This document shows positions 1-64,000 of a stretch of DNA of 64,000 bases, in pieces (the first letter of the stretch is position 1; each line of letters opens with the position of its first letter). Source of the stretch: Stigmatella erecta. GTDB taxonomy: Bacteria > Myxococcota > Myxococcia > Myxococcales > Myxococcaceae. The notes under the pieces were generated by a model. The model saw nothing but the letters and a program-made list of their open reading frames with translations. It was not told the DNA's origin and ran no database searches. The position numbers and the translations under genes are program-made. Location: contig NZ_FOIJ01000002.1 in assembly GCF_900111745.1 (NCBI RefSeq), forward strand, positions 186,001 to 250,000, in the 5' to 3' direction.

Positions 1-1
1 G

Positions 2-1627
2 CATGATCCCGAGGGAGGTGCGCTCACCTTCTCCTGGGAAGCGAACCAGGGTGTCCTCCATGCGCCCCGGAACACCGCCTCCTCCAGCGAGGTGGACTGG
101 ACGGCGCCCCCGTGCATCACCGGCGAGGCAATCCTCACGGCCACCGTCACGGACGCGGGAGGCGCCATCACGCGGCGGCCCTTCACCCTCCGCGCACGCC
201 CGGGCTCCGCCTGCGGCGACACCTCGGTCCATGGCGTTCGCAACCAACACCATGTCCTGGCGAATGGGAACATCCAGGTCGTGCCCCGGGGAGCGGCCAC
301 CACCCTGGGCGCCTGGGTGCCCACCCCGGACGGCCTTGGCTACACCTGGCATGCCGCCACCAGCGGAGCCGATGGCACCTTCCAGATTCCGGGCGTGGAG
401 TCCGCCCCTTACCTGCTCCAGGATAACACCTCCTACGTGTGGACCCATACCCGGACGCCGGACCTGAGCCGGGTCCGGCTGGGCCGCCCGGCCGTCCCGT
501 CCGAGCCCGAGGGAACCCAGTTCACCTTCGAGCTCAGCGGGCTTTCTCCCTGGCAGCAGGGCGAGGACATTCAGCTTCACTCCCCGGAAGCAGGGCTGGC
601 CTACTTCACCCTGAGCTGCTCGACGCCTTACGTGAGCGGGCCCGAAGAGGGCGAAACCACGTTCCATGCCACCATGGACTATGGGCGCTCCCTGCGGAAT
701 TGCGGTTACGGCCCGCTCCGGTTCGAGCCCGCCGCGGGCGATACCCTCTATGCCACCCAGCATGTGGCCCGCTTCATCGATGAGGGGCTCCAGAGCTTCC
801 TGGAGCTGCGCCGGGGCATCCAGGTGGCCGCCCCCACGGCCCGCGACGGCACGCTCCTGCTCAACGCCACGCTGGCCCCCCTGCCCACCACCTCTCACTC
901 CGTGAGCTACGGAACCGCGACCTTCGAGGCCCTGGCCCTCGCCGCGCATCCCACCGCGACGCTGTCGGCCAACGTCATCTATCTCGGCACCCTTCCGGCC
1001 TACTCGCGGTTCGGCTCGTACGAGGGCTGGCCGGATCTGGCCCAGGTGAGCTGGCCGCCGAGCCAGGGCGCCCTCCAATCGACGCTCACGTTCGGCAATC
1101 CCTATCCGGCCACCTGGGACCGCGTCATCATGGCCATGACTTATTCGCGGATCATCTACTCGGTGGACCTGCCGGAGGGGGGCACCTCGACGCCCGTCTC
1201 GTTCCAGGTCTCCACCCATGCGGAGCAGCCTGTGTCGGACAGTGGGACGACCGTGCTGACGGCCCAGGTGGGTCCGCCCCGGGAAGTGCGGCTCAACCAG
1301 ACGGTGGCCACCACGCCCCTCACCGGGGTGGGGCTCACCCCCCTGGCCAGCTGGACCGCGCCCGCGCTGGGCACCGCGCGTCACTACAGCCTGCGCCTCT
1401 TCGAGCTGTCTGCCAATACCTCGAAGAGGACCATCCGCACGCAGGTGGCCACGTTCCTCACGGACCAGACCCAGCTTCGCCTGCCCCCCGGACTCCTGGT
1501 GCAGGGGAAGAACTATTACCTCGAAATCACGGCGGTCTTCAGTCCGGGAACGGTTTACAGCAAGCCGTTCCTCCTGAGCCCCACCTACCATGCCGCCCAG
1601 GCGGTCACGAGCCGCTTCCAGCCCTGA
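2..1627 (+). CDS. 5'-truncated secreted/surface protein with PKD/Ig-like segment
   Basis: The frame is open from the first bases of the window, so the true start lies upstream; about 541 residues are visible. The first visible residues (DPEGGALTFSWEA followed by a V-D-W-T-A-P strand and ATVTDAGGA) have the pattern of a PKD or Ig-like repeat found in extracellular proteins. The remainder is beta-rich with few charged residues and ends in a possible fibronectin-like segment (LASWTAPALGTARHYSLRLFE). No catalytic motif was recognised. GC-rich third positions continue through the whole frame, which supports coding. A strong hairpin follows the stop at 1650-1678. The function is unknown; a cell-surface or secreted role is inferred only from the Ig-like start. 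Confidence 0.75.
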   Translation, partial: HDPEGGALTFSWEANQGVLHAPRNTASSSEVDWTAPPCITGEAILTATVTDAGGAITRRPFTLRARPGSACGDTSVHGVRNQHHVLANGNIQVVPRGAATTLGAWVPTPDGLGYTWHAATSGADGTFQIPGVESAPYLLQDNTSYVWTHTRTPDLSRVRLGRPAVPSEPEGTQFTFELSGLSPWQQGEDIQLHSPEAGLAYFTLSCSTPYVSGPEEGETTFHATMDYGRSLRNCGYGPLRFEPAAGDTLYATQHVARFIDEGLQSFLELRRGIQVAAPTARDGTLLLNATLAPLPTTSHSVSYGTATFEALALAAHPTATLSANVIYLGTLPAYSRFGSYEGWPDLAQVSWPPSQGALQSTLTFGNPYPATWDRVIMAMTYSRIIYSVDLPEGGTSTPVSFQVSTHAEQPVSDSGTTVLTAQVGPPREVRLNQTVATTPLTGVGLTPLASWTAPALGTARHYSLRLFELSANTSKRTIRTQVATFLTDQTQLRLPPGLLVQGKNYYLEITAVFSPGTVYSKPFLLSPTYHAAQAVTSRFQP

Positions 1628-1649
1628 ACCAAGGGCCCCTCAGGGGACT

Positions 1650-1678
1650 CCCCCACGTAGCGGCTGTGTACGTGGGGG
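1650..1678 (+). terminator. Hairpin after the truncated secreted-protein gene
   Basis: A perfect 10-bp stem (CCCCCACGTA / TACGTGGGGG) with a 9-base loop starts 22 bases after the stop codon. No T-tract follows, so it would be a GC-rich, non-canonical terminator. The bases after it (CCCGGTTCCGG) recur after the hairpin at 2919-2953. Confidence 0.55.
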
Positions 1679-1815
1679 CCCGGTTCCGGTGGCAAGACCC
1701 GCAGACCGGCTACCGCGGCGGCAGGGACCTCGGAACGCTGAAGGTGTGTTGGAGTGCATCCGAGACGGAGAGCAATCTCCTGGACGGTCCCATACACTGC
1801 GTGTGAACCCTCTCC

Positions 1816-2910
1816 ATGAAGGACGCCATGGGCCTGACACGCAGCCCCCTCTCCTCGTGCCTCGCCGTCCGTGAACACACCTCGCTCGTGCTGGCCGCGC
1901 TCCTGTGCGCGGTGCTCGCGGGTTGCGGTGACGACAGGCTCTCGGCCGTTCCCGAGCTCCCCTCCGGTCCCTCCACCCCCTCACCTCGCCCCACGGCCCC
2001 CGCATTCACCCAGATCGAATTCCAGGCACATTTTCCCCAGAGCCCCTTCGCCTCGGAAATCACCTCCGCTCACGTGCAGATCCTCGGGCCGCCTCAAGCC
2101 GCCACCACCGTCCCCCTGTCCAAGCAAGGCGATACCTGGAAGGGCAGTGTCGTCGTCCCCACGACCGCGGAGGGCTATTACTTCGCGGGCAGGGCGTTCA
2201 ACGCCTCCACCCAGTTCCTCTTCCAGAGCACCGCCAGCACTCCCCCTGCGGGTCCGGAGGGCCTCTTGAACGTGGTCCTCCCCTTCGAGCTGCGGACGCC
2301 CCTGCCCTTCACCCAGATCGAGTTCCAGGCGCAGCTTCCCCAGAGCCCATTCGCCTCGGAAATCACCTCTGTTCACGTGCAGATCGCCGGGCCTTCGCCA
2401 GCCCAGACGATCGTCTCCCTGTTCCGGCAAGGCGATACCTGGAAGGGAAGCGTTCGCGTCCCCACGACCGCGGAGGGCTATTACCTCGTGGGCAGGGCGC
2501 TCAACGCCTCCACCCAGTTCCTCTTCGAGAGCATCACGCACGTTCCCCCCGCAGGTCCGGAGGGCCTCCTGAACGTGGTCCTCCCCTTCGAGCTGCGGAC
2601 GCCCCTGCCCTTCACCCAGATCGAGTTCCAGGCACAGCTGCCCCAGAGCGAGCTCGCCTCGGAAGTCACCTCCGTTCACGTGGAAATCGCCGGGCCTCCG
2701 CCGGTCCAGACGATCGTCCACCTGTCCCGGCAAGGCGATACTTGGAAGGGAAGTGTCCGCATCCCTACGACCGCGGAGGACTATTACTTCGTGGGCAGGG
2801 CGCTCAACGCTTCGAACCGGTTCCTGTTCGAGAGCGTCGTCAGCGCTCCCGCCGCGGGTCCGGACGGCATCCTGAACGTGGCCCTCCCCTTCCAACCCCG
2901 GGCGCCTTGA
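1816..2910 (+). CDS. Lipoprotein built of three near-identical 101-residue repeats
   Basis: This 364-residue predicted lipoprotein has a hydrophobic signal segment (residues about 23-36) and the lipobox LAGC with the acylated cysteine at residue 37. After a Pro/Ser-rich spacer it consists of three tandem repeats starting at residues 64, 165 and 266. Each opens with FTQIEFQA and contains QGDTWKGSV, a YYF/YYL-GRA-NAS segment and a closing LPFE/LPFQ. The repeats look like beta-sandwich modules, but no family was recognised. Repeat identity is high at DNA level (see the repeat entry), so the array is recent or homogenised. The start is not backed by a clear ribosome-binding site; an ATG at 1828 is an alternative. 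Predicted location is the outer membrane or cell surface; function unknown. Confidence 0.8.
   Translation: MKDAMGLTRSPLSSCLAVREHTSLVLAALLCAVLAGCGDDRLSAVPELPSGPSTPSPRPTAPAFTQIEFQAHFPQSPFASEITSAHVQILGPPQAATTVPLSKQGDTWKGSVVVPTTAEGYYFAGRAFNASTQFLFQSTASTPPAGPEGLLNVVLPFELRTPLPFTQIEFQAQLPQSPFASEITSVHVQIAGPSPAQTIVSLFRQGDTWKGSVRVPTTAEGYYLVGRALNASTQFLFESITHVPPAGPEGLLNVVLPFELRTPLPFTQIEFQAQLPQSELASEVTSVHVEIAGPPPVQTIVHLSRQGDTWKGSVRIPTTAEDYYFVGRALNASNRFLFESVVSAPAAGPDGILNVALPFQPRAP
2005..2907 (+). repeat. Three tandem 303-bp coding repeats
   Basis: Copies start at 2005, 2308 and 2611, exactly 303 bp apart (101 codons); the last is slightly shorter at its end. Long stretches are identical between copies, for example around TTCACCCAGATCGA and GACCGCGGAGG, and copies 2 and 3 are closest at their starts. 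The array lies inside the lipoprotein gene and keeps the reading frame. Confidence 0.9.
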
Positions 2911-2918
2911 CGCCGGGC

Positions 2919-2953
2919 GCTCCCCCCATGGCCACGGAGTGCATGGGGGGAGC
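2919..2953. terminator. Bidirectional hairpin between convergent genes
   Basis: A perfect 12-bp stem (GCTCCCCCCATG / CATGGGGGGAGC) with an 11-base loop fills the 54-bp gap between the convergent lipoprotein and lysyl-oxidase genes. It can form on both transcripts. It lacks a T-tract. Confidence 0.65.
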
Positions 2954-2964
2954 CCGGTTCCGGA

Positions 2965-4953
2965 CTACCGGGGTGGCAAGGTCACCGGGACGCTGGAGGT
3001 GTTGTTGTCCAGCGTCGTCTCCTGGAAGGCCCGCGAGGGGTTGAGCGTCACCTGGAGGCGGTAGTCGCCCGGCGGCACGTCGGTGATGTCCAGCCACTGG
3101 CAGTCCAGCGTGTTGCCGTAGAGGTCCGACCAGCCCCGCTGAATCCCCTGGTCATCACACGTGAACTTCTTGGAGCACGGCACGTCCGGCCCCGTGGCCA
3201 CGCGCTGGGTGTCCTCCATGCAGTAGGCCTGCTTGCGGCCCGCCAGCACCGTGCGGCCCTCCGCGTCCACCAGCGCGTAGGTGGCAAAGCCGCTGAAGTG
3301 GTAGTGCCCATGGCACGGCGAGAAGGTGAAGAGGTCCGGCCGCTCGGAGGGCGGCGGCACCGTGAGCGTGGCGCTGCCCTGGTTCACGGCCTCCACGCTG
3401 AAGCGCAGCACGCGGCGCTCGCCAATGCCCTCCACGCACTCCTCCACCTTCGCGCACGAGTTCTCGGTGACGAAGATGGTATCGAACAGGACTTCATCCC
3501 GGAGCCGGGCCTCGTCGACGATGAGGTCCGGAAGCTGCGCGCTGACGGGGTGGCACGCGCAATCCGTGCCGCAGAACTCCGAGGCGCCGCAGGACGGCGT
3601 GCACGTGGGGCGCAGGTGGTCGCACGCCGCGAAGGTCTCGCACGTCCCGGTGGCCGGCACGCACAGCTCGGCGTTGGGGCAGAAGCCACACTGCCCGCCA
3701 CAGCCGTTGTCCCCGCACTCCTTGCCGTCACAATTGGGGATGCAGGGGTTGGCCAGGCAGCGGCCCTTCACACAGGACTCATCCCCGCTGCACACGCCGC
3801 AGTTGCCGCCGCAGCCATCGCTCCCGCCGCAGTAGAGGCCGTCGCACTTGGGCACGCAGCCGTTGGCGGCGAAGCGCACGTTCAGCGTGAAGGGGCCCGC
3901 CTGGGTGGAGTCGAACCCGTCCACGATGAGGAAGTAGGTGCCCGGCTCCAGCGCCAGGGAAATCCGGGAGCCATAGTCGCCCGGCGGGGAGGAGTCATCG
4001 CTGCACGCCACCGTGCGCGCCGCCGTGTTGTCGAGGCAGTCCGCGGCCCCATCCGCCCCGCGCTGCTTGCGCAGGTGGAGCACGGTGTCATAGCCGGAGA
4101 CGCGCGCCTCCAGGCCCGTCTTCTCGGTGAGGGTGAAGGTGTAGACCGACTCCACCGCGGTGCTGGTCCGGTTGCACGAGGGCACGAGCTGGTGGAGCCC
4201 ATGCGAGGTATCGCCCTGGATGACATGGTCTCCCACCAGCGGCGTCCCGCTGGCCAGGAGCGGCAAGGGGTTGCGGCACGTGCCCGCTTGGGTCTCGGGC
4301 CTGCACTCGAAGACGCCCTGCGCACACGCCTGCCCCGCCGGGCAGGTGCCACACTGGCCGCCACAGCCATCGTCTCCGCACAGCTTGCCGGAACAGTCCG
4401 GATCGCACGTCGCCATGCACACCGCGCAGGCGCCCGAGGGGATGTGCTGACACGTCCGCTTGTCCGGATCGCAGACGTCATCGGTACAGGCCGCGCCGTC
4501 GTCGCAGGGCGGAGGGCCCGCGACGCACCGCCCATCGGCGAAGCGCTCCTCGCCGTCACAGAACGCGCCGTTGGAGCACGTCACCTCCACGGAGGTCTCG
4601 AAGGCCCGCTCGAAGGCGGTGCCCTGGTGCTGGGGCGTCCACCGCACCGTGTGCATACCCGGCTGAGCGGGCGCGGAGACGTTGCCCCGGAAGGTGGCCA
4701 CCTGGCCGGGCTTCACCTGCTCCGAGAGCGCCAGCGGGCCGCCCGTCCACCCCTGGGGGACGAGCTGCACCTGGCCGGGCTTCCACGTCGCGGTGCCCTC
4801 GTTCTTCAGCCGAAGGTGCACTTCGCCCGGCCGGTCCGGCGGAAGCTGCAGCGGTGCCTCGGGAGGCTCCCAGGCCGCGACATACGTGACGTCGTCCTCG
4901 CAGGACGTCGCCAGCACCACGAGCCCGACCCAAAGACTCAAAACCTTTCGCAC
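2965..4953 (-). CDS. Lysyl oxidase-domain lipoprotein with cysteine-rich repeats
   Basis: Predicted 662-residue surface lipoprotein: signal segment, lipobox ATSC, an NBR1/Ig-like domain (about 35-115), cysteine-rich repeats of the type CGDDGCGGQCGTC, a beta-sandwich segment that may be a pre-peptidase C-type domain, more cysteine repeats, and a C-terminal lysyl oxidase domain (about 480-655). The last domain closely follows animal LOX: copper motif CHGHYH (about 547-552), candidate LTQ lysine in GRKQAYCMEDT (about 574), candidate LTQ tyrosine in LYGNTLDCQW (about 612), then the DITDVPPGDY strand. Known LOX enzymes oxidise lysine side chains to aldehydes that crosslink proteins; the substrate here is unknown. 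The GTG at 4953 was chosen because AGGGGGA sits 6 bases upstream and it starts directly at the signal peptide; an in-frame start at 4992 is less likely. Confidence 0.85.
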   Translation of the reverse strand: MRKVLSLWVGLVVLATSCEDDVTYVAAWEPPEAPLQLPPDRPGEVHLRLKNEGTATWKPGQVQLVPQGWTGGPLALSEQVKPGQVATFRGNVSAPAQPGMHTVRWTPQHQGTAFERAFETSVEVTCSNGAFCDGEERFADGRCVAGPPPCDDGAACTDDVCDPDKRTCQHIPSGACAVCMATCDPDCSGKLCGDDGCGGQCGTCPAGQACAQGVFECRPETQAGTCRNPLPLLASGTPLVGDHVIQGDTSHGLHQLVPSCNRTSTAVESVYTFTLTEKTGLEARVSGYDTVLHLRKQRGADGAADCLDNTAARTVACSDDSSPPGDYGSRISLALEPGTYFLIVDGFDSTQAGPFTLNVRFAANGCVPKCDGLYCGGSDGCGGNCGVCSGDESCVKGRCLANPCIPNCDGKECGDNGCGGQCGFCPNAELCVPATGTCETFAACDHLRPTCTPSCGASEFCGTDCACHPVSAQLPDLIVDEARLRDEVLFDTIFVTENSCAKVEECVEGIGERRVLRFSVEAVNQGSATLTVPPPSERPDLFTFSPCHGHYHFSGFATYALVDAEGRTVLAGRKQAYCMEDTQRVATGPDVPCSKKFTCDDQGIQRGWSDLYGNTLDCQWLDITDVPPGDYRLQVTLNPSRAFQETTLDNNTSSVPVTLPPR

Positions 4954-5025
4954 GATGGTTCCCCCTGAAAGACTGCCCAGGGAGGATTCCACACCCGCGC
5001 CCTCTCGCGCACCTCGGGCGGGGAA

Positions 5026-5826
5026 CTACCGGGTGGCCGCCTCGGTGCCCGCCTCCGGGCCCGAGCCCGGACGCCGGTCGATCTCCTCGGCGGGATAGGC
5101 CTTCGCCGCGTCCAGGTACTTCTGCGGTTGGATGCGGCGGCGATCCCGGCGGCTGATCCAGTCCGGGGTGAACAGCGTGGGCTCGCCCTGGGGAGGCTGC
5201 TCCACCATGAGCCCATCACAGAAGAGCCACTCGGTGCGGCCGTTGGGGTACTGGCGCGCGAAGTACAGGTCGCCGGAGCCCACCGTGACGTTCGCCGAAC
5301 ACCACGTCTGCTTTGCCTGGGCCTCCCGGCCGGGCGCCTCCGCCTCCCACTGGCGCTGGGCCTTCCGGAGCTCCGCCGCCGCCACCGCCCCGGAGGCCCC
5401 GTCCAGGCGGACCTTCGCGTCCTTCACCAGCTCCGCGCCCCGCCGGGCGATGTCGGGAAAGGCCCCCGAGCGGTGGAAGCCGCACGACGGCAGCGCCCGC
5501 AGGTTCTGGGTATGAACCTCCAGCACGGGCCCCAGCGTCCGGGAGGCCTCTTGCAGCAGCTCCAGGTGCTCGGCGTGCTGGAGCGCCTCCGGCTGGGCGG
5601 CGTGCGCCGTGTTGGCGAGGAACCGGGACAGCACCCCATTGATGGAGCTGAGCTCGTCCGACAGCCAGCGCGGCTCCGCCTCGCACAGGGCCTCCGCCCC
5701 GCCGTAGTTCCGGTACTCCGCGCGCCCCATCCCCAGTGTGTAGCGCTGCAACGGGGGCGCCTGCTTCGCCGCACAGGCGCTCAGCAGGACACACAGGCTC
5801 GGGAACACGATTCGCAAGGCACGCAT
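5026..5826 (-). CDS. Hypothetical lipoprotein
   Basis: A 266-residue predicted lipoprotein with signal sequence MRALRIVFPSLCVLLSAC, lipobox LSAC and cysteine 18. The mature part is alpha-helical and charged (helices rich in Glu, Arg and Ala), with further cysteines near residues 48, 113, 175 and 201 that could form disulfides. No family was recognised. The start was placed at the ATG directly before the signal peptide rather than at an upstream in-frame codon near 6042, which would bury the signal and overlap the divergent kinase gene. It is transcribed divergently from the Ser/Thr kinase at 5951 across a 124-bp gap, so the two may share control. Confidence 0.7.
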   Translation of the reverse strand: MRALRIVFPSLCVLLSACAAKQAPPLQRYTLGMGRAEYRNYGGAEALCEAEPRWLSDELSSINGVLSRFLANTAHAAQPEALQHAEHLELLQEASRTLGPVLEVHTQNLRALPSCGFHRSGAFPDIARRGAELVKDAKVRLDGASGAVAAAELRKAQRQWEAEAPGREAQAKQTWCSANVTVGSGDLYFARQYPNGRTEWLFCDGLMVEQPPQGEPTLFTPDWISRRDRRRIQPQKYLDAAKAYPAEEIDRRPGSGPEAGTEAATR

Positions 5827-5950
5827 GGCCCCGCACCCTAGATCATGTTTTGACCACAAACAAACGACGGGGGTGCTCCGAGGGCCTCCCCGCCGCCTAC
5901 CCGGTCCAGCAGGCTGACGCTGGACAACCCCTGGGGTAGGCTCCTCCGGA

Positions 5951-7510
5951 ATGCCCCCTCCGCCCGCGCCCGCGCTGAGTCCGTGGTTCGTCCCAGCCGG
6001 CACACGGATTGGCCCCTGGCGCGTGGTGGGCTGGGGGGGCAACGGGGCCCATGGCGTCGTCTACCAGGCGCTGCGGGTGGGCCGTGAGGCGTTGGGGCCC
6101 GTGGCCCTCAAGCTGGCCATGGCGCCCGGGGATGAGCGCTTCGCTCGCGAGGGGGCCCTGCTCGCCCGGCTGCGGCACCCGCACATCCCCCGGCTGGAAG
6201 ACCGGGGCCTCTGGAAGCACGCCCACGGCACGGCGCCCTACCTCGCCATGCAGTGGGTGGAGGGGGAGCCCCTCTACACCTGGGCCGCGCGGCGCAATCC
6301 GTCCTCGCGGCAGGTGCTCCAGGTGCTGGCCCAGCTGGCCCGGGCCCTGGAGGCGGTCCATGCCCTGCCAGGCGTCCACCGCGACGTGAAGGGGGGCAAC
6401 GTGCTGGTGAGGGGCAGCGACAGCCGGGCGTTCCTGATGGACTTCGGCTCGGGGCACTTCGCCGGGGCCCAGCCGCTAACGTGGCAGGCGATGCCGCCCG
6501 GCACCCCGGCCTACCGCAGCCCCGAGGCCTACCGGTTCACCGCGGCGCACGCGGCCGCTTCGGTCCGCTACACGGCGGCCCCGGCAGATGACGTGTTCGC
6601 CCTGGGCGTGACAGCCTACCGGCTTGTGACCGACGAATACCCGCCGCCCGTGGAGCCTGGACTGGACCCGCAGGGCCTCTGGAACGAAGGGGGACCCGGG
6701 CCTTTGCCCCCCGAAGTCCTCAACCCCCGGGCCGCGCCCCCGCTCGACACGCTCATCCGGCGGATGCTCTCGGTGCGGCCCGAGGCGCGTGGCAGCGCGC
6801 GCGAGCTGGCCCTGGCCCTGGAGCACGCCGTGGCGCGGACGGGCCCGGAAGCAGACCGGCCCCTCTTCCGGTGGGAGACCCTGCCGCCCTCGCGGTGGTC
6901 CCCAGGGGATGCCGCGGAGGCGGACCTGCTTGGCCACCGTCCCCGCCACAGGAGCCTGACGTGCGTCCAGGAGTCCCTGGCCCAGGACGCCGCCGGCAAG
7001 GCCCGCGAGGCCCGCGAGGCCCGCCTGAACGCGCGGACACGAGCCCGCGCCAGGGCTGGCACCGAACCCCTGCTGCCTGCCCCCTCCTCCCGGTGGCCGC
7101 GAGGAGTCCTTCTCGCCACAGGGGTGCTCCTGCTGATCTTCGGCGCGGAGAGCGTGGTGCCCGTTGCGCTGCCCCCACCCCAGGAGCCGCAGCCTCCACG
7201 AACCGAAGCCGCCCAGGACGCGGGCACGGATGCCGGCACGGTGGGGCTCGCGGATGCCGTGGTGCCGTCCCTCCACGTGAGCGCCGCAGGTCCAGCGCCC
7301 AGCGCCATCAGCGTCGACCTGCCCAAGGGCCCCCTCAAGGGCCAGGTCCGGCCTCCGTGCGCCAAGGGGCAATTGGATCTCCGGGGCGGGTGTTGGGCCG
7401 CCCTCAAAGCCCAGCCTCCAGACTGCCCGCTCTACTCCTATGAATGGAATGGCGGGTGCTACATGCCCATCGTCGCAACCCCCCGTCCGGACACCTCGGA
7501 CAAACCCTGA
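5951..7510 (+). CDS. Membrane-anchored Ser/Thr protein kinase
   Basis: A 519-residue Hanks-type kinase. The kinase domain spans about residues 20-300: glycine loop GWGGNGAHGVVY, lysine in VALKLA, catalytic loop VHRDVKGGN (Asp about 145), DFGSG magnesium motif, and activation-segment end PGTPAYRSPE. DFGSG replaces the common DFGLA/DFGIA. A basic linker leads to one transmembrane segment (about 384-402) and a Pro/Ala-rich outer tail with four cysteines in the last 60 residues, arranged as a small C-terminal module also seen on other myxobacterial kinases. The kinase domain would be cytoplasmic and the cysteine module periplasmic. Substrate unknown. The gene ends 20 bp before the GST start and may be co-transcribed with it. 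Confidence 0.9.
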   Translation: MPPPPAPALSPWFVPAGTRIGPWRVVGWGGNGAHGVVYQALRVGREALGPVALKLAMAPGDERFAREGALLARLRHPHIPRLEDRGLWKHAHGTAPYLAMQWVEGEPLYTWAARRNPSSRQVLQVLAQLARALEAVHALPGVHRDVKGGNVLVRGSDSRAFLMDFGSGHFAGAQPLTWQAMPPGTPAYRSPEAYRFTAAHAAASVRYTAAPADDVFALGVTAYRLVTDEYPPPVEPGLDPQGLWNEGGPGPLPPEVLNPRAAPPLDTLIRRMLSVRPEARGSARELALALEHAVARTGPEADRPLFRWETLPPSRWSPGDAAEADLLGHRPRHRSLTCVQESLAQDAAGKAREAREARLNARTRARARAGTEPLLPAPSSRWPRGVLLATGVLLLIFGAESVVPVALPPPQEPQPPRTEAAQDAGTDAGTVGLADAVVPSLHVSAAGPAPSAISVDLPKGPLKGQVRPPCAKGQLDLRGGCWAALKAQPPDCPLYSYEWNGGCYMPIVATPRPDTSDKP

Positions 7511-7529
7511 GCCCTGCCACGCACGCCCC

Positions 7530-8144
7530 ATGCTCACGCTCTACTACGCCTCGGGTTCCTGCTCGCTCTCCCCTCACATCGCCCTGCGCGAAGCCGGCGT
7601 GCCGTTCGAACTCGACAAGGTCGACCTCATGCGGGCCCAGCGGCTCGACAGCGGGGGCACCTTCACGAGCGTGAGCGAGAAGGGCTACGTGCCCGCCCTG
7701 CGCCTCGACACCGGGGAGTTGCTCACCGAGGGGGTGGCCATCGTGCAGTACATCGCGGACCTGCGGCCCGAGAAGCAGCTCGCCCCGCCGCCCGGCTCCT
7801 TCGAGCGCGTCCGGCTCCAGGAGTGGCTGAACTTCATCGCCACCGAGCTGCACAAGGGGTTCTCGCCCCTGTGCGCGAAGCAGGCCTCGGACGGCTACAA
7901 GGCCTTCGCCCGCGAGAGGCTCGTCTCACGGCTCGCCCTGCTCGCCAAGGGCGTGACGGACAAGCCCTTCCTCCTGGGGGAGAGGTTCACGGTGGCCGAC
8001 GGCTATGCCTTCTACGTCCTGCGCACCTGGACGCGGGTGATGAAGGGCGAGCTGCCGGGCGAGCTCGCCGCCTACTTCGCCCGGCTCTCGTCACGCCCCG
8101 CCGTGCGGCAGGCGCTCCAGGCCGAGGGCTTCACGGTGCCGTAG
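7530..8144 (+). CDS. gst: Glutathione S-transferase, beta-class-like
   Basis: A 204-residue cytosolic GST. The thioredoxin-like N-terminal domain begins MLTLYYASGSCSLSPHIALR, matching bacterial beta-class enzymes in which the cysteine near position 10 (here 11) and the following S-P-H-I-A-L-R-E helix bind glutathione. The segment EGVAIVQYIADL matches the conserved Glu/Ser-type turn and helix of the GSH site, and the C-terminal half (about 88-204) is the all-helical GST domain. The family conjugates glutathione to electrophiles or reduces disulfides. The start was set at 7530 because the protein then begins exactly at the first strand. The downstream gene nagA is convergent, 20 bp away. Confidence 0.92.
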   Translation: MLTLYYASGSCSLSPHIALREAGVPFELDKVDLMRAQRLDSGGTFTSVSEKGYVPALRLDTGELLTEGVAIVQYIADLRPEKQLAPPPGSFERVRLQEWLNFIATELHKGFSPLCAKQASDGYKAFARERLVSRLALLAKGVTDKPFLLGERFTVADGYAFYVLRTWTRVMKGELPGELAAYFARLSSRPAVRQALQAEGFTVP

Positions 8145-8164
8145 CGCCCGCGCCGCCCCGCGGC

Positions 8165-9328
8165 TCAGTACCACTCGTCCTGGCCGCCCACCCACGTGGC
8201 GAGGACCTTGAAGTCCGGCCGGAGCAGCGTGAGGTCCGCGCGGTAGCCCGACGCGAGCCGGCCCACGTACTCGTCCAGCCCCAGGAAGAACGCCGGGTAG
8301 AGCGAGGCCATGCGCAGGCTCTCCTCCAGCGGCAGGCCGAGGAGCTGGACGCCGTTGCGCACCGACGCCGCCATGTCGATGTCGGCCCCGGCCAGCGTCC
8401 CCGTCTCCGTCACCAGCCGCCCGTCGCGGCGGAAGATGGTGTTGCCGTAGAGCGTGAACGAGTCCGCGTCGGTGCCCACGGGGGGCATGGCGTCGGTGAC
8501 CAGGAACACCTTGCCGGAGGGCTTGCTCTTCAGGAGCAGGCGCAGCAGCGCCGGGTGGACGTGGATGCCATCCAGGATGATGCCGCACCAGGCCGACTCG
8601 GAATCCATGCCGGCGAGCACGGGGCCCGGCTGGCGGTTGGTCACCGGGGGCATGGCGTTGCTCAGGTGGGTGAAGCCGCGCAGGCCCGCCTCCAGCGCCT
8701 CACGCGTCCTCTCGTAGGTGGCGGCCGTGTGGCCCGCGGCCAGCACCATGCCCGACGCGGCCAGGCGCCGGATGACGGCATCCTCGACCCGCTCAGGCGC
8801 CAGCGTCAGCACCACGCGGCCGCCCACGGTGGCCATGCGCCCGGACAGCGCCGTGAGGAACTCGATGTCCGAGGCATCCGGCGTGCGGATGTAGCGCGGC
8901 TCGTGCACCCCGGGGCGATCCTGGCTGATGAAGGGGCCCTCCAGGTGGATGCCCAGCACGCCGCTGGCGGGCCGGGACACCGCCTCGAGGGTGGCCTCGG
9001 CCGCGCGCTGCATCGCGGCCTTCGCGTCGGTGATGAAGGTGGGCAGCACGCCGGTGGTGCCCGAGCGCCGCACGGCCGCGGCGATGGCCAGGGCGGCCTC
9101 GGCCGTGGGCGTGTCGTTGAAGAGCACGCCCCCCGCGCCGTTGATCTGCGCATCGATGAAGCCCGGCGCCAGCACCGCGTCACCGGGCAGCCGCACCACC
9201 TCCGCGCCCGCGGGTGCCGCCGCAGCCGGCAACACCGCGGAGATCCGCGCACCATCCAGCACCAGGACATGCCCATCGAGCATGCGCTCCCCGGTGAAGA
9301 GCCTCGCCCCCGTCAAGACCCGTTTCAT
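8165..9328 (-). CDS. nagA: N-acetylglucosamine-6-phosphate deacetylase NagA
   Basis: A 387-residue amidohydrolase-superfamily enzyme that removes the acetyl group from GlcNAc-6-P. Seen motifs are FIDAQINGAGG (metal/substrate site of NagA), HLEGPFIS with the metal-binding Glu, AGHTAATYE, FTHLSNAMPP, a GIILDGIHVHP segment and the catalytic Asp in LVTDAMPP. Length matches the family (about 380). The ATG at 9328 overlaps by one base the TGA of the upstream deaminase gene (TGATG), a classic translational-coupling arrangement. It is the last gene of a nagR-nagB-II-nagA operon. Confidence 0.96.
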   Translation of the reverse strand: MKRVLTGARLFTGERMLDGHVLVLDGARISAVLPAAAAPAGAEVVRLPGDAVLAPGFIDAQINGAGGVLFNDTPTAEAALAIAAAVRRSGTTGVLPTFITDAKAAMQRAAEATLEAVSRPASGVLGIHLEGPFISQDRPGVHEPRYIRTPDASDIEFLTALSGRMATVGGRVVLTLAPERVEDAVIRRLAASGMVLAAGHTAATYERTREALEAGLRGFTHLSNAMPPVTNRQPGPVLAGMDSESAWCGIILDGIHVHPALLRLLLKSKPSGKVFLVTDAMPPVGTDADSFTLYGNTIFRRDGRLVTETGTLAGADIDMAASVRNGVQLLGLPLEESLRMASLYPAFFLGLDEYVGRLASGYRADLTLLRPDFKVLATWVGGQDEWY

Positions 9329-10386
9329 CACACTGTCTCCGTGACCTTGCGAAGGTGCGCGGGCGCATCGGGATCCAACCGCCGCGCCGTCGCCACCCGG
9401 TGCACCGCCATGTAGAAGCTCTGAACCTGGCACAGCGGGGCGATGGCGTTCGGCACCCCGGCCACGGTGGGCAGCAGCTCGGCCCCTGGCACTTGCAGCA
9501 CCGAGCGGACCTCCGCCCCCAGCTCCACCATGCGCCGCACCACGCTCCGGGTGCCCTCCGCCGAGCCATCCTCCTGCCCCAGCGCCAGCACGGGGAAGCC
9601 GGGCCCCACGAGCGCCAGCGGGCCGTGGCTCACCTCGGCCGTGCTGAAGGCCTCGGCGTGCAGCCGGCACGTCTCCTTGAACTTCAGCGCCATCTCCAGG
9701 GCCGCGCCCAGGCCGCTGCCGCGCCCCAGCACGAACAGGCTCCGGGCCTCGGCCAGCCCCGAGAGCGCCGGCCACCAGTCGAGCGCGCGCGCCGCCTCCA
9801 GGGACTCCGGCAACCGGGAGACCGCCTCATGCAGGCCCGCGTCCTCGGACCAGTGCGCCGCCAGCTGGAGGAAGGCGAGGCCCGAAAGGATGTAGGACTT
9901 GGTGGCGGCCACGCTCTGCTCGGGGCCCGCGCACAGGGGGAAGTTGACGTCGCAGAGCGTGGACAGGGGCGAGCCTTCGCTGTTGACGAAGCCCACGGTC
10001 AGGGCCCCCGCCGCGCGCGCCGCCTCCGTCAGCCGCAGCAGGTCCGGGCTGCGGCCCGACTGCGACACGGCGATGAAGAGGCTGTCCTTGAGCACCAGCG
10101 GCGTGTTGTAGACCGACGCCACGCTGGGCCCCACCGAGGCCACGGCCAGCCCCAGGGTCGTCTCGAGCAGGTACTTGCCGTAGCTGGCCGCATGGTCGGA
10201 GCTGCCCCGGGCGCAGGTGACGATGAAGGAGGGAGGCCGCCGGCGCAGCCGCGCGCCCAGCTCGGCGAAGCCGCTGGCGCACTCCCGGACTTGCCGGACG
10301 GCGGCATCGGCCGCCTGCGCGGCTTCGCGCGCCATCGCGGGGACAAAAGCAACAGGGGGATTCACGGCCAGATCGCGGTTACCCAT
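9328..10386 (-). CDS. nagB-II: SIS-domain glucosamine-6-phosphate deaminase (NagB-II type)
   Basis: A 352-residue protein with two SIS domains, equivalent to the isomerase half of GlmS without the glutamine amidotransferase domain. The sugar-phosphate loops are visible: TCARGSSDHAA, SQSGRSPDLL and the segment EQSVAATKSYI; the second SIS domain starts near FVLGRGSGLGAALE. In proteobacterial GlcNAc pathways such stand-alone SIS proteins (NagB-II) deaminate GlcN-6-P to fructose-6-P in place of classical NagB. Context (between nagR and nagA) supports that role over an AgaS-type role. The start lies 4 bp after the nagR stop with GAGGTGA as ribosome-binding site; the end overlaps nagA by one base. 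Confidence 0.92.
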   Translation of the reverse strand: MGNRDLAVNPPVAFVPAMAREAAQAADAAVRQVRECASGFAELGARLRRRPPSFIVTCARGSSDHAASYGKYLLETTLGLAVASVGPSVASVYNTPLVLKDSLFIAVSQSGRSPDLLRLTEAARAAGALTVGFVNSEGSPLSTLCDVNFPLCAGPEQSVAATKSYILSGLAFLQLAAHWSEDAGLHEAVSRLPESLEAARALDWWPALSGLAEARSLFVLGRGSGLGAALEMALKFKETCRLHAEAFSTAEVSHGPLALVGPGFPVLALGQEDGSAEGTRSVVRRMVELGAEVRSVLQVPGAELLPTVAGVPNAIAPLCQVQSFYMAVHRVATARRLDPDAPAHLRKVTETV

Positions 10387-10390
10387 CGGC

Positions 10391-11173
10391 TCACCTCACG
10401 GCAATGGCCGGACCGGCCAGATTCAGTTCAACGATGAAGTCATACGAATCGCCCCGGTACTGCGAGCGGACGAATTCCAGAGGCGTGCCGTCCTCGAGCA
10501 TGGTCCGGCGCTCAATATAGAGGCCCGCGGCACCTTCCCCCACGCCGAGCTGGGCGGCCTGATCGGCCGAGAGCTGGATGGCCGACAGCCGCTGCAGGGC
10601 GCGGTAGGGCGTGAAGCCCCGGCGCCGCAGCATCTCGTAGAGCGAGCCCTGCACTTCCGTGGGGTCCGGCAGGAAGCGGGTGGGCAACACCGCCAGCTCC
10701 AGCGCCATGGCGGTGCCGTTGGCCGTCCGCAGGCGTTGCAACCGGCTCACCATGGTGCCCGGGCGAATGCCCAGCGCCAGCGTCTCCTCGGGGGTGGCCA
10801 CCGCCACCGTGCGGCTCAGCCAGAGCGAGCCCGCGGTCAGTCCCCGCGAGCCCATGTCCTCGGAGAAGCCGGTCAGCGTGGACAGGCGCTGCTCCACGTA
10901 GGGCGCGCGGTTGACGAAGGTGCCGGCGCCCTGGCGCTGCTGCAGAAGCCCCTCGTCCAGCAGTTCCTTCAGGGCCTTGCGCACGGTGACGCGGGACACG
11001 CCGAAGCGCTCGGCCAGCTCCCGCTCGCCGGGCAGCGCGTCCCGGTGGCCGAGCTTGCCGCTGACGATCTGGCCTCGCAGGTAGCGTGCGAGCTGAAGGT
11101 AGAGCGGCAAAGGCAGCTCGCTCGACAGCGCACCCCCGTCGAATGAATCGGCTGCGCTGGAATGGCTCGACAT
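10391..11173 (-). CDS. nagR: GntR/HutC-family regulator of GlcNAc genes
   Basis: A 260-residue regulator with an N-terminal winged helix of the GntR type (about 20-95: PLYLQLARYLRGQIVSGKL, LPGERELAERFGVSRVTVRK) and a C-terminal UTRA effector domain (about 105-255; GSLYEMLRRRGFTPYRAL and the IERRTMLEDGTPLEFVRSQY segment). The family includes DasR and YvoA/NagR, which bind GlcN-6-P or GlcNAc-6-P. It is the first gene of the deaminase/nagA operon and divergent from the PTS genes, so it most likely represses both. An inverted repeat lies 18 bp before its start codon and another before the PTS genes (see operator entries). The exact effector is inferred. Confidence 0.92.
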   Translation of the reverse strand: MSSHSSAADSFDGGALSSELPLPLYLQLARYLRGQIVSGKLGHRDALPGERELAERFGVSRVTVRKALKELLDEGLLQQRQGAGTFVNRAPYVEQRLSTLTGFSEDMGSRGLTAGSLWLSRTVAVATPEETLALGIRPGTMVSRLQRLRTANGTAMALELAVLPTRFLPDPTEVQGSLYEMLRRRGFTPYRALQRLSAIQLSADQAAQLGVGEGAAGLYIERRTMLEDGTPLEFVRSQYRGDSYDFIVELNLAGPAIAVR

Positions 11174-11190
11174 GGCTTCCTGGCTCCTTC

Positions 11191-11215
11191 TGGTATTACG
11201 ACCACTACCATACCA
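11191..11215. promoter_or_regulatory. Candidate NagR operator 1 (TGGTAT-N13-ATACCA)
   Basis: An inverted repeat with perfect 6-bp arms TGGTAT (11191-11196) and ATACCA (11210-11215). It lies 18 bp upstream of the nagR start, a suitable place for autorepression. TGGT/ACCA half-sites are typical of GntR/HutC GlcNAc regulators. The same arms recur at 11369-11401 on the other side of the intergenic region. Confidence 0.6.
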
Positions 11216-11294
11216 CTTCGGCGGCTTGACGCAACACGCAATCTGCTCGGCTGCTCCTTAACAACCATGTTAACCGCATGAAATCATTGAGCTT

Positions 11295-11323
11295 TTGACT
11301 TAAACAAGAAAAAGCAGTCTTAT
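11295..11323 (+). promoter_or_regulatory. Sigma-70-type promoter for the PTS operon
   Basis: TTGACT at 11295-11300 (5 of 6 to the -35 consensus), a 17-base spacer, and TCTTAT at 11318-11323 (4 of 6 to the -10). The region is AT-rich compared with its surroundings. It points toward the small ORF and nagF, with operator 2 about 45 bases downstream. Confidence 0.5.
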
Positions 11324-11368
11324 CGCCACTTCAGGATAACAAATTTCACGTTGTAATCTGGATCTGCG

Positions 11369-11401
11369 CTGGTATCTTCCACCAGTCCAATCTAATACCA
11401 G
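11369..11401. promoter_or_regulatory. Candidate NagR operator 2 (CTGGTAT-N19-ATACCAG)
   Basis: Arms CTGGTAT (11369-11375) and ATACCAG (11395-11401) form a perfect 7-bp inverted repeat. The left arm also pairs with a nearer ACCAG (CTGGTATCTTCCACCAG, 11369-11385). It sits between the putative PTS promoter and the first start codon, consistent with a roadblock or repression site for the divergent regulator. Confidence 0.55.
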
Positions 11402-11421
11402 TTAGCAGGGTGAGGAGCCGC

Positions 11422-11673
11422 ATGGCGAAGGAGACGGAAGGGGCCGCCCGCCGGTTCCAAGGGCTCGAGGCCTGGGGCACGGGCGAACTTCTGGAAACCT
11501 GGGGGCGGGCGATGGACGCCACCATCGCGCGGCGCTCCCAGCGCGCCGTGCTGGGGCTCAAGGGCCTGTCCACGGCCCCGGCGGAAGCGGCGCGGGCCCA
11601 GTCCAGAGGTAATCTGCGCACCGCGCTCTCCGCGCTCTCCTCCCAGGATAAAGGTGGCCCATGTCCACGCTAA
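11422..11673 (+). CDS. Small hypothetical protein ahead of the PTS genes
   Basis: An 83-residue frame starting MAKETEGAARRFQGLEAW with the ribosome-binding site GAGGAGCC 5 bases before the ATG. Third codon positions are strongly G/C, as in neighbouring genes. Its end overlaps the start of nagF (11661) by 13 bp, so translation may be coupled. The protein is predicted helical, basic and soluble, with no signal peptide. It may be a genuine small protein of the PTS operon or a leader frame that sets nagF expression. No homologue was recognised. Confidence 0.5.
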   Translation: MAKETEGAARRFQGLEAWGTGELLETWGRAMDATIARRSQRAVLGLKGLSTAPAEAARAQSRGNLRTALSALSSQDKGGPCPR

Positions 11674-14246
11674 AGCCCACCGGGGCCGCGGCCTCGCAGA
11701 CCCTCTCCAAGATGCAGCTCGCCGCCCCCATCGCCGGGTGGGCCACGATGCTGGAGGAAGTGCCGGATCCCGCCTTCGCCCAGCGCATGGTGGGAGACGG
11801 CATCGCGGTGGACCCGACGTCGGCGGAGCTGCGCTCCCCCTGCGACGGCATCGTGCTCTCGGTGCACGCCTCGCGCCACGCCTGCACGCTGCGGACCCAC
11901 ACCGGCGCGGAGATCCTGCTGCACATCGGCATCGACACCGTGGGCCTGCGCGGCGAGGGCTTCACCCCGCACGTGAGCGAGGGCCAGAGCGTCCGGACCG
12001 GCGAGCCGCTCATCTCCTTTGACATGGACCTGCTGGCGCGCAAGGCCCGCAGCCTCATGACGGTCATGGTGGTGGCCAACGGGGATGCCTACACGGTCAC
12101 CCACCGGGTGCAGAACCGCTCCGTGGCCACGGGCGAGCCGCTCCTGGAGATCTCCGGCGGCGAGCTGATTCCGCAGGCCGAGACGGGCACCGAGACGGCG
12201 GAGTGCCGGGTGCGGCTGCTCATCCCCCACGGCCTGCATGCCCGCCCCGCCGCCGCCTTCGTGCGGCACGCCCGGCCCTACCCGGGCACCATCCACGTCG
12301 GGCTCAAGGGCCGCTCCGCCAACGGCAAGAGCGTGGTCGCGCTCATGGGCCTCGGGGCCCACCACGGCGACACGCTGACGCTCTCCGTCCGGGGCGCGCG
12401 GGCCGAGCAGGTGGCCCAGGAGCTGGCCGAGCAGGTCACCCTGGGCCTGGGCGATGCCGTGCGGCCCCTGGCCGAGCCCTCCGCCGCGCCGGTGGCGCAG
12501 GCGCCCGGGGTGGCGGTGGCCCCCGCGCAGCCCTTCGCGCCGGGCACGGAGGTGATGCTCAAGGGCACGCTGGCCGCCGCGGGGCTCGCGGCCGGCCAGG
12601 CGGTCCGGGTGAACGAGGCGGAGCCCGAGCTCTCCCAGCAGGGCCGGGGCCCGCAGGAGGAGGAGCGGCGCCTGGCGGAGGCCCTCGCGGGCGTGCGCCG
12701 GGACATCGAGGCCCTGCTCCAGAGCGAGGGCAAGGGGAGCGCGGCACGGACGGAAATCTTCCAGGCCCACCTGGCCCTGCTCGACGACCCGGAGTTCACC
12801 GGGGCCGCGGGCCAGGGCATCGCGGTTGGGCAGAGCGCGGAGTGGGCATGGAAAGCGGCCATCGAGAAGCATGTCCAGGTGCTGCACAGCCTCGCGGATC
12901 CGCTCCTGCAGGAGCGGATGGGCGATTTGCGAGACATCGGCCGGAGGGTCATCTCCGCCTTGACGGGGCAGGATGGCGCGCGCATCCCCGCAAACCTTCC
13001 CCCGGATGCGATCCTCGTCGCCAACGAATTGCTGCCCTCCGACCTGGCGGCGGTCCCCCCGGGCCGGCTGGCGGCGCTCTGCACGGCGCGCGGCGGCCCC
13101 ACCTCGCATGTCGCCATCCTGGCTGCGGGCATGGGCATTCCGGCGGTGGTGGCGCTGGGCGAGGGCATCCTCCGGGTGCCCACCGGTGCCCCGCTGATCG
13201 TCAATGGGGACCGGGGCGAGGTGCACGTCCATCCCCCCGCGGCGGCGCGGGAGTCCACCCTGAACACCCTGCACGCCCGTGCTTCCCGCAGGAAGACGGA
13301 CCTCGCGAAGGCCCATGAGGACTGCCACACGGCGGACGGCGTGCGCATCGAGGTGTTCGCCAACCTGGGCCGCCCCGGCGACGCGGCCTCCGCCGCCGCC
13401 CAGGGCGCCGAGGGCTGCGGCCTGCTGCGCAGCGAGTTCCTCTTCCTGGAGCGGCTCACCGCGCCCACCGAGGACGAGCAGGCCGCCCAGTACCAGGAGA
13501 GCGCCACCGGCCTGCAGAACCGCCCGCTGATCATCCGCACGCTGGATGTCGGCGGCGACAAGCCACTCGCCTACCTGCCGCTGCCCGCCGAGGAGAACCC
13601 GGTGCTCGGCCTGAGGGGCGTGCGCGTGTCGCTGCGCTACCCGGAGCTGCTGCGCACGCAGGTGCGCGCCATCCTCCGGGTGAAGCCCGAGGGGGTCTGC
13701 CGCATCCTGGTGCCCATGATTACCTCCGCGCACGAGCTGCAGGCGGTGCGCGCGGTGGTGGAGCAGGAGCGCCGGGCGCTGGGCTACACCGCCGAGGTGC
13801 TCGTGGGGGCCATGGTGGAGGTGCCCGTCGCCGCGGTGCTGGCGGACCGGCTGGCGGCCCACGCCGACTTCCTCTCCATCGGCACGAACGACTTGACGCA
13901 GTACGCGCTGGCCATGGACCGCGGCAACGCGTACCTGGCGCCCCAGCTCGACAGCCTGCACCCGGGCGTCCTGCGCCTGGTGGCGCAGACGGTGGAGGGC
14001 GCGCGCAAGCACGGCCGGCCGGTGGCGGTGTGCGGTGGCATCGCCTCGGATCCGCAGGCGGCCCCGCTGCTCATCGGCCTGGGCGTCACGGAGCTGTCGG
14101 CCACCCCGGCCGTCATCCCCGGCCTCAAGGCCTTCATCCGCACGCTGTCCCTGGCACAGTGCCAGCAGGCCGCGCGGGCGGCGTTGGAACTCACCCATGG
14201 TGACGAAGTGCGCGCACTCGTCGCCCGCACATGGCAGAGCCAGTAA
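11661..14246 (+). CDS. nagF: PTS multiphosphoryl transfer protein, EIIA-HPr-EI fusion
   Basis: An 861-residue fusion of three soluble phosphotransferase components. EIIA of the glucose/GlcNAc family occupies about 20-165, with the phosphorylated histidine in ILLHIGIDT (about 88). HPr is at about 182-270, with GLHARPA (His about 193). Enzyme I follows from about 285, with the phospho-histidine in GGPTSHVAI (about 483) and PEP-binding C-terminal motifs RTLDVGGDK, GLRGVR, GTNDLTQY and the cysteine in AVCGGIASD. It would take phosphate from PEP and pass it to the EIIB domains of the permease encoded 29 bp downstream. NagF-type fusions are known in proteobacterial GlcNAc operons. Together with nagE it makes a PTS that needs no other gene. 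Confidence 0.95.
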   Translation: MSTLKPTGAAASQTLSKMQLAAPIAGWATMLEEVPDPAFAQRMVGDGIAVDPTSAELRSPCDGIVLSVHASRHACTLRTHTGAEILLHIGIDTVGLRGEGFTPHVSEGQSVRTGEPLISFDMDLLARKARSLMTVMVVANGDAYTVTHRVQNRSVATGEPLLEISGGELIPQAETGTETAECRVRLLIPHGLHARPAAAFVRHARPYPGTIHVGLKGRSANGKSVVALMGLGAHHGDTLTLSVRGARAEQVAQELAEQVTLGLGDAVRPLAEPSAAPVAQAPGVAVAPAQPFAPGTEVMLKGTLAAAGLAAGQAVRVNEAEPELSQQGRGPQEEERRLAEALAGVRRDIEALLQSEGKGSAARTEIFQAHLALLDDPEFTGAAGQGIAVGQSAEWAWKAAIEKHVQVLHSLADPLLQERMGDLRDIGRRVISALTGQDGARIPANLPPDAILVANELLPSDLAAVPPGRLAALCTARGGPTSHVAILAAGMGIPAVVALGEGILRVPTGAPLIVNGDRGEVHVHPPAAARESTLNTLHARASRRKTDLAKAHEDCHTADGVRIEVFANLGRPGDAASAAAQGAEGCGLLRSEFLFLERLTAPTEDEQAAQYQESATGLQNRPLIIRTLDVGGDKPLAYLPLPAEENPVLGLRGVRVSLRYPELLRTQVRAILRVKPEGVCRILVPMITSAHELQAVRAVVEQERRALGYTAEVLVGAMVEVPVAAVLADRLAAHADFLSIGTNDLTQYALAMDRGNAYLAPQLDSLHPGVLRLVAQTVEGARKHGRPVAVCGGIASDPQAAPLLIGLGVTELSATPAVIPGLKAFIRTLSLAQCQQAARAALELTHGDEVRALVARTWQSQ

Positions 14247-14275
14247 GGGGACTCCCCCTCCCCGGAGAGAGGCGC

Positions 14276-16015
14276 ATGCAGACCAATAAGTTCGCTGGAA
14301 TTCAGCAGCTCGGGCGGGCCCTGATGCTGCCCATCGCGGTTCTTCCCATCGCCGGCCTCCTGTTGAGGCTCGGCCAGGACGACCTGCTCGGCATCCCCTT
14401 CATGGCCGCCGCGGGCGACGCCATCTTCTCCAACCTCGGCCTGCTGTTCGCCGTGGGTGTGGCGGTGGGCTTCGCGCGCGAGAACCACGGCGCGGCGGGG
14501 CTCGCCGGCGCGGTGGGCTACTTCATCACCGTCAAGGGGACCGACGCCCTCGTGAGCGTGCCGCCCGAGGTGATTGCAGAGCTGACGGGGGCCGCGAAGG
14601 ACCTGGCCATCGCGGGCTACAAGGCCAAGCTCGCCGCGAAGATCAGCATGCCGGCCGGCATCCTGTCGGGCCTCATCGCCGGGCTGATGTACAACCGCTT
14701 CAAGGACATCAAGCTGCCGGAGTACCTGGCGTTCTTCGGTGGCCGCCGGTTCGTCCCCATCATCACCAGCCTCGCCTGCCTGGTGCTCGCGGGCCTGTTC
14801 GGCCTTGGCTGGCCCCTGTTCGAGGCGGGCCTGGATGGCTTCAGCCGCCACGTGTTCGCCGCCGGCAAGCTGGGCCTGTTCGTGTACGGCTTCCTCAACC
14901 GGCTGCTCATCGTCACGGGCCTGCACCACATCCTCAACAACATCGCCTGGTTCATCCTGGGCGACTTCAACGGGGTGACGGGCGACCTGAAGCGCTTCTT
15001 CGCGGGAGACCCCGCGGCGGGCGCCACCATGGCGGGCTTCTTCCCGGTCATGATGTTCGGCCTGCCGGCCGCCTGCCTCGCCATGTACCACGCGGCGCCG
15101 AAGCACAACCGCGCCAAGGTGGGCGGCGTGCTGACGTCCATCGCGCTGACGTCCTTCCTGACGGGCGTCACCGAGCCGGTCGAGTTCGCCTTCATGTTCC
15201 TCGCGCCGCCGCTCTACCTGCTGCACGCGGTGCTCACGGGCCTGTCGCACGTCATCATGGACGCGCTGAACGTGAAGCTCGGCTTCGGGTTCTCGGCGGG
15301 TCTGTTCGACTACGTGCTGAACTACGGCAAGGCGACGAACCCCATCCTCCTGCTGCCCATTGGCGCCGTGTACGCCGTCACCTACTACGCTGTGTTCCGC
15401 GTCTGCATCGCCAAGTTCAACCTGAAGACGCTGGGCCGTGAGGACGAGGAAGCCCTGGCGGTTTCCGCGGTGGGCAGCCCCGTGGCGCCCGGCCTGCCGG
15501 CCCCCGCGCTGAGCCGAGGCTCCTCGTACCTGAAGGCCCTGGGCGGCGCCTCCAACGTCCAGAACGTCGACTCCTGCACGACGCGGCTGCGGCTGACCGT
15601 GGCGGACAACGCCCGCGTCGACGAGGGCGCGCTCAAGACGCTCGGCGCGCGCGGCGTCATCCGCCCGGCGCCCGGGAGCGTCCAGGTCATCATCGGGCCG
15701 CTCGCCGAGCAGGTGGCCAACGAGGTGCAGGAGGCGCTGCGCGGCGGAACCTCCGCCCCCGCCGCGCTCAGCGCCGAGAAGACGCTGGCGCACGCCATGC
15801 TCCGGGCCCTGGGAGGGCGCGCCAACATCCAGGAGATCGGCACCTGCACCACCCGGCTGCGGCTCATCGTCGTCGACAACGCGCTCGTCGATGAGAGTGC
15901 CTTGAAGGAACTCGGAACCCGGGGCGTGGTGAAGCCCTCCCCGGGCTCCGTGCAGGTCATCATCGGTCCCACCGCCGAGCGGGTGGCCGATGAGCTCCGG
16001 TTGCTGATCGCCTAA
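14276..16015 (+). CDS. nagE: PTS GlcNAc-type permease EIIC with two EIIB domains
   Basis: A 579-residue permease. The N-terminal EIIC domain (about 1-400) has roughly ten membrane segments and begins with FAGIQQLGRALMLPIAVLPI; the typical GLHHILNNI and TGVTEPVEFAFMFLAP motifs are present. It is followed by two EIIB domains: the first with the phospho-cysteine in DSCTTRLRL (about 434), the second in GTCTTRLRL (about 524). It would import GlcNAc and release GlcNAc-6-P inside the cell. EIIA is supplied by nagF, unlike E. coli NagE, which carries its own. The ATG at 14276 has GGAGAGAGG just upstream. Specificity for GlcNAc rather than glucose is inferred from the nag genes around it. Confidence 0.94.
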   Translation: MQTNKFAGIQQLGRALMLPIAVLPIAGLLLRLGQDDLLGIPFMAAAGDAIFSNLGLLFAVGVAVGFARENHGAAGLAGAVGYFITVKGTDALVSVPPEVIAELTGAAKDLAIAGYKAKLAAKISMPAGILSGLIAGLMYNRFKDIKLPEYLAFFGGRRFVPIITSLACLVLAGLFGLGWPLFEAGLDGFSRHVFAAGKLGLFVYGFLNRLLIVTGLHHILNNIAWFILGDFNGVTGDLKRFFAGDPAAGATMAGFFPVMMFGLPAACLAMYHAAPKHNRAKVGGVLTSIALTSFLTGVTEPVEFAFMFLAPPLYLLHAVLTGLSHVIMDALNVKLGFGFSAGLFDYVLNYGKATNPILLLPIGAVYAVTYYAVFRVCIAKFNLKTLGREDEEALAVSAVGSPVAPGLPAPALSRGSSYLKALGGASNVQNVDSCTTRLRLTVADNARVDEGALKTLGARGVIRPAPGSVQVIIGPLAEQVANEVQEALRGGTSAPAALSAEKTLAHAMLRALGGRANIQEIGTCTTRLRLIVVDNALVDESALKELGTRGVVKPSPGSVQVIIGPTAERVADELRLLIA

Positions 16016-16120
16016 CCCGGCCTCTGAATCACCTGAATGGACTCACCCCTGGGGGGACGGCGCGAGCCGCTCCCGCCAGGGCCAGGTCCGTGCTGTCTCA
16101 AACATGGGAGGAACGAACGA

Positions 16121-18847
16121 ATGAAGCGGCTCCTGATGTCCCTGCCCCTCGCGGCGATGCTTGCCTCGGGATGTTCTGACTCGGATGACGAGAAGACCCC
16201 CACCCCCCCCACCCCCGAGCCCACCCGCCAGCCCCAGCTCGCCGTGCAGTTCGAGCCCGTGGACCACTCGGTGGGCAGCTGGCAGTTCTTCCGCGCCACC
16301 TTCACCCTGGAGAACACGGGCACCGCGGAGCTGCCCAGCACCGGCTGGAAGCTCTACTTCAGCCTCGTCCGCCACATCCTCGAGGACGGCAAGGGCGACG
16401 CGACGGGCACCCAGGAGCTCGCCAAGCAGGGCGTCCGCATCACCCCCGCGGGCAAGGCCCAGAGCGGTGACTACTACGTGATGGAGCCCGTCGAGGGCTT
16501 CCGGCCCATCGCCCCAGGCGAGAAGCGCGAGATCAGCGTGCTGATCAGCGACTGGGCCATCATGAAGGCGGATGCCCCCTCCGGCTTCCACATCACCCTC
16601 GATGGCCAGGAGCCTAACACGGCGATCGCGGTGACCTCCACGGTCAAGATCGACATCAACAACCCGAAGCACACCACGCGCTTCGAGGACGACGCCCTGC
16701 CGGTGCAGACCCCCACCCTGCGCTACGACGAGAACCCCTCGGCGCAGACCCTGGAGCTCAAGTCCCGGCTCCTGCCCACCCCCCGCAAGGTCGAGGCGGG
16801 CACGGGTGAGCTGGCACTCAGCGGCAATGTCGTCATCAGCCACCCCGCCGAGCTCCGGGGCGAGGCGGCCTACCTCGTGGCCGCCCTGGGAGACGTGCTG
16901 AACGCGTCCATCACCGCCCAGACGTCCACGGGCAACGAGCAGATCGCCCTGAGCATCGAGCCCAACCTCGATGTCACCGGCGACGGCACCCGGGACGCGG
17001 AGGGCTACCAGCTCGAGGTCCGGGACGGCCGGGTGACGATTACCGGCGCGGACGCGGCGGGCGTGTTCTACGGCATCCAGACGCTCCGCCAGCTCATCCC
17101 CGCCCAGGCCTATCAGGCGGCGGTGCAGCGGGCCAACCGCCCCACGGCCATCAACCTCCCCGTGGCGCGCATCGCCGATGCGCCGGGGTTCGCCTTCCGC
17201 GGCATGCACCTGGACGTGGGCCGCCACTTCCAGTCCAAGGAGACCGTCAAGAAGCTGATCGACGTCATCTCCCACTTCAAGATCAACAAGTTCAACCTCC
17301 ACCTGACCGACGACGAGGGGTGGCGGCTGGAGACCCCGGGGCTGCCCGAGCTGACGAGCTACGGCGCCCGCCGGGGCTTTGATCTCGAGGAGCTGGAGAT
17401 GCTCCACACGGCGTTCGGCTCCGGCAATGATCTCCAGGACGGAGACCTCATCCGCCAGAAGCCGGCCTCGCCGGAGAAGGCCAACGCCGGGGTCCGGCCC
17501 AGCTACCAGGGCTTCGAGACGGCCACGCTCAACTTCGTGGGCAAGGGCAATGGGTACTACACCACCACGGACTTCGAGGAGATCCTCCGGTACGCCGCCG
17601 AGCGGCACATCGAGGTCATCCCCGAAATCGACATGCCGGGCCACGCCCGGGCGGCCGTCAAGGCCATGGAGTACCGCTACCGCAAGCTCAAGGACCTGGA
17701 TCCCGCGCAGGCGGCCGCCTACCGGCTGATCGACCCGGACGACACCTCCAAGCACAAGAGCGTCCAGGGCTACACGGACAACTTCGTCAACCCGTGCCTG
17801 GAGACCACCTACGCCTTCCTGACCAAGGTCGCCACGGAGATCAAGGCGCGCTACGACGCGGCCGGCATCCCGCTGAAGACGATCCACGCCGGTGGCGACG
17901 AGCTGCCCGCGCTCAACCCCCACGTCTGGTGGCAGGGCTCGCCGCTGTGCAAGGCGAACGCCGCGACCAAGGACATGACCGACCACCAGCTCTTCAACCA
18001 GTTCTTCTCACGCTGGGGCCAGATCATCACCGCCACGGGCGCGAAGGTGACGGGCTGGGACGACATCATCCACAACGGGCTCACCCTGCCCGGCTTCATG
18101 CCGATGCCGTGGAGCAACGTGTGGGGCTGGGGCCGCGAGGACGACGCGTACAAGTACGCCAACCAGGGCTACAAGGTCATCCTGTCCCACTCGACGAACC
18201 TCTACATGGACCTGGCCTACAACAAGGATCCCGACGAGCCCGGCTACTACTGGGCCAACTTCGTCGACGAGAAGAAGACCTTCGAGTACCGGCCGTTCGA
18301 CATCTACGCCAACGCCACCCACAACCGCATGGGCGTGCCCTTCAAGCCCTCCGACTGGGACGGCAAGGAGCGCCTGACGGCCGAGGGCAAGAAGAACATC
18401 CTGGGCATGCAGGGGCTGCTCTGGGCCGAGAACCTGAAGACGCCCGAGGTGATGGAGTACCTGGCCTTCCCGAAGGTGCTCGGCGTCGCCGAGCGCGCCT
18501 GGAACCCGGAGCTGCCGGACGTGAGCCAGATGCCCGCCCTGTGGGGCCAGTTCACCAACAGCCTCGGCCAGCACGTGCTGCCGCGCCTGGGGGCCTACCG
18601 CCCGGTGGACCTGCGTGACGAGCTGCCCGACGCGGTGGGGGTGAACTACCGCATCCCGCTGCCGGGCGCGCGCCTCATGGACGGCAAGCTGCACGCCAAC
18701 GTGCGCTACCCGGGCCTGACCCTCGAGTACTCGGTGGATGGGGGCAAGACCTGGACGGCGTACACGGAGCCCGTGACGGCCTCCGCCGGTGTGCAGCTGC
18801 GCACGCGGGCCGCCGACGGCCGCGCCAGCCGCGTCACCACCCTGTAG
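16121..18847 (+). CDS. GH20 beta-N-acetylhexosaminidase (chitobiase) lipoprotein
   Basis: A 908-residue lipoprotein: signal MKRLLMSLPLAAMLASGC, acylated Cys 18, acidic and Pro-rich linker, CHB_HEX N-terminal carbohydrate-binding domain (about 37-200), GH20 N-terminal domain (about 220-345), GH20 TIM barrel (about 355-800) and a CHB_HEX C-terminal Ig-like domain (about 835-908). RGMHLDVGRHF and LHLTDDEGW are GH20 barrel motifs, and the catalytic Asp-Glu pair is in HAGGDELPALNP (about 593-594). The enzyme removes terminal GlcNAc from chitobiose and chito-oligomers, feeding the GlcNAc PTS encoded upstream. Length matches bacterial chitobiases. Anchoring at the outer surface or periplasm follows from the lipobox. 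Confidence 0.96.
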   Translation: MKRLLMSLPLAAMLASGCSDSDDEKTPTPPTPEPTRQPQLAVQFEPVDHSVGSWQFFRATFTLENTGTAELPSTGWKLYFSLVRHILEDGKGDATGTQELAKQGVRITPAGKAQSGDYYVMEPVEGFRPIAPGEKREISVLISDWAIMKADAPSGFHITLDGQEPNTAIAVTSTVKIDINNPKHTTRFEDDALPVQTPTLRYDENPSAQTLELKSRLLPTPRKVEAGTGELALSGNVVISHPAELRGEAAYLVAALGDVLNASITAQTSTGNEQIALSIEPNLDVTGDGTRDAEGYQLEVRDGRVTITGADAAGVFYGIQTLRQLIPAQAYQAAVQRANRPTAINLPVARIADAPGFAFRGMHLDVGRHFQSKETVKKLIDVISHFKINKFNLHLTDDEGWRLETPGLPELTSYGARRGFDLEELEMLHTAFGSGNDLQDGDLIRQKPASPEKANAGVRPSYQGFETATLNFVGKGNGYYTTTDFEEILRYAAERHIEVIPEIDMPGHARAAVKAMEYRYRKLKDLDPAQAAAYRLIDPDDTSKHKSVQGYTDNFVNPCLETTYAFLTKVATEIKARYDAAGIPLKTIHAGGDELPALNPHVWWQGSPLCKANAATKDMTDHQLFNQFFSRWGQIITATGAKVTGWDDIIHNGLTLPGFMPMPWSNVWGWGREDDAYKYANQGYKVILSHSTNLYMDLAYNKDPDEPGYYWANFVDEKKTFEYRPFDIYANATHNRMGVPFKPSDWDGKERLTAEGKKNILGMQGLLWAENLKTPEVMEYLAFPKVLGVAERAWNPELPDVSQMPALWGQFTNSLGQHVLPRLGAYRPVDLRDELPDAVGVNYRIPLPGARLMDGKLHANVRYPGLTLEYSVDGGKTWTAYTEPVTASAGVQLRTRAADGRASRVTTL

Positions 18848-18864
18848 TCAGCCTCTCCCCCCCT

Positions 18865-18886
18865 GCCCCGCGGACCCCCGCGGGGC
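18865..18886 (+). terminator. Hairpin after the hexosaminidase gene
   Basis: A perfect 9-bp stem (GCCCCGCGG / CCGCGGGGC) with a 4-base loop, 18 bases after the stop. No T-tract follows. Confidence 0.55.
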
Positions 18887-18947
18887 GGGAGGGTGTGGGT
18901 AGCACCCGACTGGCGGGGGCAGCCGCACGCCCCCGCCCTTCCCTCAC

Positions 18948-19553
18948 ATGGTCCTGATGAGAGCCCAACCCTCGTATCATCGTCCGGCGGTGGTCACGGC
19001 GGATGCCCCTCGGATGCGTGCTGTCGTGGCCAGGCACCGGGCCGCGACCGAATCCCTGCTCGCGAAGCTCCTCCCGCGGGTGCGCAACAAGGTCCGCTAC
19101 TCGCTTCACTGTGACGCGGAAGTGGATGACATCACCCAGGAGGCCCTGATGGCCATCGTGCGCGGGCTGCCCTCCTACCGCGGCGACGGGGCCTTCGAAT
19201 CCTGGGCGGACCGGGTGGCGGGCCGGGTGGCCTTCGCCGCCTCCAGCCGGGTCCGCGCCGAGCGCAGCCAGCTCAACCTGGAGGACGACAGCGCCGGGCT
19301 GAACTCCCTGCCGGAGGAGGCGCCCTCCTCGGAGGACTGCCTGCTGCGCCGCCAGTTCGCCAAGCTGCTGGAGCAGCTCTCCGACGAGCAGCGCCGGGTG
19401 CTGGTGCTTCACCACGTGCTGGACATGAGCGTTCCGGAGATGGCCGAGCAGCTGGGCATTCCCTTCGAGACGGTCCGCAGCCGGCTCCGCCTGGGAAGGG
19501 CCCACCTCCGGGCGCTCTTCCTCGCCCAGTATGGCGAGGAAGCCGAGCCCTGA
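18948..19553 (+). CDS. ECF-type RNA polymerase sigma factor
   Basis: A 201-residue sigma factor. Region 2 (about 30-95) includes AEVDDITQEALMAIVRGL and the tryptophan-containing FESWADRVAGR helix; region 4 (about 138-190) has LSDEQRRVLVLHHVLDMS and the helix-turn-helix PEMAEQLGIPFETVRSRL. No anti-sigma gene is adjacent: the downstream gene is a convergent chitinase, 28 bp away. Placement between the hexosaminidase and the chitinases suggests a role in chitin-induced expression, but this is inference. The start at 18948 lacks a clear ribosome-binding site; ATGs at 18957 and 18996 are alternatives. Confidence 0.9.
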   Translation: MVLMRAQPSYHRPAVVTADAPRMRAVVARHRAATESLLAKLLPRVRNKVRYSLHCDAEVDDITQEALMAIVRGLPSYRGDGAFESWADRVAGRVAFAASSRVRAERSQLNLEDDSAGLNSLPEEAPSSEDCLLRRQFAKLLEQLSDEQRRVLVLHHVLDMSVPEMAEQLGIPFETVRSRLRLGRAHLRALFLAQYGEEAEP

Positions 19554-19581
19554 GGGCCCCGGCCTCCCCGCCCTCCCCCCG

Positions 19582-21429
19582 CTAGTACTTCGGCAGGGTG
19601 GGGATGCTCTGGTTGCAGTTGCTGGTGATGCCGAGGATCTGGCAGACCTTCTGGCCGGCGGAGTTCACCGAGGCGGCCCCGGCGGGCGGGGCCATGTGGA
19701 CGCGCTCCTTCCAGATCTGCCACACCATCATGCCGTCGGTGGCCTTGCCCTTGTTCTTCATGTACGTGGCGAGCGTCTCGACGTTGTAATACTTCGTCGC
19801 CATGTTGTTCTGGCCGGTGAGCATCTCGGCGTCGTACACGGTGCCGGGGTCCGCGTTGAGCCGCAGCGTCGCGCCGCCCGCGCCCTCGGGAGCAATCTCC
19901 AGCCCCATCGCGATCGGGCCGCTGTAGATGGCCCGGTACGACTCATAGCCCTCGCGGGGATCGTAGTACTCGCCCCCGTCGTAGGACATGAGGTTGATGT
20001 GGTGCAGCTTGCTGCCGTGGTTCTTCACCACGCTGTACATGGTGCCGCCGAAGGGCGAGCCCCACTGCACCTTGCCCTCCTCGAACGGGGTGCCCTTCAC
20101 GTAGTAGGCGCCCGTGGACCAGCCCGCGATGGAGATGCCCAGCTTCAGCCCGCGCGAGCGGATGGTGTTGTCCAGGCTGGTGATGATGCCGGCAATCTCC
20201 CCGTCCTTGCTGCAGCTGAACTGGGCGGCCTCCAGCTTGTTGCAGCTGCTGCCGCTCGACTCCCAGTCAATGTCGATGCCGTCAGCCCCGAGGTCCTGCG
20301 CCAGGTCCACGACGCGCGCGGCGTTGAAGCTCTCCCACTGGGTGCCCTGGCTGTAGCTCCACCCGCCCACGGACAGCCACACCTGGGTGCCGCGCGTGCG
20401 CAGGGCGCGGATGTTGTTGATGAGCGTCTGCGACTGGGCCGGGGTGAACTTCTTCTGCCCGGTGTTCGTCGTGGCGCCCTCGAAGAACTCGAGCCCGGCC
20501 ACCTCCTGGTCGAACGCGAACGAGCCCTTCTGGTAGGCCGTGTTCGGCCGCACGAAGGACAGGTTCAGGTGCGTGTAGTAGCTGGGGATGTTCGCGGGGG
20601 TGAGGTCCTCGATGCTGGTGTTCCAGCTGCTCGCGTAGCCGATGTACATCCGGCCGCCCGGCGGGGTGGGAGGATCCTGCGGGAGGGCGACGGTGACGCT
20701 CGCCGCGCTGGAGGTGGCGCTGTTGCCCGCCCCGTCGAAGGCCTTCGCCGTGTAGCTGTAGGTGCCGTTCTGCGCGCTGGAGCTGAAGCCGTCCGACACG
20801 CTGTAGGGGCTGGTGGTGTCCGTGCTCAGCAGGGTGCCGTTCTTGTAGAACTCGACCCGGGCCACGCCCACGTTGTCGCTCGCCGGGGCGGTGAGGACGA
20901 CGCTGCCCGCGCTGGTGAGCCGCGTGGGGCTGGCCGACAGGCTGACCGTCGGGGCGGTCTTGTCGTTCGGGTCCGTCGGCGGCTGGCCGCCATCGCACGA
21001 GTAGCCGTTGATGGTGCAGGCGCTCAGCCCGCTGTAGGTCCCCGCGCCCTCGAAGGTGACGGTGACGCTGCCCAGCGCGGGCACCACGTTGCCGCCCCAG
21101 GAGTTGGGCAGGAAGGTCCACGAGCCATCGCTGCCCTGGCTGGCGGAGCCGCCCGCGCCCCAGGGAGCGCCCCGGACCGTGACGGTGCCGTTGAACTTGA
21201 ACTTGAGCGCCCAGTCGGTGATGGGGCTGGAGGTGGTGTTCTGGATGGTGAACACCCCGTTGAAGCCTCCGTCCCACTTGGAGCTGGTGGCGAAGGTGGC
21301 CTTCAGCCCGGCGGCGGACGCCGCGAGCTGGAGGCTCTGCAAGGCGGCGGGCTCCTGCGGCTCCTCACCGCACGAAGCCGCCAGGGCGCCCACGAGGGCG
21401 GTGACGATGAATTTTCTCGGCTGACGCAT
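19582..21429 (-). CDS. GH18 chitinase lipoprotein with cellulose/chitin-binding domain
   Basis: A 615-residue predicted lipoprotein (signal MRQPRKFIVTALVGALAASC, lipobox AASC). After it come a CBM2-like beta-sandwich (about 30-145; NGVFTIQNTTSSPITDWALK), a bacterial Ig-like domain (about 160-250; APTVSLSASP, NGTYSYTAKAFDGAGN) and a GH18 TIM barrel from about 260. The GH18 signature is intact: strand-3 motif QVWLSVGGWSYSQ and DGIDIDWE with the catalytic Glu near residue 390. It would hydrolyse chitin by substrate-assisted catalysis at the cell surface. It is transcribed last in a run of three CBM-bearing genes, 33 bp after the next chitinase gene. Confidence 0.95.
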   Translation of the reverse strand: MRQPRKFIVTALVGALAASCGEEPQEPAALQSLQLAASAAGLKATFATSSKWDGGFNGVFTIQNTTSSPITDWALKFKFNGTVTVRGAPWGAGGSASQGSDGSWTFLPNSWGGNVVPALGSVTVTFEGAGTYSGLSACTINGYSCDGGQPPTDPNDKTAPTVSLSASPTRLTSAGSVVLTAPASDNVGVARVEFYKNGTLLSTDTTSPYSVSDGFSSSAQNGTYSYTAKAFDGAGNSATSSAASVTVALPQDPPTPPGGRMYIGYASSWNTSIEDLTPANIPSYYTHLNLSFVRPNTAYQKGSFAFDQEVAGLEFFEGATTNTGQKKFTPAQSQTLINNIRALRTRGTQVWLSVGGWSYSQGTQWESFNAARVVDLAQDLGADGIDIDWESSGSSCNKLEAAQFSCSKDGEIAGIITSLDNTIRSRGLKLGISIAGWSTGAYYVKGTPFEEGKVQWGSPFGGTMYSVVKNHGSKLHHINLMSYDGGEYYDPREGYESYRAIYSGPIAMGLEIAPEGAGGATLRLNADPGTVYDAEMLTGQNNMATKYYNVETLATYMKNKGKATDGMMVWQIWKERVHMAPPAGAASVNSAGQKVCQILGITSNCNQSIPTLPKY

Positions 21430-21462
21430 GAATGCCTCTGGGAAGTGCGCGGAAGGAGCGGG

Positions 21463-23289
21463 CTACTGGTACCGGTCCAGGTAGGCGCGGTGGCTGTTGG
21501 AGAACTCGGAGTTGAAGTACTTGTCCCAGTTGATCGACCAGGTCATCAGCCCCTTGAAGCCGGGGTAGCCCGACGCCTGGCGCAGCACGTAGCTGCCCCC
21601 GAAGGACTGGCCCTTGATGAGGTAGTCGAGCGCCTTCTGGACGTTGGCGGGCGTCGTGTAGCCCCCGCCCGCGGCCTGGGGAGAGGCGGGCAGGCCGATG
21701 ATGACCTGGTCCGGACGCAGCGCCGGGAAGACGTTGCTGGCGTTGCGGCCCACGGGGAAGCCCTGGAGCAGCATCTCCGCCATGGCCACGTGGAAGTCCG
21801 CGGTGCCCTGCGCGTACGCCTTGCCGTCCAGGCCCTCCACGGAGCCCGTGTTGTAGTGCTGCACGTGCAGGTATGTCAGCCGGTCGCGCAGCGCGTAGAT
21901 GACCGGGAGGTAGGCGCCCCACGGCCCGCCGTAGGCGGCGAACCCGCCCTGCACGTAGGCCGTCTCGGGGGCCATGGTGAGGATGAAGCCGGAGCCGTAC
22001 GCGCTGAGGATCTGCCGGGTGGCGTCGATCAGGTTGACGATCTTCGGCGTCGTCGGGCTGCGGAAGTTGGTGTCGCCGCCGTTGAGGGACAGGGAGCTGC
22101 CCTCCAGGTCCAGGTCCATGCCATCGAACCCGTAGGTGTTGATGATCGACTTCATCGTGTTGATGAAGTTCTGCTTGGCGGTGCCGTCGGCCAGGTCCAC
22201 GGTGCCGTTGGCGCCACCGATGGAGATGAGCACCTTCTTGCCCTGCGCCTTGAGGGCGGCGATGTCCGCCTTGAAGTCGGCGGCGGTCGCGTTGTAGGGC
22301 GTGAACGCCATGTTGCCGGTGGTGGGGCCGCCCACGGGCTCGGCGAAGGCGACCTGGATGACGTCGTACTTGGGCGAGATGTCCTTCAGCCGGATGTTCG
22401 TCGAGCCGTTGTCGAAGTTGTGCCAGTAGCCCACGATGATCTTGCTGCCCACGGGCGGGGGCGCCGACGTCTTCGCCGAGACGCTGGCGCTGGCCGCGGA
22501 CCGGTTACCGGCCGCATCGCGGGCCTTCACCGTGAAGGTGTACGTCATGTTGGCCGACAGGCCGGAGACCGTGGCGCTCGTGCCGGTGGCGGTGGCCGCC
22601 GCGGTGGTGGCGCTGCCCACGAACACCTCGTAGCCCGTCACCCCCACGTTGTCCGAGGAGGCGTTCCAGGCCAGCGAGACGCTGCTGCTGCTCACGCCCG
22701 TGGAGCGCAGGCTCGCCGGGGCGGTGGGCGCCTGGTTGTCATTGCTCACCGGGGACGTCGTCACGCTGAGGGCGGAGCTGGCCGCGGACCAGTTGCCGGC
22801 CGCATCGCGGGCCTTCACCGTGAAGGTGTACGTCATGTTGGCCGACAGCCCGGAGACCGTGACGCTCGTGCCGGTGGTGGTCACCGACGTGGCCGCCGCG
22901 CCGGTCACGAACACCTGGTAGCCCGTCACCCCCACGTTGTCCGAGGAGGCATTCCAGGTGAGCGAGACGCTGCTGGACGTCTTGCCCGGAGCGCTCAGCC
23001 CCGCCGGCGCCGAAGGGGCCTGGACATCCCCGGAGCCCGCCGTCTCCAGCCACAGGGCGGGCACGTTGGGCGGCTCCCAGCCCACCAGGGACGTATGCGC
23101 CTGGCGGCAGTCATAGGCCTTGCCGGAATAGGTGACGTTATCGCCCTGGGCATAGGCGACCGACGGGGCCCAGGCCCCCCGGTTGGCGGCCAGCGCCAGC
23201 GTGGGCACCAGGCTCCACACCAGGGCCACGAGGGCCAACCACGACACCATGCTCCGCCCGGACCGCTGGGCCACTTGCAACGCACTCAT
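21463..23289 (-). CDS. Secreted GH18 chitinase with CBM5/12 and two FN3 domains
   Basis: A 608-residue exported protein. The N-terminal signal peptide is about 35 residues, with a hydrophobic core after SGRSM and an AxA site at LALAAN. A CBM5/12 chitin-binding domain (about 36-82; GAWAPSVAYAQGDNVTY, WEPP) is followed by two fibronectin type III domains (about 92-180 and 188-275) that are very similar to each other, both with SDNVGVTGY and SANMTYTFTVKARDAAGN. The GH18 barrel starts near 283 (KIIVGYWHNF); SIGG and FDGMDLDLEG carry the signature, with the catalytic Glu near 396. The architecture resembles actinobacterial and Bacillus chitinase D-type enzymes. The product is released chito-oligomers. 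Confidence 0.95.
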   Translation of the reverse strand: MSALQVAQRSGRSMVSWLALVALVWSLVPTLALAANRGAWAPSVAYAQGDNVTYSGKAYDCRQAHTSLVGWEPPNVPALWLETAGSGDVQAPSAPAGLSAPGKTSSSVSLTWNASSDNVGVTGYQVFVTGAAATSVTTTGTSVTVSGLSANMTYTFTVKARDAAGNWSAASSALSVTTSPVSNDNQAPTAPASLRSTGVSSSSVSLAWNASSDNVGVTGYEVFVGSATTAAATATGTSATVSGLSANMTYTFTVKARDAAGNRSAASASVSAKTSAPPPVGSKIIVGYWHNFDNGSTNIRLKDISPKYDVIQVAFAEPVGGPTTGNMAFTPYNATAADFKADIAALKAQGKKVLISIGGANGTVDLADGTAKQNFINTMKSIINTYGFDGMDLDLEGSSLSLNGGDTNFRSPTTPKIVNLIDATRQILSAYGSGFILTMAPETAYVQGGFAAYGGPWGAYLPVIYALRDRLTYLHVQHYNTGSVEGLDGKAYAQGTADFHVAMAEMLLQGFPVGRNASNVFPALRPDQVIIGLPASPQAAGGGYTTPANVQKALDYLIKGQSFGGSYVLRQASGYPGFKGLMTWSINWDKYFNSEFSNSHRAYLDRYQ

Positions 23290-23341
23290 GGGGGATTCCT
23301 TTTGTGAAGCGTGAGGTTTGGAAGAGAGGGTTTCGAAGACG

Positions 23342-25327
23342 TCAGGGCAGCTTCACCGGGCTGGCGAAGTACTCCTGGACGCGGGTGATCCAGTAGTAGC
23401 CATCGGTGGGCAGCGCCTCAGGGTAAGCACCGGGCTGCGGAATGCCACGGGTGCTCTGCCCCACGCCGGCGCCCATGAGGATGGCCACCACCCCGGCGTT
23501 GGCCGCCTCCTGCATGTGGGAGCCCCAGGTGACGGTGTTGCCGCTCACCGAGACCTTGGGGTCCTTCCACTCGTTCTTCGAGAAGTAGGCCAGCCGGTTG
23601 CCCGAGAGCGTGAGCGTGTCGCCGAAGAAGTACGGCGAGGCCGACTCCTCGTAGCGCTGCACGGTGTTGTCCAGGAGCGGGAACGTGCCCGAGGCGTTGT
23701 AGACCGTGGGGCTGCGGCGCGTGGTGCCGTTGATGTGCCCGGCGGGAATCTGCCAGAGCACCACGGGCAGCGAGAGCGTGTCCTTGAGCGAGCGGACGAA
23801 CAGCAGGTAGTTGTTCCAGAGGTCCGCGTTCCAGAACCAGATGGAGCTGGCCGGATCATTCGGGTTGGCCCCGCCCGCGCCCGCGCCATCCAGGCCGTAC
23901 TTGTCGATGGAGATGAACTCGGCGCCGCCGTACTTCACGCCCGCCTTGAGCGCGAAGCCCGCGTTGGCCCGGGCGTTCTCCTGGATGCGCGTCTTGCCCG
24001 CCTCGAAGCCGAACACCTCCGTCGAGTGCATGATGCCCGTGCCCGGCGCGCCGGGGGCGGCCCACAGGTTGAGCTGCCAGCCCAGGAACGCCTTCGGGGT
24101 GTGCTTGCGCAGGGCGTGGTTGATGCTCTGCACGAGGCCCGTCACCGTGTTCGGGAAGTCCGGGTCCACGCCGCGCTGGAGCACGCCCGAGTCATAGGCG
24201 GCATGGGTGGCGGCGGGCATCCTCGACGGGTCGCCGCCGTACTGCCCGGCGTACTGCTGCTGGAGGTAGCCCAGGGTGTCGGGCTCGATGACGTAGCCGA
24301 TGCGGCCCGTGCCCATGATGGACGTGGCGGTCTGCCCCACGTCGCGCAGCCCCTGGAAGTACTGGGAGAGGAAGCCGGCGTTCTGGAGGTTGGCCCACAG
24401 GGACGCGGGGCTGTCGGAGTTCCCACCAATGCCGTACACCACGAAGATGGGCGTCATGCCCTGCTCCTTGCTCTTCGTGGCCAGGCGGACGGCGCGGCTG
24501 TGCCACTCGCTGAACTGCACGCCGCCGTTGAGGTACAGGTAGCCGTAGTCGAGGCGCTTGCCGGCCGGGAACTGCGGGTTCACCTTGTTGAAGAAGCCGT
24601 CGGTGCCCGTGAAGGGCTCGTACACGGTGCCCACCGCGACGTGGCTGGGGTGCCAGGAGCCACCGGGGTTGGTGTCCTGCGCCGTCGTCACGGACAGGGC
24701 GGCACTGGCCACGCCCACGTTGCCCACGCCATCGCGGGCCTTGATCGTGTAGCTGTACTGCGTCGAGGGCGAGAGGATGCCGTCCGTGTAGGCCAGCGCC
24801 GAGGTGGTCCCCACCTGCGTCCCATTGCGGAACACGAGGTAGGCGGAGATGCCCACGTTGTCGCTCGCCGCGTTCCAGGCCAGGGACACCTGGGTGCTCG
24901 TCACCCCGGTGGAGCGCAGGCCCAGCACCTGCGAGGGCGGGCTCGTGTCGGTGCCGCCATCCGTCCCGCCGTCGGTGCCGCCATCCGTCCCGCCATCCGT
25001 GCCACCGCCGGAGCAGACGCCGATGAGCTTGTACCAGCCGCTGGCGGTCCCCCAGACGGGCTCCGCGTTCCAGATGGCCACCAGCGCCTCGTAGAGGCTG
25101 CCCTGGTGCACCATGCGGTCCCCCGGGTTGTAGATGGTGGTGGCGTTCCACGTGGGCACGCCCGTGCAGCTCACCAGCTCCGCCGGGGCCGTGGCCGTCA
25201 GCTCCTCCTCGAACAGGGCTTCCTCGGGGGACAGACCTCCCTGGCAAGCCATCGCCGAGAGGACCCACAGGGACAGCAGGCCCAGCCGCGCGACAGCTTT
25301 CCGATTACAAAAGAACATTCCAGCCAT
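23342..25327 (-). CDS. CBM5/12-FN3 lipoprotein with unassigned catalytic domain
   Basis: A 661-residue predicted lipoprotein: signal (about 12-27), lipobox SAMAC, CBM5/12 (about 57-103; TWNATTIYNPGDRMVHQG, VWGTASGWYKLIG), a (GGTD)n linker (about 108-127), FN3 (about 132-215; ASDNVGISAY) and a large C-terminal domain (about 220-661). That domain has alternating strand-helix blocks such as FVVYGIGGNSDS, GYVIEPDTLGYL, FLGWQLNLWAAPG, EFISIDKYGLDG and PVVLWQIPAGHIN, compatible with a TIM-barrel glycoside hydrolase. IEPDTLG recalls the EPD motif of GH6, but no family could be assigned. The chitin-binding module and the two chitinase genes just downstream suggest chitin or another cell-wall glucan as target. 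Confidence 0.8.
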   Translation of the reverse strand: MAGMFFCNRKAVARLGLLSLWVLSAMACQGGLSPEEALFEEELTATAPAELVSCTGVPTWNATTIYNPGDRMVHQGSLYEALVAIWNAEPVWGTASGWYKLIGVCSGGGTDGGTDGGTDGGTDGGTDTSPPSQVLGLRSTGVTSTQVSLAWNAASDNVGISAYLVFRNGTQVGTTSALAYTDGILSPSTQYSYTIKARDGVGNVGVASAALSVTTAQDTNPGGSWHPSHVAVGTVYEPFTGTDGFFNKVNPQFPAGKRLDYGYLYLNGGVQFSEWHSRAVRLATKSKEQGMTPIFVVYGIGGNSDSPASLWANLQNAGFLSQYFQGLRDVGQTATSIMGTGRIGYVIEPDTLGYLQQQYAGQYGGDPSRMPAATHAAYDSGVLQRGVDPDFPNTVTGLVQSINHALRKHTPKAFLGWQLNLWAAPGAPGTGIMHSTEVFGFEAGKTRIQENARANAGFALKAGVKYGGAEFISIDKYGLDGAGAGGANPNDPASSIWFWNADLWNNYLLFVRSLKDTLSLPVVLWQIPAGHINGTTRRSPTVYNASGTFPLLDNTVQRYEESASPYFFGDTLTLSGNRLAYFSKNEWKDPKVSVSGNTVTWGSHMQEAANAGVVAILMGAGVGQSTRGIPQPGAYPEALPTDGYYWITRVQEYFASPVKLP

Positions 25328-25450
25328 CCTCTGTCACAAGTGACATCCGCCCGGGAAAACCCACCCAGGAACGAGAAACACCTGACTAGAGAGGAGAGTC
25401 TTTTTTTTCGGGTCAACCTGCGCAGGCCGCTCACCCCGAGGGGGCCCGGC

Positions 25451-27850
25451 TCAGAGCCGGACCTCCAACCGCGTCCACCCGGCCTCCACTTCCACGAGCA
25501 GAACGTCCTCCACGAAACGGTGCTCGCGCGCCCCCAGCACCTCCTTCGGCTCGGTGAGGGCATACAGGCACAGCGTCTCGGTTTCCCGGGCGAAGGGCAG
25601 CGCCCCTTCCAGGCTCCGCTCGAGCACGAACCGGCCCGCAGTTCCCTCCCCCGACAGCCGCGTCAGCCGGGAGGCGCCATAGCCATCGCCGGCGTCCTCA
25701 TAGAGGCAGGCCTCCACGCGCGGGGCCGCATGGATGTGCCAGGTGAGGTGGGCCCAGTTGGCCGAGGTGGTGTGCAGCGCGGGCTCCGTCAGGGCCAGGG
25801 CGCCACCCGCCCGCAGCCACATGGGCACCGTGCTCAGCGGCGCCTCGGCGAGCACATGCTGCCGGCCCTCCCGCACCTCGCCCGCGGAGAGTCCGAGATC
25901 GAAGAAGGGCAGCCACCGGCCCTCGGGCAGGTACACGTGCCGGCGCGTGCGCCCCTGGCGAACCACGGGGGCCACCAGCAGCTCCCGCCCCAGCAGGAAG
26001 GCGTCATCCATGCGCAGCGCCTCCTGGTCCTCGGGCGCGTACATGACGAGGGGCCGCATCGCGGGCAGTCCCTCCAGGGAGGCCTCGTGCATCAGCGTGT
26101 AGAGCGTGGGCAGGAGCCGGTAGCGCCGCTCCAGCCACTCCCGGGCGATGGACAGGTAGGGCTCCCCGAAGCGCCAGGGCTCCTGGTACGGGGTGCCCTT
26201 CGCGGAGTGATTGCGCAGCAGGGGGTAGAAGGTGCCCAGCTGCGTCCACCGCACGAGCATCTCCCCGGTGGCACGGCCCAGGAAGCCCGGCACATCCGCC
26301 CCGGTGAAGGCGACGCCCGACAGGCCCAGGCCCAGCAGCATGGCGATGGACAGCTCCAGGTGCGCCCAGTAGCTGGAGTTGTCGCCCGTCCAGACCGCCG
26401 CGTAGCGCTGGATGCCGGCCGCGCCCGCGCGCGTCAGCAGGAAGGGGCGCCGCTCGGGCGCGAGCTCGCGCAGGCCCTCGTAGGCCGCGCGGGCCATGCC
26501 CAGCGCATACACGTTGTGGACCTCCAGGTGGCGCCGGTCCCCGTGCCGGGCGTCATGGGGCAACGTGGGCCCCTCCACCTTGCCCAGGTCCGCCGCGGGC
26601 GCCGAGTTGATGGAGAACGTCTCGTTGCCGTTGATGAGCCGGAAGCAGGCGGGCTCGTTCATGTCGTTCCAGAAGCCCGCGATGCCCGTCTCCACGAAGG
26701 CCCGGTGCAGCTGGCCCCACCACTGGCGCACCGGCTCCCGGGTGAAGTCCGGGAAGGCGGCGGGCTTGGGCCACACCTCGCCGAGCAGCACGCTGCCCCG
26801 GTCGTTGCGCACCAGGTAGTCGCCCGCGAGCGCCTCGTCATAGACGCGGTAGCCCGGCTCGGCCTTCACCGCCGGATCAATGATGGTGACGATCTTCACC
26901 CCCTGCGTGGCGGCCTCGCGCGCCAGGCCCGCCGGGTCCGGGTAGCGCGCGCGGTCCCACGTCCAGACCTTGTAACCCTCCATGTAGTCGATATCGAGGT
27001 ACACGCAGTCCAGCGGCAGCTGGTGGGCGCGGTAGTCGCGGATGACGGAGCGGATCTCCCGGGCGTTCTCGTAGCCCCAGCGCGACTGCTGGACGCCCAG
27101 GCTCCACAAGGGGGGCAGCGGGGGCCGGCCCGTGAGCGCGGTGTAGCGCCGCAGCACGTCCGCGGGCAGCGGCCCGGCGAACAGGTAGGCATCCAGCTCG
27201 GGGCCCGCGGACTCCCAGCGCACGCGCGTGGGGTCCTCCGCCGCCACGTCCACCTCCAGCCGCCAGGACTCATCGAGGAAGAAGCCCCAGGCGGCGCCAT
27301 CGCGCAGTCCCATGCTGAAGGGGATGGACTGGTAGAGCGGATCCGTGTCCGGGTGGTGGGGCACGACATCGGTGTTCCAGAAGATGAAGTGCATGCCCCG
27401 CTTGTCGAGCGTCCCCACCTTCTCCCCGAAGCCGAGCCACGCCTCCTCGGGCGGCGCATGCAGGCTGAGCCGGGAGCGGTACCGGTTGACGGGGTAGTCG
27501 GGCATCGTCTCGCCCGAGAAGCCCTCGCACCGGGCCAGCTCCCGGCCCCCGGGCTCCCGCAGCACCCACGTGCCCTGCTCCGGCCGGACCTCCAGCGACA
27601 GCCCTTCGGCCTGCACCACCGTGAGGCCGGCCGCCGTGTCCTTCCGGACGGAGAGCGGAAGCTCCGCATGCGCCACGACGGACCAGGAGTGCTTGGGGGC
27701 CAGCTCCCGGGCGGCCAGTGAGGAGGGGCCCGGAGAGGGGATGTGGCGCACCCGGAGGACACCCGGCAGGGGGCTGCGGATCTCCAGCGCGGAGCTGGCG
27801 CCCCAGAAGGTGACGCGGGTGGGCTCAATGGACAGGTCGTCGAAGCGCAT
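25451..27850 (-). CDS. GH31 alpha-glucosidase-family enzyme
   Basis: A 799-residue cytoplasmic glycoside hydrolase. Near residues 170-230 is the N-terminal GH31 galactose-mutarotase-like domain (GFGEKVGTLDKRG, FWNTDVVPHHPDTDPLYQSI). The barrel follows with PPLWSLGVQQSRWGYE, the DCVYLDIDYMEGYKVWTWD motif, the nucleophile region GFWNDMNEP (about 393-401) and the acid/base region WTGDNSSYWAHL. A C-terminal beta-sandwich completes it. No signal peptide. GH31 members cut alpha-glucosides or alpha-xylosides; the substrate here is uncertain. It begins 45 bp after the stop of the upstream TPP-enzyme gene on the same strand, so co-transcription is possible. It is not obviously part of chitin breakdown. 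Confidence 0.93.
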   Translation of the reverse strand: MRFDDLSIEPTRVTFWGASSALEIRSPLPGVLRVRHIPSPGPSSLAARELAPKHSWSVVAHAELPLSVRKDTAAGLTVVQAEGLSLEVRPEQGTWVLREPGGRELARCEGFSGETMPDYPVNRYRSRLSLHAPPEEAWLGFGEKVGTLDKRGMHFIFWNTDVVPHHPDTDPLYQSIPFSMGLRDGAAWGFFLDESWRLEVDVAAEDPTRVRWESAGPELDAYLFAGPLPADVLRRYTALTGRPPLPPLWSLGVQQSRWGYENAREIRSVIRDYRAHQLPLDCVYLDIDYMEGYKVWTWDRARYPDPAGLAREAATQGVKIVTIIDPAVKAEPGYRVYDEALAGDYLVRNDRGSVLLGEVWPKPAAFPDFTREPVRQWWGQLHRAFVETGIAGFWNDMNEPACFRLINGNETFSINSAPAADLGKVEGPTLPHDARHGDRRHLEVHNVYALGMARAAYEGLRELAPERRPFLLTRAGAAGIQRYAAVWTGDNSSYWAHLELSIAMLLGLGLSGVAFTGADVPGFLGRATGEMLVRWTQLGTFYPLLRNHSAKGTPYQEPWRFGEPYLSIAREWLERRYRLLPTLYTLMHEASLEGLPAMRPLVMYAPEDQEALRMDDAFLLGRELLVAPVVRQGRTRRHVYLPEGRWLPFFDLGLSAGEVREGRQHVLAEAPLSTVPMWLRAGGALALTEPALHTTSANWAHLTWHIHAAPRVEACLYEDAGDGYGASRLTRLSGEGTAGRFVLERSLEGALPFARETETLCLYALTEPKEVLGAREHRFVEDVLLVEVEAGWTRLEVRL

Positions 27851-27895
27851 GGGGCCGTCAGCCTATGCGCTCCCCCCGCCACCGCTCACGAGAAG

Positions 27896-29680
27896 TTACC
27901 CCTTGTGCGGCGTCAGCCTGTCCACCATCCCCCGGATGGACTGCTTGAGGATGCCTCCCGATTCCGGGTCCCCCTTGAGCAGCGCCGACGTGAAGTGCTT
28001 GGCCTGCTCCAGGGTGATGTGCGGCGGCAACGGGGGGACATTGGGGTCCACATAGGCCTCGTACACCACCGGCCGGTCCGCGCTCAGGGCCTCCTCCCAC
28101 GCCCGGGCGACCTGCTCGGGCCGGTCCACGCGGATGCCCCGGAAGCCCAGGGACTCGGCGTAGCGCGCATAGGGGAAGTCCGGGAGATCCTGCGAGGCGG
28201 GCAGCTTGGGGTCCCCTTCCATCACCCGCTGCTCCCACGTCACCATGTTCAGGTCGCGGTTGTTGAGCACCAGGATGATGAGCCGGGGGTCCTTCCACTC
28301 CTTCCAGTACTTGGCGATGGTGACGAGCTCGCTGTTGCCGTTCATCTGCATCGCGCCATCCCCCACCAGGGCCAGCACGGGCCGGTGCGGGAAGGCGAAC
28401 TTCGCGGCGATGGCGTAGGGCACCCCGCACCCCATGGAGGCCAGGTTCCCGGAGACCGACGCCATCATGCCCTTGCGAATCTTGATGTCCCGGGCGAACC
28501 AGCCCGTCCCCGAGCCCGAGTCCGCCGCGAGGATGGCCCCGTCCGGCACCCGGGGGGACAGCTCCCAGAACACCCGCTGGGGGTTGAGAGGCTCCGCAGG
28601 GCTCATCGCCTGTGCCTCGGCCGTCTTCCACCCCTGCCGCACGCTCTTCTCGACCTGCTCGCGCCAGCTCCGGTCCTGCTTGCGCTGGAGCAGCGGAATC
28701 AGGGCGCGCAGGGTCTCCTTGCTGTCGCCCACCAGCGGCACCTCCATGGGGTAGCGGATGGCCAGCATCCGGCCATCGAGATCGATCTGCACGCCCCGGG
28801 CCTGTCCCTCCGGGGGCAGGAACTCCGAGTACGGGAAGCTCGTGCCCACCATCAGCAGCGTGTCGCAGCCGCTCATCAGCTCCCAGCTGGCCTTCGTGCC
28901 CAGCAGGCCAATGGAGCCCGTCACGAAGGGCAGGTCATCCGGGAGCACCGCCTTGCCCAGCAGGGCCTTGGCCACGCCCGCCCCCAGCAGCTCCGCCACC
29001 GCCACCACCTCGTCCGCCGCGTTCAGCACGCCCGCGCCCACCAGCAGGGCGACCTTCTTGCCCGCGTTGAGCACCTCCGCCGCCCGGCGCAGATCCTGCT
29101 CCTGGGGAAGCACGCGCGGCACGGTGTACCCGACGCTGGAGTGCACGGTGCCGTGGGCCCGCTCCGGCTTCTGGTAGGGCTCCTCCTGGAGATCATTGGG
29201 GAGGATGACGCAGGTGACGGTGCGCTCGCACTGCGCGATGCGCATCGCCCGGTCGATGGCATGCCGCACGGCCGCGGGCTTCGTCACCATGGTGATGTAC
29301 TCGCCGGCCACGTCCTTGAAGAGCGTCAGCAGGTCCACCTCCTGCTGGTAGTGCCCGCCCAGGGCCGCGCGCGCCTGCTGTCCGACGAGGGCCACCACCG
29401 GCTGGTGGTCCAGCTTCGCGTCGTACAGGCCGTTGAGCAGGTGAATGGCGCCGGGCCCCGAGGTGGCCAGGCACACGCCGGTCTCCCCGGTGAACTTGGC
29501 ATGGGCACAGGCCATGAAGGCCGCCATCTCCTCATGCCGTGTCTGGATGAACTGAATCTCGGCGTTGCGCCCCAGGGCCCCCATGACGCCGTTGATGCCA
29601 TCTCCCGGGTAGCCGTAGATGCGGCGCACCCCCCACTGGGACAAGCGGTAGACCAGATAGTCGGAGACGGTGGCGCTCAT
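27896..29680 (-). CDS. Thiamine-diphosphate enzyme, pyruvate oxidase (PoxB)-like
   Basis: A 594-residue three-domain TPP enzyme. The N-terminal PYR domain has the activating Glu in TRHEEMAAFMACAHAK and the SGPGAIHLLNGLYDA segment; the central FAD/nucleotide domain covers about 190-340; the C-terminal PP domain contains the TPP signature GDGAMQMNGNSELVTIAK followed by LVLNNRDLN. The domain order and the length match ubiquinone-dependent pyruvate oxidases (about 572), which oxidise pyruvate to acetate and CO2; acetolactate synthase or glyoxylate carboligase are less likely because there is no small subunit nearby. Whether FAD binding and the C-terminal lipid-binding helix are kept is not clear by eye. 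The start has the GAGGAG ribosome-binding site. Confidence 0.88.
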   Translation of the reverse strand: MSATVSDYLVYRLSQWGVRRIYGYPGDGINGVMGALGRNAEIQFIQTRHEEMAAFMACAHAKFTGETGVCLATSGPGAIHLLNGLYDAKLDHQPVVALVGQQARAALGGHYQQEVDLLTLFKDVAGEYITMVTKPAAVRHAIDRAMRIAQCERTVTCVILPNDLQEEPYQKPERAHGTVHSSVGYTVPRVLPQEQDLRRAAEVLNAGKKVALLVGAGVLNAADEVVAVAELLGAGVAKALLGKAVLPDDLPFVTGSIGLLGTKASWELMSGCDTLLMVGTSFPYSEFLPPEGQARGVQIDLDGRMLAIRYPMEVPLVGDSKETLRALIPLLQRKQDRSWREQVEKSVRQGWKTAEAQAMSPAEPLNPQRVFWELSPRVPDGAILAADSGSGTGWFARDIKIRKGMMASVSGNLASMGCGVPYAIAAKFAFPHRPVLALVGDGAMQMNGNSELVTIAKYWKEWKDPRLIILVLNNRDLNMVTWEQRVMEGDPKLPASQDLPDFPYARYAESLGFRGIRVDRPEQVARAWEEALSADRPVVYEAYVDPNVPPLPPHITLEQAKHFTSALLKGDPESGGILKQSIRGMVDRLTPHKG

Positions 29681-29817
29681 CGGGGGCTCCTCGGCCGGAG
29701 ACGGCAGGGCTTGTGCCGCTCAACCTGAGCACCTCGCCGGGAGCGGGGAAGACGGCCTCCCGGCGGCCCCGCAGCTCCTGCCTCACCCGCCGCCGGGCGT
29801 GCAGGCAAGAGACAGGG

Positions 29818-30228
29818 CTACGGCGACGTGGCCCACGACCAGTGGAAGTGGACCTCCAGCGCCGGGGAGGCGTAATCGGCGGGCAGCCGGGGGAAGGGCG
29901 CGGCCTTCTTGACGGCATTCAGCGCGGCGGCGTCCCAGACCTTGGAGCCCGACTCCATCACGAGCGCCGTGGAGAGGAGCTGTCCATCCGGGGCGACCAT
30001 GGCCTGGACGATCGCCTTCTTCCCGGGCCCCGGCGCATGCCGTGCACCCGGCTGCTTCCAGGTGCGGGCGACGCGGTCGAACACCTTCTTCTGATAGTCC
30101 GCGCTGTTCAGTTGCCCTTGAAAGAAGGTCTGAAGCTGCGAGTGGCCCCCGGCGGCCAGGGCGGCGGGCCCCACCAGCAGCGCGGACAGGAGGGCCAGCC
30201 AGAAGCGAAAGCGGGCATGAGGCTTCAT
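29818..30228 (-). CDS. Exported TonB C-terminal-like protein
   Basis: A 136-residue protein with signal peptide MKPHARFRFWLALLSALLVGPAALAA and cleavage near residue 26. The mature part resembles TonB/TolA C-terminal domains: a YQKKVFDRVARTWKQPG helix, KAIVQAMVAPDGQLLSTALVMESGSKVWDAAALNAVKKAAPFP and a final strand. These domains in TonB and TolA contact outer-membrane partners; free-standing versions have unclear roles. It lies 13 bp downstream of a small lipoprotein gene on the same strand, which makes a two-gene unit. Confidence 0.8.
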   Translation of the reverse strand: MKPHARFRFWLALLSALLVGPAALAAGGHSQLQTFFQGQLNSADYQKKVFDRVARTWKQPGARHAPGPGKKAIVQAMVAPDGQLLSTALVMESGSKVWDAAALNAVKKAAPFPRLPADYASPALEVHFHWSWATSP

Positions 30229-30241
30229 GGCGGAGCTCCGG

Positions 30242-30493
30242 CTAGGGGTTGTTCCCGGTCTCGGTCCTGCTCGCCTCCTGCCGCTCCTTCTGGGCCCGCT
30301 CACGATCTTCCTTCATCTGCTGGGCCGAGCGGCACACGCGCCGGGGAATGTGGCTGCCCGTCACCGGGGTCTCCTCGCAGACCAGCTCCTGGCCCTGAGG
30401 CGCGGCGTCCGCGGTCTTGCGCGGGGGTTGCGCGCTGGCACACGCCAGCACCAGCCCCCCTGCCACTGCGCCCATCCACCCAATCATTCTCAC
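30242..30493 (-). CDS. Small lipoprotein with TGSHIPRRVC motif
   Basis: An 83-residue predicted lipoprotein starting at a GTG (30493) with GGGAG 8 bases upstream; the ATG at 30487 is a weaker alternative. Hydrophobic signal followed by the lipobox LVLAC. The mature part contains CEETPVTGSHIPRRVCRS and then a strongly charged helix (QQMKEDRERAQKERQE). Short proteins with a TGS-x-I-x-x-x-x-C motif are common hypothetical proteins in Xanthomonadales and related bacteria. The two cysteines may pair. Function unknown; it is paired with the TonB-like gene 13 bp downstream. Confidence 0.7.
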   Translation of the reverse strand: MRMIGWMGAVAGGLVLACASAQPPRKTADAAPQGQELVCEETPVTGSHIPRRVCRSAQQMKEDRERAQKERQEASRTETGNNP

Positions 30494-30886
30494 GCCGCTG
30501 ACTCCCGTTGAGGCTTCGTAAGCCGGAGGCCCGAAGTGTACGCGAGATGAAATCCCACCCCTCCCCTCTTGGCGCCCTGGCTTGCGCCCTCTCTCCTGCC
30601 TGCCCAGCCTGAGGGCGTGAAACCGGGGGAATTCGCGGCCTGAATTCCTCAAAAATTTTTGAATCAATTCAAATTCTCAAAGTCCAAGAACAGCCCCCTG
30701 GAATCACAGGCTGGGCAGAAAATTAAACCTGCGCTTTATTTTCCTGATGAGTTTTGTGAAGTACGGCGGTAGAGTTCGATTCGTGCTGGAACTGGCAGCG
30801 CATCGAGTCCGCAGGGCACCGGAGGGTTTTCCCGCCCAGGTCCTGAGACTCGTCCCCTCGGTGGTAATTCAACAAGGAGCAAGCCC
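30494..30886. promoter_or_regulatory. AT-rich divergent intergenic region, 393 bp
   Basis: No gene was found. The stretch 30640-30760 is unusually AT-rich for this genome and contains AAAAATTTTT and the inverted repeat TTGAAT-CA-ATTCAA, both close to 30650-30672. It separates the divergent small lipoprotein operon and the choice-of-anchor A gene, so it should hold both promoters. AAGGAG lies 8 bases before the GTG at 30887. Confidence 0.5.
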
Positions 30887-32152
30887 GTGAAGAACAAGTC
30901 CTTGGGTTGGTGGATGGTCCTGAGCCTCTCGGCGTCCGCATGTGGCATGGAGGACCTGTCGGATCAGACGTCCCGGGACGGCGCCTCGCTTCAGCGCCCC
31001 TCCATCACCGCGGAGAGGACGAGCCCCCCGGCGGGCCACGCCACGTTCGGCGTCGAGGAGGAGGACTACGCTCCTCCGGAGAGCAGCATCGAGTCCTTCG
31101 GGATCCCCGACGAGAACGGCAACTACGCCGGGGCGGTCGCCATGAAGATCAGCGCGTCGGACGCCGGCACGGGCGTGAAGGAAATCTATTACTACTTCAC
31201 CGGCGCCACGACGGGGAGCGCCACGGTGAGTGGTGACACGGCCTATCTGCCCCTCATCGAGAACCCGGGCCTGACCACCATCATCTATTACTCGCGTGAC
31301 AACGCCGGGAACGTCGAGGAAGCCAAGAGCATCGACATCAACATCGTCCTCGAGCAGCCGGGCGTGAGCTGCCTGCCGGTGAAGCTGGGCGAGTACAACC
31401 TGTTCGTCCTGGGCAACTACATGAACGGCCACGACGTGCAGGGCAAGGTGGCCGCGGGCGGCAACGTCACCCTGACCAGCTTCGCCGTGGGCGCGGGGCT
31501 GCCGGCCACCAACACCCACCATGTGCTCGTGGTGGGCGGCAACCTCAACATCAGCAACGGCGCCGTCTACGGTGACACCTACTACGGTGGCACCCTCACC
31601 AAGGCCTCGAACGCCACGATCCGCCGCGGCACCCTGACCCAGGGCACGCCCTTCAACTTCACCGCGCTGAGCGCGGACCTGCAGACGCTGTCCTCCCAGC
31701 TCGCCACCCAGCTGGAGCCCACCGCCACCCCGCGCATCGAGCCCTGGGGCGGCCTGTACCTCAAGGGCAGCAACCCCACGCTCAACGTCTTCGAGCTGAA
31801 CGCCAGCATCTTCGCCTCCACCCGCTACATGGAGCTCGAGGCCCCGGCCGGCTCCCGCATCGTCGTGAACATCCGCGGCCCCTCGGCCTCGTTCTCCAAC
31901 TTCAGCCAGCACAACTTCCGGGGCGGCATCGACCAGACGGGCGTCCTCTACAACTTCGTCGACACCACGAAGATCAACGCCTCGTCCTTCGGCTTCTGGG
32001 GCACGGTGCTCGCGCCGCTGGCCGACATCACCTTCAACAACGGCAGCTGGGATGGCGGCATCTACGCCAACTCGCTGACGGGCACCGCCGAGGGCCACAT
32101 CAACCCCCTGAAGGACTTCGAGTTCTGCGAAGAGGGGCAGAACAACTACTGA
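30887..32152 (+). CDS. Choice-of-anchor A family lipoprotein
   Basis: A 421-residue predicted lipoprotein (signal MKNKSLGWWMVLSLSASAC, lipobox SASAC). Residues about 62-155 form an Ig-like domain (APPESSIESFGI, IYYYFTGATTG, TIIYYSRDNAGNVEEAKSI). Residues about 165-415 match the choice-of-anchor A domain: YNLFVLGNYMNGHDVQGKVAAGGNVTL near its start and a closing ANSLTGTAEGHINP. In the known family this domain is carried by surface proteins with varied C-terminal anchors and often near collagen-like or ice-binding repeats; its molecular role is unknown. Here anchoring is by the N-terminal lipid. A strong terminator follows at 32178. Confidence 0.88.
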   Translation: MKNKSLGWWMVLSLSASACGMEDLSDQTSRDGASLQRPSITAERTSPPAGHATFGVEEEDYAPPESSIESFGIPDENGNYAGAVAMKISASDAGTGVKEIYYYFTGATTGSATVSGDTAYLPLIENPGLTTIIYYSRDNAGNVEEAKSIDINIVLEQPGVSCLPVKLGEYNLFVLGNYMNGHDVQGKVAAGGNVTLTSFAVGAGLPATNTHHVLVVGGNLNISNGAVYGDTYYGGTLTKASNATIRRGTLTQGTPFNFTALSADLQTLSSQLATQLEPTATPRIEPWGGLYLKGSNPTLNVFELNASIFASTRYMELEAPAGSRIVVNIRGPSASFSNFSQHNFRGGIDQTGVLYNFVDTTKINASSFGFWGTVLAPLADITFNNGSWDGGIYANSLTGTAEGHINPLKDFEFCEEGQNNY

Positions 32153-32177
32153 GCACCGCGGCCTCCGCGTGAACGCT

Positions 32178-32213
32178 GGGCACTGGACTCCCGGGAGTCC
32201 GGTGCCCTTTTTT
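32178..32213 (+). terminator. Rho-independent terminator
   Basis: A 15-bp stem (GGGCACTGGACTCCC paired with GGGAGTCCGGTGCCC, one G-T wobble) with almost no loop, followed by TTTTTT. It lies 25 bases after the choice-of-anchor A stop and is the clearest intrinsic terminator in the window. Confidence 0.9.
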
Positions 32214-32293
32214 CATTTCCCCTTCCGCGCGGCCCCGGGCAGAACTCCCACACGCCAGGTGTTGCTGCCGGCACTGTGCCGAAGGGGAACCGG

Positions 32294-33052
32294 ATGCGTC
32301 GTGAGGTGCGGCTCACGGAAATGGGACAAGGCCCAGGGCCCCGGGTCCTCCTCCTGCCAGGGCTGGGGGCCCGGGGGACAGGCTTCCAGGCCCTCGCCCA
32401 CCAGCTCGCCCAGGCGGCTCGCCCCGTCCTCGTGGACTACCCCGAAGGGGCCCACGCCGCCTGCGGGGCCCAGGCGCTCTCGGAGCAGGTGGCCCAGGCC
32501 GCGGGACCGGTGGACGCGGTGGTGGCCAGCTCGTTTGGTGGGATGGTGGCGGCCCACCTGGCGGTCTCGGGAAAGGTGCGGGGGGTGGCGTTCCTCGGCT
32601 CGTTCACCCGGCCCGAGCACCTGGGCCTCCGGGGAGGCCTGCTCGCCCTGATGGGCCCCATCGCCGTGCTGGGGCGGCCTGGACGGGCCGCGGCCTCCCT
32701 GGCCTCGTGGCGGCTCGTGTCCGGGGAGCAGGTCGCCGAGGTGGTCCCCACCACCGCCCTGGAGCGCATGACCACCTTGCGCCGGGCCTTCGCCATTGGC
32801 ACCGAGCCCCCGCCGGAAGCGCTGCGCGGGCTGCCCATCTCGTGCGTGTGCCTCCAGGGGGACCGGGATGTGCTGGTCCCTCCGGCCACCCTGGAACGGC
32901 TGGCCGCCGCCCTGCCCCCCGGAACGCCCCGGCACCTGCTGCGCGGCGCCGGGCACGTTCCCTACTTCACCCACCCCGAGGAGTGTGCCCGGCTGCTCCA
33001 GCCCTGGCTCGCGGCGCTGGCCCCGGCCAGGGACTCCGAGAACGCGGCCTGA
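32294..33052 (+). CDS. Alpha/beta-fold hydrolase
   Basis: A 252-residue alpha/beta hydrolase. Visible are the oxyanion strand LLLPGLGARGTGFQ, the nucleophile elbow VVASSFGGMVAAHLA (G-x-S-x-G is replaced by A-S-S-F-G-G, with the likely nucleophile the second Ser), the acid region LQGDRDVLVPPA and the catalytic His in LRGAGHVPYFTHPEE. No signal peptide. The start ATG at 32294 has AAGGGGA upstream; a GTG at 32276 would add six residues. Substrate unknown. It is convergent with the P450 gene, with a 21-bp gap. Confidence 0.88.
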   Translation: MRREVRLTEMGQGPGPRVLLLPGLGARGTGFQALAHQLAQAARPVLVDYPEGAHAACGAQALSEQVAQAAGPVDAVVASSFGGMVAAHLAVSGKVRGVAFLGSFTRPEHLGLRGGLLALMGPIAVLGRPGRAAASLASWRLVSGEQVAEVVPTTALERMTTLRRAFAIGTEPPPEALRGLPISCVCLQGDRDVLVPPATLERLAAALPPGTPRHLLRGAGHVPYFTHPEECARLLQPWLAALAPARDSENAA

Positions 33053-33073
33053 GCCACCGGGAGCCGCCTGGCC

Positions 33074-34324
33074 TCAGGGACGCAGCCGGACCGCGAGGGA
33101 GTCCATCTTGCGAAGCACCGGGTGTGGCCCGAACACGGGCTGCCCCAGGAGCTCCATGTGCGGAAACCTGCGGATCAAGGTGCTCACGGCGAGCTGCACC
33201 TCGAGCCGCGCCAGGCTCGCCCCGACGCAGTAGTGCACCCCATGGCCGAAGGCGATGCTGGCGTTCGTGTTCCGGCGCACATCGAAGACGTCCGCGTGGG
33301 CGAACGTGTCCCCATCCCGCAGCGCGCTGCCCAGCATGAGCAGGACCATCTGCCCCTTCTTGAGGGTAACCCCGCCCAGCGGCACGTCTTCCAGGGCGTA
33401 GCGGGCCAGCCCCATCTTCCCGAAGTTGTCGAAGCGGAGCACCTCCTCGACCACGTTCCGGACGAGCTCGGGCTCGGCCTTCACCTGGGCGAACACCTCG
33501 GGCCGCTGCAGGAGGTTGTACACGGTGAAGCTGATCAAATGGACGGTGGTCTCGAAGCCGCCCACGATGAGCGCCGCCACCAGGGAGAGCAGCTCCTGCC
33601 CGTTGAGCCGGTCCCCCTGCGCCTCGGTCCGGATGAGCGTGGTGAGGATGTCCTCTTCCAGCGGGTGGCGGCGCCGGTCCTCGACCGTCTCGCGCACCAG
33701 GCCAAGCCCCTCGCGGATGTCGGGGCGCATCGCCTCCAGCGCCTCGGCGGAGACGAGGCCTGGCAGGAAGTTCTGGATCATCGCCTCGGTGAAGCGCTGG
33801 AACAGCGCCTCCTTCCCCTTGGGAATCTTCAGCATCGAGCCAATGACCCGGGCCGGAATCAGGTCCGCGATGTCCGCCACCACGTTGACGGAGGCGCCCT
33901 TGGCCGCCGCGGCATCGAGCACCTCGTCCACGATGGCCTGAATCCCAGGCCGCAGCCGCTCGATGGCCCGGGGCGTGAGGGCGGGGCTGATGAGCTTGCG
34001 CACCCGGGCGTGATCCGCGCTGGCGAGCGCGAACAAGCCGTACTGGTTCAGCTCCTTGAGCTCGGGAACCTGGGCCGCGATGCCCAGCTCCGCGTCGAAC
34101 TCCCACACGGCCCGGTTGGCCGTGAAGCGCTGCGTGTCCCTCAGCACGGCGATGACGTCCTCGTACCGGCTGAGCAGCCAGCCCCTGCCCTCTTCCCAGT
34201 ACGGCGGCGCCTGCTGGGCCCGGAGCTTCTCCAGCATGGGGTAGGGGTTCACGTCGAACTCCGGCGTGTAGGGATTGAACGCCGCGGCAGGCCGCGCCTC
34301 GCGCTTCACCGGTTCAAATGACAT
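33074..34324 (-). CDS. Cytochrome P450
   Basis: A 416-residue soluble bacterial P450. The I-helix oxygen-binding segment is AALIVGGFETTVHLI, where the common AGxET appears as GGFET; the K-helix ExxR is EVLR; the heme-binding loop is FGHGVHYCVGASLARLE, with the cysteine that ligates the heme iron. The sequence is typical of the CYP107/CYP109-like class that hydroxylates small molecules using a ferredoxin. The stop codon of the ferredoxin gene upstream overlaps this start by 11 bp, so the two proteins are translationally coupled partners. Substrate unknown; the aldehyde oxidoreductase genes upstream on the same strand may belong to the same pathway or simply be neighbours. Confidence 0.94.
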   Translation of the reverse strand: MSFEPVKREARPAAAFNPYTPEFDVNPYPMLEKLRAQQAPPYWEEGRGWLLSRYEDVIAVLRDTQRFTANRAVWEFDAELGIAAQVPELKELNQYGLFALASADHARVRKLISPALTPRAIERLRPGIQAIVDEVLDAAAAKGASVNVVADIADLIPARVIGSMLKIPKGKEALFQRFTEAMIQNFLPGLVSAEALEAMRPDIREGLGLVRETVEDRRRHPLEEDILTTLIRTEAQGDRLNGQELLSLVAALIVGGFETTVHLISFTVYNLLQRPEVFAQVKAEPELVRNVVEEVLRFDNFGKMGLARYALEDVPLGGVTLKKGQMVLLMLGSALRDGDTFAHADVFDVRRNTNASIAFGHGVHYCVGASLARLEVQLAVSTLIRRFPHMELLGQPVFGPHPVLRKMDSLAVRLRP

Positions 34325-34520
34325 TCGCGGCCTCCACGAGCGAGAGCGCCTGGCGCGGGCACTCCCGCACGGCCCGCTCCACCCGGACGCGCTGCCTGGG
34401 CGTCACCTGCTCCGAGCGCAGGTGCAAGGAGTCCTGCGCATCCAGGAAGAAGGCCTCCGGCGCCGCGCGAACGCAGACCCCGTTGGCCTCGCAACGATTC
34501 TCATCCAGCACGATCTTCAT
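34314..34520 (-). CDS. 3Fe-4S-type ferredoxin, P450 partner
   Basis: A 68-residue ferredoxin that begins MKIVLDENRCEANGVCVRAA. The cysteines are at positions 10, 16 and 54 (C-x5-C ... C-P), with an Ala/Val segment where a fourth cluster ligand would be, the pattern of single-cluster [3Fe-4S] ferredoxins that feed electrons to actinobacterial and myxobacterial P450s. The start has a run of eight G followed by AA as ribosome-binding site. Its end overlaps the P450 start by 11 bp. An upstream hairpin separates it from the aldehyde oxidoreductase genes. Confidence 0.92.
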   Translation of the reverse strand: MKIVLDENRCEANGVCVRAAPEAFFLDAQDSLHLRSEQVTPRQRVRVERAVRECPRQALSLVEAANVI

Positions 34521-34548
34521 GGTTCCCCCCCGATACGGCGAACGGCAC

Positions 34549-34586
34549 CACCGGCAGGGCTCCTGGTGGAGCAGGCCCTGCCGGTG
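34549..34586 (-). terminator. Hairpin between the aldehyde oxidoreductase and ferredoxin-P450 genes
   Basis: A perfect 12-bp stem (CACCGGCAGGGC / GCCCTGCCGGTG) with a 14-base loop lies in the 80-bp gap, without a T-tract. It may end most pao transcripts, or act as a processing or attenuation element that uncouples the two gene groups. Confidence 0.5.
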
Positions 34587-34600
34587 CCCAGCACCTCGTC

Positions 34601-36832
34601 CTACAACAGCTTGTCGAGCGTGATGGGCAAGCTGCGGACCCGCTTGCCCGTCGCATGAAACACGGCATTGGCGATGGCGGCCGCGACGCCGACGATGCCA
34701 ATCTCTCCCAGCCCCTTGGCGCCCAGGGCGTTGACGATGGCGTCCTCCTCGTCGACGAAGAGCACCTCGAGGCCCTGCACATCCGCGTTCACGGGGACAT
34801 GGTACTCGGCCAGGTTGTGGTTCATGAACCGCCCCAGGGTCTGATCGATGGCGGTCTCTTCCTGGAGCGCCATGCCAATGCCCCAGACAATCCCGCCGAG
34901 CACCTGGCTTCGCGCGGTCTTCGGGTTGAGGACGCGCCCTCCCGCGATGGCACTGACGACCCGGGTGACGCGCACCGTGCCGAGCGCCTCGTCCACCTTC
35001 ACCTCGGCGAACACCGCGGAGTGGGAGCACCGGGTGTACTGCATCTGCTGGGGGGCCGGGGTGGCCAGCGCGTCCTCCGCGATGCTGAGGACGTCGCCCT
35101 GCCGCATGGCCTGGGTGAGCGTCACGGCCTTGTCCGGTTCCGCCGTCAGCCGGATGGCGCCGCCGGAGAACGACACGTCCTCCAGGCGGGCCTTCGCCAG
35201 CGGCGAGCCCTCCACCTTCCGGGCGAACGTGAACAGCTGCTCGCGCACCTTCTCGCAGGCCTGCTTCACCGCCGAGCCGACGGACGACACCGTCCAGGAG
35301 CCCCCTTCGATGGGCGCCATGGGCAGCGAGGAGTCCCCGAGCTTGAACGTCACGTCCTGCACGCGCAGGCCGAGCGTCTCCGCGGCGATCTGCGTCATGA
35401 CCGTATAGGTGCCCGTGCCGATGTCGGAGGTGGCACTGCTGACGGTGAGCTTCCCGTCGATGCTCAGGACGGCCCGCGCGCTCGAAGGCTGCTGCATGGC
35501 GTCCCAGATGCCGGTGGCCATGCCCCACCCCACGAGCTGCGTGCCCTCACGCATCGAGCGCGGGGCGGGATTTCTCCGGGCCCACCCGAACCGCTCGGCG
35601 CCCTGCTGGTAGCAGGCGCGCAGCTCCTTGCTGGAGTACGGCTTGTCCTTGTTCTGGTCGCGCTCGGAGTAGTTCTTGAGGCGCAGCGCGAGCGGATCGA
35701 CTCCCGCCTTGTGGGCGAGCTCGTCCATGGCGCACTCCAAGGCATAGACCCCCAGGACCGCCCCCGGCGCGCGCATGTCCAGGGGGGTGTAGCAATCGAG
35801 CTGCGCGACCTTGTAGTCGAACCTGAAGTTGTCGCACCGGTAGAGCATCCCCGCCCAGTTGACGACCACCTCGATGTAGTCCTCGAACCGTGACGTCTCG
35901 CCCACCGCCTCGTGGATGATGGCCTCCAGCGTGCCGTCCGCGGAGGCCCCGAGCGCCACCCGCTGAAGGGTCGCCGGGCGGTGGCCGAAGGTGAACATCT
36001 GCTGACGGGTCAGGACCACCCGCACCGGGCGCTTGAGCTCGCGCGCCGCCATGACCGCCAGGAACAACTGGTACTGCGGCCTCAAGCCCGAGCCAAAAGC
36101 CCCCCCGACGAAGGGCGACAGCACGTGCACCTGCTCCTTCGGGAGGTTGAACACCTTCGAGACATACTTCTGGCTGTTCTGGACGCCCTGGGTCTTGTCG
36201 TAGATGGTGAGCGAGCCATCGTCCTCATAGATGACCGTCGAGGCGTGCATCTCCATCGGGTTGTGGTGCTCGACGGGCGAGGCGTACTCCGCGTCGATCT
36301 GCACCGCGGCCTTGGAGAGGGCCTTGTCCGCATGGCCCCTGGGCTTGGGAGGGGGTTCAAAGCCGTCCTTGCCCTGGGAGGGCTCATACGCCTTGCCGCG
36401 CCGGGCGTGCAGATCCGTCTCGTGTTCGCGGGTCTCGTACTCCAGCCGGATGAGGGACGCGGCATGGCGGGCCAGCTCGAGCGTCTCGGCGACCACGAGC
36501 GCCACGGGCTGCCCGCTGTAGAGAATCTTGTCATCCGCGAGCGGCCGGAAGGGCGAGCCCGAGGGCGCGTCATCATCCCGGTAGCTGCGGTCGAACCAGG
36601 CCAGCCGGGGCCGGTTCTCGTGCGTGAAGATCTGCAGGACGCCCGGGAGCGCCAGGGCCTCGCTCGTGTCGAGCGTCTTGATGCGTCCCCGGGCGATGGT
36701 GCTGGACACCACCTGCCCATAGGTCAGGCCAGTGACATGGAACTCCGCGGCGTACTTGGCCTCGCCCGTGACCTTGGCCCGGCCATCGACGCGGCTGACC
36801 GGCTGACCGAGCTGCGTGGAGGAAGTGCTCAT
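34601..36832 (-). CDS. paoC: Aldehyde oxidoreductase, molybdenum-binding subunit (PaoC-like)
   Basis: A 743-residue catalytic subunit of the xanthine dehydrogenase family. The first domain (about 1-130) contains GQPVSRVDGRAKVTGEAKYAAE. The molybdenum cofactor domains have SPFVGGAFGSGLRPQ, RAPGAVLGVYALECAMDELA, a QPSSARAVLS/SDIGTGTYTVM segment and the catalytic glutamate in PIEGGSWTVSSVGSA. This layout corresponds to E. coli PaoC (YagR), which oxidises aromatic aldehydes in the periplasm. No twin-arginine signal is evident on this or the small subunit, so a cytoplasmic location is possible. The start overlaps the flavin subunit stop by 4 bp (ATGA). Confidence 0.93.
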   Translation of the reverse strand: MSTSSTQLGQPVSRVDGRAKVTGEAKYAAEFHVTGLTYGQVVSSTIARGRIKTLDTSEALALPGVLQIFTHENRPRLAWFDRSYRDDDAPSGSPFRPLADDKILYSGQPVALVVAETLELARHAASLIRLEYETREHETDLHARRGKAYEPSQGKDGFEPPPKPRGHADKALSKAAVQIDAEYASPVEHHNPMEMHASTVIYEDDGSLTIYDKTQGVQNSQKYVSKVFNLPKEQVHVLSPFVGGAFGSGLRPQYQLFLAVMAARELKRPVRVVLTRQQMFTFGHRPATLQRVALGASADGTLEAIIHEAVGETSRFEDYIEVVVNWAGMLYRCDNFRFDYKVAQLDCYTPLDMRAPGAVLGVYALECAMDELAHKAGVDPLALRLKNYSERDQNKDKPYSSKELRACYQQGAERFGWARRNPAPRSMREGTQLVGWGMATGIWDAMQQPSSARAVLSIDGKLTVSSATSDIGTGTYTVMTQIAAETLGLRVQDVTFKLGDSSLPMAPIEGGSWTVSSVGSAVKQACEKVREQLFTFARKVEGSPLAKARLEDVSFSGGAIRLTAEPDKAVTLTQAMRQGDVLSIAEDALATPAPQQMQYTRCSHSAVFAEVKVDEALGTVRVTRVVSAIAGGRVLNPKTARSQVLGGIVWGIGMALQEETAIDQTLGRFMNHNLAEYHVPVNADVQGLEVLFVDEEDAIVNALGAKGLGEIGIVGVAAAIANAVFHATGKRVRSLPITLDKLL

Positions 36833-37824
36833 GAGGGCTGCTCCATTCCCGCGGCCTGCGCGAGGGCACGGACCACCGTGCGCTTCGCCAGCTCGATCTT
36901 GAAGGTGTTGTGACCAAACCCTTTCGCCCCCCGGACGATCGCCTCCGCCACGGGTTGAAAGTTCTCCAGCGTGGGGGGCTTTCCACGCAACATCGCCTCG
37001 GCCTCCGTGTCACGCCAGGGTTTGTGGGCCACGCCGCCGAGCGCGAGCCGGGCCTCCTGGATCTGCCCCTCCTTCACCTCGAGCGCGGCGGCCACCGAGA
37101 CCAGTGCGAAGGCATACGAGGCGCGGTCCCGCACCTTGAGGTAGGCGTGATTCGCGGCAAAGCCCTCCCGGGGCAGCTCCACGGCGGTGATGAGCTCGCC
37201 GGGCTGCAGGTTCGTGTCCAGGTGCGGGGTGTCGCCCGGGAGCCGGTGAAACTCGGCGAAGGGAATCGTGCGCTCGCCCTCCTTGCCCGTCACCCGGATG
37301 ACCGCGGCCAGCGCCGCGAGCGCCACGCACATGTCCGACGGGTGGGTGGCGATGCACTGCTCGCTCGTGCCCAGGATGGCGTGGATGCGGTTGAAGCCCT
37401 TCAGCGCGCCACAGCCGGCCCCCGGCTCGCGTTTGTTGCAGGGCGTGCCCGTGTCATAGAAATAGTAACAGCGCGTGCGCTGGAGCAGATTGCCCCCCGC
37501 CGTCGCCATGTTGCGCAGTTGCGGAGAGGCCCCGGCCAGGATGGCCTTCGCGAGCAGCGGGTAGCGCCGCTCGACTTGCGGGTGGTAGGCGATCGCCGAG
37601 TTCGTGACCAGGGCGCCGATGCGCAGGCCCCCGGCCTCGCCCTCCTCGACTTCGCGCAAGGGCAGCCGGGTGATGTCCACCAGGTGGCTGGGGCGGGAGA
37701 CGTTCTCCTTCATCAAGTCGAGAAGGTTCGTTCCTCCCCCGATGAACTGGGCCTGAGGGTTCTGCGCCACCGTGCGGACCGCGCTGGTGACATTCTCGGC
37801 GCGAATATAGGAAAAGCGGTTCAT
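36829..37824 (-). CDS. paoB: Aldehyde oxidoreductase, FAD-binding subunit (PaoB-like)
   Basis: A 331-residue flavoprotein of the CO-dehydrogenase/xanthine-dehydrogenase medium-subunit family. FAD motifs are FIGGGTNLLDLMKENV and TAGGNLLQRTRC. Cysteines in RCYYFYDTGTPCNKREPGAGC, plus a later Cys near ATHPSDMC, match the extra [4Fe-4S] cluster insertion known in E. coli PaoB (YagS). It passes electrons from the molybdenum site and 2Fe-2S clusters to an acceptor. The start overlaps the small subunit by 4 bp and the stop overlaps the large subunit by 4 bp. Confidence 0.93.
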   Translation of the reverse strand: MNRFSYIRAENVTSAVRTVAQNPQAQFIGGGTNLLDLMKENVSRPSHLVDITRLPLREVEEGEAGGLRIGALVTNSAIAYHPQVERRYPLLAKAILAGASPQLRNMATAGGNLLQRTRCYYFYDTGTPCNKREPGAGCGALKGFNRIHAILGTSEQCIATHPSDMCVALAALAAVIRVTGKEGERTIPFAEFHRLPGDTPHLDTNLQPGELITAVELPREGFAANHAYLKVRDRASYAFALVSVAAALEVKEGQIQEARLALGGVAHKPWRDTEAEAMLRGKPPTLENFQPVAEAIVRGAKGFGHNTFKIELAKRTVVRALAQAAGMEQPS

Positions 37825-38312
37825 CGCCCCTCCCCGCCCTGGCGCGCGCCCATCGCCTGCTGAATCGCCGCGAGGATGTTGGGGTAGGCACCGCAGCGGC
37901 AGAGGTTCCCGCTCATCAGCTCGCGGATGTCGTCCGGGGTCTTCGCCTTGCCCTCGGAAATCAACCCCACGGCGGAGCAGATCTGCCCCGGGGTGCAGTA
38001 GCCACACTGGAAGGCATCCTGCTCGACGAAGGCCTCCTGCACCGGGTGCAAGGCCTGCCCCTGCGCCAGCCCCTCCACGGTCGTGACGCTGGCGCCGTCC
38101 TTCATGACGGCCAACGTCAGGCAGGAGTTGATGCGCTGCCCATCCAGCAGGACGGTGCAGGCCCCGCACTGGCCGTGGTCACACCCCTTCTTGGTCCCGG
38201 TCAGCTGAAGGGACTCACGGAGCAGGTCCAGCAACGTGGTCCACGGGGCCACGTCCAGCTGCTTCTCTGCTCCGTTGATCTTCAGGGAAATGCGCTGCGC
38301 TGAGGTCTCCAC
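37821..38312 (-). CDS. paoA: Aldehyde oxidoreductase, 2Fe-2S subunit (PaoA-like)
   Basis: A 163-residue iron-sulfur subunit. The plant-type 2Fe-2S cluster motif is GCDHGQCGACTVLLDG followed by a Cys in INSCLTLA; the second cluster uses FQCGYCTPGQICSA and SGNLCRCGAYPNI. The family is the small subunit of xanthine dehydrogenase-type enzymes. E. coli PaoA carries a twin-arginine signal, but this protein starts METSAQRISLKINGAEKQ with none, so the complex is probably cytoplasmic. It is the first gene of the set; the upstream 160 bp contains the terminator of the C39-like gene and should contain its promoter. Confidence 0.94.
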   Translation of the reverse strand: METSAQRISLKINGAEKQLDVAPWTTLLDLLRESLQLTGTKKGCDHGQCGACTVLLDGQRINSCLTLAVMKDGASVTTVEGLAQGQALHPVQEAFVEQDAFQCGYCTPGQICSAVGLISEGKAKTPDDIRELMSGNLCRCGAYPNILAAIQQAMGARQGGEGR

Positions 38313-38456
38313 GTGTACACCCTCCTCGGTGGTCCACCGCTCCCGGGCGCATTGGATAGTGCGCGGGAACGAGGGGGGTACCGGGGAAGATGCTCAGCGT
38401 TTCACGACGAACACGTGGCGGGGCTCCCGTGTGTCCAAGTGACGGATACACCACGG

Positions 38457-38488
38457 AAAAGCCCGGCCGCGCTCAGACCTCGCGGCCG
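38457..38488 (-). terminator. Terminator at the end of the C39-like peptidase gene
   Basis: On the minus strand an 8-bp perfect stem (CGGCCGCG / CGCGGCCG) spans the stop codon of the C39-like gene and is followed by GGCTTTT. It separates the kinase/FHA/C39 group from the pao genes. Confidence 0.7.
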
Positions 38489-39393
38489 AAGGTCGCCTTG
38501 CCGCGGGAGCCACCGCCCGGGGTGTTGCCGAGCGTCTCGATGTGGTCGTCGTTCTCCTGGGCCAGCGTCGCCTCGTCCTTGGCGCCCTGGGCATTGTCGA
38601 CCACGAGCATGCCGCCGCCGCCGTTCTTCTGCCAGCTGGCGTCCACGGCGGAGGCGAGCTTGTCGGCGCTCACCGCGTACTTGGAGCCCGAGGAGGGATC
38701 CTTCACCGTGTAGTTGCCCTGGGCATCCTTGCCATCCACCGTCACCCAGTGCGCGCTGCCGGGCTGCTGCGCATCGCCCGTGGCCAGCTTGTTGGCGTCC
38801 AGCTGGACCATCACCTTCTTGTCGTTGAGCACCGCGTTGTCCAGCGACTGGGCATCGACCTGGGACTTGCCGTCCACCACCTCGAAGCCCTCATGCGCCA
38901 GCATGTTGGACATCTGGTGGGGCGTCGTCCCCGTGCCATCGGTGAACCGGTCCTCCAGCGAGTTCATCAGGTCGCCGGTGGGCTTGTCGATGTACTGGCC
39001 CTCGGACTTCTTCAGCTCCGCGACGGCCGCGGGCGCGCAGTTGTTCTCCTTCGTCTGCTTCACCACCTCGCCCGAGTCCTCCCAGGCGCTGAGGCCCAGG
39101 TTCGGGTCCGGCAGCTCTCCGGTGGCGTCCAGCGTGGGCGCCTCCAGCGACGTGTCCAGGGGCTCGGACGCGGCCCCCGAGTACTTGGAGGCCCACTCCG
39201 CCAGGGCCTGGGGGGCGCGCTCGAAAGCATCCCGGAAGTGCGCGAGCTGGGCCCGGTTGGGCAACGAGGCCGCGGGCTGCACCGCGTTCTGAACCAGCGC
39301 GGGGACCTGGGTCCCAACCGCCCCGGCAGGAGAGGAAGTCTCCGGCTGTGCCAGAGGGGGTCTCGAGACGTTGGTGGGAAGGGTCACGCTCAC
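38473..39393 (-). CDS. C39-like cysteine peptidase, no signal peptide
   Basis: A 306-residue protein. The first ~100 residues are low-complexity (Pro, Ala, Ser, Gln) with no hydrophobic signal. Residues about 112-260 fit a papain-like C39-type fold: Cys 119 in ENNCAPAAV (nucleophile), His 215 in SAHWVTVDG and Asp 232 in YTVKDPSSG, the order and spacing expected for a C39 or papain-like triad. It is not linked to an ABC transporter, so it is unlikely to be a bacteriocin leader peptidase. Start GTG at 39393 has GAGGAG 7 bases upstream. It follows the FHA/sigma-54 regulator gene on the same strand by 105 bp. A secreted or effector role is inferred from the disordered N-terminus, absence of Sec signal and neighbours. 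Confidence 0.75.
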   Translation of the reverse strand: MSVTLPTNVSRPPLAQPETSSPAGAVGTQVPALVQNAVQPAASLPNRAQLAHFRDAFERAPQALAEWASKYSGAASEPLDTSLEAPTLDATGELPDPNLGLSAWEDSGEVVKQTKENNCAPAAVAELKKSEGQYIDKPTGDLMNSLEDRFTDGTGTTPHQMSNMLAHEGFEVVDGKSQVDAQSLDNAVLNDKKVMVQLDANKLATGDAQQPGSAHWVTVDGKDAQGNYTVKDPSSGSKYAVSADKLASAVDASWQKNGGGGMLVVDNAQGAKDEATLAQENDDHIETLGNTPGGGSRGKATFGREV

Positions 39394-39441
39394 AGGGGTA
39401 CTCCTCGCCTAAGGTCAGGGAAAGTCAGAGGATGTAGGGAC

Positions 39442-39464
39442 TGCTTCCTCATTATCTGAGGAAG
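39442..39464. promoter_or_regulatory. Inverted repeat upstream of the C39-like gene
   Basis: A perfect 8-bp inverted repeat, GCTTCCTC-ATTATCT-GAGGAAGC, about 50 bp before the GTG start. It could be a binding site for the adjacent activator or a weak transcript-end hairpin of the regulator gene. Confidence 0.4.
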
Positions 39465-39498
39465 CTGCGGAAAAGTTTCCTCGGTCTTTTCCGATTTC

Positions 39499-40902
39499 TC
39501 ATTGTCCCCGGGGACTCTTGTCGTCCGCCGAGGCCCCCGCCCGGTCTTCCAGGCCGTGCTTGCGCAGCAGCTTGCGCAGGTAGACCCGGTCGATGCCCGC
39601 CTCGCGCGAGGCCCGGGAGATGTTGCCCTCACAGCGTTCGATCAGGCCGCGGAGGTAGTCGCGCTCGAACCCTTCGATGAGGCGCTCCTTGGCCTCCTTG
39701 AAGGGAAGGTCCATCTCGGCGGCGGCCCCCGCCTTGGGCAGCGGGGTCTCGCCCGAGAGCGCCTCCATCTCCGGCAGCGCGTCCTCGCCCAGGCTCACCA
39801 CCTGCTCCACCACGTTGCGCAGCTCGCGCACATTGCCCGGCCACGGGTACTGGGCCAGCAGCGCCCGGGTCTGGTCCGACAGGGCGCTGGGAGGCTTCCC
39901 CATCCGCTCCAGCATGGTGTCGATGAGCAAGGGAATGTCGTCGGGCCGCTCGCGCAGGGGCGGCAGCGTGACGCGGAGCACCGCGAGCCGGTGGAACAGG
40001 TCCCGGCGGAACTTGCCCGCCTTCACCGCCTCCTCCAGGTCCACGTGCGTCGCGGTGATGACCCGAGTGCTCACGGTGCGGTAGTCGTTGGAGCCCACGC
40101 GCTTGACCTGGCGGCGCTCCAGCACGCGCAGCAACCGGGGCTGAAGCTCCAGGGGCAGCTCACCCACTTCATCCAGGAAGACGGTGCCACCGTTGGCGCG
40201 CTCGAAGGCCCCGGCCCGGTCGGCCTGGGCCCCCGTGAAGGCGCCCTTCACGTGGCCAAACAGCTCCGACTCGATGAGCGTGGGGGCCACGCCCGCCATG
40301 TCCACGATGACGAAGGGCCCCTGGCTGCGCTGGCTGTGCTGGTGCAGCGTCTCGGCGCACACATCCTTGCCCGTGCCCGTCTCGCCCTGAATGAGCACAT
40401 CCGCGCCCCCGGGGGCCATGCGCTCCAGCAGGGTGAAGGCCTCGCGCATCTTGCGGCTGTTGCCCACCAGCGCCCCGAAGTTGTTCTTCTTCGAGAGGAG
40501 CATCGAGCGCTCCCGGGTGTCCTCCGGCACCAGCTTGAGCTCCGTGGTGCCCAGGGTGATGACGCTGCCCGGACGCAGCTCCAGCTGGGAGAAGCGCAGC
40601 CCCTCGCAGAAGGAGCCGTTGCGCGACTCCAGATCGATCGCCAGCACGTGCTCCTCGCGGACCTCCAGCTTCAGGTGCTGGCGCGAGATGGTCTTGTCAC
40701 TCAAGACGATGTCGCAGGTGGGCGCTTTGCCCACCGTATATTCGGAGCGCGTGAGGGGATGGCTGCTGCCCGCCTCAGAGCCCGAGAGCACCAACAGCTT
40801 CAACCGCACTCGGCCCGGCTTGGCCCGGCGAAGGGTTGCGGTGGGATCCAAAGATTCCTGCTCGTCGTCTTGAAACTCCGGCACGCTTCGGGATGCTAAC
40901 AC
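39499..40902 (-). CDS. FHA-domain sigma-54 enhancer-binding activator
   Basis: A 467-residue transcription activator. FHA domain at about 32-127 with the phosphothreonine-binding residues of the usual pattern: GKAPTCDIVLSD, ISRQH (Ser 73, His 76) and SRNGS. The AAA+ domain (about 143-375) has Walker A GETGTGKD (173-180), the sigma-54-contacting loop GAFTGA (220-225), Walker B VFLDE (241-245) and the PWPGNVRELRN motif. The C-terminal helix-turn-helix of the Fis type is at about 428-455 (GNISRASREAGIDRVYLRKL). FHA domains read Thr phosphorylation by Hanks kinases; the gene lies 63 bp downstream of such a kinase on the same strand. Likely targets are the C39-like gene and the divergent transglycosylase. 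Confidence 0.95.
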   Translation of the reverse strand: MLASRSVPEFQDDEQESLDPTATLRRAKPGRVRLKLLVLSGSEAGSSHPLTRSEYTVGKAPTCDIVLSDKTISRQHLKLEVREEHVLAIDLESRNGSFCEGLRFSQLELRPGSVITLGTTELKLVPEDTRERSMLLSKKNNFGALVGNSRKMREAFTLLERMAPGGADVLIQGETGTGKDVCAETLHQHSQRSQGPFVIVDMAGVAPTLIESELFGHVKGAFTGAQADRAGAFERANGGTVFLDEVGELPLELQPRLLRVLERRQVKRVGSNDYRTVSTRVITATHVDLEEAVKAGKFRRDLFHRLAVLRVTLPPLRERPDDIPLLIDTMLERMGKPPSALSDQTRALLAQYPWPGNVRELRNVVEQVVSLGEDALPEMEALSGETPLPKAGAAAEMDLPFKEAKERLIEGFERDYLRGLIERCEGNISRASREAGIDRVYLRKLLRKHGLEDRAGASADDKSPRGQ

Positions 40903-40965
40903 GCTCCTGTCCCGTGGGCACCTGCCAGCATGAGGACGCGCGGGAAAGTTCCTGGGGCTCCGCGT

Positions 40966-43722
40966 TTACCGGCGGGAGCGGCGCGGCGAGTGAGCAGGGC
41001 GGCGGGCGTTCTGTTTGGGAATCGACTCCAGCCAGGAGTCCACCTCGGCCACGCGGGAGGCCATCCCCGCCTCGGCGAAGCGCTCGCGGGCGTGGACGGC
41101 TTCGCCACGCGCTGTGTCCGGCGGATTGCCGGACAGCCAGAGCGCCCGGGCCAGGGCGAAGCCCGACTCCGCCAGCACGTCGGCGGGCGCCGAGGCAAAG
41201 GAGACAGCCCGCTTCAAGGGCTCGATCGACTCGCGCGCCCGCCCCATGAGCAGGAGCGCCTGTCCCACGCCGTCATACGAATACTGGAGCCCCTCGTCCT
41301 CGGCCGGAAGCACCTGCTGCTTCACCTTCAGGGCCTGCTCGGACGCGCGAAGGGCCTCCTCGTGGCGGCCCAGCCCCATCAGGGACATGCTCACCTCGTC
41401 CAGGGCATCCGCGAACGCCACGCTCCGCTCGCCGATCAAGGCCTTGCGGATCTCGGCGGCCGCCTGCGCGTGCACCAGCGCCCGGGCATAGTCCCCCTGC
41501 TCCCTCAAGAGCACGGCGAGCAGGCCGTGGCGGTGGGCCATGTCCGGATGCATGGACCCCACCGCGGCCTCGGTCTGCTTCAGGGCCAGCTCCAGCATCT
41601 CCTGCGCCCGCTTGGGCTCGCCCAGGTCCATCAGCGTCCGGCCCAAGAGGAAGGTGTTCCGGGCCAGCTTCGGATGGCCCGGCTCCAGGACCCGCTCCAG
41701 CAACTGGCGGGACTGCATCAGCAGCGCCTGGGCCTCCTGGAAGCGCTCCTGGGAGATCGCCAGGTTGGCCTGGACGACGCGCAGCTCGGACTCCAGCTCC
41801 GGCTCGCCCCCCAGCCGCTGGAGCGTGGCCTCCGCGAGGCCGCCCCAGCTCGACGCCTGCGGGAAGTGCCGCTGCCCGTCCTCCACGAAGATCAGCCGGT
41901 TGAGGATGGAGACCTTCAACCGGTCCGCGCGCCCCGCCTCGGCGTCGTAGACAGCCTGGGACAGGTTGCGCGCCGCCTCGGGCAGCTCCCCCAGCCGGTC
42001 CTGGGCCACGCCCAGCTGCAAGCGCAGCTCCGCGATGAGGGGCAGGTGGCCGGTGGCCTTCACCGGCGATTCGATCTGCTGCGCGGCCTCCAGCGCGGCC
42101 GGGTAACGGCCCGCGGTCACCAGGGCCTTCACCTCCGCGAGCTTGCCTTCGAGCCGCTCGATGTCCGCGCGCCGCACCGGATCCGACGGCAGCCGCTGCT
42201 GATCCGCCAGGGACTCGGCGTCCTCACACTCCTGCAGGGACGGCAGCGCGTAGGCCGCCTCCACCGCCTTCTCCACCAGGGCGGCATCCGCCTGCTCCAG
42301 CAGCCCCACCGTGGCCCGCATGTCCTTGCGCCGCCGCTCCAGGCAGACCACCCGCCGGGCCAACAGCTCCTCGGGCTGGGTGCCCTCCACGCGCGTGGCC
42401 TCGCACGCCGCCGTGCTCTGGTGCGCCCAATCCCGGGCGTAGCCATCCAGCACCTGGGCGACATGCTGGGCGGTCTCCCGCGCCAGGGGCCGTCCGGTGG
42501 CCACGAACGCCGCCTCCATCGCCTGCCGCTGGGCCGCGCCCCACACCTGCCCCACCAGCGCCCCGGCGCCCGAGCAGACCTGGGATTGCTGGTACACGCC
42601 CCCCGCCACCACCGCCAGGCCCACGCCCGCCGTGCATGCCGCCACGGCCCACTTGCGCCGCTGGAGCTGGCGCCGCTCCTGGGAGAGCGCCTCCAGCAGC
42701 TGCTGCATGGACGGGAAGCGTGAAGCGGGCTCGAGCGACAGGCCGCGCATCACCACGTCCCGCACCCACGCGGGGACCTTCACCTCGCGGGGGGGCTCCC
42801 GGATGATGTCCGAGGGCACCTGGGAGGACTTGGCCAGCCAGGGGGTATTCGTCGGCCGCATCGGCTCGGTCTGATCGGGCGCTGGCTGCTGAGCGCCCGA
42901 GGTCGCCGAGGCGTAGGAGCGCATGCTCTCGGGCTCGAAGGCCCGCTGACGGTAGAGCCCCCAATAGAGCGCCACACAGAAGCTGAACTGATCCGAGCGC
43001 GCATCGAGCTCGGCGTCCCGGAACTGCTCCGGGGACATGTAGTTGGGCGTCCCCATCACCAGGCCCGTCTCGGTGAGGGTCGTCTCCAGCATGCGGTTCT
43101 CCGGAGGCAGCATCAGCTGCGCCTGCTCCGGAAGCGGCTCCTCCTGGTCCTCGCCCACCTTCCGCGCGAGCCCGAAGTCGGTGACGAACACGCGGCCCGC
43201 CTGGCTCACCAGGACGTTGGCCGGCTTGAAGTCCCGGTGGACCAGCCCCGCGGCGTGGGCCGCCTGCAGCCCCTGGCCCGCCGCCAGGAACCGCTCCAGC
43301 ACCTCCCGCCAGGACCGGGGCTTGGCCTTCAGCCAGGAGGCCAGCGTCCCACCGTCCACGATCTCCATGGCCAGAAAAACTTGGTCACCCCAGACGCCCA
43401 CATCGAAGATGGGGATGACGTTGGGGTGGGAGACGCGCGCCATGGCCTGCGCCTCGCGCAGCAGCCGCGCCCGGGCCTCCTCCGAGTCCGTCCCGCCGTC
43501 CGGCCGCAGCAGCTTGAGCGCCACCTTGCGGTCCAGGTCCGGATCATAGGCGGCGTACACCACCCCCATCCCGCCCTTGCCCAGCTGCTTGAGCAGGATG
43601 TAGCGCCCCACCTGGGATACCGGCGGTGCATCCTCGGGCGTCAGGGCCGGCCCGGAGCGGGCCGTATTCGGCACGGCGTTGGATGAACCCTTGCGCTCGC
43701 TCCGAGTGTTCTTCGAATTCAT
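40966..43722 (-). CDS. Ser/Thr protein kinase with TPR sensor region
   Basis: A 918-residue kinase. Kinase domain at about 40-330: GKGGMGVVY, lysine in VALKLL, HRDFKPAN, DFGLARK, GTPNYMSPEQF. DFKPAN instead of DLKPSN is common in myxobacteria. One transmembrane segment lies near residue 360 (KWAVAACTAGVGLAVVAGGVY); beyond it is a long helical region with tetratricopeptide repeats (for example LLLMGRARESIEPLKRAV, GLGRHEEALRASEQAL, EQGDYARALVHAQAA). The kinase would face the cytoplasm and the TPR region the periplasm. It heads a kinase-FHA activator-C39 gene group. The ATG at 43722 was preferred to an in-frame GTG at 43749 because CAGGG lies just upstream. Confidence 0.94.
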   Translation of the reverse strand: MNSKNTRSERKGSSNAVPNTARSGPALTPEDAPPVSQVGRYILLKQLGKGGMGVVYAAYDPDLDRKVALKLLRPDGGTDSEEARARLLREAQAMARVSHPNVIPIFDVGVWGDQVFLAMEIVDGGTLASWLKAKPRSWREVLERFLAAGQGLQAAHAAGLVHRDFKPANVLVSQAGRVFVTDFGLARKVGEDQEEPLPEQAQLMLPPENRMLETTLTETGLVMGTPNYMSPEQFRDAELDARSDQFSFCVALYWGLYRQRAFEPESMRSYASATSGAQQPAPDQTEPMRPTNTPWLAKSSQVPSDIIREPPREVKVPAWVRDVVMRGLSLEPASRFPSMQQLLEALSQERRQLQRRKWAVAACTAGVGLAVVAGGVYQQSQVCSGAGALVGQVWGAAQRQAMEAAFVATGRPLARETAQHVAQVLDGYARDWAHQSTAACEATRVEGTQPEELLARRVVCLERRRKDMRATVGLLEQADAALVEKAVEAAYALPSLQECEDAESLADQQRLPSDPVRRADIERLEGKLAEVKALVTAGRYPAALEAAQQIESPVKATGHLPLIAELRLQLGVAQDRLGELPEAARNLSQAVYDAEAGRADRLKVSILNRLIFVEDGQRHFPQASSWGGLAEATLQRLGGEPELESELRVVQANLAISQERFQEAQALLMQSRQLLERVLEPGHPKLARNTFLLGRTLMDLGEPKRAQEMLELALKQTEAAVGSMHPDMAHRHGLLAVLLREQGDYARALVHAQAAAEIRKALIGERSVAFADALDEVSMSLMGLGRHEEALRASEQALKVKQQVLPAEDEGLQYSYDGVGQALLLMGRARESIEPLKRAVSFASAPADVLAESGFALARALWLSGNPPDTARGEAVHARERFAEAGMASRVAEVDSWLESIPKQNARRPAHSPRRSRR

Positions 43723-43878
43723 GACGATGCACCCTGATGACCGCGACACCGGCCGGACGAACCACGCCTAGCACGTTCTGGACCTCCCCCTTTTGCCCAC
43801 ACGCCCTCCGGAAATTCTATACGGAATCCACGGAGGGTTGCGCGTTCTACAGGGAAGTCCCGAGAACGCCGCCTCGCC

Positions 43879-43896
43879 TGGTGACCGGAGTCACCA
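43879..43896. promoter_or_regulatory. Candidate enhancer for the sigma-54 activator
   Basis: Perfect inverted repeat TGGTGAC-CGGA-GTCACCA. It is about 130 bp upstream of the sigma-54 promoter, the usual distance for an upstream activating sequence. Which protein binds it is unknown; the FHA activator is the natural candidate. Confidence 0.45.
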
Positions 43897-44023
43897 CGGG
43901 AGACGGCGGTCATCAGGCTCTCACGATCCAGGCCGGGCCAGAACTTCCCGAAGGGGCTCGGTCCCTCGGCCCCTGGCCAAGGAAATCGGACCTTTAGGCA
44001 ACACCTGGGTGACTGTGGGCGGC

Positions 44024-44039
44024 TGGCACACCTCCTGCT
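44024..44039 (+). promoter_or_regulatory. Sigma-54 promoter for the transglycosylase gene
   Basis: TGGCAC-ACCTCC-TGCT: the -24 element TGGCAC is perfect, the -12 GC is present and the GG-N10-GC spacing is exact. The start codon at 44085 lies 45 bp downstream. Confidence 0.75.
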
Positions 44040-44084
44040 TTAGGCAGGCGCATCCACCGCTTCCTTTCCTCAGGACCCTCCGCC

Positions 44085-45023
44085 ATGAGCCTCGCTCCCG
44101 TTTCCCGCAACGCCCCGGCCTTCAGCTCCTCGAACGACCTGTCCGTGACCCGCGGCAGTGCCCTGGGCCAGACGTCGGCCGCTGGCTGTGCCCGGGGAGG
44201 CACGGCGCCCCAGGGCCTGAAGGCGCTGCAGCAGGACAGCTTCCAGTCCGGGCCGGGGCTGGCCGGGGATTGGTCGAAGTTCATGGAAGGCGCCGCCAGC
44301 CTCCTGGATGCGGCGGCCCAGCTGGTGAACCTGCTGCAGTCTCCCGAACTCGGTGGGGACCTGTCCGCGGGCTGCGGCACCGACGGCGCCTCGTCCCTGG
44401 CGTCGCCCTTCGAGGACAGCTTCGCGCCCGAGTCCTCCGCCGGTCCGTCCACGGGGGCCGCCCCGTCGGCACCGGCCTCGCCCGCCCCGTCGGCGGCTGC
44501 TCCCTCGGCGACGGGCTCGGCGGGAGCCTCCTCGGCCTCGGGTGAGGGCGCGCTGGGCGGCGGGTTCCCCCCTGCCCTGAACAAGTACAAGGGCGCCATC
44601 GAGTCGGCGGCGGCCAAGGCGGGCGTGCCGGCCTCCATGCTGGCCGCACAGATCTGGCAGGAGTCCCGCGGCGACCTGGGCGCCGCCACCACCAACGGTG
44701 GCAACGGCCTGACGGACACCGGCCTGATGCAGGTCAACCCCAACACCTTCCAGGAGCTGCAGAGCAAGCACCCCGAGCTGCAGGGCAAGAACCTGGCGGA
44801 CCCGGAGACGAACATCCTGGCCGGCGCCTTCTACATGAAGGACATGAAGGAGCAGTTCGGCAGCTGGGATCTCGCCCTGCGCGCCTACAACTCCGGCCCC
44901 AACGGCGTGGACCGCAGCAACCCGAACGCCATCCCGGCGGGCACGGGTGACGCCACCTACGTCGAGAAGGTGCAGAAGTTCTCGGAGATCATCGCCACCG
45001 GCAACGGCACCCTGCCGGCGTAG
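44085..45023 (+). CDS. Lytic transglycosylase, no signal peptide
   Basis: A 312-residue protein. Residues 1-100 are polar and disordered-looking without a Sec or Tat signal; 105-160 is a Pro/Ala/Ser linker. The SLT/lysozyme-like domain (about 165-305) has the catalytic Glu 193 in AAQIWQESRGD, the GLMQVNPNTF motif (about 213-222), LADPETNILAGAFYMKDM and the ALRAYNSGPNGVD motif. Such enzymes cut peptidoglycan between MurNAc and GlcNAc to give anhydro-muropeptides. With no signal peptide it probably depends on a dedicated secretion route, as effectors or structural muramidases do. Expression from a sigma-54 promoter and a terminator at 45074 make it a single-gene unit. Confidence 0.88.
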   Translation: MSLAPVSRNAPAFSSSNDLSVTRGSALGQTSAAGCARGGTAPQGLKALQQDSFQSGPGLAGDWSKFMEGAASLLDAAAQLVNLLQSPELGGDLSAGCGTDGASSLASPFEDSFAPESSAGPSTGAAPSAPASPAPSAAAPSATGSAGASSASGEGALGGGFPPALNKYKGAIESAAAKAGVPASMLAAQIWQESRGDLGAATTNGGNGLTDTGLMQVNPNTFQELQSKHPELQGKNLADPETNILAGAFYMKDMKEQFGSWDLALRAYNSGPNGVDRSNPNAIPAGTGDATYVEKVQKFSEIIATGNGTLPA

Positions 45024-45073
45024 GCGTGGGTTGAGCGAGCCCAGCGGCGCTCATAGCAACTCGGCTGGAGAGA

Positions 45074-45144
45074 GGGCCTTCTGCGCCTGGCTGCGCTCGA
45101 ACTTCACTTCGAGCCTTCCTGGGCGAAGAAGGCCCCGCTTTTTT
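45074..45144 (+). terminator. Terminator of the transglycosylase gene
   Basis: The arms GGGCCTTCTGCGCC and GGGCGAAGAAGGCCC pair through about 13 bases around a long, partly paired loop, followed by CGCTTTTTT. It lies 50 bases after the stop. Confidence 0.8.
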
Positions 45145-45370
45145 GAGGCAGTCTCGCCCCATGAGCAGCTGCCGGCGGCGGTGACCATTTTGTTTCGGGC
45201 GCCCTGGTGAGCCAACGCGCCCCTGGGCATCAGCCGCAGGTTAGCGTTTCGTCAGGCGCTCGAACCTCGTCACGCGCATTGAGGAGCGCTGAAGGAGAAG
45301 GCTTCTCCGGAAGTTCTCCTTCGGTTCCTGACAGCAGCAGGTCATCGACCCGTGGAACAACTTCCACTTT

Positions 45371-45431
45371 GCAGCGGCTGCTACCGACTGGTTGGTACCG
45401 CGCAGCGGCTGCTGCCGACTGGTTGGTACCG
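45371..45431. repeat. Tandem 31-bp intergenic repeat (two copies)
   Basis: Two copies at 45371-45400 and 45402-45431, 31 bp apart, identical except for one base. Each begins GCAGCGGCTGCT and ends GACTGGTTGGTACCG, and each contains the palindromes AGCGGCT-like and GGTACC. They lie in a non-coding region, so they may be paired protein-binding sites. Confidence 0.8.
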
Positions 45432-45774
45432 TCGACGGACACAGTCCGCGATCTCGAACGGTCCTCCTACGTGCGGCAAACCCAAACCTACCCCGTGAAT
45501 TCAACGGGTTGGCAAAACGCGCCGAGACGCCCTGAGCCGCCATCCTCCGCGCAAGCCTTGGACATTCCAGCGCCTTCTGGGGTGCCAGTCTCCCAACGCG
45601 GACGCCCCGTCCGAGATCGTGGACTGTGTTCAGGGCGCCTGCGCGTTCAAGTGCCTGTTTCCACTCAAGAACAGGGAGGGGTACGGAAAGTGCCATGGGG
45701 GTGCGCAACCGCAACGTCCCAATGTTCGCGGCGGGGAACGCAATCGTGCGCTCCCATCAGGAAAGAAACCTCTC

Positions 45775-46503
45775 ATGTTCAGTCTGCTGAAGTTCAAGGA
45801 AGGCGCTCAGGCCGTCTCGGAGAACGCCGTTGTCCGGCGCACCGCCATCCCGGAGGGCACCCCGCTGGAGCAGCTGCGTGCCGAGCTGCTGGAGCTGATG
45901 GGCCAGGAGAACCTCAACCACCACCGCATGGGGGAGATCTACAACCACATCGTGGCCAAGAAGCTGGCGGAGAAGGCCGGGTTCAAGGACGCGCGGGCCT
46001 ACTTCAGCCAGCACCTGGTGGACCTGTCCCAGTCGTCGCTGACGATGTACGGGGCGGTGGCCGCGGAGTTCAGCGAGCCGGTGGCCCGCCGCTTCGGCGT
46101 CACGTGCTTGAACCTGCTGCTGGTCTACAAGGGGGCGGCGGACGTGGAGGTGGACCGCGACGAGCCAGGCCCCACGGTGATTGAGGTACCGGACGACAAG
46201 GGGCAGGTCACCGCCAAGCCCTTCGCGCAGTGCAGCGTGGAGGAGATGCGCCGGGCGCTGCGGCGCAAGCGCATGCCGGCCTCCAGCAAGCCGCTGCCTC
46301 CGGAGGCGGTGGCGCGCGCCGAGCAGTGCTCCGAGGCAGTGGCCCTGCGCTTCCCCCAGGGCAAGGGCACGCGGGTGAAGGCGGTGGTGCGCAACGAGAA
46401 GGGCAAGGCGGTGATGGACTTCAAGGGCATCCCGCTGGACCAGCTGAACCTGCTGGCCGAGGCGCTCACGGCAGCGCTTCCGCCTCTGCCTCCGGCGTCC
46501 TGA
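45775..46503 (+). CDS. Hypothetical protein, helical, DNA-related not shown
   Basis: A 242-residue protein starting MFSLLKFKEGAQAVSENAVV, preceded by AGGAAAG. The frame also runs upstream to 45619 but loses coding character there. Residues about 25-105 are helical (LRAELLELMGQENLNHHRMG, KLAEKAGFKDARAYFSQHL). The middle is acidic (DVEVDRDEPGPTVIEVPDDKG) and the C-terminal half is basic and helical, with LRRKRMPASSKPLPPEAVARAEQ and a final GIPLDQLNLLAEALTAAL. No signal or membrane segment. It is not recognised as a known family and may be restricted to myxobacteria. It stands alone on this strand, 96 bp before the GH92 gene. Confidence 0.7.
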   Translation: MFSLLKFKEGAQAVSENAVVRRTAIPEGTPLEQLRAELLELMGQENLNHHRMGEIYNHIVAKKLAEKAGFKDARAYFSQHLVDLSQSSLTMYGAVAAEFSEPVARRFGVTCLNLLLVYKGAADVEVDRDEPGPTVIEVPDDKGQVTAKPFAQCSVEEMRRALRRKRMPASSKPLPPEAVARAEQCSEAVALRFPQGKGTRVKAVVRNEKGKAVMDFKGIPLDQLNLLAEALTAALPPLPPAS

Positions 46504-46599
46504 AACCGAGCCGTGAGCCCAAGCCCTGAGTTGCTGAGGATTCTTTCCCTCTGAGTAGGCCTGGCGGCTAATTTCCGGCCCATGCCGAGGGAGAGAACC

Positions 46600-48969
46600 A
46601 TGCGGACCGAGCATCCTCCACGTAAGTCTGGCACGGCCCACCAGGGCTTGCTGGTGTTCATCGCCATTCTGGGAGGCTTGAGCGCGGCCCAGGCGGGTGC
46701 GGGCACCCCTGACACCGCCTATGCCTCGGTGGATCCGTTCATCGGCACCGGCGGAGATGGCCACACCTTCCCGGGCGCCGCCCTGCCCTTCGGGATGATT
46801 CAGCTCAGCCCCGACACGCAGATCCGCCACTTCCGCGAGAGCTACAAATGGGCGGCGGGCTACCGGCACGACGACACCACCATTCAGGGCTTTTCCCATA
46901 CGCACTTCTCCGGCACCGGCCATTCGGACCTCGGTGACGTGCTGGTGATGCCCATCGCGGGGGAGGTCCAGCTGGAGCCGGGCGACATCGACAAGCCCGG
47001 CAGCGGCTACCGCTCCCGCTTCAGCCATGAGGACGAGAAGGCCGAGCCTGGCTACTACGCGGTGACGCTGGCGGACCCGGGCATCCGCGCGGAGCTGACG
47101 GTGAGCCGCCGGGCAGGCCTGCACCGGTACCGGTTCCCGAAGGGCGCTCCCGCCCATGTGCTCGTGGACCAGCGCGCGAGCATCTACAACTACCCGGGCA
47201 AGGTGCAGTGGTCGCGCCTGCGCGTGCACCCGGACGGCGCGGTCACCGGCTTCCGCGAGCTTCGGGGCTGGGCGCCCGGCCGTCCCCTGTACTTCGCCAT
47301 GCGGTTTTCCCAGCCGATGACCGGACATGCCCTGCACAACCGGGAGGAGCGGATCGAATACAAGGGCTTCTTCCCTCCCGGACGGGGAACCGCCCAGCGG
47401 GCGCAGCTCGAAGGGCGGGAGCTGGTCGGCGTCTTCGATTTCGGCGAGCTAAAGGCGCAAGAGCTGTTGGTGAAGGTGGCCATTTCTCCGGTCAGTGAGG
47501 AGAACGCCCTGCGCAACCTCGACGAGGACCTGCCGGGCTGGGACTTCGATGCCACCCGCACCGCGGCCCGCGAGGAGTGGAAGAAAGCCCTCTCCGTGGC
47601 GGACATCGACGCGCCCGCGCCGATGCGCAAGATGCTCTACACGGCGCTCTACCACACCCTGATCGCCCCCAGCCTCTTCACCGACGCCGATGGCCGCTTC
47701 CGGGGGCCCGACAACCAGGTCCATCAGGCGGAGGGGTTCACGTTCTACTCGACGTTCTCCCTGTGGGACACCTACCGGGCCGCGCACCCGCTGCTGACCC
47801 TCATCCAACCGGAGCAACGCAACAATGACTTCATTCACTCGCTGCTCGCCTCCCAGAAGGTGAGCCCCTACGGCATCCTGCCGGTCTGGCAATTCCACGG
47901 GCTGGAGACGTGGTGCATGATCGGCTACCACGCGGTGCCGGTCATCGCCGATGCCTACCTGAAGGGCATCCGCGGGTACCCCGCGGATCAGGCGCTCGAC
48001 GCGATGGTGGCCAGCGCCACGTACAAACCCTACGGGGGCCTCGAGCACTACATGTCCCTGGGATATGTCCCCATCGACAAGGAACCCGAGGCGGCCTCCA
48101 AGACGCTGGAGTACGCCTACGACGACTGGGCCCTGTCGCGGATGGCGCGCGCCATGGGACGCGAGTCCGTGGCCGCGCAGTTCGAGGCGCGCGCGAAGAA
48201 CTACCGCAACGTGTTCGATGCCAAGACCGGCTTCGTCCGGGCGCGCCAATCCGACGGCCGCTTCCGCGAGCCTTTTGATCCGGCCGCGGTGGGCTATGGA
48301 AGCGACTACACGGAAGGCAATGCCTGGCAATATTCGTGGTACGTGCCGCAGGACACCGCCGGATTGATTTCCCTGCTCGGAGGCGATTCGAAGCTGGCCG
48401 CGAAGCTCGATGCCGTCTTCGACGCCAAGGTGTCCGCCGAGTCCTTCGCACACGTCGAGGACATCTCGGGCCTGATCGGCCACTACGCGCACGGCAACGA
48501 ACCAAGCCACCACGTCGCCTACCTCTATGGCTACGCGGGACAACCCTGGCGGACGCAGGAGCGGCTCAAGCAGATCATCGACACCCAGTACAAGGCGGCG
48601 GTGGACGGACTGGCCGGCAACGACGACTGCGGCCAGATGTCGGCCTGGCTGGTGTTCACCGCGCTCGGGTTCTACCCGGTGACGCCGGGCAGCAACGAGT
48701 ACGTGCTCGGCCGTCCTTTCGTCGAGCGCGCCGCGTTGACCCTGCCCAATGGCAAGCGCTTCACCGTGGTGGCCGAGAACCTGAGCGATGACCGTCCGTA
48801 CGTTGGCAAGGTCACGCTCAATGGAAAGCCGCTGGAGCGCAGCTTCGTGCGCCACGAGGAACTGCTCGCGGGCGGGGAGCTTCGCTTCGTGATGCAGGCC
48901 CGGCCGAACAAGACCTGGGCCACCCGGGCGGAACACCGGCCCTACTCCCTGTCCAACCGCCCGCGCTGA
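46600..48969 (+). CDS. GH92 alpha-mannosidase, exported
   Basis: A 789-residue exported enzyme. Signal peptide about 1-34 (hydrophobic GLLVFIAILGGLSAAQA). The GH92 N-terminal beta-sandwich starts VDPFIGTGGDGHTFPGAALPFGM, with QGFSHTHFSGTGHSDLGD; the (alpha/alpha)6 barrel has FYSTFSLWDTYRAAHPL, GLETWCMIGYHAVPVIADAYLKG, and the family signature GLAGNDDCGQMSAW followed by FTALGFYPVTPGS. GH92 enzymes are calcium-dependent exo-alpha-mannosidases that trim alpha-1,2/1,3 mannose from N-glycans and yeast mannan. That fits a predator feeding on fungi or glycoproteins. The ATG at 46600 was chosen over 46582 because GGGAGA is placed correctly for it. Confidence 0.95.
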   Translation: MRTEHPPRKSGTAHQGLLVFIAILGGLSAAQAGAGTPDTAYASVDPFIGTGGDGHTFPGAALPFGMIQLSPDTQIRHFRESYKWAAGYRHDDTTIQGFSHTHFSGTGHSDLGDVLVMPIAGEVQLEPGDIDKPGSGYRSRFSHEDEKAEPGYYAVTLADPGIRAELTVSRRAGLHRYRFPKGAPAHVLVDQRASIYNYPGKVQWSRLRVHPDGAVTGFRELRGWAPGRPLYFAMRFSQPMTGHALHNREERIEYKGFFPPGRGTAQRAQLEGRELVGVFDFGELKAQELLVKVAISPVSEENALRNLDEDLPGWDFDATRTAAREEWKKALSVADIDAPAPMRKMLYTALYHTLIAPSLFTDADGRFRGPDNQVHQAEGFTFYSTFSLWDTYRAAHPLLTLIQPEQRNNDFIHSLLASQKVSPYGILPVWQFHGLETWCMIGYHAVPVIADAYLKGIRGYPADQALDAMVASATYKPYGGLEHYMSLGYVPIDKEPEAASKTLEYAYDDWALSRMARAMGRESVAAQFEARAKNYRNVFDAKTGFVRARQSDGRFREPFDPAAVGYGSDYTEGNAWQYSWYVPQDTAGLISLLGGDSKLAAKLDAVFDAKVSAESFAHVEDISGLIGHYAHGNEPSHHVAYLYGYAGQPWRTQERLKQIIDTQYKAAVDGLAGNDDCGQMSAWLVFTALGFYPVTPGSNEYVLGRPFVERAALTLPNGKRFTVVAENLSDDRPYVGKVTLNGKPLERSFVRHEELLAGGELRFVMQARPNKTWATRAEHRPYSLSNRPR

Positions 48970-48973
48970 CCCC

Positions 48974-48999
48974 GGAGCCCCCCTTCTTCGGTGGGCTCC
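48974..48999 (+). terminator. Hairpin after the GH92 gene
   Basis: A 7-bp perfect stem (GGAGCCC / GGGCTCC) with a 12-base loop begins 4 bases after the stop. It precedes the ArsC-like gene; no T-tract. Confidence 0.5.
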
Positions 49000-49028
49000 C
49001 CAGGGGGATCTCCTGTAGAAGCGGCGGC

Positions 49029-49409
49029 ATGACGGATGAAGTCCTGGTGCTCGCGTACGCGGGGTGTGGAACCTGCAAGAAGGCCCTCCAGTGGTTGAAC
49101 CAGCACGGGGTGGCCTACCGCCTCCGCGCCATCGTGGAGGCGCCCCCCACGCCCGAGGAGCTGCGCCGGTGGGTGCCCCAGAGCGGGGTGTCCGTGCGCA
49201 AGTGGCTCAACACCAGCGGGCAGAGCTACCGCGCCCTCGGCAAGGAGAAGGTGGACGCCGCCAGCGATGCGCAGCTCCTCCAATGGCTCGCGGCGGACGG
49301 GAAGCTCGTCAAGCGGCCCGTGCTCGTGCGGGGCACCACCGTGCTCGTCGGCTTCAAGCCCGAGGTCTACGCGCAGCATGTCTCCACCGCCGGCAACTCC
49401 GGCGGGTGA
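49029..49409 (+). CDS. ArsC/Spx-family thioredoxin-fold protein
   Basis: A 126-residue protein of the ArsC/Spx/YffB family. It begins with a beta strand, then the redox motif GCGTCKKALQWL (Cys 13 and Cys 16), VAYRLRAIVEAPPTPEELRRW, the SVRKWLNTSGQSYR helix, and KLVKRPVLVRGTTVLVGFKPEVY with the conserved Lys-Arg-Pro. Members act as arsenate reductases or, as Spx, as regulators that bind RNA polymerase. The C-x-x-C and absence of arsenic genes nearby leave its role open; Spx-like regulators are mostly in Firmicutes, so a YffB-like reductase is more likely. Confidence 0.88.
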   Translation: MTDEVLVLAYAGCGTCKKALQWLNQHGVAYRLRAIVEAPPTPEELRRWVPQSGVSVRKWLNTSGQSYRALGKEKVDAASDAQLLQWLAADGKLVKRPVLVRGTTVLVGFKPEVYAQHVSTAGNSGG

Positions 49410-49582
49410 ACAGCCGCCACGGGCGACTGCTGTTCACGAACGTTTCACCTCACGTTTCACGGACCGGGGGGCAGGTCCGCGTCTCCTGCCCAATGGCACC
49501 CGGGGCAGGCACGCCGGCAGAGCTGGCCTTTCCATGCATTCTGGGAACTGCGTGGAAAACGCAAGAGGAGGCATGCCTGCGA

Positions 49583-50914
49583 ATGAACGGACGCTGGTGG
49601 CGCACGGGGATGGCGGGAGTCCTCGCCATGGGACTGACGTATGGGAAGGTTTGCTGGGCGGAGTGGACGTTCTTCGCGCCCTCGCAGGGAGCCCCCCGGG
49701 ATGCCTGGGGGGTCACGGAGGACGATGGCGGGAACGTCTGGGTCGCCGGGGGAGAAGAAGGGCTCTTCCTGCTGCGCAAGGGGGCCAGCCAGTTCGAGCG
49801 CTTCACCCTGGAGGATGGCCTGCGTCCTTATGGCTTTCTCGAGGACGGCAGTGCACCCGTGGGCCCGAAATACCTCAAGGTCATCGCCGTGGCGGGAGGC
49901 CCGCCCGGAACGGTGTTCGTGGGCTACGAGGGCCAGGGGCGCTGCGAGAGCAATTTCTACCGGCCCAGCCGGGAGCGGGATCCGAACATCTACAAGAGCG
50001 GTGACGCGGACAAGGTCACCTTGACGGGCTCGGGCATCCAGGTCGTCCACTACGACATCTCCTCCGGGCCGGGGGGGAACGACGGGGAGAGTGGGGAGGC
50101 CGGAGACCGGGAGAAGATCTGCTCCGTGCGGCGCATCGTGTGGGACCGGAAGTACGGCAACCTCTGGTTTGGCGCCAACCATGCCTTCGCCTGGGGGGAT
50201 CCGAACCACCAGAACGCCCCCACCTGCAATGGCCAGCGTCCATGCTCGGGGGTGATGGAACACACGCACCCGCACATCAACGCCAAGGACACCTCGGGCC
50301 ATGTCTTCCGCCTCACCGACGCGTACCATGGCATCGCGGTGCTGCCCGACGGAGACGTGTGGTTCGGCGGCGCCAACCGCACCACGCGCTTCAAGTTCAT
50401 GACCGTGAAGCCTCCCCGCGACTTCGAGAGCGCGCGCAAGAAGTCCGAGAATGCCTCCGCCATCGCCAACCGCATCGACATCTGGCGGGACCTGGTGGAC
50501 GAGGTGGGCATCCCCGGGCCCACGGACCGGGTGGATGACAATGTGTCCGGCATGGCGCTGATGCCGGATGGCTCGGTGTGGGTGAGTTCCTACGCCTGGG
50601 GCCTGGCGCTGCTGAACCCCACGGGCACGGTGAACCGGTATGCCCTCAACACGGGGCCGGATCGTTTCATCACCGCGCTGGTGAGGGACCCCACCGACAA
50701 CAGCCTCTGGGTGGGGTTGCGCTGGGGCGGAGGCCTCGTCCGGGTTCAGGGCACCCAGGTGACGCGCTATGCCACGGCCCTCGGCACCCTCACCTCCCGC
50801 CCCATCTGGGACCTTCAGTCCACGGTCCGCGACGGCCAGCGCCGGTTGCTCGTGGCCTTCGGGCGCGACGAGTACGGCCACGAAGGCGGCATCGGCATCT
50901 ACGTGGGCGAGTAG
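49583..50914 (+). CDS. Exported beta-propeller protein
   Basis: A 443-residue exported protein with a short signal (RTGMAGVLAMGLTYGKVCWA) and repeated propeller blades of the two-component-regulator propeller type: NVWVAGGEEGLFLLR, NLWFGANHAFAWGD, DVWFGGANRTTRF, SVWVSSYAWGLALLN and SLWVGLRWGGGLVRVQG. No enzyme or histidine-kinase domain is attached. The start ATG at 49583 is 11 bases after GAGGAGG. Function unknown; the propeller may bind a ligand or protein in the periplasm. The gene ends before a hairpin at 50936-50969. Confidence 0.82.
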   Translation: MNGRWWRTGMAGVLAMGLTYGKVCWAEWTFFAPSQGAPRDAWGVTEDDGGNVWVAGGEEGLFLLRKGASQFERFTLEDGLRPYGFLEDGSAPVGPKYLKVIAVAGGPPGTVFVGYEGQGRCESNFYRPSRERDPNIYKSGDADKVTLTGSGIQVVHYDISSGPGGNDGESGEAGDREKICSVRRIVWDRKYGNLWFGANHAFAWGDPNHQNAPTCNGQRPCSGVMEHTHPHINAKDTSGHVFRLTDAYHGIAVLPDGDVWFGGANRTTRFKFMTVKPPRDFESARKKSENASAIANRIDIWRDLVDEVGIPGPTDRVDDNVSGMALMPDGSVWVSSYAWGLALLNPTGTVNRYALNTGPDRFITALVRDPTDNSLWVGLRWGGGLVRVQGTQVTRYATALGTLTSRPIWDLQSTVRDGQRRLLVAFGRDEYGHEGGIGIYVGE

Positions 50915-50935
50915 CAGGCTGACCCCGAAGCCCGT

Positions 50936-50969
50936 CCCGCTTGCACGCAGCGTGCGTGCAGGCGGCGGG
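50936..50969 (+). terminator. Hairpin after the propeller gene
   Basis: An inner perfect stem TGCACGC-AGCGT-GCGTGCA (50942-50960) flanked by CCCGC and GCGGG. It separates the propeller gene from the deaminase fusion gene. No T-tract. Confidence 0.55.
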
Positions 50970-51044
50970 GCAAGCGCACGGGAGCCTCACGCCGCCAGGG
51001 CAACGGTCGCGAACAGGGCGGACTCGGCACTACACTGCGCACGC

Positions 51045-53540
51045 ATGACGATACCGCCCGGCCTGGTGATTGCTCCCGGTCATCGCGTGAAGTGGCTCGA
51101 TGGGCGGCTCGCCATCGAGGCCGACGAAGACCGCAGCCGCCTGCGCTCCGCGTTGGAGCGTCACCTCGTGGTAGGCGATGCGGGCCACACGCTCATCCTG
51201 GGCAGCCAAATCCGCGCCAGTCTCGATACGCACCTTCAGGTCCACCCCCTCTCGGCGGTGGAGGCGCGCTTCCTGGCCGACAACAACGTGCCGCTGTCGC
51301 TCCCCACGGGCACGCCCGCGCTCTCGCCGCGCACGGACCTTCACACCCACTTCGCGGGGGCCTTGCCCGGCAAGACGCTCGTGGAGCTGGCCACCTCCAC
51401 CGAAGGTGTCACGGTGCCACGGGGCCTGCTCTCCGAGATAGGCATCGACGCCCGTCAGGACGTGCCCGCCCCGGCCCTCAATCCCCTGGCCCGCGAACGG
51501 CTCGCGCGCAGCCTCGATGTTCCCCTGGACCGGCAAATCACATTCCAGGACATGGAGCGCCTCTACGCACGGCGCAGCCCGCTCACCAAGCATCCCCTCC
51601 TCTTCGTTCCCCAGCTTCGAGCCATTGCCCGGCAGTTGGCCGCCACGGGCGTGCGCTATGCCGAGCTCTCCCTGTCCACGGCCGTGGAGCCGGAGGTGCT
51701 CACGGCACTCCACGCGTCGCTCGAGCCCATCGAAGACGAGAGCGGGGTTCGCCTCCGGTTCCTCGTGGCCCTGTCCCGCCACGATGATCTCGAGTGGGAT
51801 CTCGACGTTCTCGACCGCGTCGAGCAGTGCCTTGCCAGCCGCGCCATCGCGGGCGTGGACATCATGGGGCACGAGACGTGCTCCACCCGGGCCTTCGTGC
51901 CCATCCTCGAGCGCGCCGCCTCGCTCGGTGATGCCCGGCCGGGCTTCGTGGTCCGCGTCCATGCGGGCGAGAACCCCGCCTATCCCGAGAACGTCCGCGA
52001 GGCCATCCGCGTGCTGTTGCCCTTCCCAGGGGTGGAGATCCGCATCGGCCATGGGCTCTACGGCGTCGACGGCGAGACCCTGGCCGCCATGGCTCGCAAC
52101 GCGGACCGGGTCATCGTGGAGTTCAACCTCACCTCCAACCTCGCGCTCAACAACATCCAGACCACGATGCAGGTTCCCTTGCGGCGGTACGTGGATGCGG
52201 GCGTCTCGGCCGTCCTCGGCACCGACGGCGCCGGCCTCTACGGCACCTCCGCCCCCGACGAGGCACGCGCGGCCCTGGCCTGCGGTCTCGACGAGCCGAG
52301 GCTGGCCCGGATCCGCGACACGGAAGACGCGCTGATGAAGAGACGCCAGGAGAACGAGCGGAACAGGCCCCCCCTGAGGGACTGGAGCCCGCCTCCGCCC
52401 GCCCCGCGGCGGCACTTCACCCCGGCCCGCGCGGCGGAGCTCGCAGCGCAGCGCGGCGCCGTGCGTGCGGCCCAGGCGCAGCGGCTGCACCAGCGGGGGG
52501 CCACCGTGACCAGCGAGGCGCCCGTGCTGGCGGGCCGCCCGCTGCTGTGGCTCGCGGGGGCGTGGCGCCACGCGTTCGCCGACTGGACCCCGGATGAAGT
52601 CCAGCATGCCGCCACGGTCCTCGCCGAGGTGCTGCGAGGCCTTGCCGCGCGAGGGGGGCTCCTGTTGACGGGAGGGACGTGCCACGGAATGGAAGGACTG
52701 AGCCACGGCCTCGCCGCCGAAGCGGGCGTGGATGTCCTGGGCGCCATCGTGGAGGAAACCCTCGCGGACGATCTCGATGCCCGGGTACGGACCTTCTGGC
52801 GCTGTGCGCGCTCCTTGTACGAGAAGGCCTCGCCCGTGGTTCGCCTGGTGCGCGACGCGCATGGGCTCGGGCTCTTCCTGGGAGGGGGCCTCATCGTCGC
52901 GGACGAGCAGCAGGCCGCCCTCAACCTCCGAGCCCGGCACGTGCTGCTCTCAGGACTGAGGGGGGCCGCCGTGGAGGCCGCCCGCGCCAGCAAGCACGCC
53001 CGCTTCGTCGATGACGCGGCGAGCATCCTGGCCGCGCTCGATGACACGCGTCCGTGGGGACAGCTCCGCTACCCGGGCCCCAATGAGGCCGCGGACGTCG
53101 TCCTCCTGCGGCGGGGCGCCCTGGGCGATGCCGAGCTGCTTCTGATCCGGCGGCACGACGACAGCGGCGCCGCCGCGGGGCGCATGTCCCTGCCCGGAGG
53201 CTTCGTTCGCCCTGGCGAATCGCCACGCGATGCCGCCGTCCGCGAGCTCCTGGAGGAGACGGGCTTCCGGATTCCCCCCGAGTCCCTGGTCCCCGTCACC
53301 ACCGTGGCGGGCGGAGGACGCGACCCGCGCGACACCGCCGAGCGGTGGGTGCGCAGCCATGTTTTCGCGGCCCTCGTCGACGACGAAGACACCCCGCCGC
53401 CAGGCACCGCCAGCAACCTCGTCCTGGGAGGTTCGGACGCCGCGGCGGCGCTGTTCGTTTCCGTCACACGCCGGCCCCGCCTGGCCTTCGACCATGATGG
53501 CCTTGTCACCCAGTCCCTCGCGGCGCTCTCCCTGCTCTGA
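51045..53540 (+). CDS. Adenosine deaminase-SLOG-like-NUDIX fusion protein
   Basis: An 831-residue cytoplasmic protein joining three nucleotide-related modules. (1) Adenosine deaminase-type barrel, about 95-430: zinc ligands in DLHTH (His 100, His 102), the HAGE motif (306-309), GHGLYG (His 336) and TDG (Asp 394). In typical enzymes the last motif is TDDP; here the second Asp is Gly, so the substrate may differ. (2) About 495-668: a Rossmann-like domain with LLLTGGTCHGMEG and FLGGGLIVADEQQAA, resembling SLOG/LOG nucleotide-binding proteins. (3) About 682-831: NUDIX hydrolase with a complete box (Gly 719, Glu 725, REL 733-735, EE 737-738, Gly 740). An N-terminal extension (1-94) is unassigned. 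No operon partner: upstream is a hairpin, downstream fabF is convergent. A role in nucleotide signalling, salvage or phage defence is inferred from domain content only. Confidence 0.85.
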   Translation: MTIPPGLVIAPGHRVKWLDGRLAIEADEDRSRLRSALERHLVVGDAGHTLILGSQIRASLDTHLQVHPLSAVEARFLADNNVPLSLPTGTPALSPRTDLHTHFAGALPGKTLVELATSTEGVTVPRGLLSEIGIDARQDVPAPALNPLARERLARSLDVPLDRQITFQDMERLYARRSPLTKHPLLFVPQLRAIARQLAATGVRYAELSLSTAVEPEVLTALHASLEPIEDESGVRLRFLVALSRHDDLEWDLDVLDRVEQCLASRAIAGVDIMGHETCSTRAFVPILERAASLGDARPGFVVRVHAGENPAYPENVREAIRVLLPFPGVEIRIGHGLYGVDGETLAAMARNADRVIVEFNLTSNLALNNIQTTMQVPLRRYVDAGVSAVLGTDGAGLYGTSAPDEARAALACGLDEPRLARIRDTEDALMKRRQENERNRPPLRDWSPPPPAPRRHFTPARAAELAAQRGAVRAAQAQRLHQRGATVTSEAPVLAGRPLLWLAGAWRHAFADWTPDEVQHAATVLAEVLRGLAARGGLLLTGGTCHGMEGLSHGLAAEAGVDVLGAIVEETLADDLDARVRTFWRCARSLYEKASPVVRLVRDAHGLGLFLGGGLIVADEQQAALNLRARHVLLSGLRGAAVEAARASKHARFVDDAASILAALDDTRPWGQLRYPGPNEAADVVLLRRGALGDAELLLIRRHDDSGAAAGRMSLPGGFVRPGESPRDAAVRELLEETGFRIPPESLVPVTTVAGGGRDPRDTAERWVRSHVFAALVDDEDTPPPGTASNLVLGGSDAAAALFVSVTRRPRLAFDHDGLVTQSLAALSLL

Positions 53541-53563
53541 GGCGGCGGCAAGCCCGGGCCCGC

Positions 53564-54805
53564 TTACCTCGGCCGCTGAAAGACGAGCGACACGTTGGTG
53601 CCTCCGAAGCCGAACGAGTTGCTCATGACCGCATCCACACGCTGCTCGCGGGCGGTGTTGGGGATGCAGTCCAGCGTGATGCGCGGGTCCTGCTTCTGCA
53701 GGTTGAGGGTGGGCGGGAGAATGCCCCGCTGGAGCGCCAGGACGCTGATGACGGCCTCCGCCGCCCCGGCAGCCCCATTCATGTGCCCCGTCATGGACTT
53801 GGTGGAGGAGACGGCCACCCCCCGGGCGGCCTCGCCGAACACGCTGGAAATGCCCTCCATCTCCAGCACATCGCCCAGGTCCGTGGAGGTGCCGTGCGCA
53901 TTGATGTAGCCAATGTCCGCGGGGGCCAGCCGCGCGTCCTCGAGCGCCAACCGCATGCTCCGCTGGGCGCCCTCATGTCCCGGCGCAGGCTGGGTCACAT
54001 GGTACGCATCTGAGCTGGCACCGTAGCCCGTCAGCTCCGCATACACCTTCGCGCCCCGGGCCCGGGCCTGGTCCCACGTCTCCAGCACCAGCACCCCGGC
54101 CCCTTCCGCCACCACGAAGCCATCGCGGTCCACATCGAAGGGGCGGCTGGCCTGCTGGGGCGCCTCGTTGCGCGTGGAAAGCGCCTTCATCGCGGCGAAC
54201 CCACCCACCCCCAGCAGCGTCACCGGGGCCTCGGCGCCTCCGGCCACGGCCGCATCGAAGTCTCCGCGCTGGATGCCCCGGAAGGCTTCCCCCAGGGCAT
54301 GGGCGCTGGTGGAACACGCGGAGTTGGAGGACCAGCTCGGGCCCTTGAGGCCGTGGCGAATGGAGATGTACCCCGGCGCCATGTTGATGATCATCTGCAA
54401 GATGAAGAAGGGACTGATGCGATCGGGCCCCTTCTCCAGCGCCTTCCGGTAGGTCTCCTCGAGGCTGCCCAGCCCTCCGATTCCCGAGCCGATGATGGTG
54501 GCCACCCGCCCGGCGTTCTCAGCGGTCACCGTCAGCCCCGAGTCCTTCATGGCCATGTCCGCGGCGGCCACCGCGAACTGACAGAACCGGTCCATCCGGC
54601 GCAGCTCCCGGCGGTCCATGAAGTCCTCCGGGCGGAAATCCTTCACCTCGCCCGCGATGCGGCAATCCAGGGCGCTGGCGTCAAAGAGCGTGATGGGTCC
54701 CACCCCACTCTGGCCTCGAATGAGCGCCGCCCAGCTCTTCTCCACACCCGTGCCACAGGGGCTGATGAGCCCCAATCCCGTGACCACGACGCGCCGCTTC
54801 TCCAT
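53564..54805 (-). CDS. fabF: Beta-ketoacyl-ACP synthase II
   Basis: A 413-residue condensing enzyme of the FabF type. The catalytic Cys is in [15 protein letters not shown], the two active-site His residues in [11 protein letters not shown] and [12 protein letters not shown], and the C-terminal [14 protein letters not shown] motif is present. Length and motifs match the elongating KAS II (malonyl-ACP plus acyl-ACP). It is not next to acpP or fabG, so it is an accessory copy outside the fab operon, possibly for special lipids or a secondary metabolite. It is divergent from a TetR regulator at 55029 with a palindrome between, which suggests that regulator controls it. Confidence 0.95.
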
Positions 54806-54870
54806 GGGGCTGCTCCCTTGCGCCTGCGCGGAGTCCCCTCCTCACGCCAAGCACTGAATGGCCTTAACAG

Positions 54871-54886
54871 TATTACCATCATAATA
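54871..54886. promoter_or_regulatory. Candidate TetR operator between fabF and tetR
   Basis: Perfect inverted repeat TATTA-CCATCA-TAATA inside an AT-rich patch of the 223-bp divergent gap, 66 bp from fabF and 143 bp from the regulator start. Confidence 0.45.
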
Positions 54887-55028
54887 AGACGGCAACCTGG
54901 AAAATGGCCCAGCAGCCCCAACGTGGGGGCCTGCGTCACAGGAAAGCCGTAGGCCCCCGGCGTCACTCCCTGCATGCTCTCGCGCCGCCGGGGGTGGCCG
55001 GCACCGAGGGTTCAGGAGGCCCTCCCCC

Positions 55029-55619
55029 ATGCGGTATGGACCCGAGCACAAGCAAGCGACGCGCTTGCGCATCCTCGCCGCGGCGGAGTCCCTGTTCCGC
55101 CAGCATGGCTTCGAAGGCGCGAGTGTCGAGCGTGTCATGCGCGCCGCGGGCCTGACGGTGGGCGGCTTCTATGCCCACTTCACCTCGAAGGAGGCGCTTC
55201 TCGCGGAAGCCCTGCGGGCCTTCCTCCAGAAGCGCCAGGAGCGTTGGACGGAGGGCATCGAGGCGCTGCGGGGCAAGGAGTGGCTGAGCCACTTCACCCG
55301 CCGCTACCTCAACCGGCAACTCTGCGATGATCCGGGAGAGGGTTGCCTCATGCCCTCCCTCCTGTCAGAGCTCACGAGGGCTTCCCCGGAGATCCAGGCC
55401 ACCTTCGCCGAAGGCCTCGATGCGCTGGTCCGCAAGGCCCAGGCCCACCTGGAGGATGCGACGGGCGTCACGGCCCGCCAGAAGGCCATCGCGTCCATTG
55501 CCCTGTGCTTCGGAGCCATGACCCTGGCCAGGGCGACCGCGTCGCACGCCCTCTCGAACGAAGTGCTGGAAGCCGCCCAGGCCCTGCTCCTGTCGAAGGA
55601 GGATGTCTCCGGTCAGTGA
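55029..55619 (+). CDS. TetR-family regulator
   Basis: A 196-residue TetR-family repressor. The helix-turn-helix is typical (about 12-58: RLRILAAAESLFRQHGFEGA, VERVMRAAGLTVGGFYAHFTSKEALL). The ligand domain has CDDPGEGCLMPSLLSELTRA, a segment common in AcrR/TetR subgroup regulators of small enzymes. It is divergent from fabF and likely represses it or itself. Its last 7 bp overlap the end of the convergent SNF2 helicase gene. Confidence 0.93.
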   Translation: MRYGPEHKQATRLRILAAAESLFRQHGFEGASVERVMRAAGLTVGGFYAHFTSKEALLAEALRAFLQKRQERWTEGIEALRGKEWLSHFTRRYLNRQLCDDPGEGCLMPSLLSELTRASPEIQATFAEGLDALVRKAQAHLEDATGVTARQKAIASIALCFGAMTLARATASHALSNEVLEAAQALLLSKEDVSGQ

Positions 55620-58600
55620 ACGGTCCGGGGCCCCGGATCCTCTTCATCGCCCTGCATGTCGCGAACGGAGGTGCCTCCCGCCAGCAGCGTCAGCAAGTCC
55701 TTCGTGGTGAGCCGTGCCGCGGCGTTCGTCCCTTCGAGCACGCCCGCCACGAGGGCACGCTTGTCTGAATGCAGCGAGAGGATCTGCTCCTCGATCGTTC
55801 CACGGGCAATCAACCGGTACACGGTCACCGGCCGTGTCTGGCCGATGCGGTGAGCTCGGTCCGTCGCCTGGTCCTCGACGGCCGGGTTCCACCACGGATC
55901 CAGGTGGATGACATAGTCGGCGGCGGTGAGGTTGATGCCCGTCCCCCCCGCCTTGAGCGAGATGAGGAACAGGTCTCCCTCCCCCTCCTGGAACGCCTGG
56001 ATTCGCTTCGCGCGCGCCGTGGGCGGCGTCGCTCCATCGAGGTACTGGTATGTGAACCCGGCGCGCTCCACCTCTTCCCGGACCAGCGCGAGGTGCGAGG
56101 TGAACTGACTGAACACCAGGGCACGGTGGCCCTCGCTCTTGAGCTCCTCCAGCAGCTCGAGGAGCCGCCTCATCTTGGCGGATGAGACCGAGGACTGTGC
56201 GTCGTAGAGACGCGGATGCGACGCAAGCAGCCGCAGCCGCGTGAGCGCCGCCAGCACCTGGAAGCGCTGCTGTTCGTCACGGAGCCCCTTGCCCTGCGCG
56301 CTGACCTCCGCGACGGCCGCGAGGCGCGCATCCTCGTACAGCGTCCACTCCTCTTCGGAGAGCGCCACCGGCACCTGGATCTCCGTCCGGGAGGGCAGCT
56401 CGCGCGCGACCTCCTGCTTCGTCCGCCGGAGCAGGAAGGGGCGAAGGACCCGCGAGAGGGCGGCGTTGGCCTCCGGCTCCTTGCCTCGCTCGATAGGCGC
56501 CGCGAAGCGCTCCCGGAACTGCTCCCAGCTCCCGAGCAACCCAGGGAAGACGATGGCGAAGAGGCTCCACAGCTCACCCAGGTGGTTCTCCAGGGGCGTT
56601 CCCGAGAGCGCGATGCGAAAGCCCGCCTTCAGCTGGCGGGCGGCACGGGCCCTGCGGGTGCTGGGATTCTTCAGCGCCTGCGCTTCATCGACGACCAGGG
56701 TGGCGAACTGAACCTCGCCGAGGCTCGCCGCGTCGCGGACCAGCAGGCCGTAGCTCACGATGAGCACATCGCTCTTCCTGAGCTTCGTGAGGCACGCCAT
56801 CCGCTCCGCCTGCTCGGCGTAAAGAACCGGCCGGAGATTCGGAGCGAAGCGCTGAATCTCCTGGACCCAGTTGAAGGCAACGGAGGTGGGCGCGAGCACC
56901 AGCGCGGGGCCGAGCCGCGCACGGTCGAGGAGCACCGCGAGCGCCTGCACGGTCTTCCCAAGCCCCATGTCATCCGCGAGGCACGCCCCCGCGCCCCAGG
57001 CCGCGACCCGGCTGAGCCATGCATGGCCTTCGGCTTGATAGTCGCGCAGCGTGGTGCCCAGCGAGGCGGGAGGTTTCGGCTTGAGCGAGAGCGACGCGGC
57101 CAGGCGCTCCGTCAACAGCTGCCAGGCAGGCGCGGTCTCGACGTCAGCCCCGGCATCGCGCAATGCGCTGATCGCGGGCACCGCTCCTGGGGAGAGCTCG
57201 ATGCGGCTCTTTCCCACGAAGGCGTGGTCAGCCACCGCCAGCAACCGTTGCCGCAGGGTCTCGCTGAGCTCGACCCACCGGTGGGCATCGACGCGCACGA
57301 ACCGCTTCTGCCGCCGGGCCGCGTCCAGGAGGACCGCCAGCTCGAGCCTTCCGGCCTCGACCTTCAGCTCGCCCGAGAGGCCAAACCAGTCCCGCTTGCG
57401 CTCGACCTGCACCCGCAGGGCTTCCGGACCTGCGGGCGCGGCAATGACCGGCTTCTCGTCCACCCACTCCACCTCGAGTCCCGCCGGAGGTGCCTGCAAC
57501 GCGGCCACGAGCTCCAGCGCGGCCTCCGTCTCGCCGATGCGGAAACAGAAGGGAGGCCCTTCCTCGGCGGCCGAGAGCGGCAGCGGCGCGATGGCCGCGC
57601 GGGCACGCTCCTCCTCCCGCAGGAGCTGGCGGCGCACGTAGCCGCGCTCCCCCCCTCGGGAGAGCAGGACGTCGCGAGGCCCCACCCCCGGGTGAAACAG
57701 CGGCGCGCCCGGCCCCGGCCGCACGAGCAGCTCGAGCTCCAGGGACACATCGGGCAATAGGCGCAACCGGACCACGGTGGCCACTTCGGTCTGGAGCTCA
57801 CGCCCCTTGAGCGCCTGTGGGACGACGAGCGGGAGGCGCGCTTCCAGCCGCGACAACCGTTCGAGCAGTGGCCCGTGGCTCTCGGGAGGGAACTGATCGC
57901 CGTGCTTCTCGAGCACGGCCCAGATCCGCCGGGCCTCTTCATTCACGTCGATGAGCAGACACCGGCCCCGCTGCTCCTCGACGGTGAACAGGGGCTCTCC
58001 CAGGGAGAACGTGCGCAGCAGCGCGCTCAGCAGCTTGGGGTTGAAGCGCTCGCCCTCGATGGAGGGCTCCAGGCGGATGTGCTCGGCCGCCGCGAGCGCC
58101 GTGAAGCCCAGCTGCACGCGCTTCATTTCGAGGGGCACGTCCGGGCGAAGTTCGAGCGCCACGCGGGGATGCCCCGCGAGCGAGAGGAACGCCCGCGAGG
58201 GATACGTCCCCGCCGCACGGGATGACGTCGGCGACCACGAGACGAGGTGCTCGGCGATCCGGAGGTCCGCGTCGCAGAGCGACTCGCGATGCTCTTCGAG
58301 GAGCCGGGCCGCGGTCATCCGCGCGCCAGCACTCAACGTGCCCCGGCGGGTCTGCTTCTTCACGAGCGGCGACACCGTCAGGGTTCCGAGCTCATGCTCG
58401 ATGAACCACCACACCTCGACCGTGGCCCGAGGCTTCGCCGCCTCCTCCTCGAACAGCTCCAGCTCCTTCAAGGCACGCGCCCAGCTTGGACGCAGCAGCT
58501 CCTCGGCGAGCCGCCGCGCATCGGCCAGCCGGGTGGTGTCGGAGAGCACATCCAGGAGCGTGTCCACCAGCGCGAGCACGTGGACACAGCCCCGTTGCCG

Positions 58601-59491
58601 GGTCGCGCAGTTGCACTCCCACCGGCCCTCGCCCCCCCCGGGAAAGGCCAACCGGGCCGACACGGCCACGGTGCCGTAGTCGGGTCCCCCCCGGACGACG
58701 CGGTCACGCTCCTTCCAGGTGAGCGCGCAGGCCGCCACATCGAAGCTCCAGGACTCCAGCGCCCGCAGCGCGTGGGAGCGAGGGACCGCATGAAGCCGCA
58801 GCGCCCGGCGTACCTCGAGCAGGCGGCCCCACAGCGGTGCCAGCAACGCATCCCCATGGTGTTCCCGGCGCACGGCCTCCTCGCAGAGTGCCGACCGCAC
58901 CGAGTCCGCTTCCTGCCGCAGATAGGCCGCGGCCGCCTCGGCCAGGGCCGTCTCCAGCCCCCGCCCACGGGCCCCCACGTGACGAAGCGCCCCTTCCCTC
59001 GAACCGACATCCCGGAGTGCCAGCCCCCCCAGGACATGGCGAAGCCCATTGCGCTGCGCTTCGTTGATGGCCAGATCCTGCAGGAGCCCCCCCGCGGAGA
59101 CCGCGAGCGCGTGTTTGACGTGGTGCGCTTCGGCCCAACGGTCGAGCTCCGCCCGCGTCGCGAACACCCCCTCGGAGGGCCCGGGCGTCACCGCTTCGCT
59201 CGATGGCTCCCCCCCGGCCCCGCGCTGGGCGAGGAAGGAGAGGCTCAGCGCGACGGCATGCTTGCACACCGCCTCCCGCACGGGGCACGTACAGTGGGAG
59301 ACGAGCGTCCCGCTGAGGGCAGAGACCCGGACGCGGTACTCCTCCGTCCCCCTCACGAGGCCATCGAGGGCATCCTTGTCGAGGACACAGGACAGCACGC
59401 GCCCCTCCCGCCAATAGGCCTCGCCACGCGCGAAAGCGCCTCCCGCGGCCGCGCGGAGGTTCTCGGAGGTGAGCAACACGGGTAACACCAT
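55613..59491 (-). CDS. SNF2-family helicase with two SWIM zinc fingers
   Basis: A 1292-residue DNA/nucleoprotein translocase. Two SWIM zinc motifs C-x-C-x6-C-x-H are present: CTCPVREAVCKH (Cys 67 to His 78) and CNCATRQRGCVH (Cys 293 to His 304). The SNF2 ATPase begins near 815: TLRDYQAEGHAWL, Walker A DDMGLGKTVQA, LAPTSVAFNWVQE, DEAQALKN, SGTPLENHLGELW. The second RecA lobe has LVFSQFTSH, LISLKAGGTGINLTAADYVI and the arginine-finger motif QATDRAHRIGQ. Proteins of this layout are widespread single-gene helicases in bacteria; roles in DNA repair or transcription are suspected but not established. The middle region (about 310-800) has no recognised motif. Confidence 0.94.
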   Translation of the reverse strand: MVLPVLLTSENLRAAAGGAFARGEAYWREGRVLSCVLDKDALDGLVRGTEEYRVRVSALSGTLVSHCTCPVREAVCKHAVALSLSFLAQRGAGGEPSSEAVTPGPSEGVFATRAELDRWAEAHHVKHALAVSAGGLLQDLAINEAQRNGLRHVLGGLALRDVGSREGALRHVGARGRGLETALAEAAAAYLRQEADSVRSALCEEAVRREHHGDALLAPLWGRLLEVRRALRLHAVPRSHALRALESWSFDVAACALTWKERDRVVRGGPDYGTVAVSARLAFPGGGEGRWECNCATRQRGCVHVLALVDTLLDVLSDTTRLADARRLAEELLRPSWARALKELELFEEEAAKPRATVEVWWFIEHELGTLTVSPLVKKQTRRGTLSAGARMTAARLLEEHRESLCDADLRIAEHLVSWSPTSSRAAGTYPSRAFLSLAGHPRVALELRPDVPLEMKRVQLGFTALAAAEHIRLEPSIEGERFNPKLLSALLRTFSLGEPLFTVEEQRGRCLLIDVNEEARRIWAVLEKHGDQFPPESHGPLLERLSRLEARLPLVVPQALKGRELQTEVATVVRLRLLPDVSLELELLVRPGPGAPLFHPGVGPRDVLLSRGGERGYVRRQLLREEERARAAIAPLPLSAAEEGPPFCFRIGETEAALELVAALQAPPAGLEVEWVDEKPVIAAPAGPEALRVQVERKRDWFGLSGELKVEAGRLELAVLLDAARRQKRFVRVDAHRWVELSETLRQRLLAVADHAFVGKSRIELSPGAVPAISALRDAGADVETAPAWQLLTERLAASLSLKPKPPASLGTTLRDYQAEGHAWLSRVAAWGAGACLADDMGLGKTVQALAVLLDRARLGPALVLAPTSVAFNWVQEIQRFAPNLRPVLYAEQAERMACLTKLRKSDVLIVSYGLLVRDAASLGEVQFATLVVDEAQALKNPSTRRARAARQLKAGFRIALSGTPLENHLGELWSLFAIVFPGLLGSWEQFRERFAAPIERGKEPEANAALSRVLRPFLLRRTKQEVARELPSRTEIQVPVALSEEEWTLYEDARLAAVAEVSAQGKGLRDEQQRFQVLAALTRLRLLASHPRLYDAQSSVSSAKMRRLLELLEELKSEGHRALVFSQFTSHLALVREEVERAGFTYQYLDGATPPTARAKRIQAFQEGEGDLFLISLKAGGTGINLTAADYVIHLDPWWNPAVEDQATDRAHRIGQTRPVTVYRLIARGTIEEQILSLHSDKRALVAGVLEGTNAAARLTTKDLLTLLAGGTSVRDMQGDEEDPGPRTVH

Positions 59492-59629
59492 GGGGCACCG
59501 ACTCTAACCGCGCCGCCCGGGCCAGGAGGGCCCTTCTGCTCCTCCTGGGCGCAACCTGCACGCCTGCCGGGGAGCCGGGAAGGAAGACCGGCCCTTCCTC
59601 GGATCCGCCGATTGCGGCGAAGCCCTCGC

Positions 59630-59927
59630 GAGGACGCACACTGGAAACCCGGCGGGTCCTGCTGGTCACGGGGAGGATGGACGAGGTGCCGGAACTCCCG
59701 GGGTACCGGGAGCTGTGGGGCAAGAGCATCTTCCAGTGCCCCTACTGCCACTGCTGGGAGGTGAGCGCAGCGGCACAACCTCCAAAGCGCGGGGGTGCGC
59801 GTGGAGGAGCGCCGCGTCCAAAGGCTCCTCGCGCAAGGCAGAGCCCTCGTCGCGGTGGAGCTGGAGGACGGGACCCAGGTTCCCCGGCAGGTGCTCTTCG
59901 CCCGGCCGTCGCAACGCCAGGCCCTCA
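59630..59927 (+). pseudogene. Remnant of a thioredoxin-reductase-like flavoprotein gene
   Basis: Two fragments of one protein in different frames. The first (59630-59765) reads TRRVLLVTGRMDEVPELPGY and then FQCPYCHCWEV, matching the NAD(P)/FAD oxidoreductases in which the active site reads CPYCHGWE. The second (about 59773-59925) reads NLQSAGVRVEERRVQRLL and VELEDGTQVPRQVLFARP, the later NADPH-domain strand. The linking ~70 residues are missing and both ends are lost. It is therefore a decayed gene, squeezed between the SNF2 helicase and lactate dehydrogenase genes. The rest of 59492-59629 holds nothing recognised. Confidence 0.75.
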
Positions 59928-60875
59928 GAACCCCAGGGTGCGGATGGCCTGGCGGATGGTGTCCGCGCTGCGCTTCAACCCCTCGCGCTCGGTCTCGCTC
60001 AAGGGAAGCTCCAGAACGGCCTCCACGCCGCCCCGGTTGACGATGCTCGGCACGCTCATGCACACGTCGCGGATGCCCAGGTACCCGTCCAGGCGCGAGC
60101 TCACCGGCAGCACCCGCTGCTCGTTGTGCAGCAGCGCCTCGAGGATCTGCGCCGTGGCCAGGCCAATGGCGTAGTTGGTGGCCCCCTTGCCGCGAATGAC
60201 TTGGTAGGCGGCGTTGCGCACATGGTCGAAGATGTGCGTGCGATCCGCCTCGGACAGCGGTGCCCGTCCAGGCACCGACCACTGCATCAACGGCAAACCG
60301 CCCACCGAGGCGGTGCTCCACAGGGGAATCTCCGAGTCCCCGTGCTCTCCCGCGATGAAGGCGTGCACATTCTGCACCGCCACGTTCAGGTGGCGCGCCA
60401 GCAGGAAGCGGAAGCGCGAGGAGTCCAGCACCGTCCCACTGCCCAGCACCCGCCGGGCGGGCAGCCCGCTGAGCTGCTGAACCACGTACGTCAGCACATC
60501 CACGGGGTTCGTCACCAGGAGCAGCAGGGCGTCGGGTGCCACCTTCAGCAGCTGGGGAATGAGCGTGCGGCACAGCTCCACGTTGGCCCCCGCCAGCTCC
60601 ATGCGGGTCTGTCCCGGCTTCTGCTTGGCCCCTGCCGTGATGACGACCACCTCGGCCCCAGCACACACGTTGAGGTCGTCGGAGCCCTCCAGGGTGGCCA
60701 TGGGAACGAACTGGAGCCCGTGGTTGAGGTCGAGCACCTCGGCGTCCACCTTGGCCCGGTTGATGTCGTAAATGGCGAAATGCTTCGCCACGCCCCGGAT
60801 CATGGCCGCGTAGGCGACGGTGGCCCCCACCGCCCCCGCGCCGATGATGGCAATCTTGCTCACGTGTTCTGGCAT
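59925..60875 (-). CDS. ldh: L-lactate dehydrogenase
   Basis: A 316-residue NAD-dependent dehydrogenase. The N-terminal Rossmann motif is KIAIIGAGAVGATVAYA and the adenine-binding Asp is in AIYDINRAK. The substrate loop reads GAKQKPGQTRMEL: Gln at the specificity position points to lactate rather than malate, which needs Arg. The catalytic His is in GEHGDSEIP and the substrate Arg in VLDSSRFR. It reduces pyruvate to lactate. An ATG at 60893 would extend it by six residues. The TetR gene upstream on the same strand is 81 bp away. Its 3' end just touches the flavoprotein pseudogene. Confidence 0.93.
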   Translation of the reverse strand: MPEHVSKIAIIGAGAVGATVAYAAMIRGVAKHFAIYDINRAKVDAEVLDLNHGLQFVPMATLEGSDDLNVCAGAEVVVITAGAKQKPGQTRMELAGANVELCRTLIPQLLKVAPDALLLLVTNPVDVLTYVVQQLSGLPARRVLGSGTVLDSSRFRFLLARHLNVAVQNVHAFIAGEHGDSEIPLWSTASVGGLPLMQWSVPGRAPLSEADRTHIFDHVRNAAYQVIRGKGATNYAIGLATAQILEALLHNEQRVLPVSSRLDGYLGIRDVCMSVPSIVNRGGVEAVLELPLSETEREGLKRSADTIRQAIRTLGF

Positions 60876-60956
60876 AGAGCGCCAATCAACCATAAGCCGA
60901 GGGGGGGCTCCAGACGCATATCCGAAGGGAATGCCAGGGAGAACAAGCCACAGGCC

Positions 60957-61571
60957 TCAAGACGTCCGCTTCGCGCTCCCCTGCGAACACAGGCCCGTGA
61001 GGGTCTCCAGCAATTGGTCCACGGAGGACGTGGGAAAGATGGGACACGTGAGCTTGAGGCTCACCAGCCCGTGAAGCGCGCCCCACAGGAACTCGGCCAA
61101 CGGGACGGTGCTCACCGTGTCCGCCACCTCGCCTTGGCGCTTCAATGCCTCCACGAGCCCGGTCAACACCTGAAAGGCACGCCCCCCCGAGTCCTCGGGG
61201 CTGCGAAAGATGTCCGTGGTGTATTCCGGGTCCGTCATGAAGAGCAGCCGGTAGGTCTCCGGATGCTCGAGACCAAAGCCGACATACGCCTCGGCGAGCA
61301 CCCGGAGCCGGCGCGCCGCGACGGGCTCGTGGGCCGCGGGCTCCAGCCGTGCGAGGAGCGCCTCGAAGCCCTGCAGACAGAGCGCGCGGGCAATGTCATC
61401 CCGGCTCTTGAAGTGCAGGTAGATGGCCGCCGGCGAGTATTCGATGGCCTCGGCGAGCTTGCGCATCGTCAGGCCCGCGAAGCCCTCTCGCACGACCAGC
61501 TCTCGGGCCACCCGCAGGATGGCGGTGCGCACTTCCGCCTTCTGCCGCTCCCGGCGCTCCACGGACCCCAT
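60957..61571 (-). CDS. TetR-family regulator
   Basis: A 204-residue TetR repressor. Helix-turn-helix at about 8-55 (AILRVARELVVREGFAGLTM, LAEAIEYSPAAIYLHFKSRDDI) and a ligand domain of the TetR_C_33 type (YRLLFMTDPEYTTD, FLWGALHGLVSLKL). The ATG at 61571 has GAGGAGG 7 bases upstream; an upstream GTG would lie inside the operator region. It is divergent from the SDR gene and the repeats at 61597-61643 are its likely operator. Confidence 0.93.
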   Translation of the reverse strand: MGSVERRERQKAEVRTAILRVARELVVREGFAGLTMRKLAEAIEYSPAAIYLHFKSRDDIARALCLQGFEALLARLEPAAHEPVAARRLRVLAEAYVGFGLEHPETYRLLFMTDPEYTTDIFRSPEDSGGRAFQVLTGLVEALKRQGEVADTVSTVPLAEFLWGALHGLVSLKLTCPIFPTSSVDQLLETLTGLCSQGSAKRTS

Positions 61572-61596
61572 GAACAAGCCTCCTCTCTTGACTCTG

Positions 61597-61643
61597 GTGA
61601 ACGGCCCATAATATCTAAACACCGTTCACTAAACATCGTTCAC
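61597..61643. promoter_or_regulatory. Operator array of the TetR regulator
   Basis: GTGAACGG (61597-61604) and CCGTTCAC (61622-61629) form a perfect inverted repeat, and two tandem 14-mers (CTAAACACCGTTCA at 61615-61628, CTAAACATCGTTCA at 61629-61642) differ by one base. The array fills the gap between the two divergent genes, so binding would block both. Confidence 0.65.
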
Positions 61644-61675
61644 AATTTGACCGATTCAAACACAGGGGAGTGACC

Positions 61676-62632
61676 ATGGGAACGTTGGCGCTGTGGGGAG
61701 CAGCGGGCGCGATCGGCCGGAGCATCGCGGATGCCTTGCGGGCCCAGGGGAAGCCTTACCGGGTGGTGGGCCGCTCGCTCGAAGGGCTCAAGGCCACCTT
61801 CGGGAGTGATCCCCTGGCGGAGGCAGTGGCGTGGAACCCGGAGGATCCCGCCTCGGTGCGTGCCGCGGCCCGGGGGGTGGACACGCTCGTCTATCTCGTG
61901 GGCGTGCCGTATCCTGACTTCCGCCTCCACCCGCTCCTGATGCAGCGCACGCTCGAAGCCGCCATCGCGGAGGGGGTGGAGCGGGTGGTGCTCGTCGGCA
62001 CGGTGTACCCCTACGGCCAGCCCCGGACGACGCCCCTCCGGGAAGACCATCCCCGCGAGCCCCACACCTTCAAGGGCCGGATGCGCAAGGAGCAAGAGGA
62101 CCTGGTGCTGGCCGCGGATGCCGCGGGCCGCATCCGCGGCACCATCCTGCGCCTACCGGACTTCTACGGCCCCGGCGTGGACAAGAGCTTCCTCCACTCG
62201 GCCTTCCAGGCAGCCGTCCAGGGGGGCACCGCGAACCTGGTGGGCCCCCTGGATGTGCCCCACGAGTTCGTCTTCGTCCCCGACGTCGGGCCCGTGGTGC
62301 TTGCCCTCGCGAACGAGCCCAAGGCCTACGGGCGCTTCTGGAACCTGGCCGGCGCGGGGGTGACCACCCCGCGTGCCCTGGTGGAGCGGATCTTCCAGGA
62401 AGCCGGACGCCCCCCCCGCCTCCGGGTGGCCTCCAAGCTGATGCTGCGGCTGATCGGCCTGGGCAATCCGTTCATGCGGGAACTCGTGGAGATGCACTAC
62501 CTGATCACGAACCCCGTCCTCATGGACGACACGGCGCTGCGGGAACTGCTCGGCACGGTGCACAAGACCCCCTACGATGAGGGAGTCCGCCGGACCTTGC
62601 GGGAGATGGGCCTGAGGAGAAAGAGTGAATGA
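61676..62632 (+). CDS. NAD-dependent epimerase/dehydratase-family protein
   Basis: A 318-residue extended short-chain dehydrogenase. The nucleotide-binding motif is GAAGAIGRSIADAL, followed by VVGRSLE, LVYLVGVP and a TVYPYGQP segment in the place of the catalytic S/T-Y-x-x-x-K; the late DFYGPG motif is typical of extended SDRs. The start ATG at 61676 follows AGGGGA. Substrate unknown. Its stop overlaps the NUDIX gene by 4 bp (ATGA), so they form an operon controlled by the divergent TetR regulator. Confidence 0.88.
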   Translation: MGTLALWGAAGAIGRSIADALRAQGKPYRVVGRSLEGLKATFGSDPLAEAVAWNPEDPASVRAAARGVDTLVYLVGVPYPDFRLHPLLMQRTLEAAIAEGVERVVLVGTVYPYGQPRTTPLREDHPREPHTFKGRMRKEQEDLVLAADAAGRIRGTILRLPDFYGPGVDKSFLHSAFQAAVQGGTANLVGPLDVPHEFVFVPDVGPVVLALANEPKAYGRFWNLAGAGVTTPRALVERIFQEAGRPPRLRVASKLMLRLIGLGNPFMRELVEMHYLITNPVLMDDTALRELLGTVHKTPYDEGVRRTLREMGLRRKSE

Positions 62633-63030
62633 CCACAACGATTGACAAGATTGCCTGGCTGCACGTTGTCAACGGCCGCGTCTTGAGTGCCCGCTCCAAA
62701 GGCAAGGACATCTATTATCTCCCCGGGGGCAAACGAGACCCCGGTGAGACGGATATCGACACGCTTGCACGGGAGGTCGAGGAGGAGCTCTCGGTTCGCA
62801 TCAAGCCCGAGACGGTCTCTCACTTCGGCACCTTCGAAGCCCAGGCCCACGGCAAGTCCGAGGGCGTGCAGGTGAAGATGACGTGTTACCTGGCGGATTT
62901 CGAAGGGGAGCTGAGCCCCGCCTCCGAAATCGCTGAACTGGTCTGGCTGACCTATGCCGACCGGGCCCGTGTCTCCGCCGTCAGCCAGCTCATCTTCGAC
63001 ACACTGCACGAGATGAAACGGCTGGCGTAA
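62629..63030 (+). CDS. NUDIX hydrolase
   Basis: A 133-residue NUDIX enzyme. The box is complete: GGKRDPGE, seven residues, then REVEEEL; upstream is the IAWLHVVNGRVLSARSKGKD strand. Family members cleave nucleoside diphosphates linked to another moiety; the substrate is not predictable. It overlaps the upstream SDR gene by 4 bp and is convergent with a lipoprotein gene 7 bp away. Confidence 0.92.
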   Translation: MTTTIDKIAWLHVVNGRVLSARSKGKDIYYLPGGKRDPGETDIDTLAREVEEELSVRIKPETVSHFGTFEAQAHGKSEGVQVKMTCYLADFEGELSPASEIAELVWLTYADRARVSAVSQLIFDTLHEMKRLA

Positions 63031-63037
63031 CCGCGGC

Positions 63038-63586
63038 TCAAAGCGTGGCGGGGTTGGACACCACTTCCTTGAGCGTGCAGGGCACGTTGCTGGACAACGT
63101 GCTGCAGGTCGACGGCTGTGCCGGAGACCACTTCGTCGCGTTCAGCTTGACGGCCCCCTGCGCGCGCTGCCGGTAGGTGCCCGCGGAGTACGTGATGGGG
63201 TTCGACGTCTGGCCTCCAATGGAGGAGTTCGTGTCCCCGTAGCAGCTGCGGGTGCCCGCCACCGCCGTCCAGGTCACGGTGCCCGTGCTGCTCACCGACT
63301 TCTTCTCCAGCACCGAGCACGTGTAGAGGACGGGATAGGACTGGCCACAGTCATAAATCGAGGCCTGGGCGCTGATCATGTACACATTGTCGACGTTGGG
63401 ACCGTACTGGCTGGGCTCGGTCGCCTCGAGGACACACGACGTGTTCGCGATGGGGGATGTCACCCCCGCTTCGATGTGCACGGTCTCGGAATCACTTCCG
63501 TCCCGGGGTTGCACTTCCGGTGCGGGGCCGCACGCACTGAACGCAATCACTACCACGGCAAGGCCGCAAGGCTTGAGCTGAGTCAT
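63038..63586 (-). CDS. Hypothetical cysteine-containing lipoprotein
   Basis: A 182-residue predicted lipoprotein: MTQLKPCGLAVVVIAFSAC with lipobox FSAC and Cys 19. The mature part is Ser/Thr-rich with eight or so cysteines, paired in patterns such as IYDCGQSYPVLYTC and STCSTLSSNVPC, suggesting a small disulfide-bonded extracellular domain. No family recognised. The ATG at 63586 directly precedes the signal segment; an upstream in-frame start at 63667 is unlikely. Confidence 0.75.
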   Translation of the reverse strand: MTQLKPCGLAVVVIAFSACGPAPEVQPRDGSDSETVHIEAGVTSPIANTSCVLEATEPSQYGPNVDNVYMISAQASIYDCGQSYPVLYTCSVLEKKSVSSTGTVTWTAVAGTRSCYGDTNSSIGGQTSNPITYSAGTYRQRAQGAVKLNATKWSPAQPSTCSTLSSNVPCTLKEVVSNPATL

Positions 63587-63687
63587 GGCTGTTCTTTTCA
63601 AGGGGGTGCGGCAAGACGTATCACCTTCACGGCGGCTCGTCCACGATTCCCCGGATTCCGCGTTCATTGGTCATACAACGATTGGGA

Positions 63688-64000
63688 TCAGGCCTCCACG
63701 GGCGGAGGCACGCGGCGCGCGGTGAGCGCAGCCCCCGCGGACGCAGCGCTCACGAATCCCAGGGCGAGCCATTGCACCGCGGTGAGTTGCTCGCGCAGGA
63801 AGACCAGGCCCGCCAGGGCCGCCACCGCGGGCTCCAAGCTCATCAGGATGCCGAACGTGCGGCTCGCGAGCACCCGTAGCGCCACCATCTCCAAGGTGTA
63901 CGGCACCGCACTGGAGAGGAGCGCCACAGCCAGGGAGGCCGCGAACAGCGGAGGCGTCAGCCGCGCCGCGAGGCCCCCCGCGAACGCGAAGGGGAGGACC
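63688..64000 (-). CDS. EamA/RhtA-type transporter, cut by the window end
   Basis: The 3' end of a drug/metabolite transporter; about 104 C-terminal residues are visible and the frame continues past 64000. Seen are LAVALLSSAVPYTLEMVALR, ASRTFGILMSLEPAVAALAG and LVFLREQLTAVQWLALGFVSAAS, typical of the second EamA repeat in RhtA-like exporters (threonine/homoserine or purine analog efflux). It ends with a short soluble tail (RRVPPPVEA). Confidence 0.88.
   Translation of the reverse strand, partial: VLPFAFAGGLAARLTPPLFAASLAVALLSSAVPYTLEMVALRVLASRTFGILMSLEPAVAALAGLVFLREQLTAVQWLALGFVSAASAGAALTARRVPPPVEA

Follow-up and report, generated by a model that had tools for sequence, protein, structure and literature searches.

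The window analysed here, 64,000 nucleotides of the Stigmatella erecta genome, contains a gene on the reverse strand (gene X, 23342–25327; ORF limits exact, from the ORF and its translation) that encodes a secreted, multidomain protein of 661 amino acids. It lies among the following genes:

8165–9775, reverse strand: nagA, GlcNAc-6-P deacetylase (TIGR00221, 305.8 bits against a cut-off of 225.65, from residue 152)
9328–10386, reverse strand: NagB-II-like glucosamine-6-phosphate deaminase with an SIS domain (NF046059, 317 bits against a cut-off of 430; PF01380)
10391–11173, reverse strand: GntR-family regulator (GntR-type models, all under their cut-offs)
11661–14246, forward strand: fused PTS EIIA-HPr-EI (Pfam; TIGR01417 over its cut-off)
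14231–16015, forward strand: GlcNAc-type PTS transporter IIBC (TIGR01998, 691.9 bits against a cut-off of 553.2)
16037–18847, forward strand: GH20 beta-N-acetylhexosaminidase (PF00728, E 2.6e-86)
18948–19553, forward strand: ECF-type sigma factor (TIGR02937, 77.1 bits against a cut-off of 42.9)
19582–21429, reverse strand: GH18 chitinase with CBM2 and Big_7 (PF00704, E 4.5e-13)
21463–23289, reverse strand: GH18 chitinase with CBM5/12 and two FN3 modules (PF00704, E 4.1e-13)
25451–27850, reverse strand: GH31 enzyme, the upstream neighbour of X (PF01055, E 3e-117)

From nagA through the two GH18 genes, the entire pathway from chitin to GlcNAc-6-phosphate is contained in a single stretch (8165–23289); the true start of nagA is probably near residue 150 of its ORF. 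The two downstream neighbours of X that an earlier note had read as chitinases were both identified as GH18 by PF00704, and the association with chitin drawn there was right and stronger than first noted, as the GlcNAc uptake cluster, the kept gene order and the GH18 fusions described below all indicate. GH18 directly adjoins X in nine of 11 related regions and GH20 is present in seven, while two regions (L134 and L138) have neither adjoining X. Outside the close relatives, GH18 was found in only 3 of 93 pooled neighbouring ORFs, so that context alone is weak there. Elsewhere in the window are a gene for a putative ice-binding-like adhesive domain protein (30887–32152; PF20597, E 1.6e-50), which is also near X in three related regions, and an ORF of 597 residues without a Pfam match (40930–42723).

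Divergence between X and 11 relatives whose domains are 80–98% identical falls mostly at third codon positions (50, 38 and 125 changes at positions 1, 2 and 3, respectively, for L006), a bias indicating that X is a real protein-coding gene. Its product has the following modules, all on the reverse strand:

25244–25327: signal peptide, residues 1–28, ending at Cys28 (inspection of the translation and relatives)
25076–25153: CBM5/12-like chitin-binding module, residues 59–84 (PF02839, E 0.0015)
24947–25009: Gly/Thr/Asp-rich repeat linker, approximately residues 107–127 (inspection)
24701–24934: FN3, residues 132–209 (PF00041, E 5.6e-5)
23345–24664: unnamed catalytic-type domain, residues 222–661, an eight-stranded barrel (AlphaFold2; alignments A4 and A5)

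Cys28 is preceded by S-A-M-A, by eye a weak lipobox, and a comparable cysteine, also judged by eye, is present in eight of 12 close sequences and absent from four; X is plausibly a lipoprotein. The two accessory modules score just under their Pfam cut-offs (19.0 against 26.2 bits for CBM5/12 and 23.7 against 25 bits for FN3). Despite these scores, their assignment from the sequence has held: the CBM5/12 is secure because six of 30 family proteins match it (best E, 6.1e-18), and the FN3 because a PDB sequence search matched the FN3 of chitinase A1 (1k85) at E 3.9e-11.

The C-terminal 440 residues, present in a single copy in the 9.2-Mb genome, had been described as lacking any family signature, and the searches agree: there was no Pfam match even at an E value of 10, no NCBIfam match (the sole NCBIfam match in X covers residues 121–222, the linker and FN3) and nothing in the PDB by single-sequence search. 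No description of the domain family was found in the open-access full-text literature, and the available portion of a paper on the Corallococcus secretome makes no mention of the X protein (PMC10875029).

Domain 222–661 is nonetheless a real, coherent and widespread family, unnamed in the Pfam, NCBIfam and PDB libraries searched. Matches at an E value of up to 0.001 were found in 19 of 195 genomes of the phylum, 12 at 80–100% identity (own genome included) and seven as weaker partial matches only (26–38%). When 84,980 species genomes were scanned, 273 pattern matches came back, of which 126 were confirmed and 80 kept, and these counts are a lower bound because the patterns demand EPD or WQxPxG. 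Subfamily I (L022–L049) is full length, with 34–80% identity over the scan's best segment, and occurs in Actinomycetota, Planctomycetota, Verrucomicrobiota, Lentisphaerota, Bacteroidota, Pseudomonadota and others. Superfamily II (L050–L101; 22–29% identity) includes members from Chloroflexi, Streptomyces, Fibrobacteres and Myxococcota, and its profile matches that of subfamily I over 337 columns (E 9.5e-53). Subfamily III, from the phylum and plasmid searches, consists of L013, L127, L128 and L130, all with NPD replacing EPD, plus the weaker, frame-split L129; against the A5 profile, E values are 1e-24 to 1e-34 for the intact members and 7.4e-13 for L129.

Several members have unusual settings. 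L127–L130 come from plasmid-collection records of Serratia, Vibrio, Cupriavidus and Salmonella, and the member annotated “chitinase” (L127) sits on a mobilizable Serratia plasmid. One Salmonella record of a phage collection was matched, and a DNA search of E. coli for the Salmonella relative found nothing. None of 24 viral pattern matches was confirmed, and a BFVD fold search gave generic barrels and unrelated proteins only. Two genes of the actinomycete Umezawaea (L023 and L024) are ~71% identical to domain 222–661, far closer than other nonmyxobacterial relatives, which suggests that the gene has been transferred between actinomycetes and the myxobacteria. Among the latter, the small genome G144 (2.7 Mb) carries a tandem pair and a third copy elsewhere (L014, L020 and L021), and in one family member (L020:1069-3480) the domain is joined to a GDSL esterase domain. 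Seven Streptomyces members (L086, L092, L093, L096, L097, L100 and L101) have, by eye, N-terminal ricin-like repeats of the QxW type.

The modules that accompany the domain were surveyed in 30 proteins (the window, L022–L049 and L013). CBM2 was found in 16, GH18 and CBM5/12 in six each and ChitinaseA_N and dockerin in three each, and GH18 was the sole catalytic family among the 21 families matched. The GH18 signature is C-terminal to the X domain in L030, L031, L033 and L047 and N-terminal to it in L040 (the sixth Pfam match was unlocated), and fusion in either order suggests that it has occurred repeatedly. A fused GH19, suspected from a motif in the C-terminal part of L013, was discarded after PDB and Pfam searches found nothing.

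AlphaFold2 predicted the X domain with high confidence (pLDDT 94.0, pTM 0.94) as a single eight-stranded barrel, in keeping with the barrel-like strands noticed earlier in the translation, and the model of a superfamily II member is also confident (pLDDT 95.2, pTM 0.93). In the X model, strands occupy domain positions 10–14, 40–46, 71–77, 122–126, 192–198, 250–253, 301–306 and 392–397 (the protein residue number is the domain number plus 221). Residues Y44, Y77, E127, D129, W304 and Q305, in domain numbering, are invariant across 80 rows, and an acidic residue stands at domain position 254 in 78 rows and at positions 340 and 421 in all 80. The conserved sites of most interest, in protein numbering and all on the reverse strand, are as follows:

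24434–24436: Tyr298 (domain Y77), end of strand 3; Tyr in 80/80 rows, aligned with GH6 Tyr73/Tyr169 (6fao)
24413–24415: Asp305 (domain D84); Glu in 52/80 and Asp in 15/80 rows
24269–24289: IEPDTLG, residues 347–353, end of strand 4; E127 and D129 in 80/80 rows
24278–24280: Asp350 (domain D129), proposed proton donor; in 80/80 rows, kept by subfamily III as NPD
23885–23905: DKYGLDG, residues 475–481, after strand 6; also present in subfamily III
23738–23755: WQIPAG, residues 525–530, end of strand 7, the family signature; W304 and Q305 in 80/80 rows

Outside the family, profile searches reach GH6 cellulases only. The best match against all PDB sequences was a GH6 enzyme for each of three profiles (5jx5, E 1.1e-4, for A4; 6fao, E 2.6e-4, for A5; 5jx5, E 6.3e-4, for A7), and in all three alignments EPD falls on EPD and the preceding Tyr strand is also paired. 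hhalign against a 16-sequence GH6 alignment gave E values of 6.4e-6 (A4) and 2.1e-6 (A7); the GH18 controls gave 0.31 and 0.56 and the GH20 control 0.1, these control alignments being less diverse than that of GH6. Among 8828 ORFs (the window and loci including GH18, GH20 and GH31), the A4 profile found family members and GH6 only and matched 18 of 18 endoglucanase-type GH6 loci (3.4e-6 to 0.004). Against kinship, the same profile matched none of seven cellobiohydrolase-type GH6 loci, the A5 profile (subfamily I alone) matched no GH6 ORF among 25 loci, and hhalign of A5 with GH6 left the EPD motifs unaligned. The GH6 model PF01341 has no match in X and reaches 3 of 80 family members at an E value of up to 0.1 (best, 0.0045).

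Structural comparison was divided. In the Foldseek search that the earlier note had proposed, GH6 chains ranked first and made up nine of the 12 best PDB rows for the X model (the other three were b12 scaffolds), but TM-scores to GH6 were low (0.3–0.5). For the superfamily II model, Foldseek rank 1 went to GH6, with GH53 and GH26 interspersed; by Z, GH5 barrels came top. VIA-align of the X model placed GH35, GH5, GH26 and GH53 barrels top by Z among the matches listed (Z ≤17.5), with GH6 absent from the best 50 rows listed. These clan GH-A families (GH5, GH26, GH35 and GH53) share a (beta/alpha)8 barrel with X, which has eight strands in its model, and the best whole-fold rows reached a Z of up to 17.5 with an rmsd of 3.9 over 275 aligned residues, but identity is only 5–12%. 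In clan GH-A enzymes, strands 4 and 7 finish in catalytic Glu residues, the first as Asn-Glu; X lacks this pattern, its strand 4 finishing in EPD and its strand 7 in WQIPxG (Q305 in 80/80 rows). GH18 chitinases share the neighbourhood of X and its CBM5/12 and FN3 modules; unlike them, the family has DxxDxDxE in 0/80 rows, the X domain has no PF00704 match and the hhalign probability is 0.2.

With GH6 (Cel6A/Cel6B; PF01341), the domain has in common the strand 3 Tyr and the strand 4 Asp of EPD. It differs in the RDC motif (0/80 family rows versus 16/16 GH6 rows) and the G-[ED]-x-D-G C-terminal active-site loop (0/80 versus 16/16), both of which GH6 has, and in WQ.P.G, present in 28/28 subfamily I rows and 0/16 GH6 rows; the surroundings also differ, with chitin genes around X and cellulose as the context for GH6. 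The absence of RDC and of the C-terminal loop places X outside GH6, and the reach of the family profiles to GH6 points to a remote relationship: judged by sequence, the domain family is probably distant kin of GH6 but not a member. The idea of an undescribed glycoside hydrolase family thus stands insofar as the domain lies outside all models searched (Pfam, NCBIfam and PDB), but it is modified by the existence of a remote relative.

The kinship allows active-site residues to be proposed. For 6fao, PMC5968413 assigns the catalytic acid to Asp117, from the analogy with TfCel6A, and proposes Asp79 as a base; counted along the A5 alignment (the chain index being one higher by our own count), the first is the aspartate of EPD, with which Asp350 aligns, and the second that of RDC. 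For TrCel6A, PMC6091422 gives D221 as the experimentally determined acid, treats D175 as a debated base and assigns to Y169 a role in shaping the −1 sugar. Asp305 lies near GH6 Asp79/Asp175, with an offset of one residue; this position is acidic in 67/80 rows, and the acid is not clearly retained in subfamily III. Two other residues, D475 (the D254 position, acidic in 78/80 rows) and D480 (D259, Asp in 74/80), are more widely conserved than the acid at 305 and are candidates for the second catalytic acid or base.

We infer that X is probably an exported, chitin-anchored putative glycoside hydrolase of a GH6-related family unnamed in the libraries searched, its catalysis and substrate both being predicted. 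CBM5/12 and FN3 would keep X on chitin while the C-terminal (beta/alpha)8 barrel would cut beta-1,4 bonds. D350 of EPD would be the proton donor, Y298 would shape the −1 site as in GH6, and the second carboxylate could be D305, D475 or D480, activating water directly or via a chain of water molecules. Position 305 is attractive because PMC6091422 asks about the Glu missing from GH6, and Glu occurs nearby in 52 of the 80 rows. The reaction would probably be a single displacement; inversion is likely by analogy with GH6. X would act alongside the two GH18 chitinases, after which GH20 would free GlcNAc for the PTS, NagA and NagB, whose genes lie close by.

Kinship with GH6 could alternatively mean that X is itself a GH6-like beta-glucanase or cellulase, serving within a chitin cluster to open mixed fungal walls of chitin and glucan. 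GH6 is its nearest sequence relative, and CBM2, which also binds cellulose, and dockerin occur in 16 and 3 of the 30 family proteins, respectively, but GH18 is the only catalytic family fused, GlcNAc uptake genes lie beside X and an ordinary GH6 is encoded separately in the genome (L125 on contig C4; PF01341, E 9.1e-54), and we consider this reading unlikely. Slightly less probable still is that X acts on another amino-sugar polymer related to chitin (chitosan, peptidoglycan or partly deacetylated chitin) or is a retaining enzyme with a substrate-assisted mechanism. The chitin locus would suit such substrates, and the strand 4 E-x-D pair with the D254/D259 region could provide an acid and a stabilizer, but in subfamily III that E is replaced by N, the GH18-type DxxDxDxE is found in none of the 80 rows and kinship with GH6 suggests inversion. 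That X is a noncatalytic chitin surface protein, a binding scaffold or an enzyme that has lost its activity, is highly improbable in spite of its binding-type modules, given that the acids at strand ends never vary among 80 sequences spanning many phyla and that GH18 fusions occur in both orders.

The EndoI chitodextrinase, which we take to be EC 3.2.1.202, was considered as an assayed member of the X family and rejected. That EC number is listed as GH18 in PMC11052142, and the “uncharacterized domain” of Andreprevotia, likewise rejected, is described as of another kind in PMC8802321. In V. campbellii, which is closely related to V. harveyi, there is a family member (L128) of 1039 residues with PKD and CBM5/12 modules. 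According to PMC10350509, V. harveyi Chi5174 has 1207 residues with Ig-like, ChtBD3 and CBM modules and no known chitinolytic domain, its crude enzyme is active on colloidal chitin, MUF-(GlcNAc)3 and (GlcNAc)4, and a novel mechanism is suspected, although the authors' tree groups it with GH18. By description, the basis of the comparison, L128 is its obvious counterpart, but the lengths differ (1207 versus 1039), and Chi5174 may be an assayed member of the X family.

More tentatively, and with slightly more doubt than confidence, we propose that the family is a new glycoside hydrolase family in a superfamily with GH6, as the first chitin-cleaving branch of that lineage. Such enzymes would be inverting and use the EPD acid, with the disputed RDC base of GH6 replaced by Glu or Asp one residue on or by the aspartates of DKYxxD.

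To our knowledge, known bacterial chitinases almost all belong to GH18 or GH19. If the proposal is true, a third widespread chitinase group would alter the reading of chitin degradation from genomes, and the family may explain the orphan chitinase Chi5174. PMC6091422 asks why GH6 never evolved Glu as its catalytic base, and the X family, with Glu at a nearby position in most rows, would be a natural test of that question.
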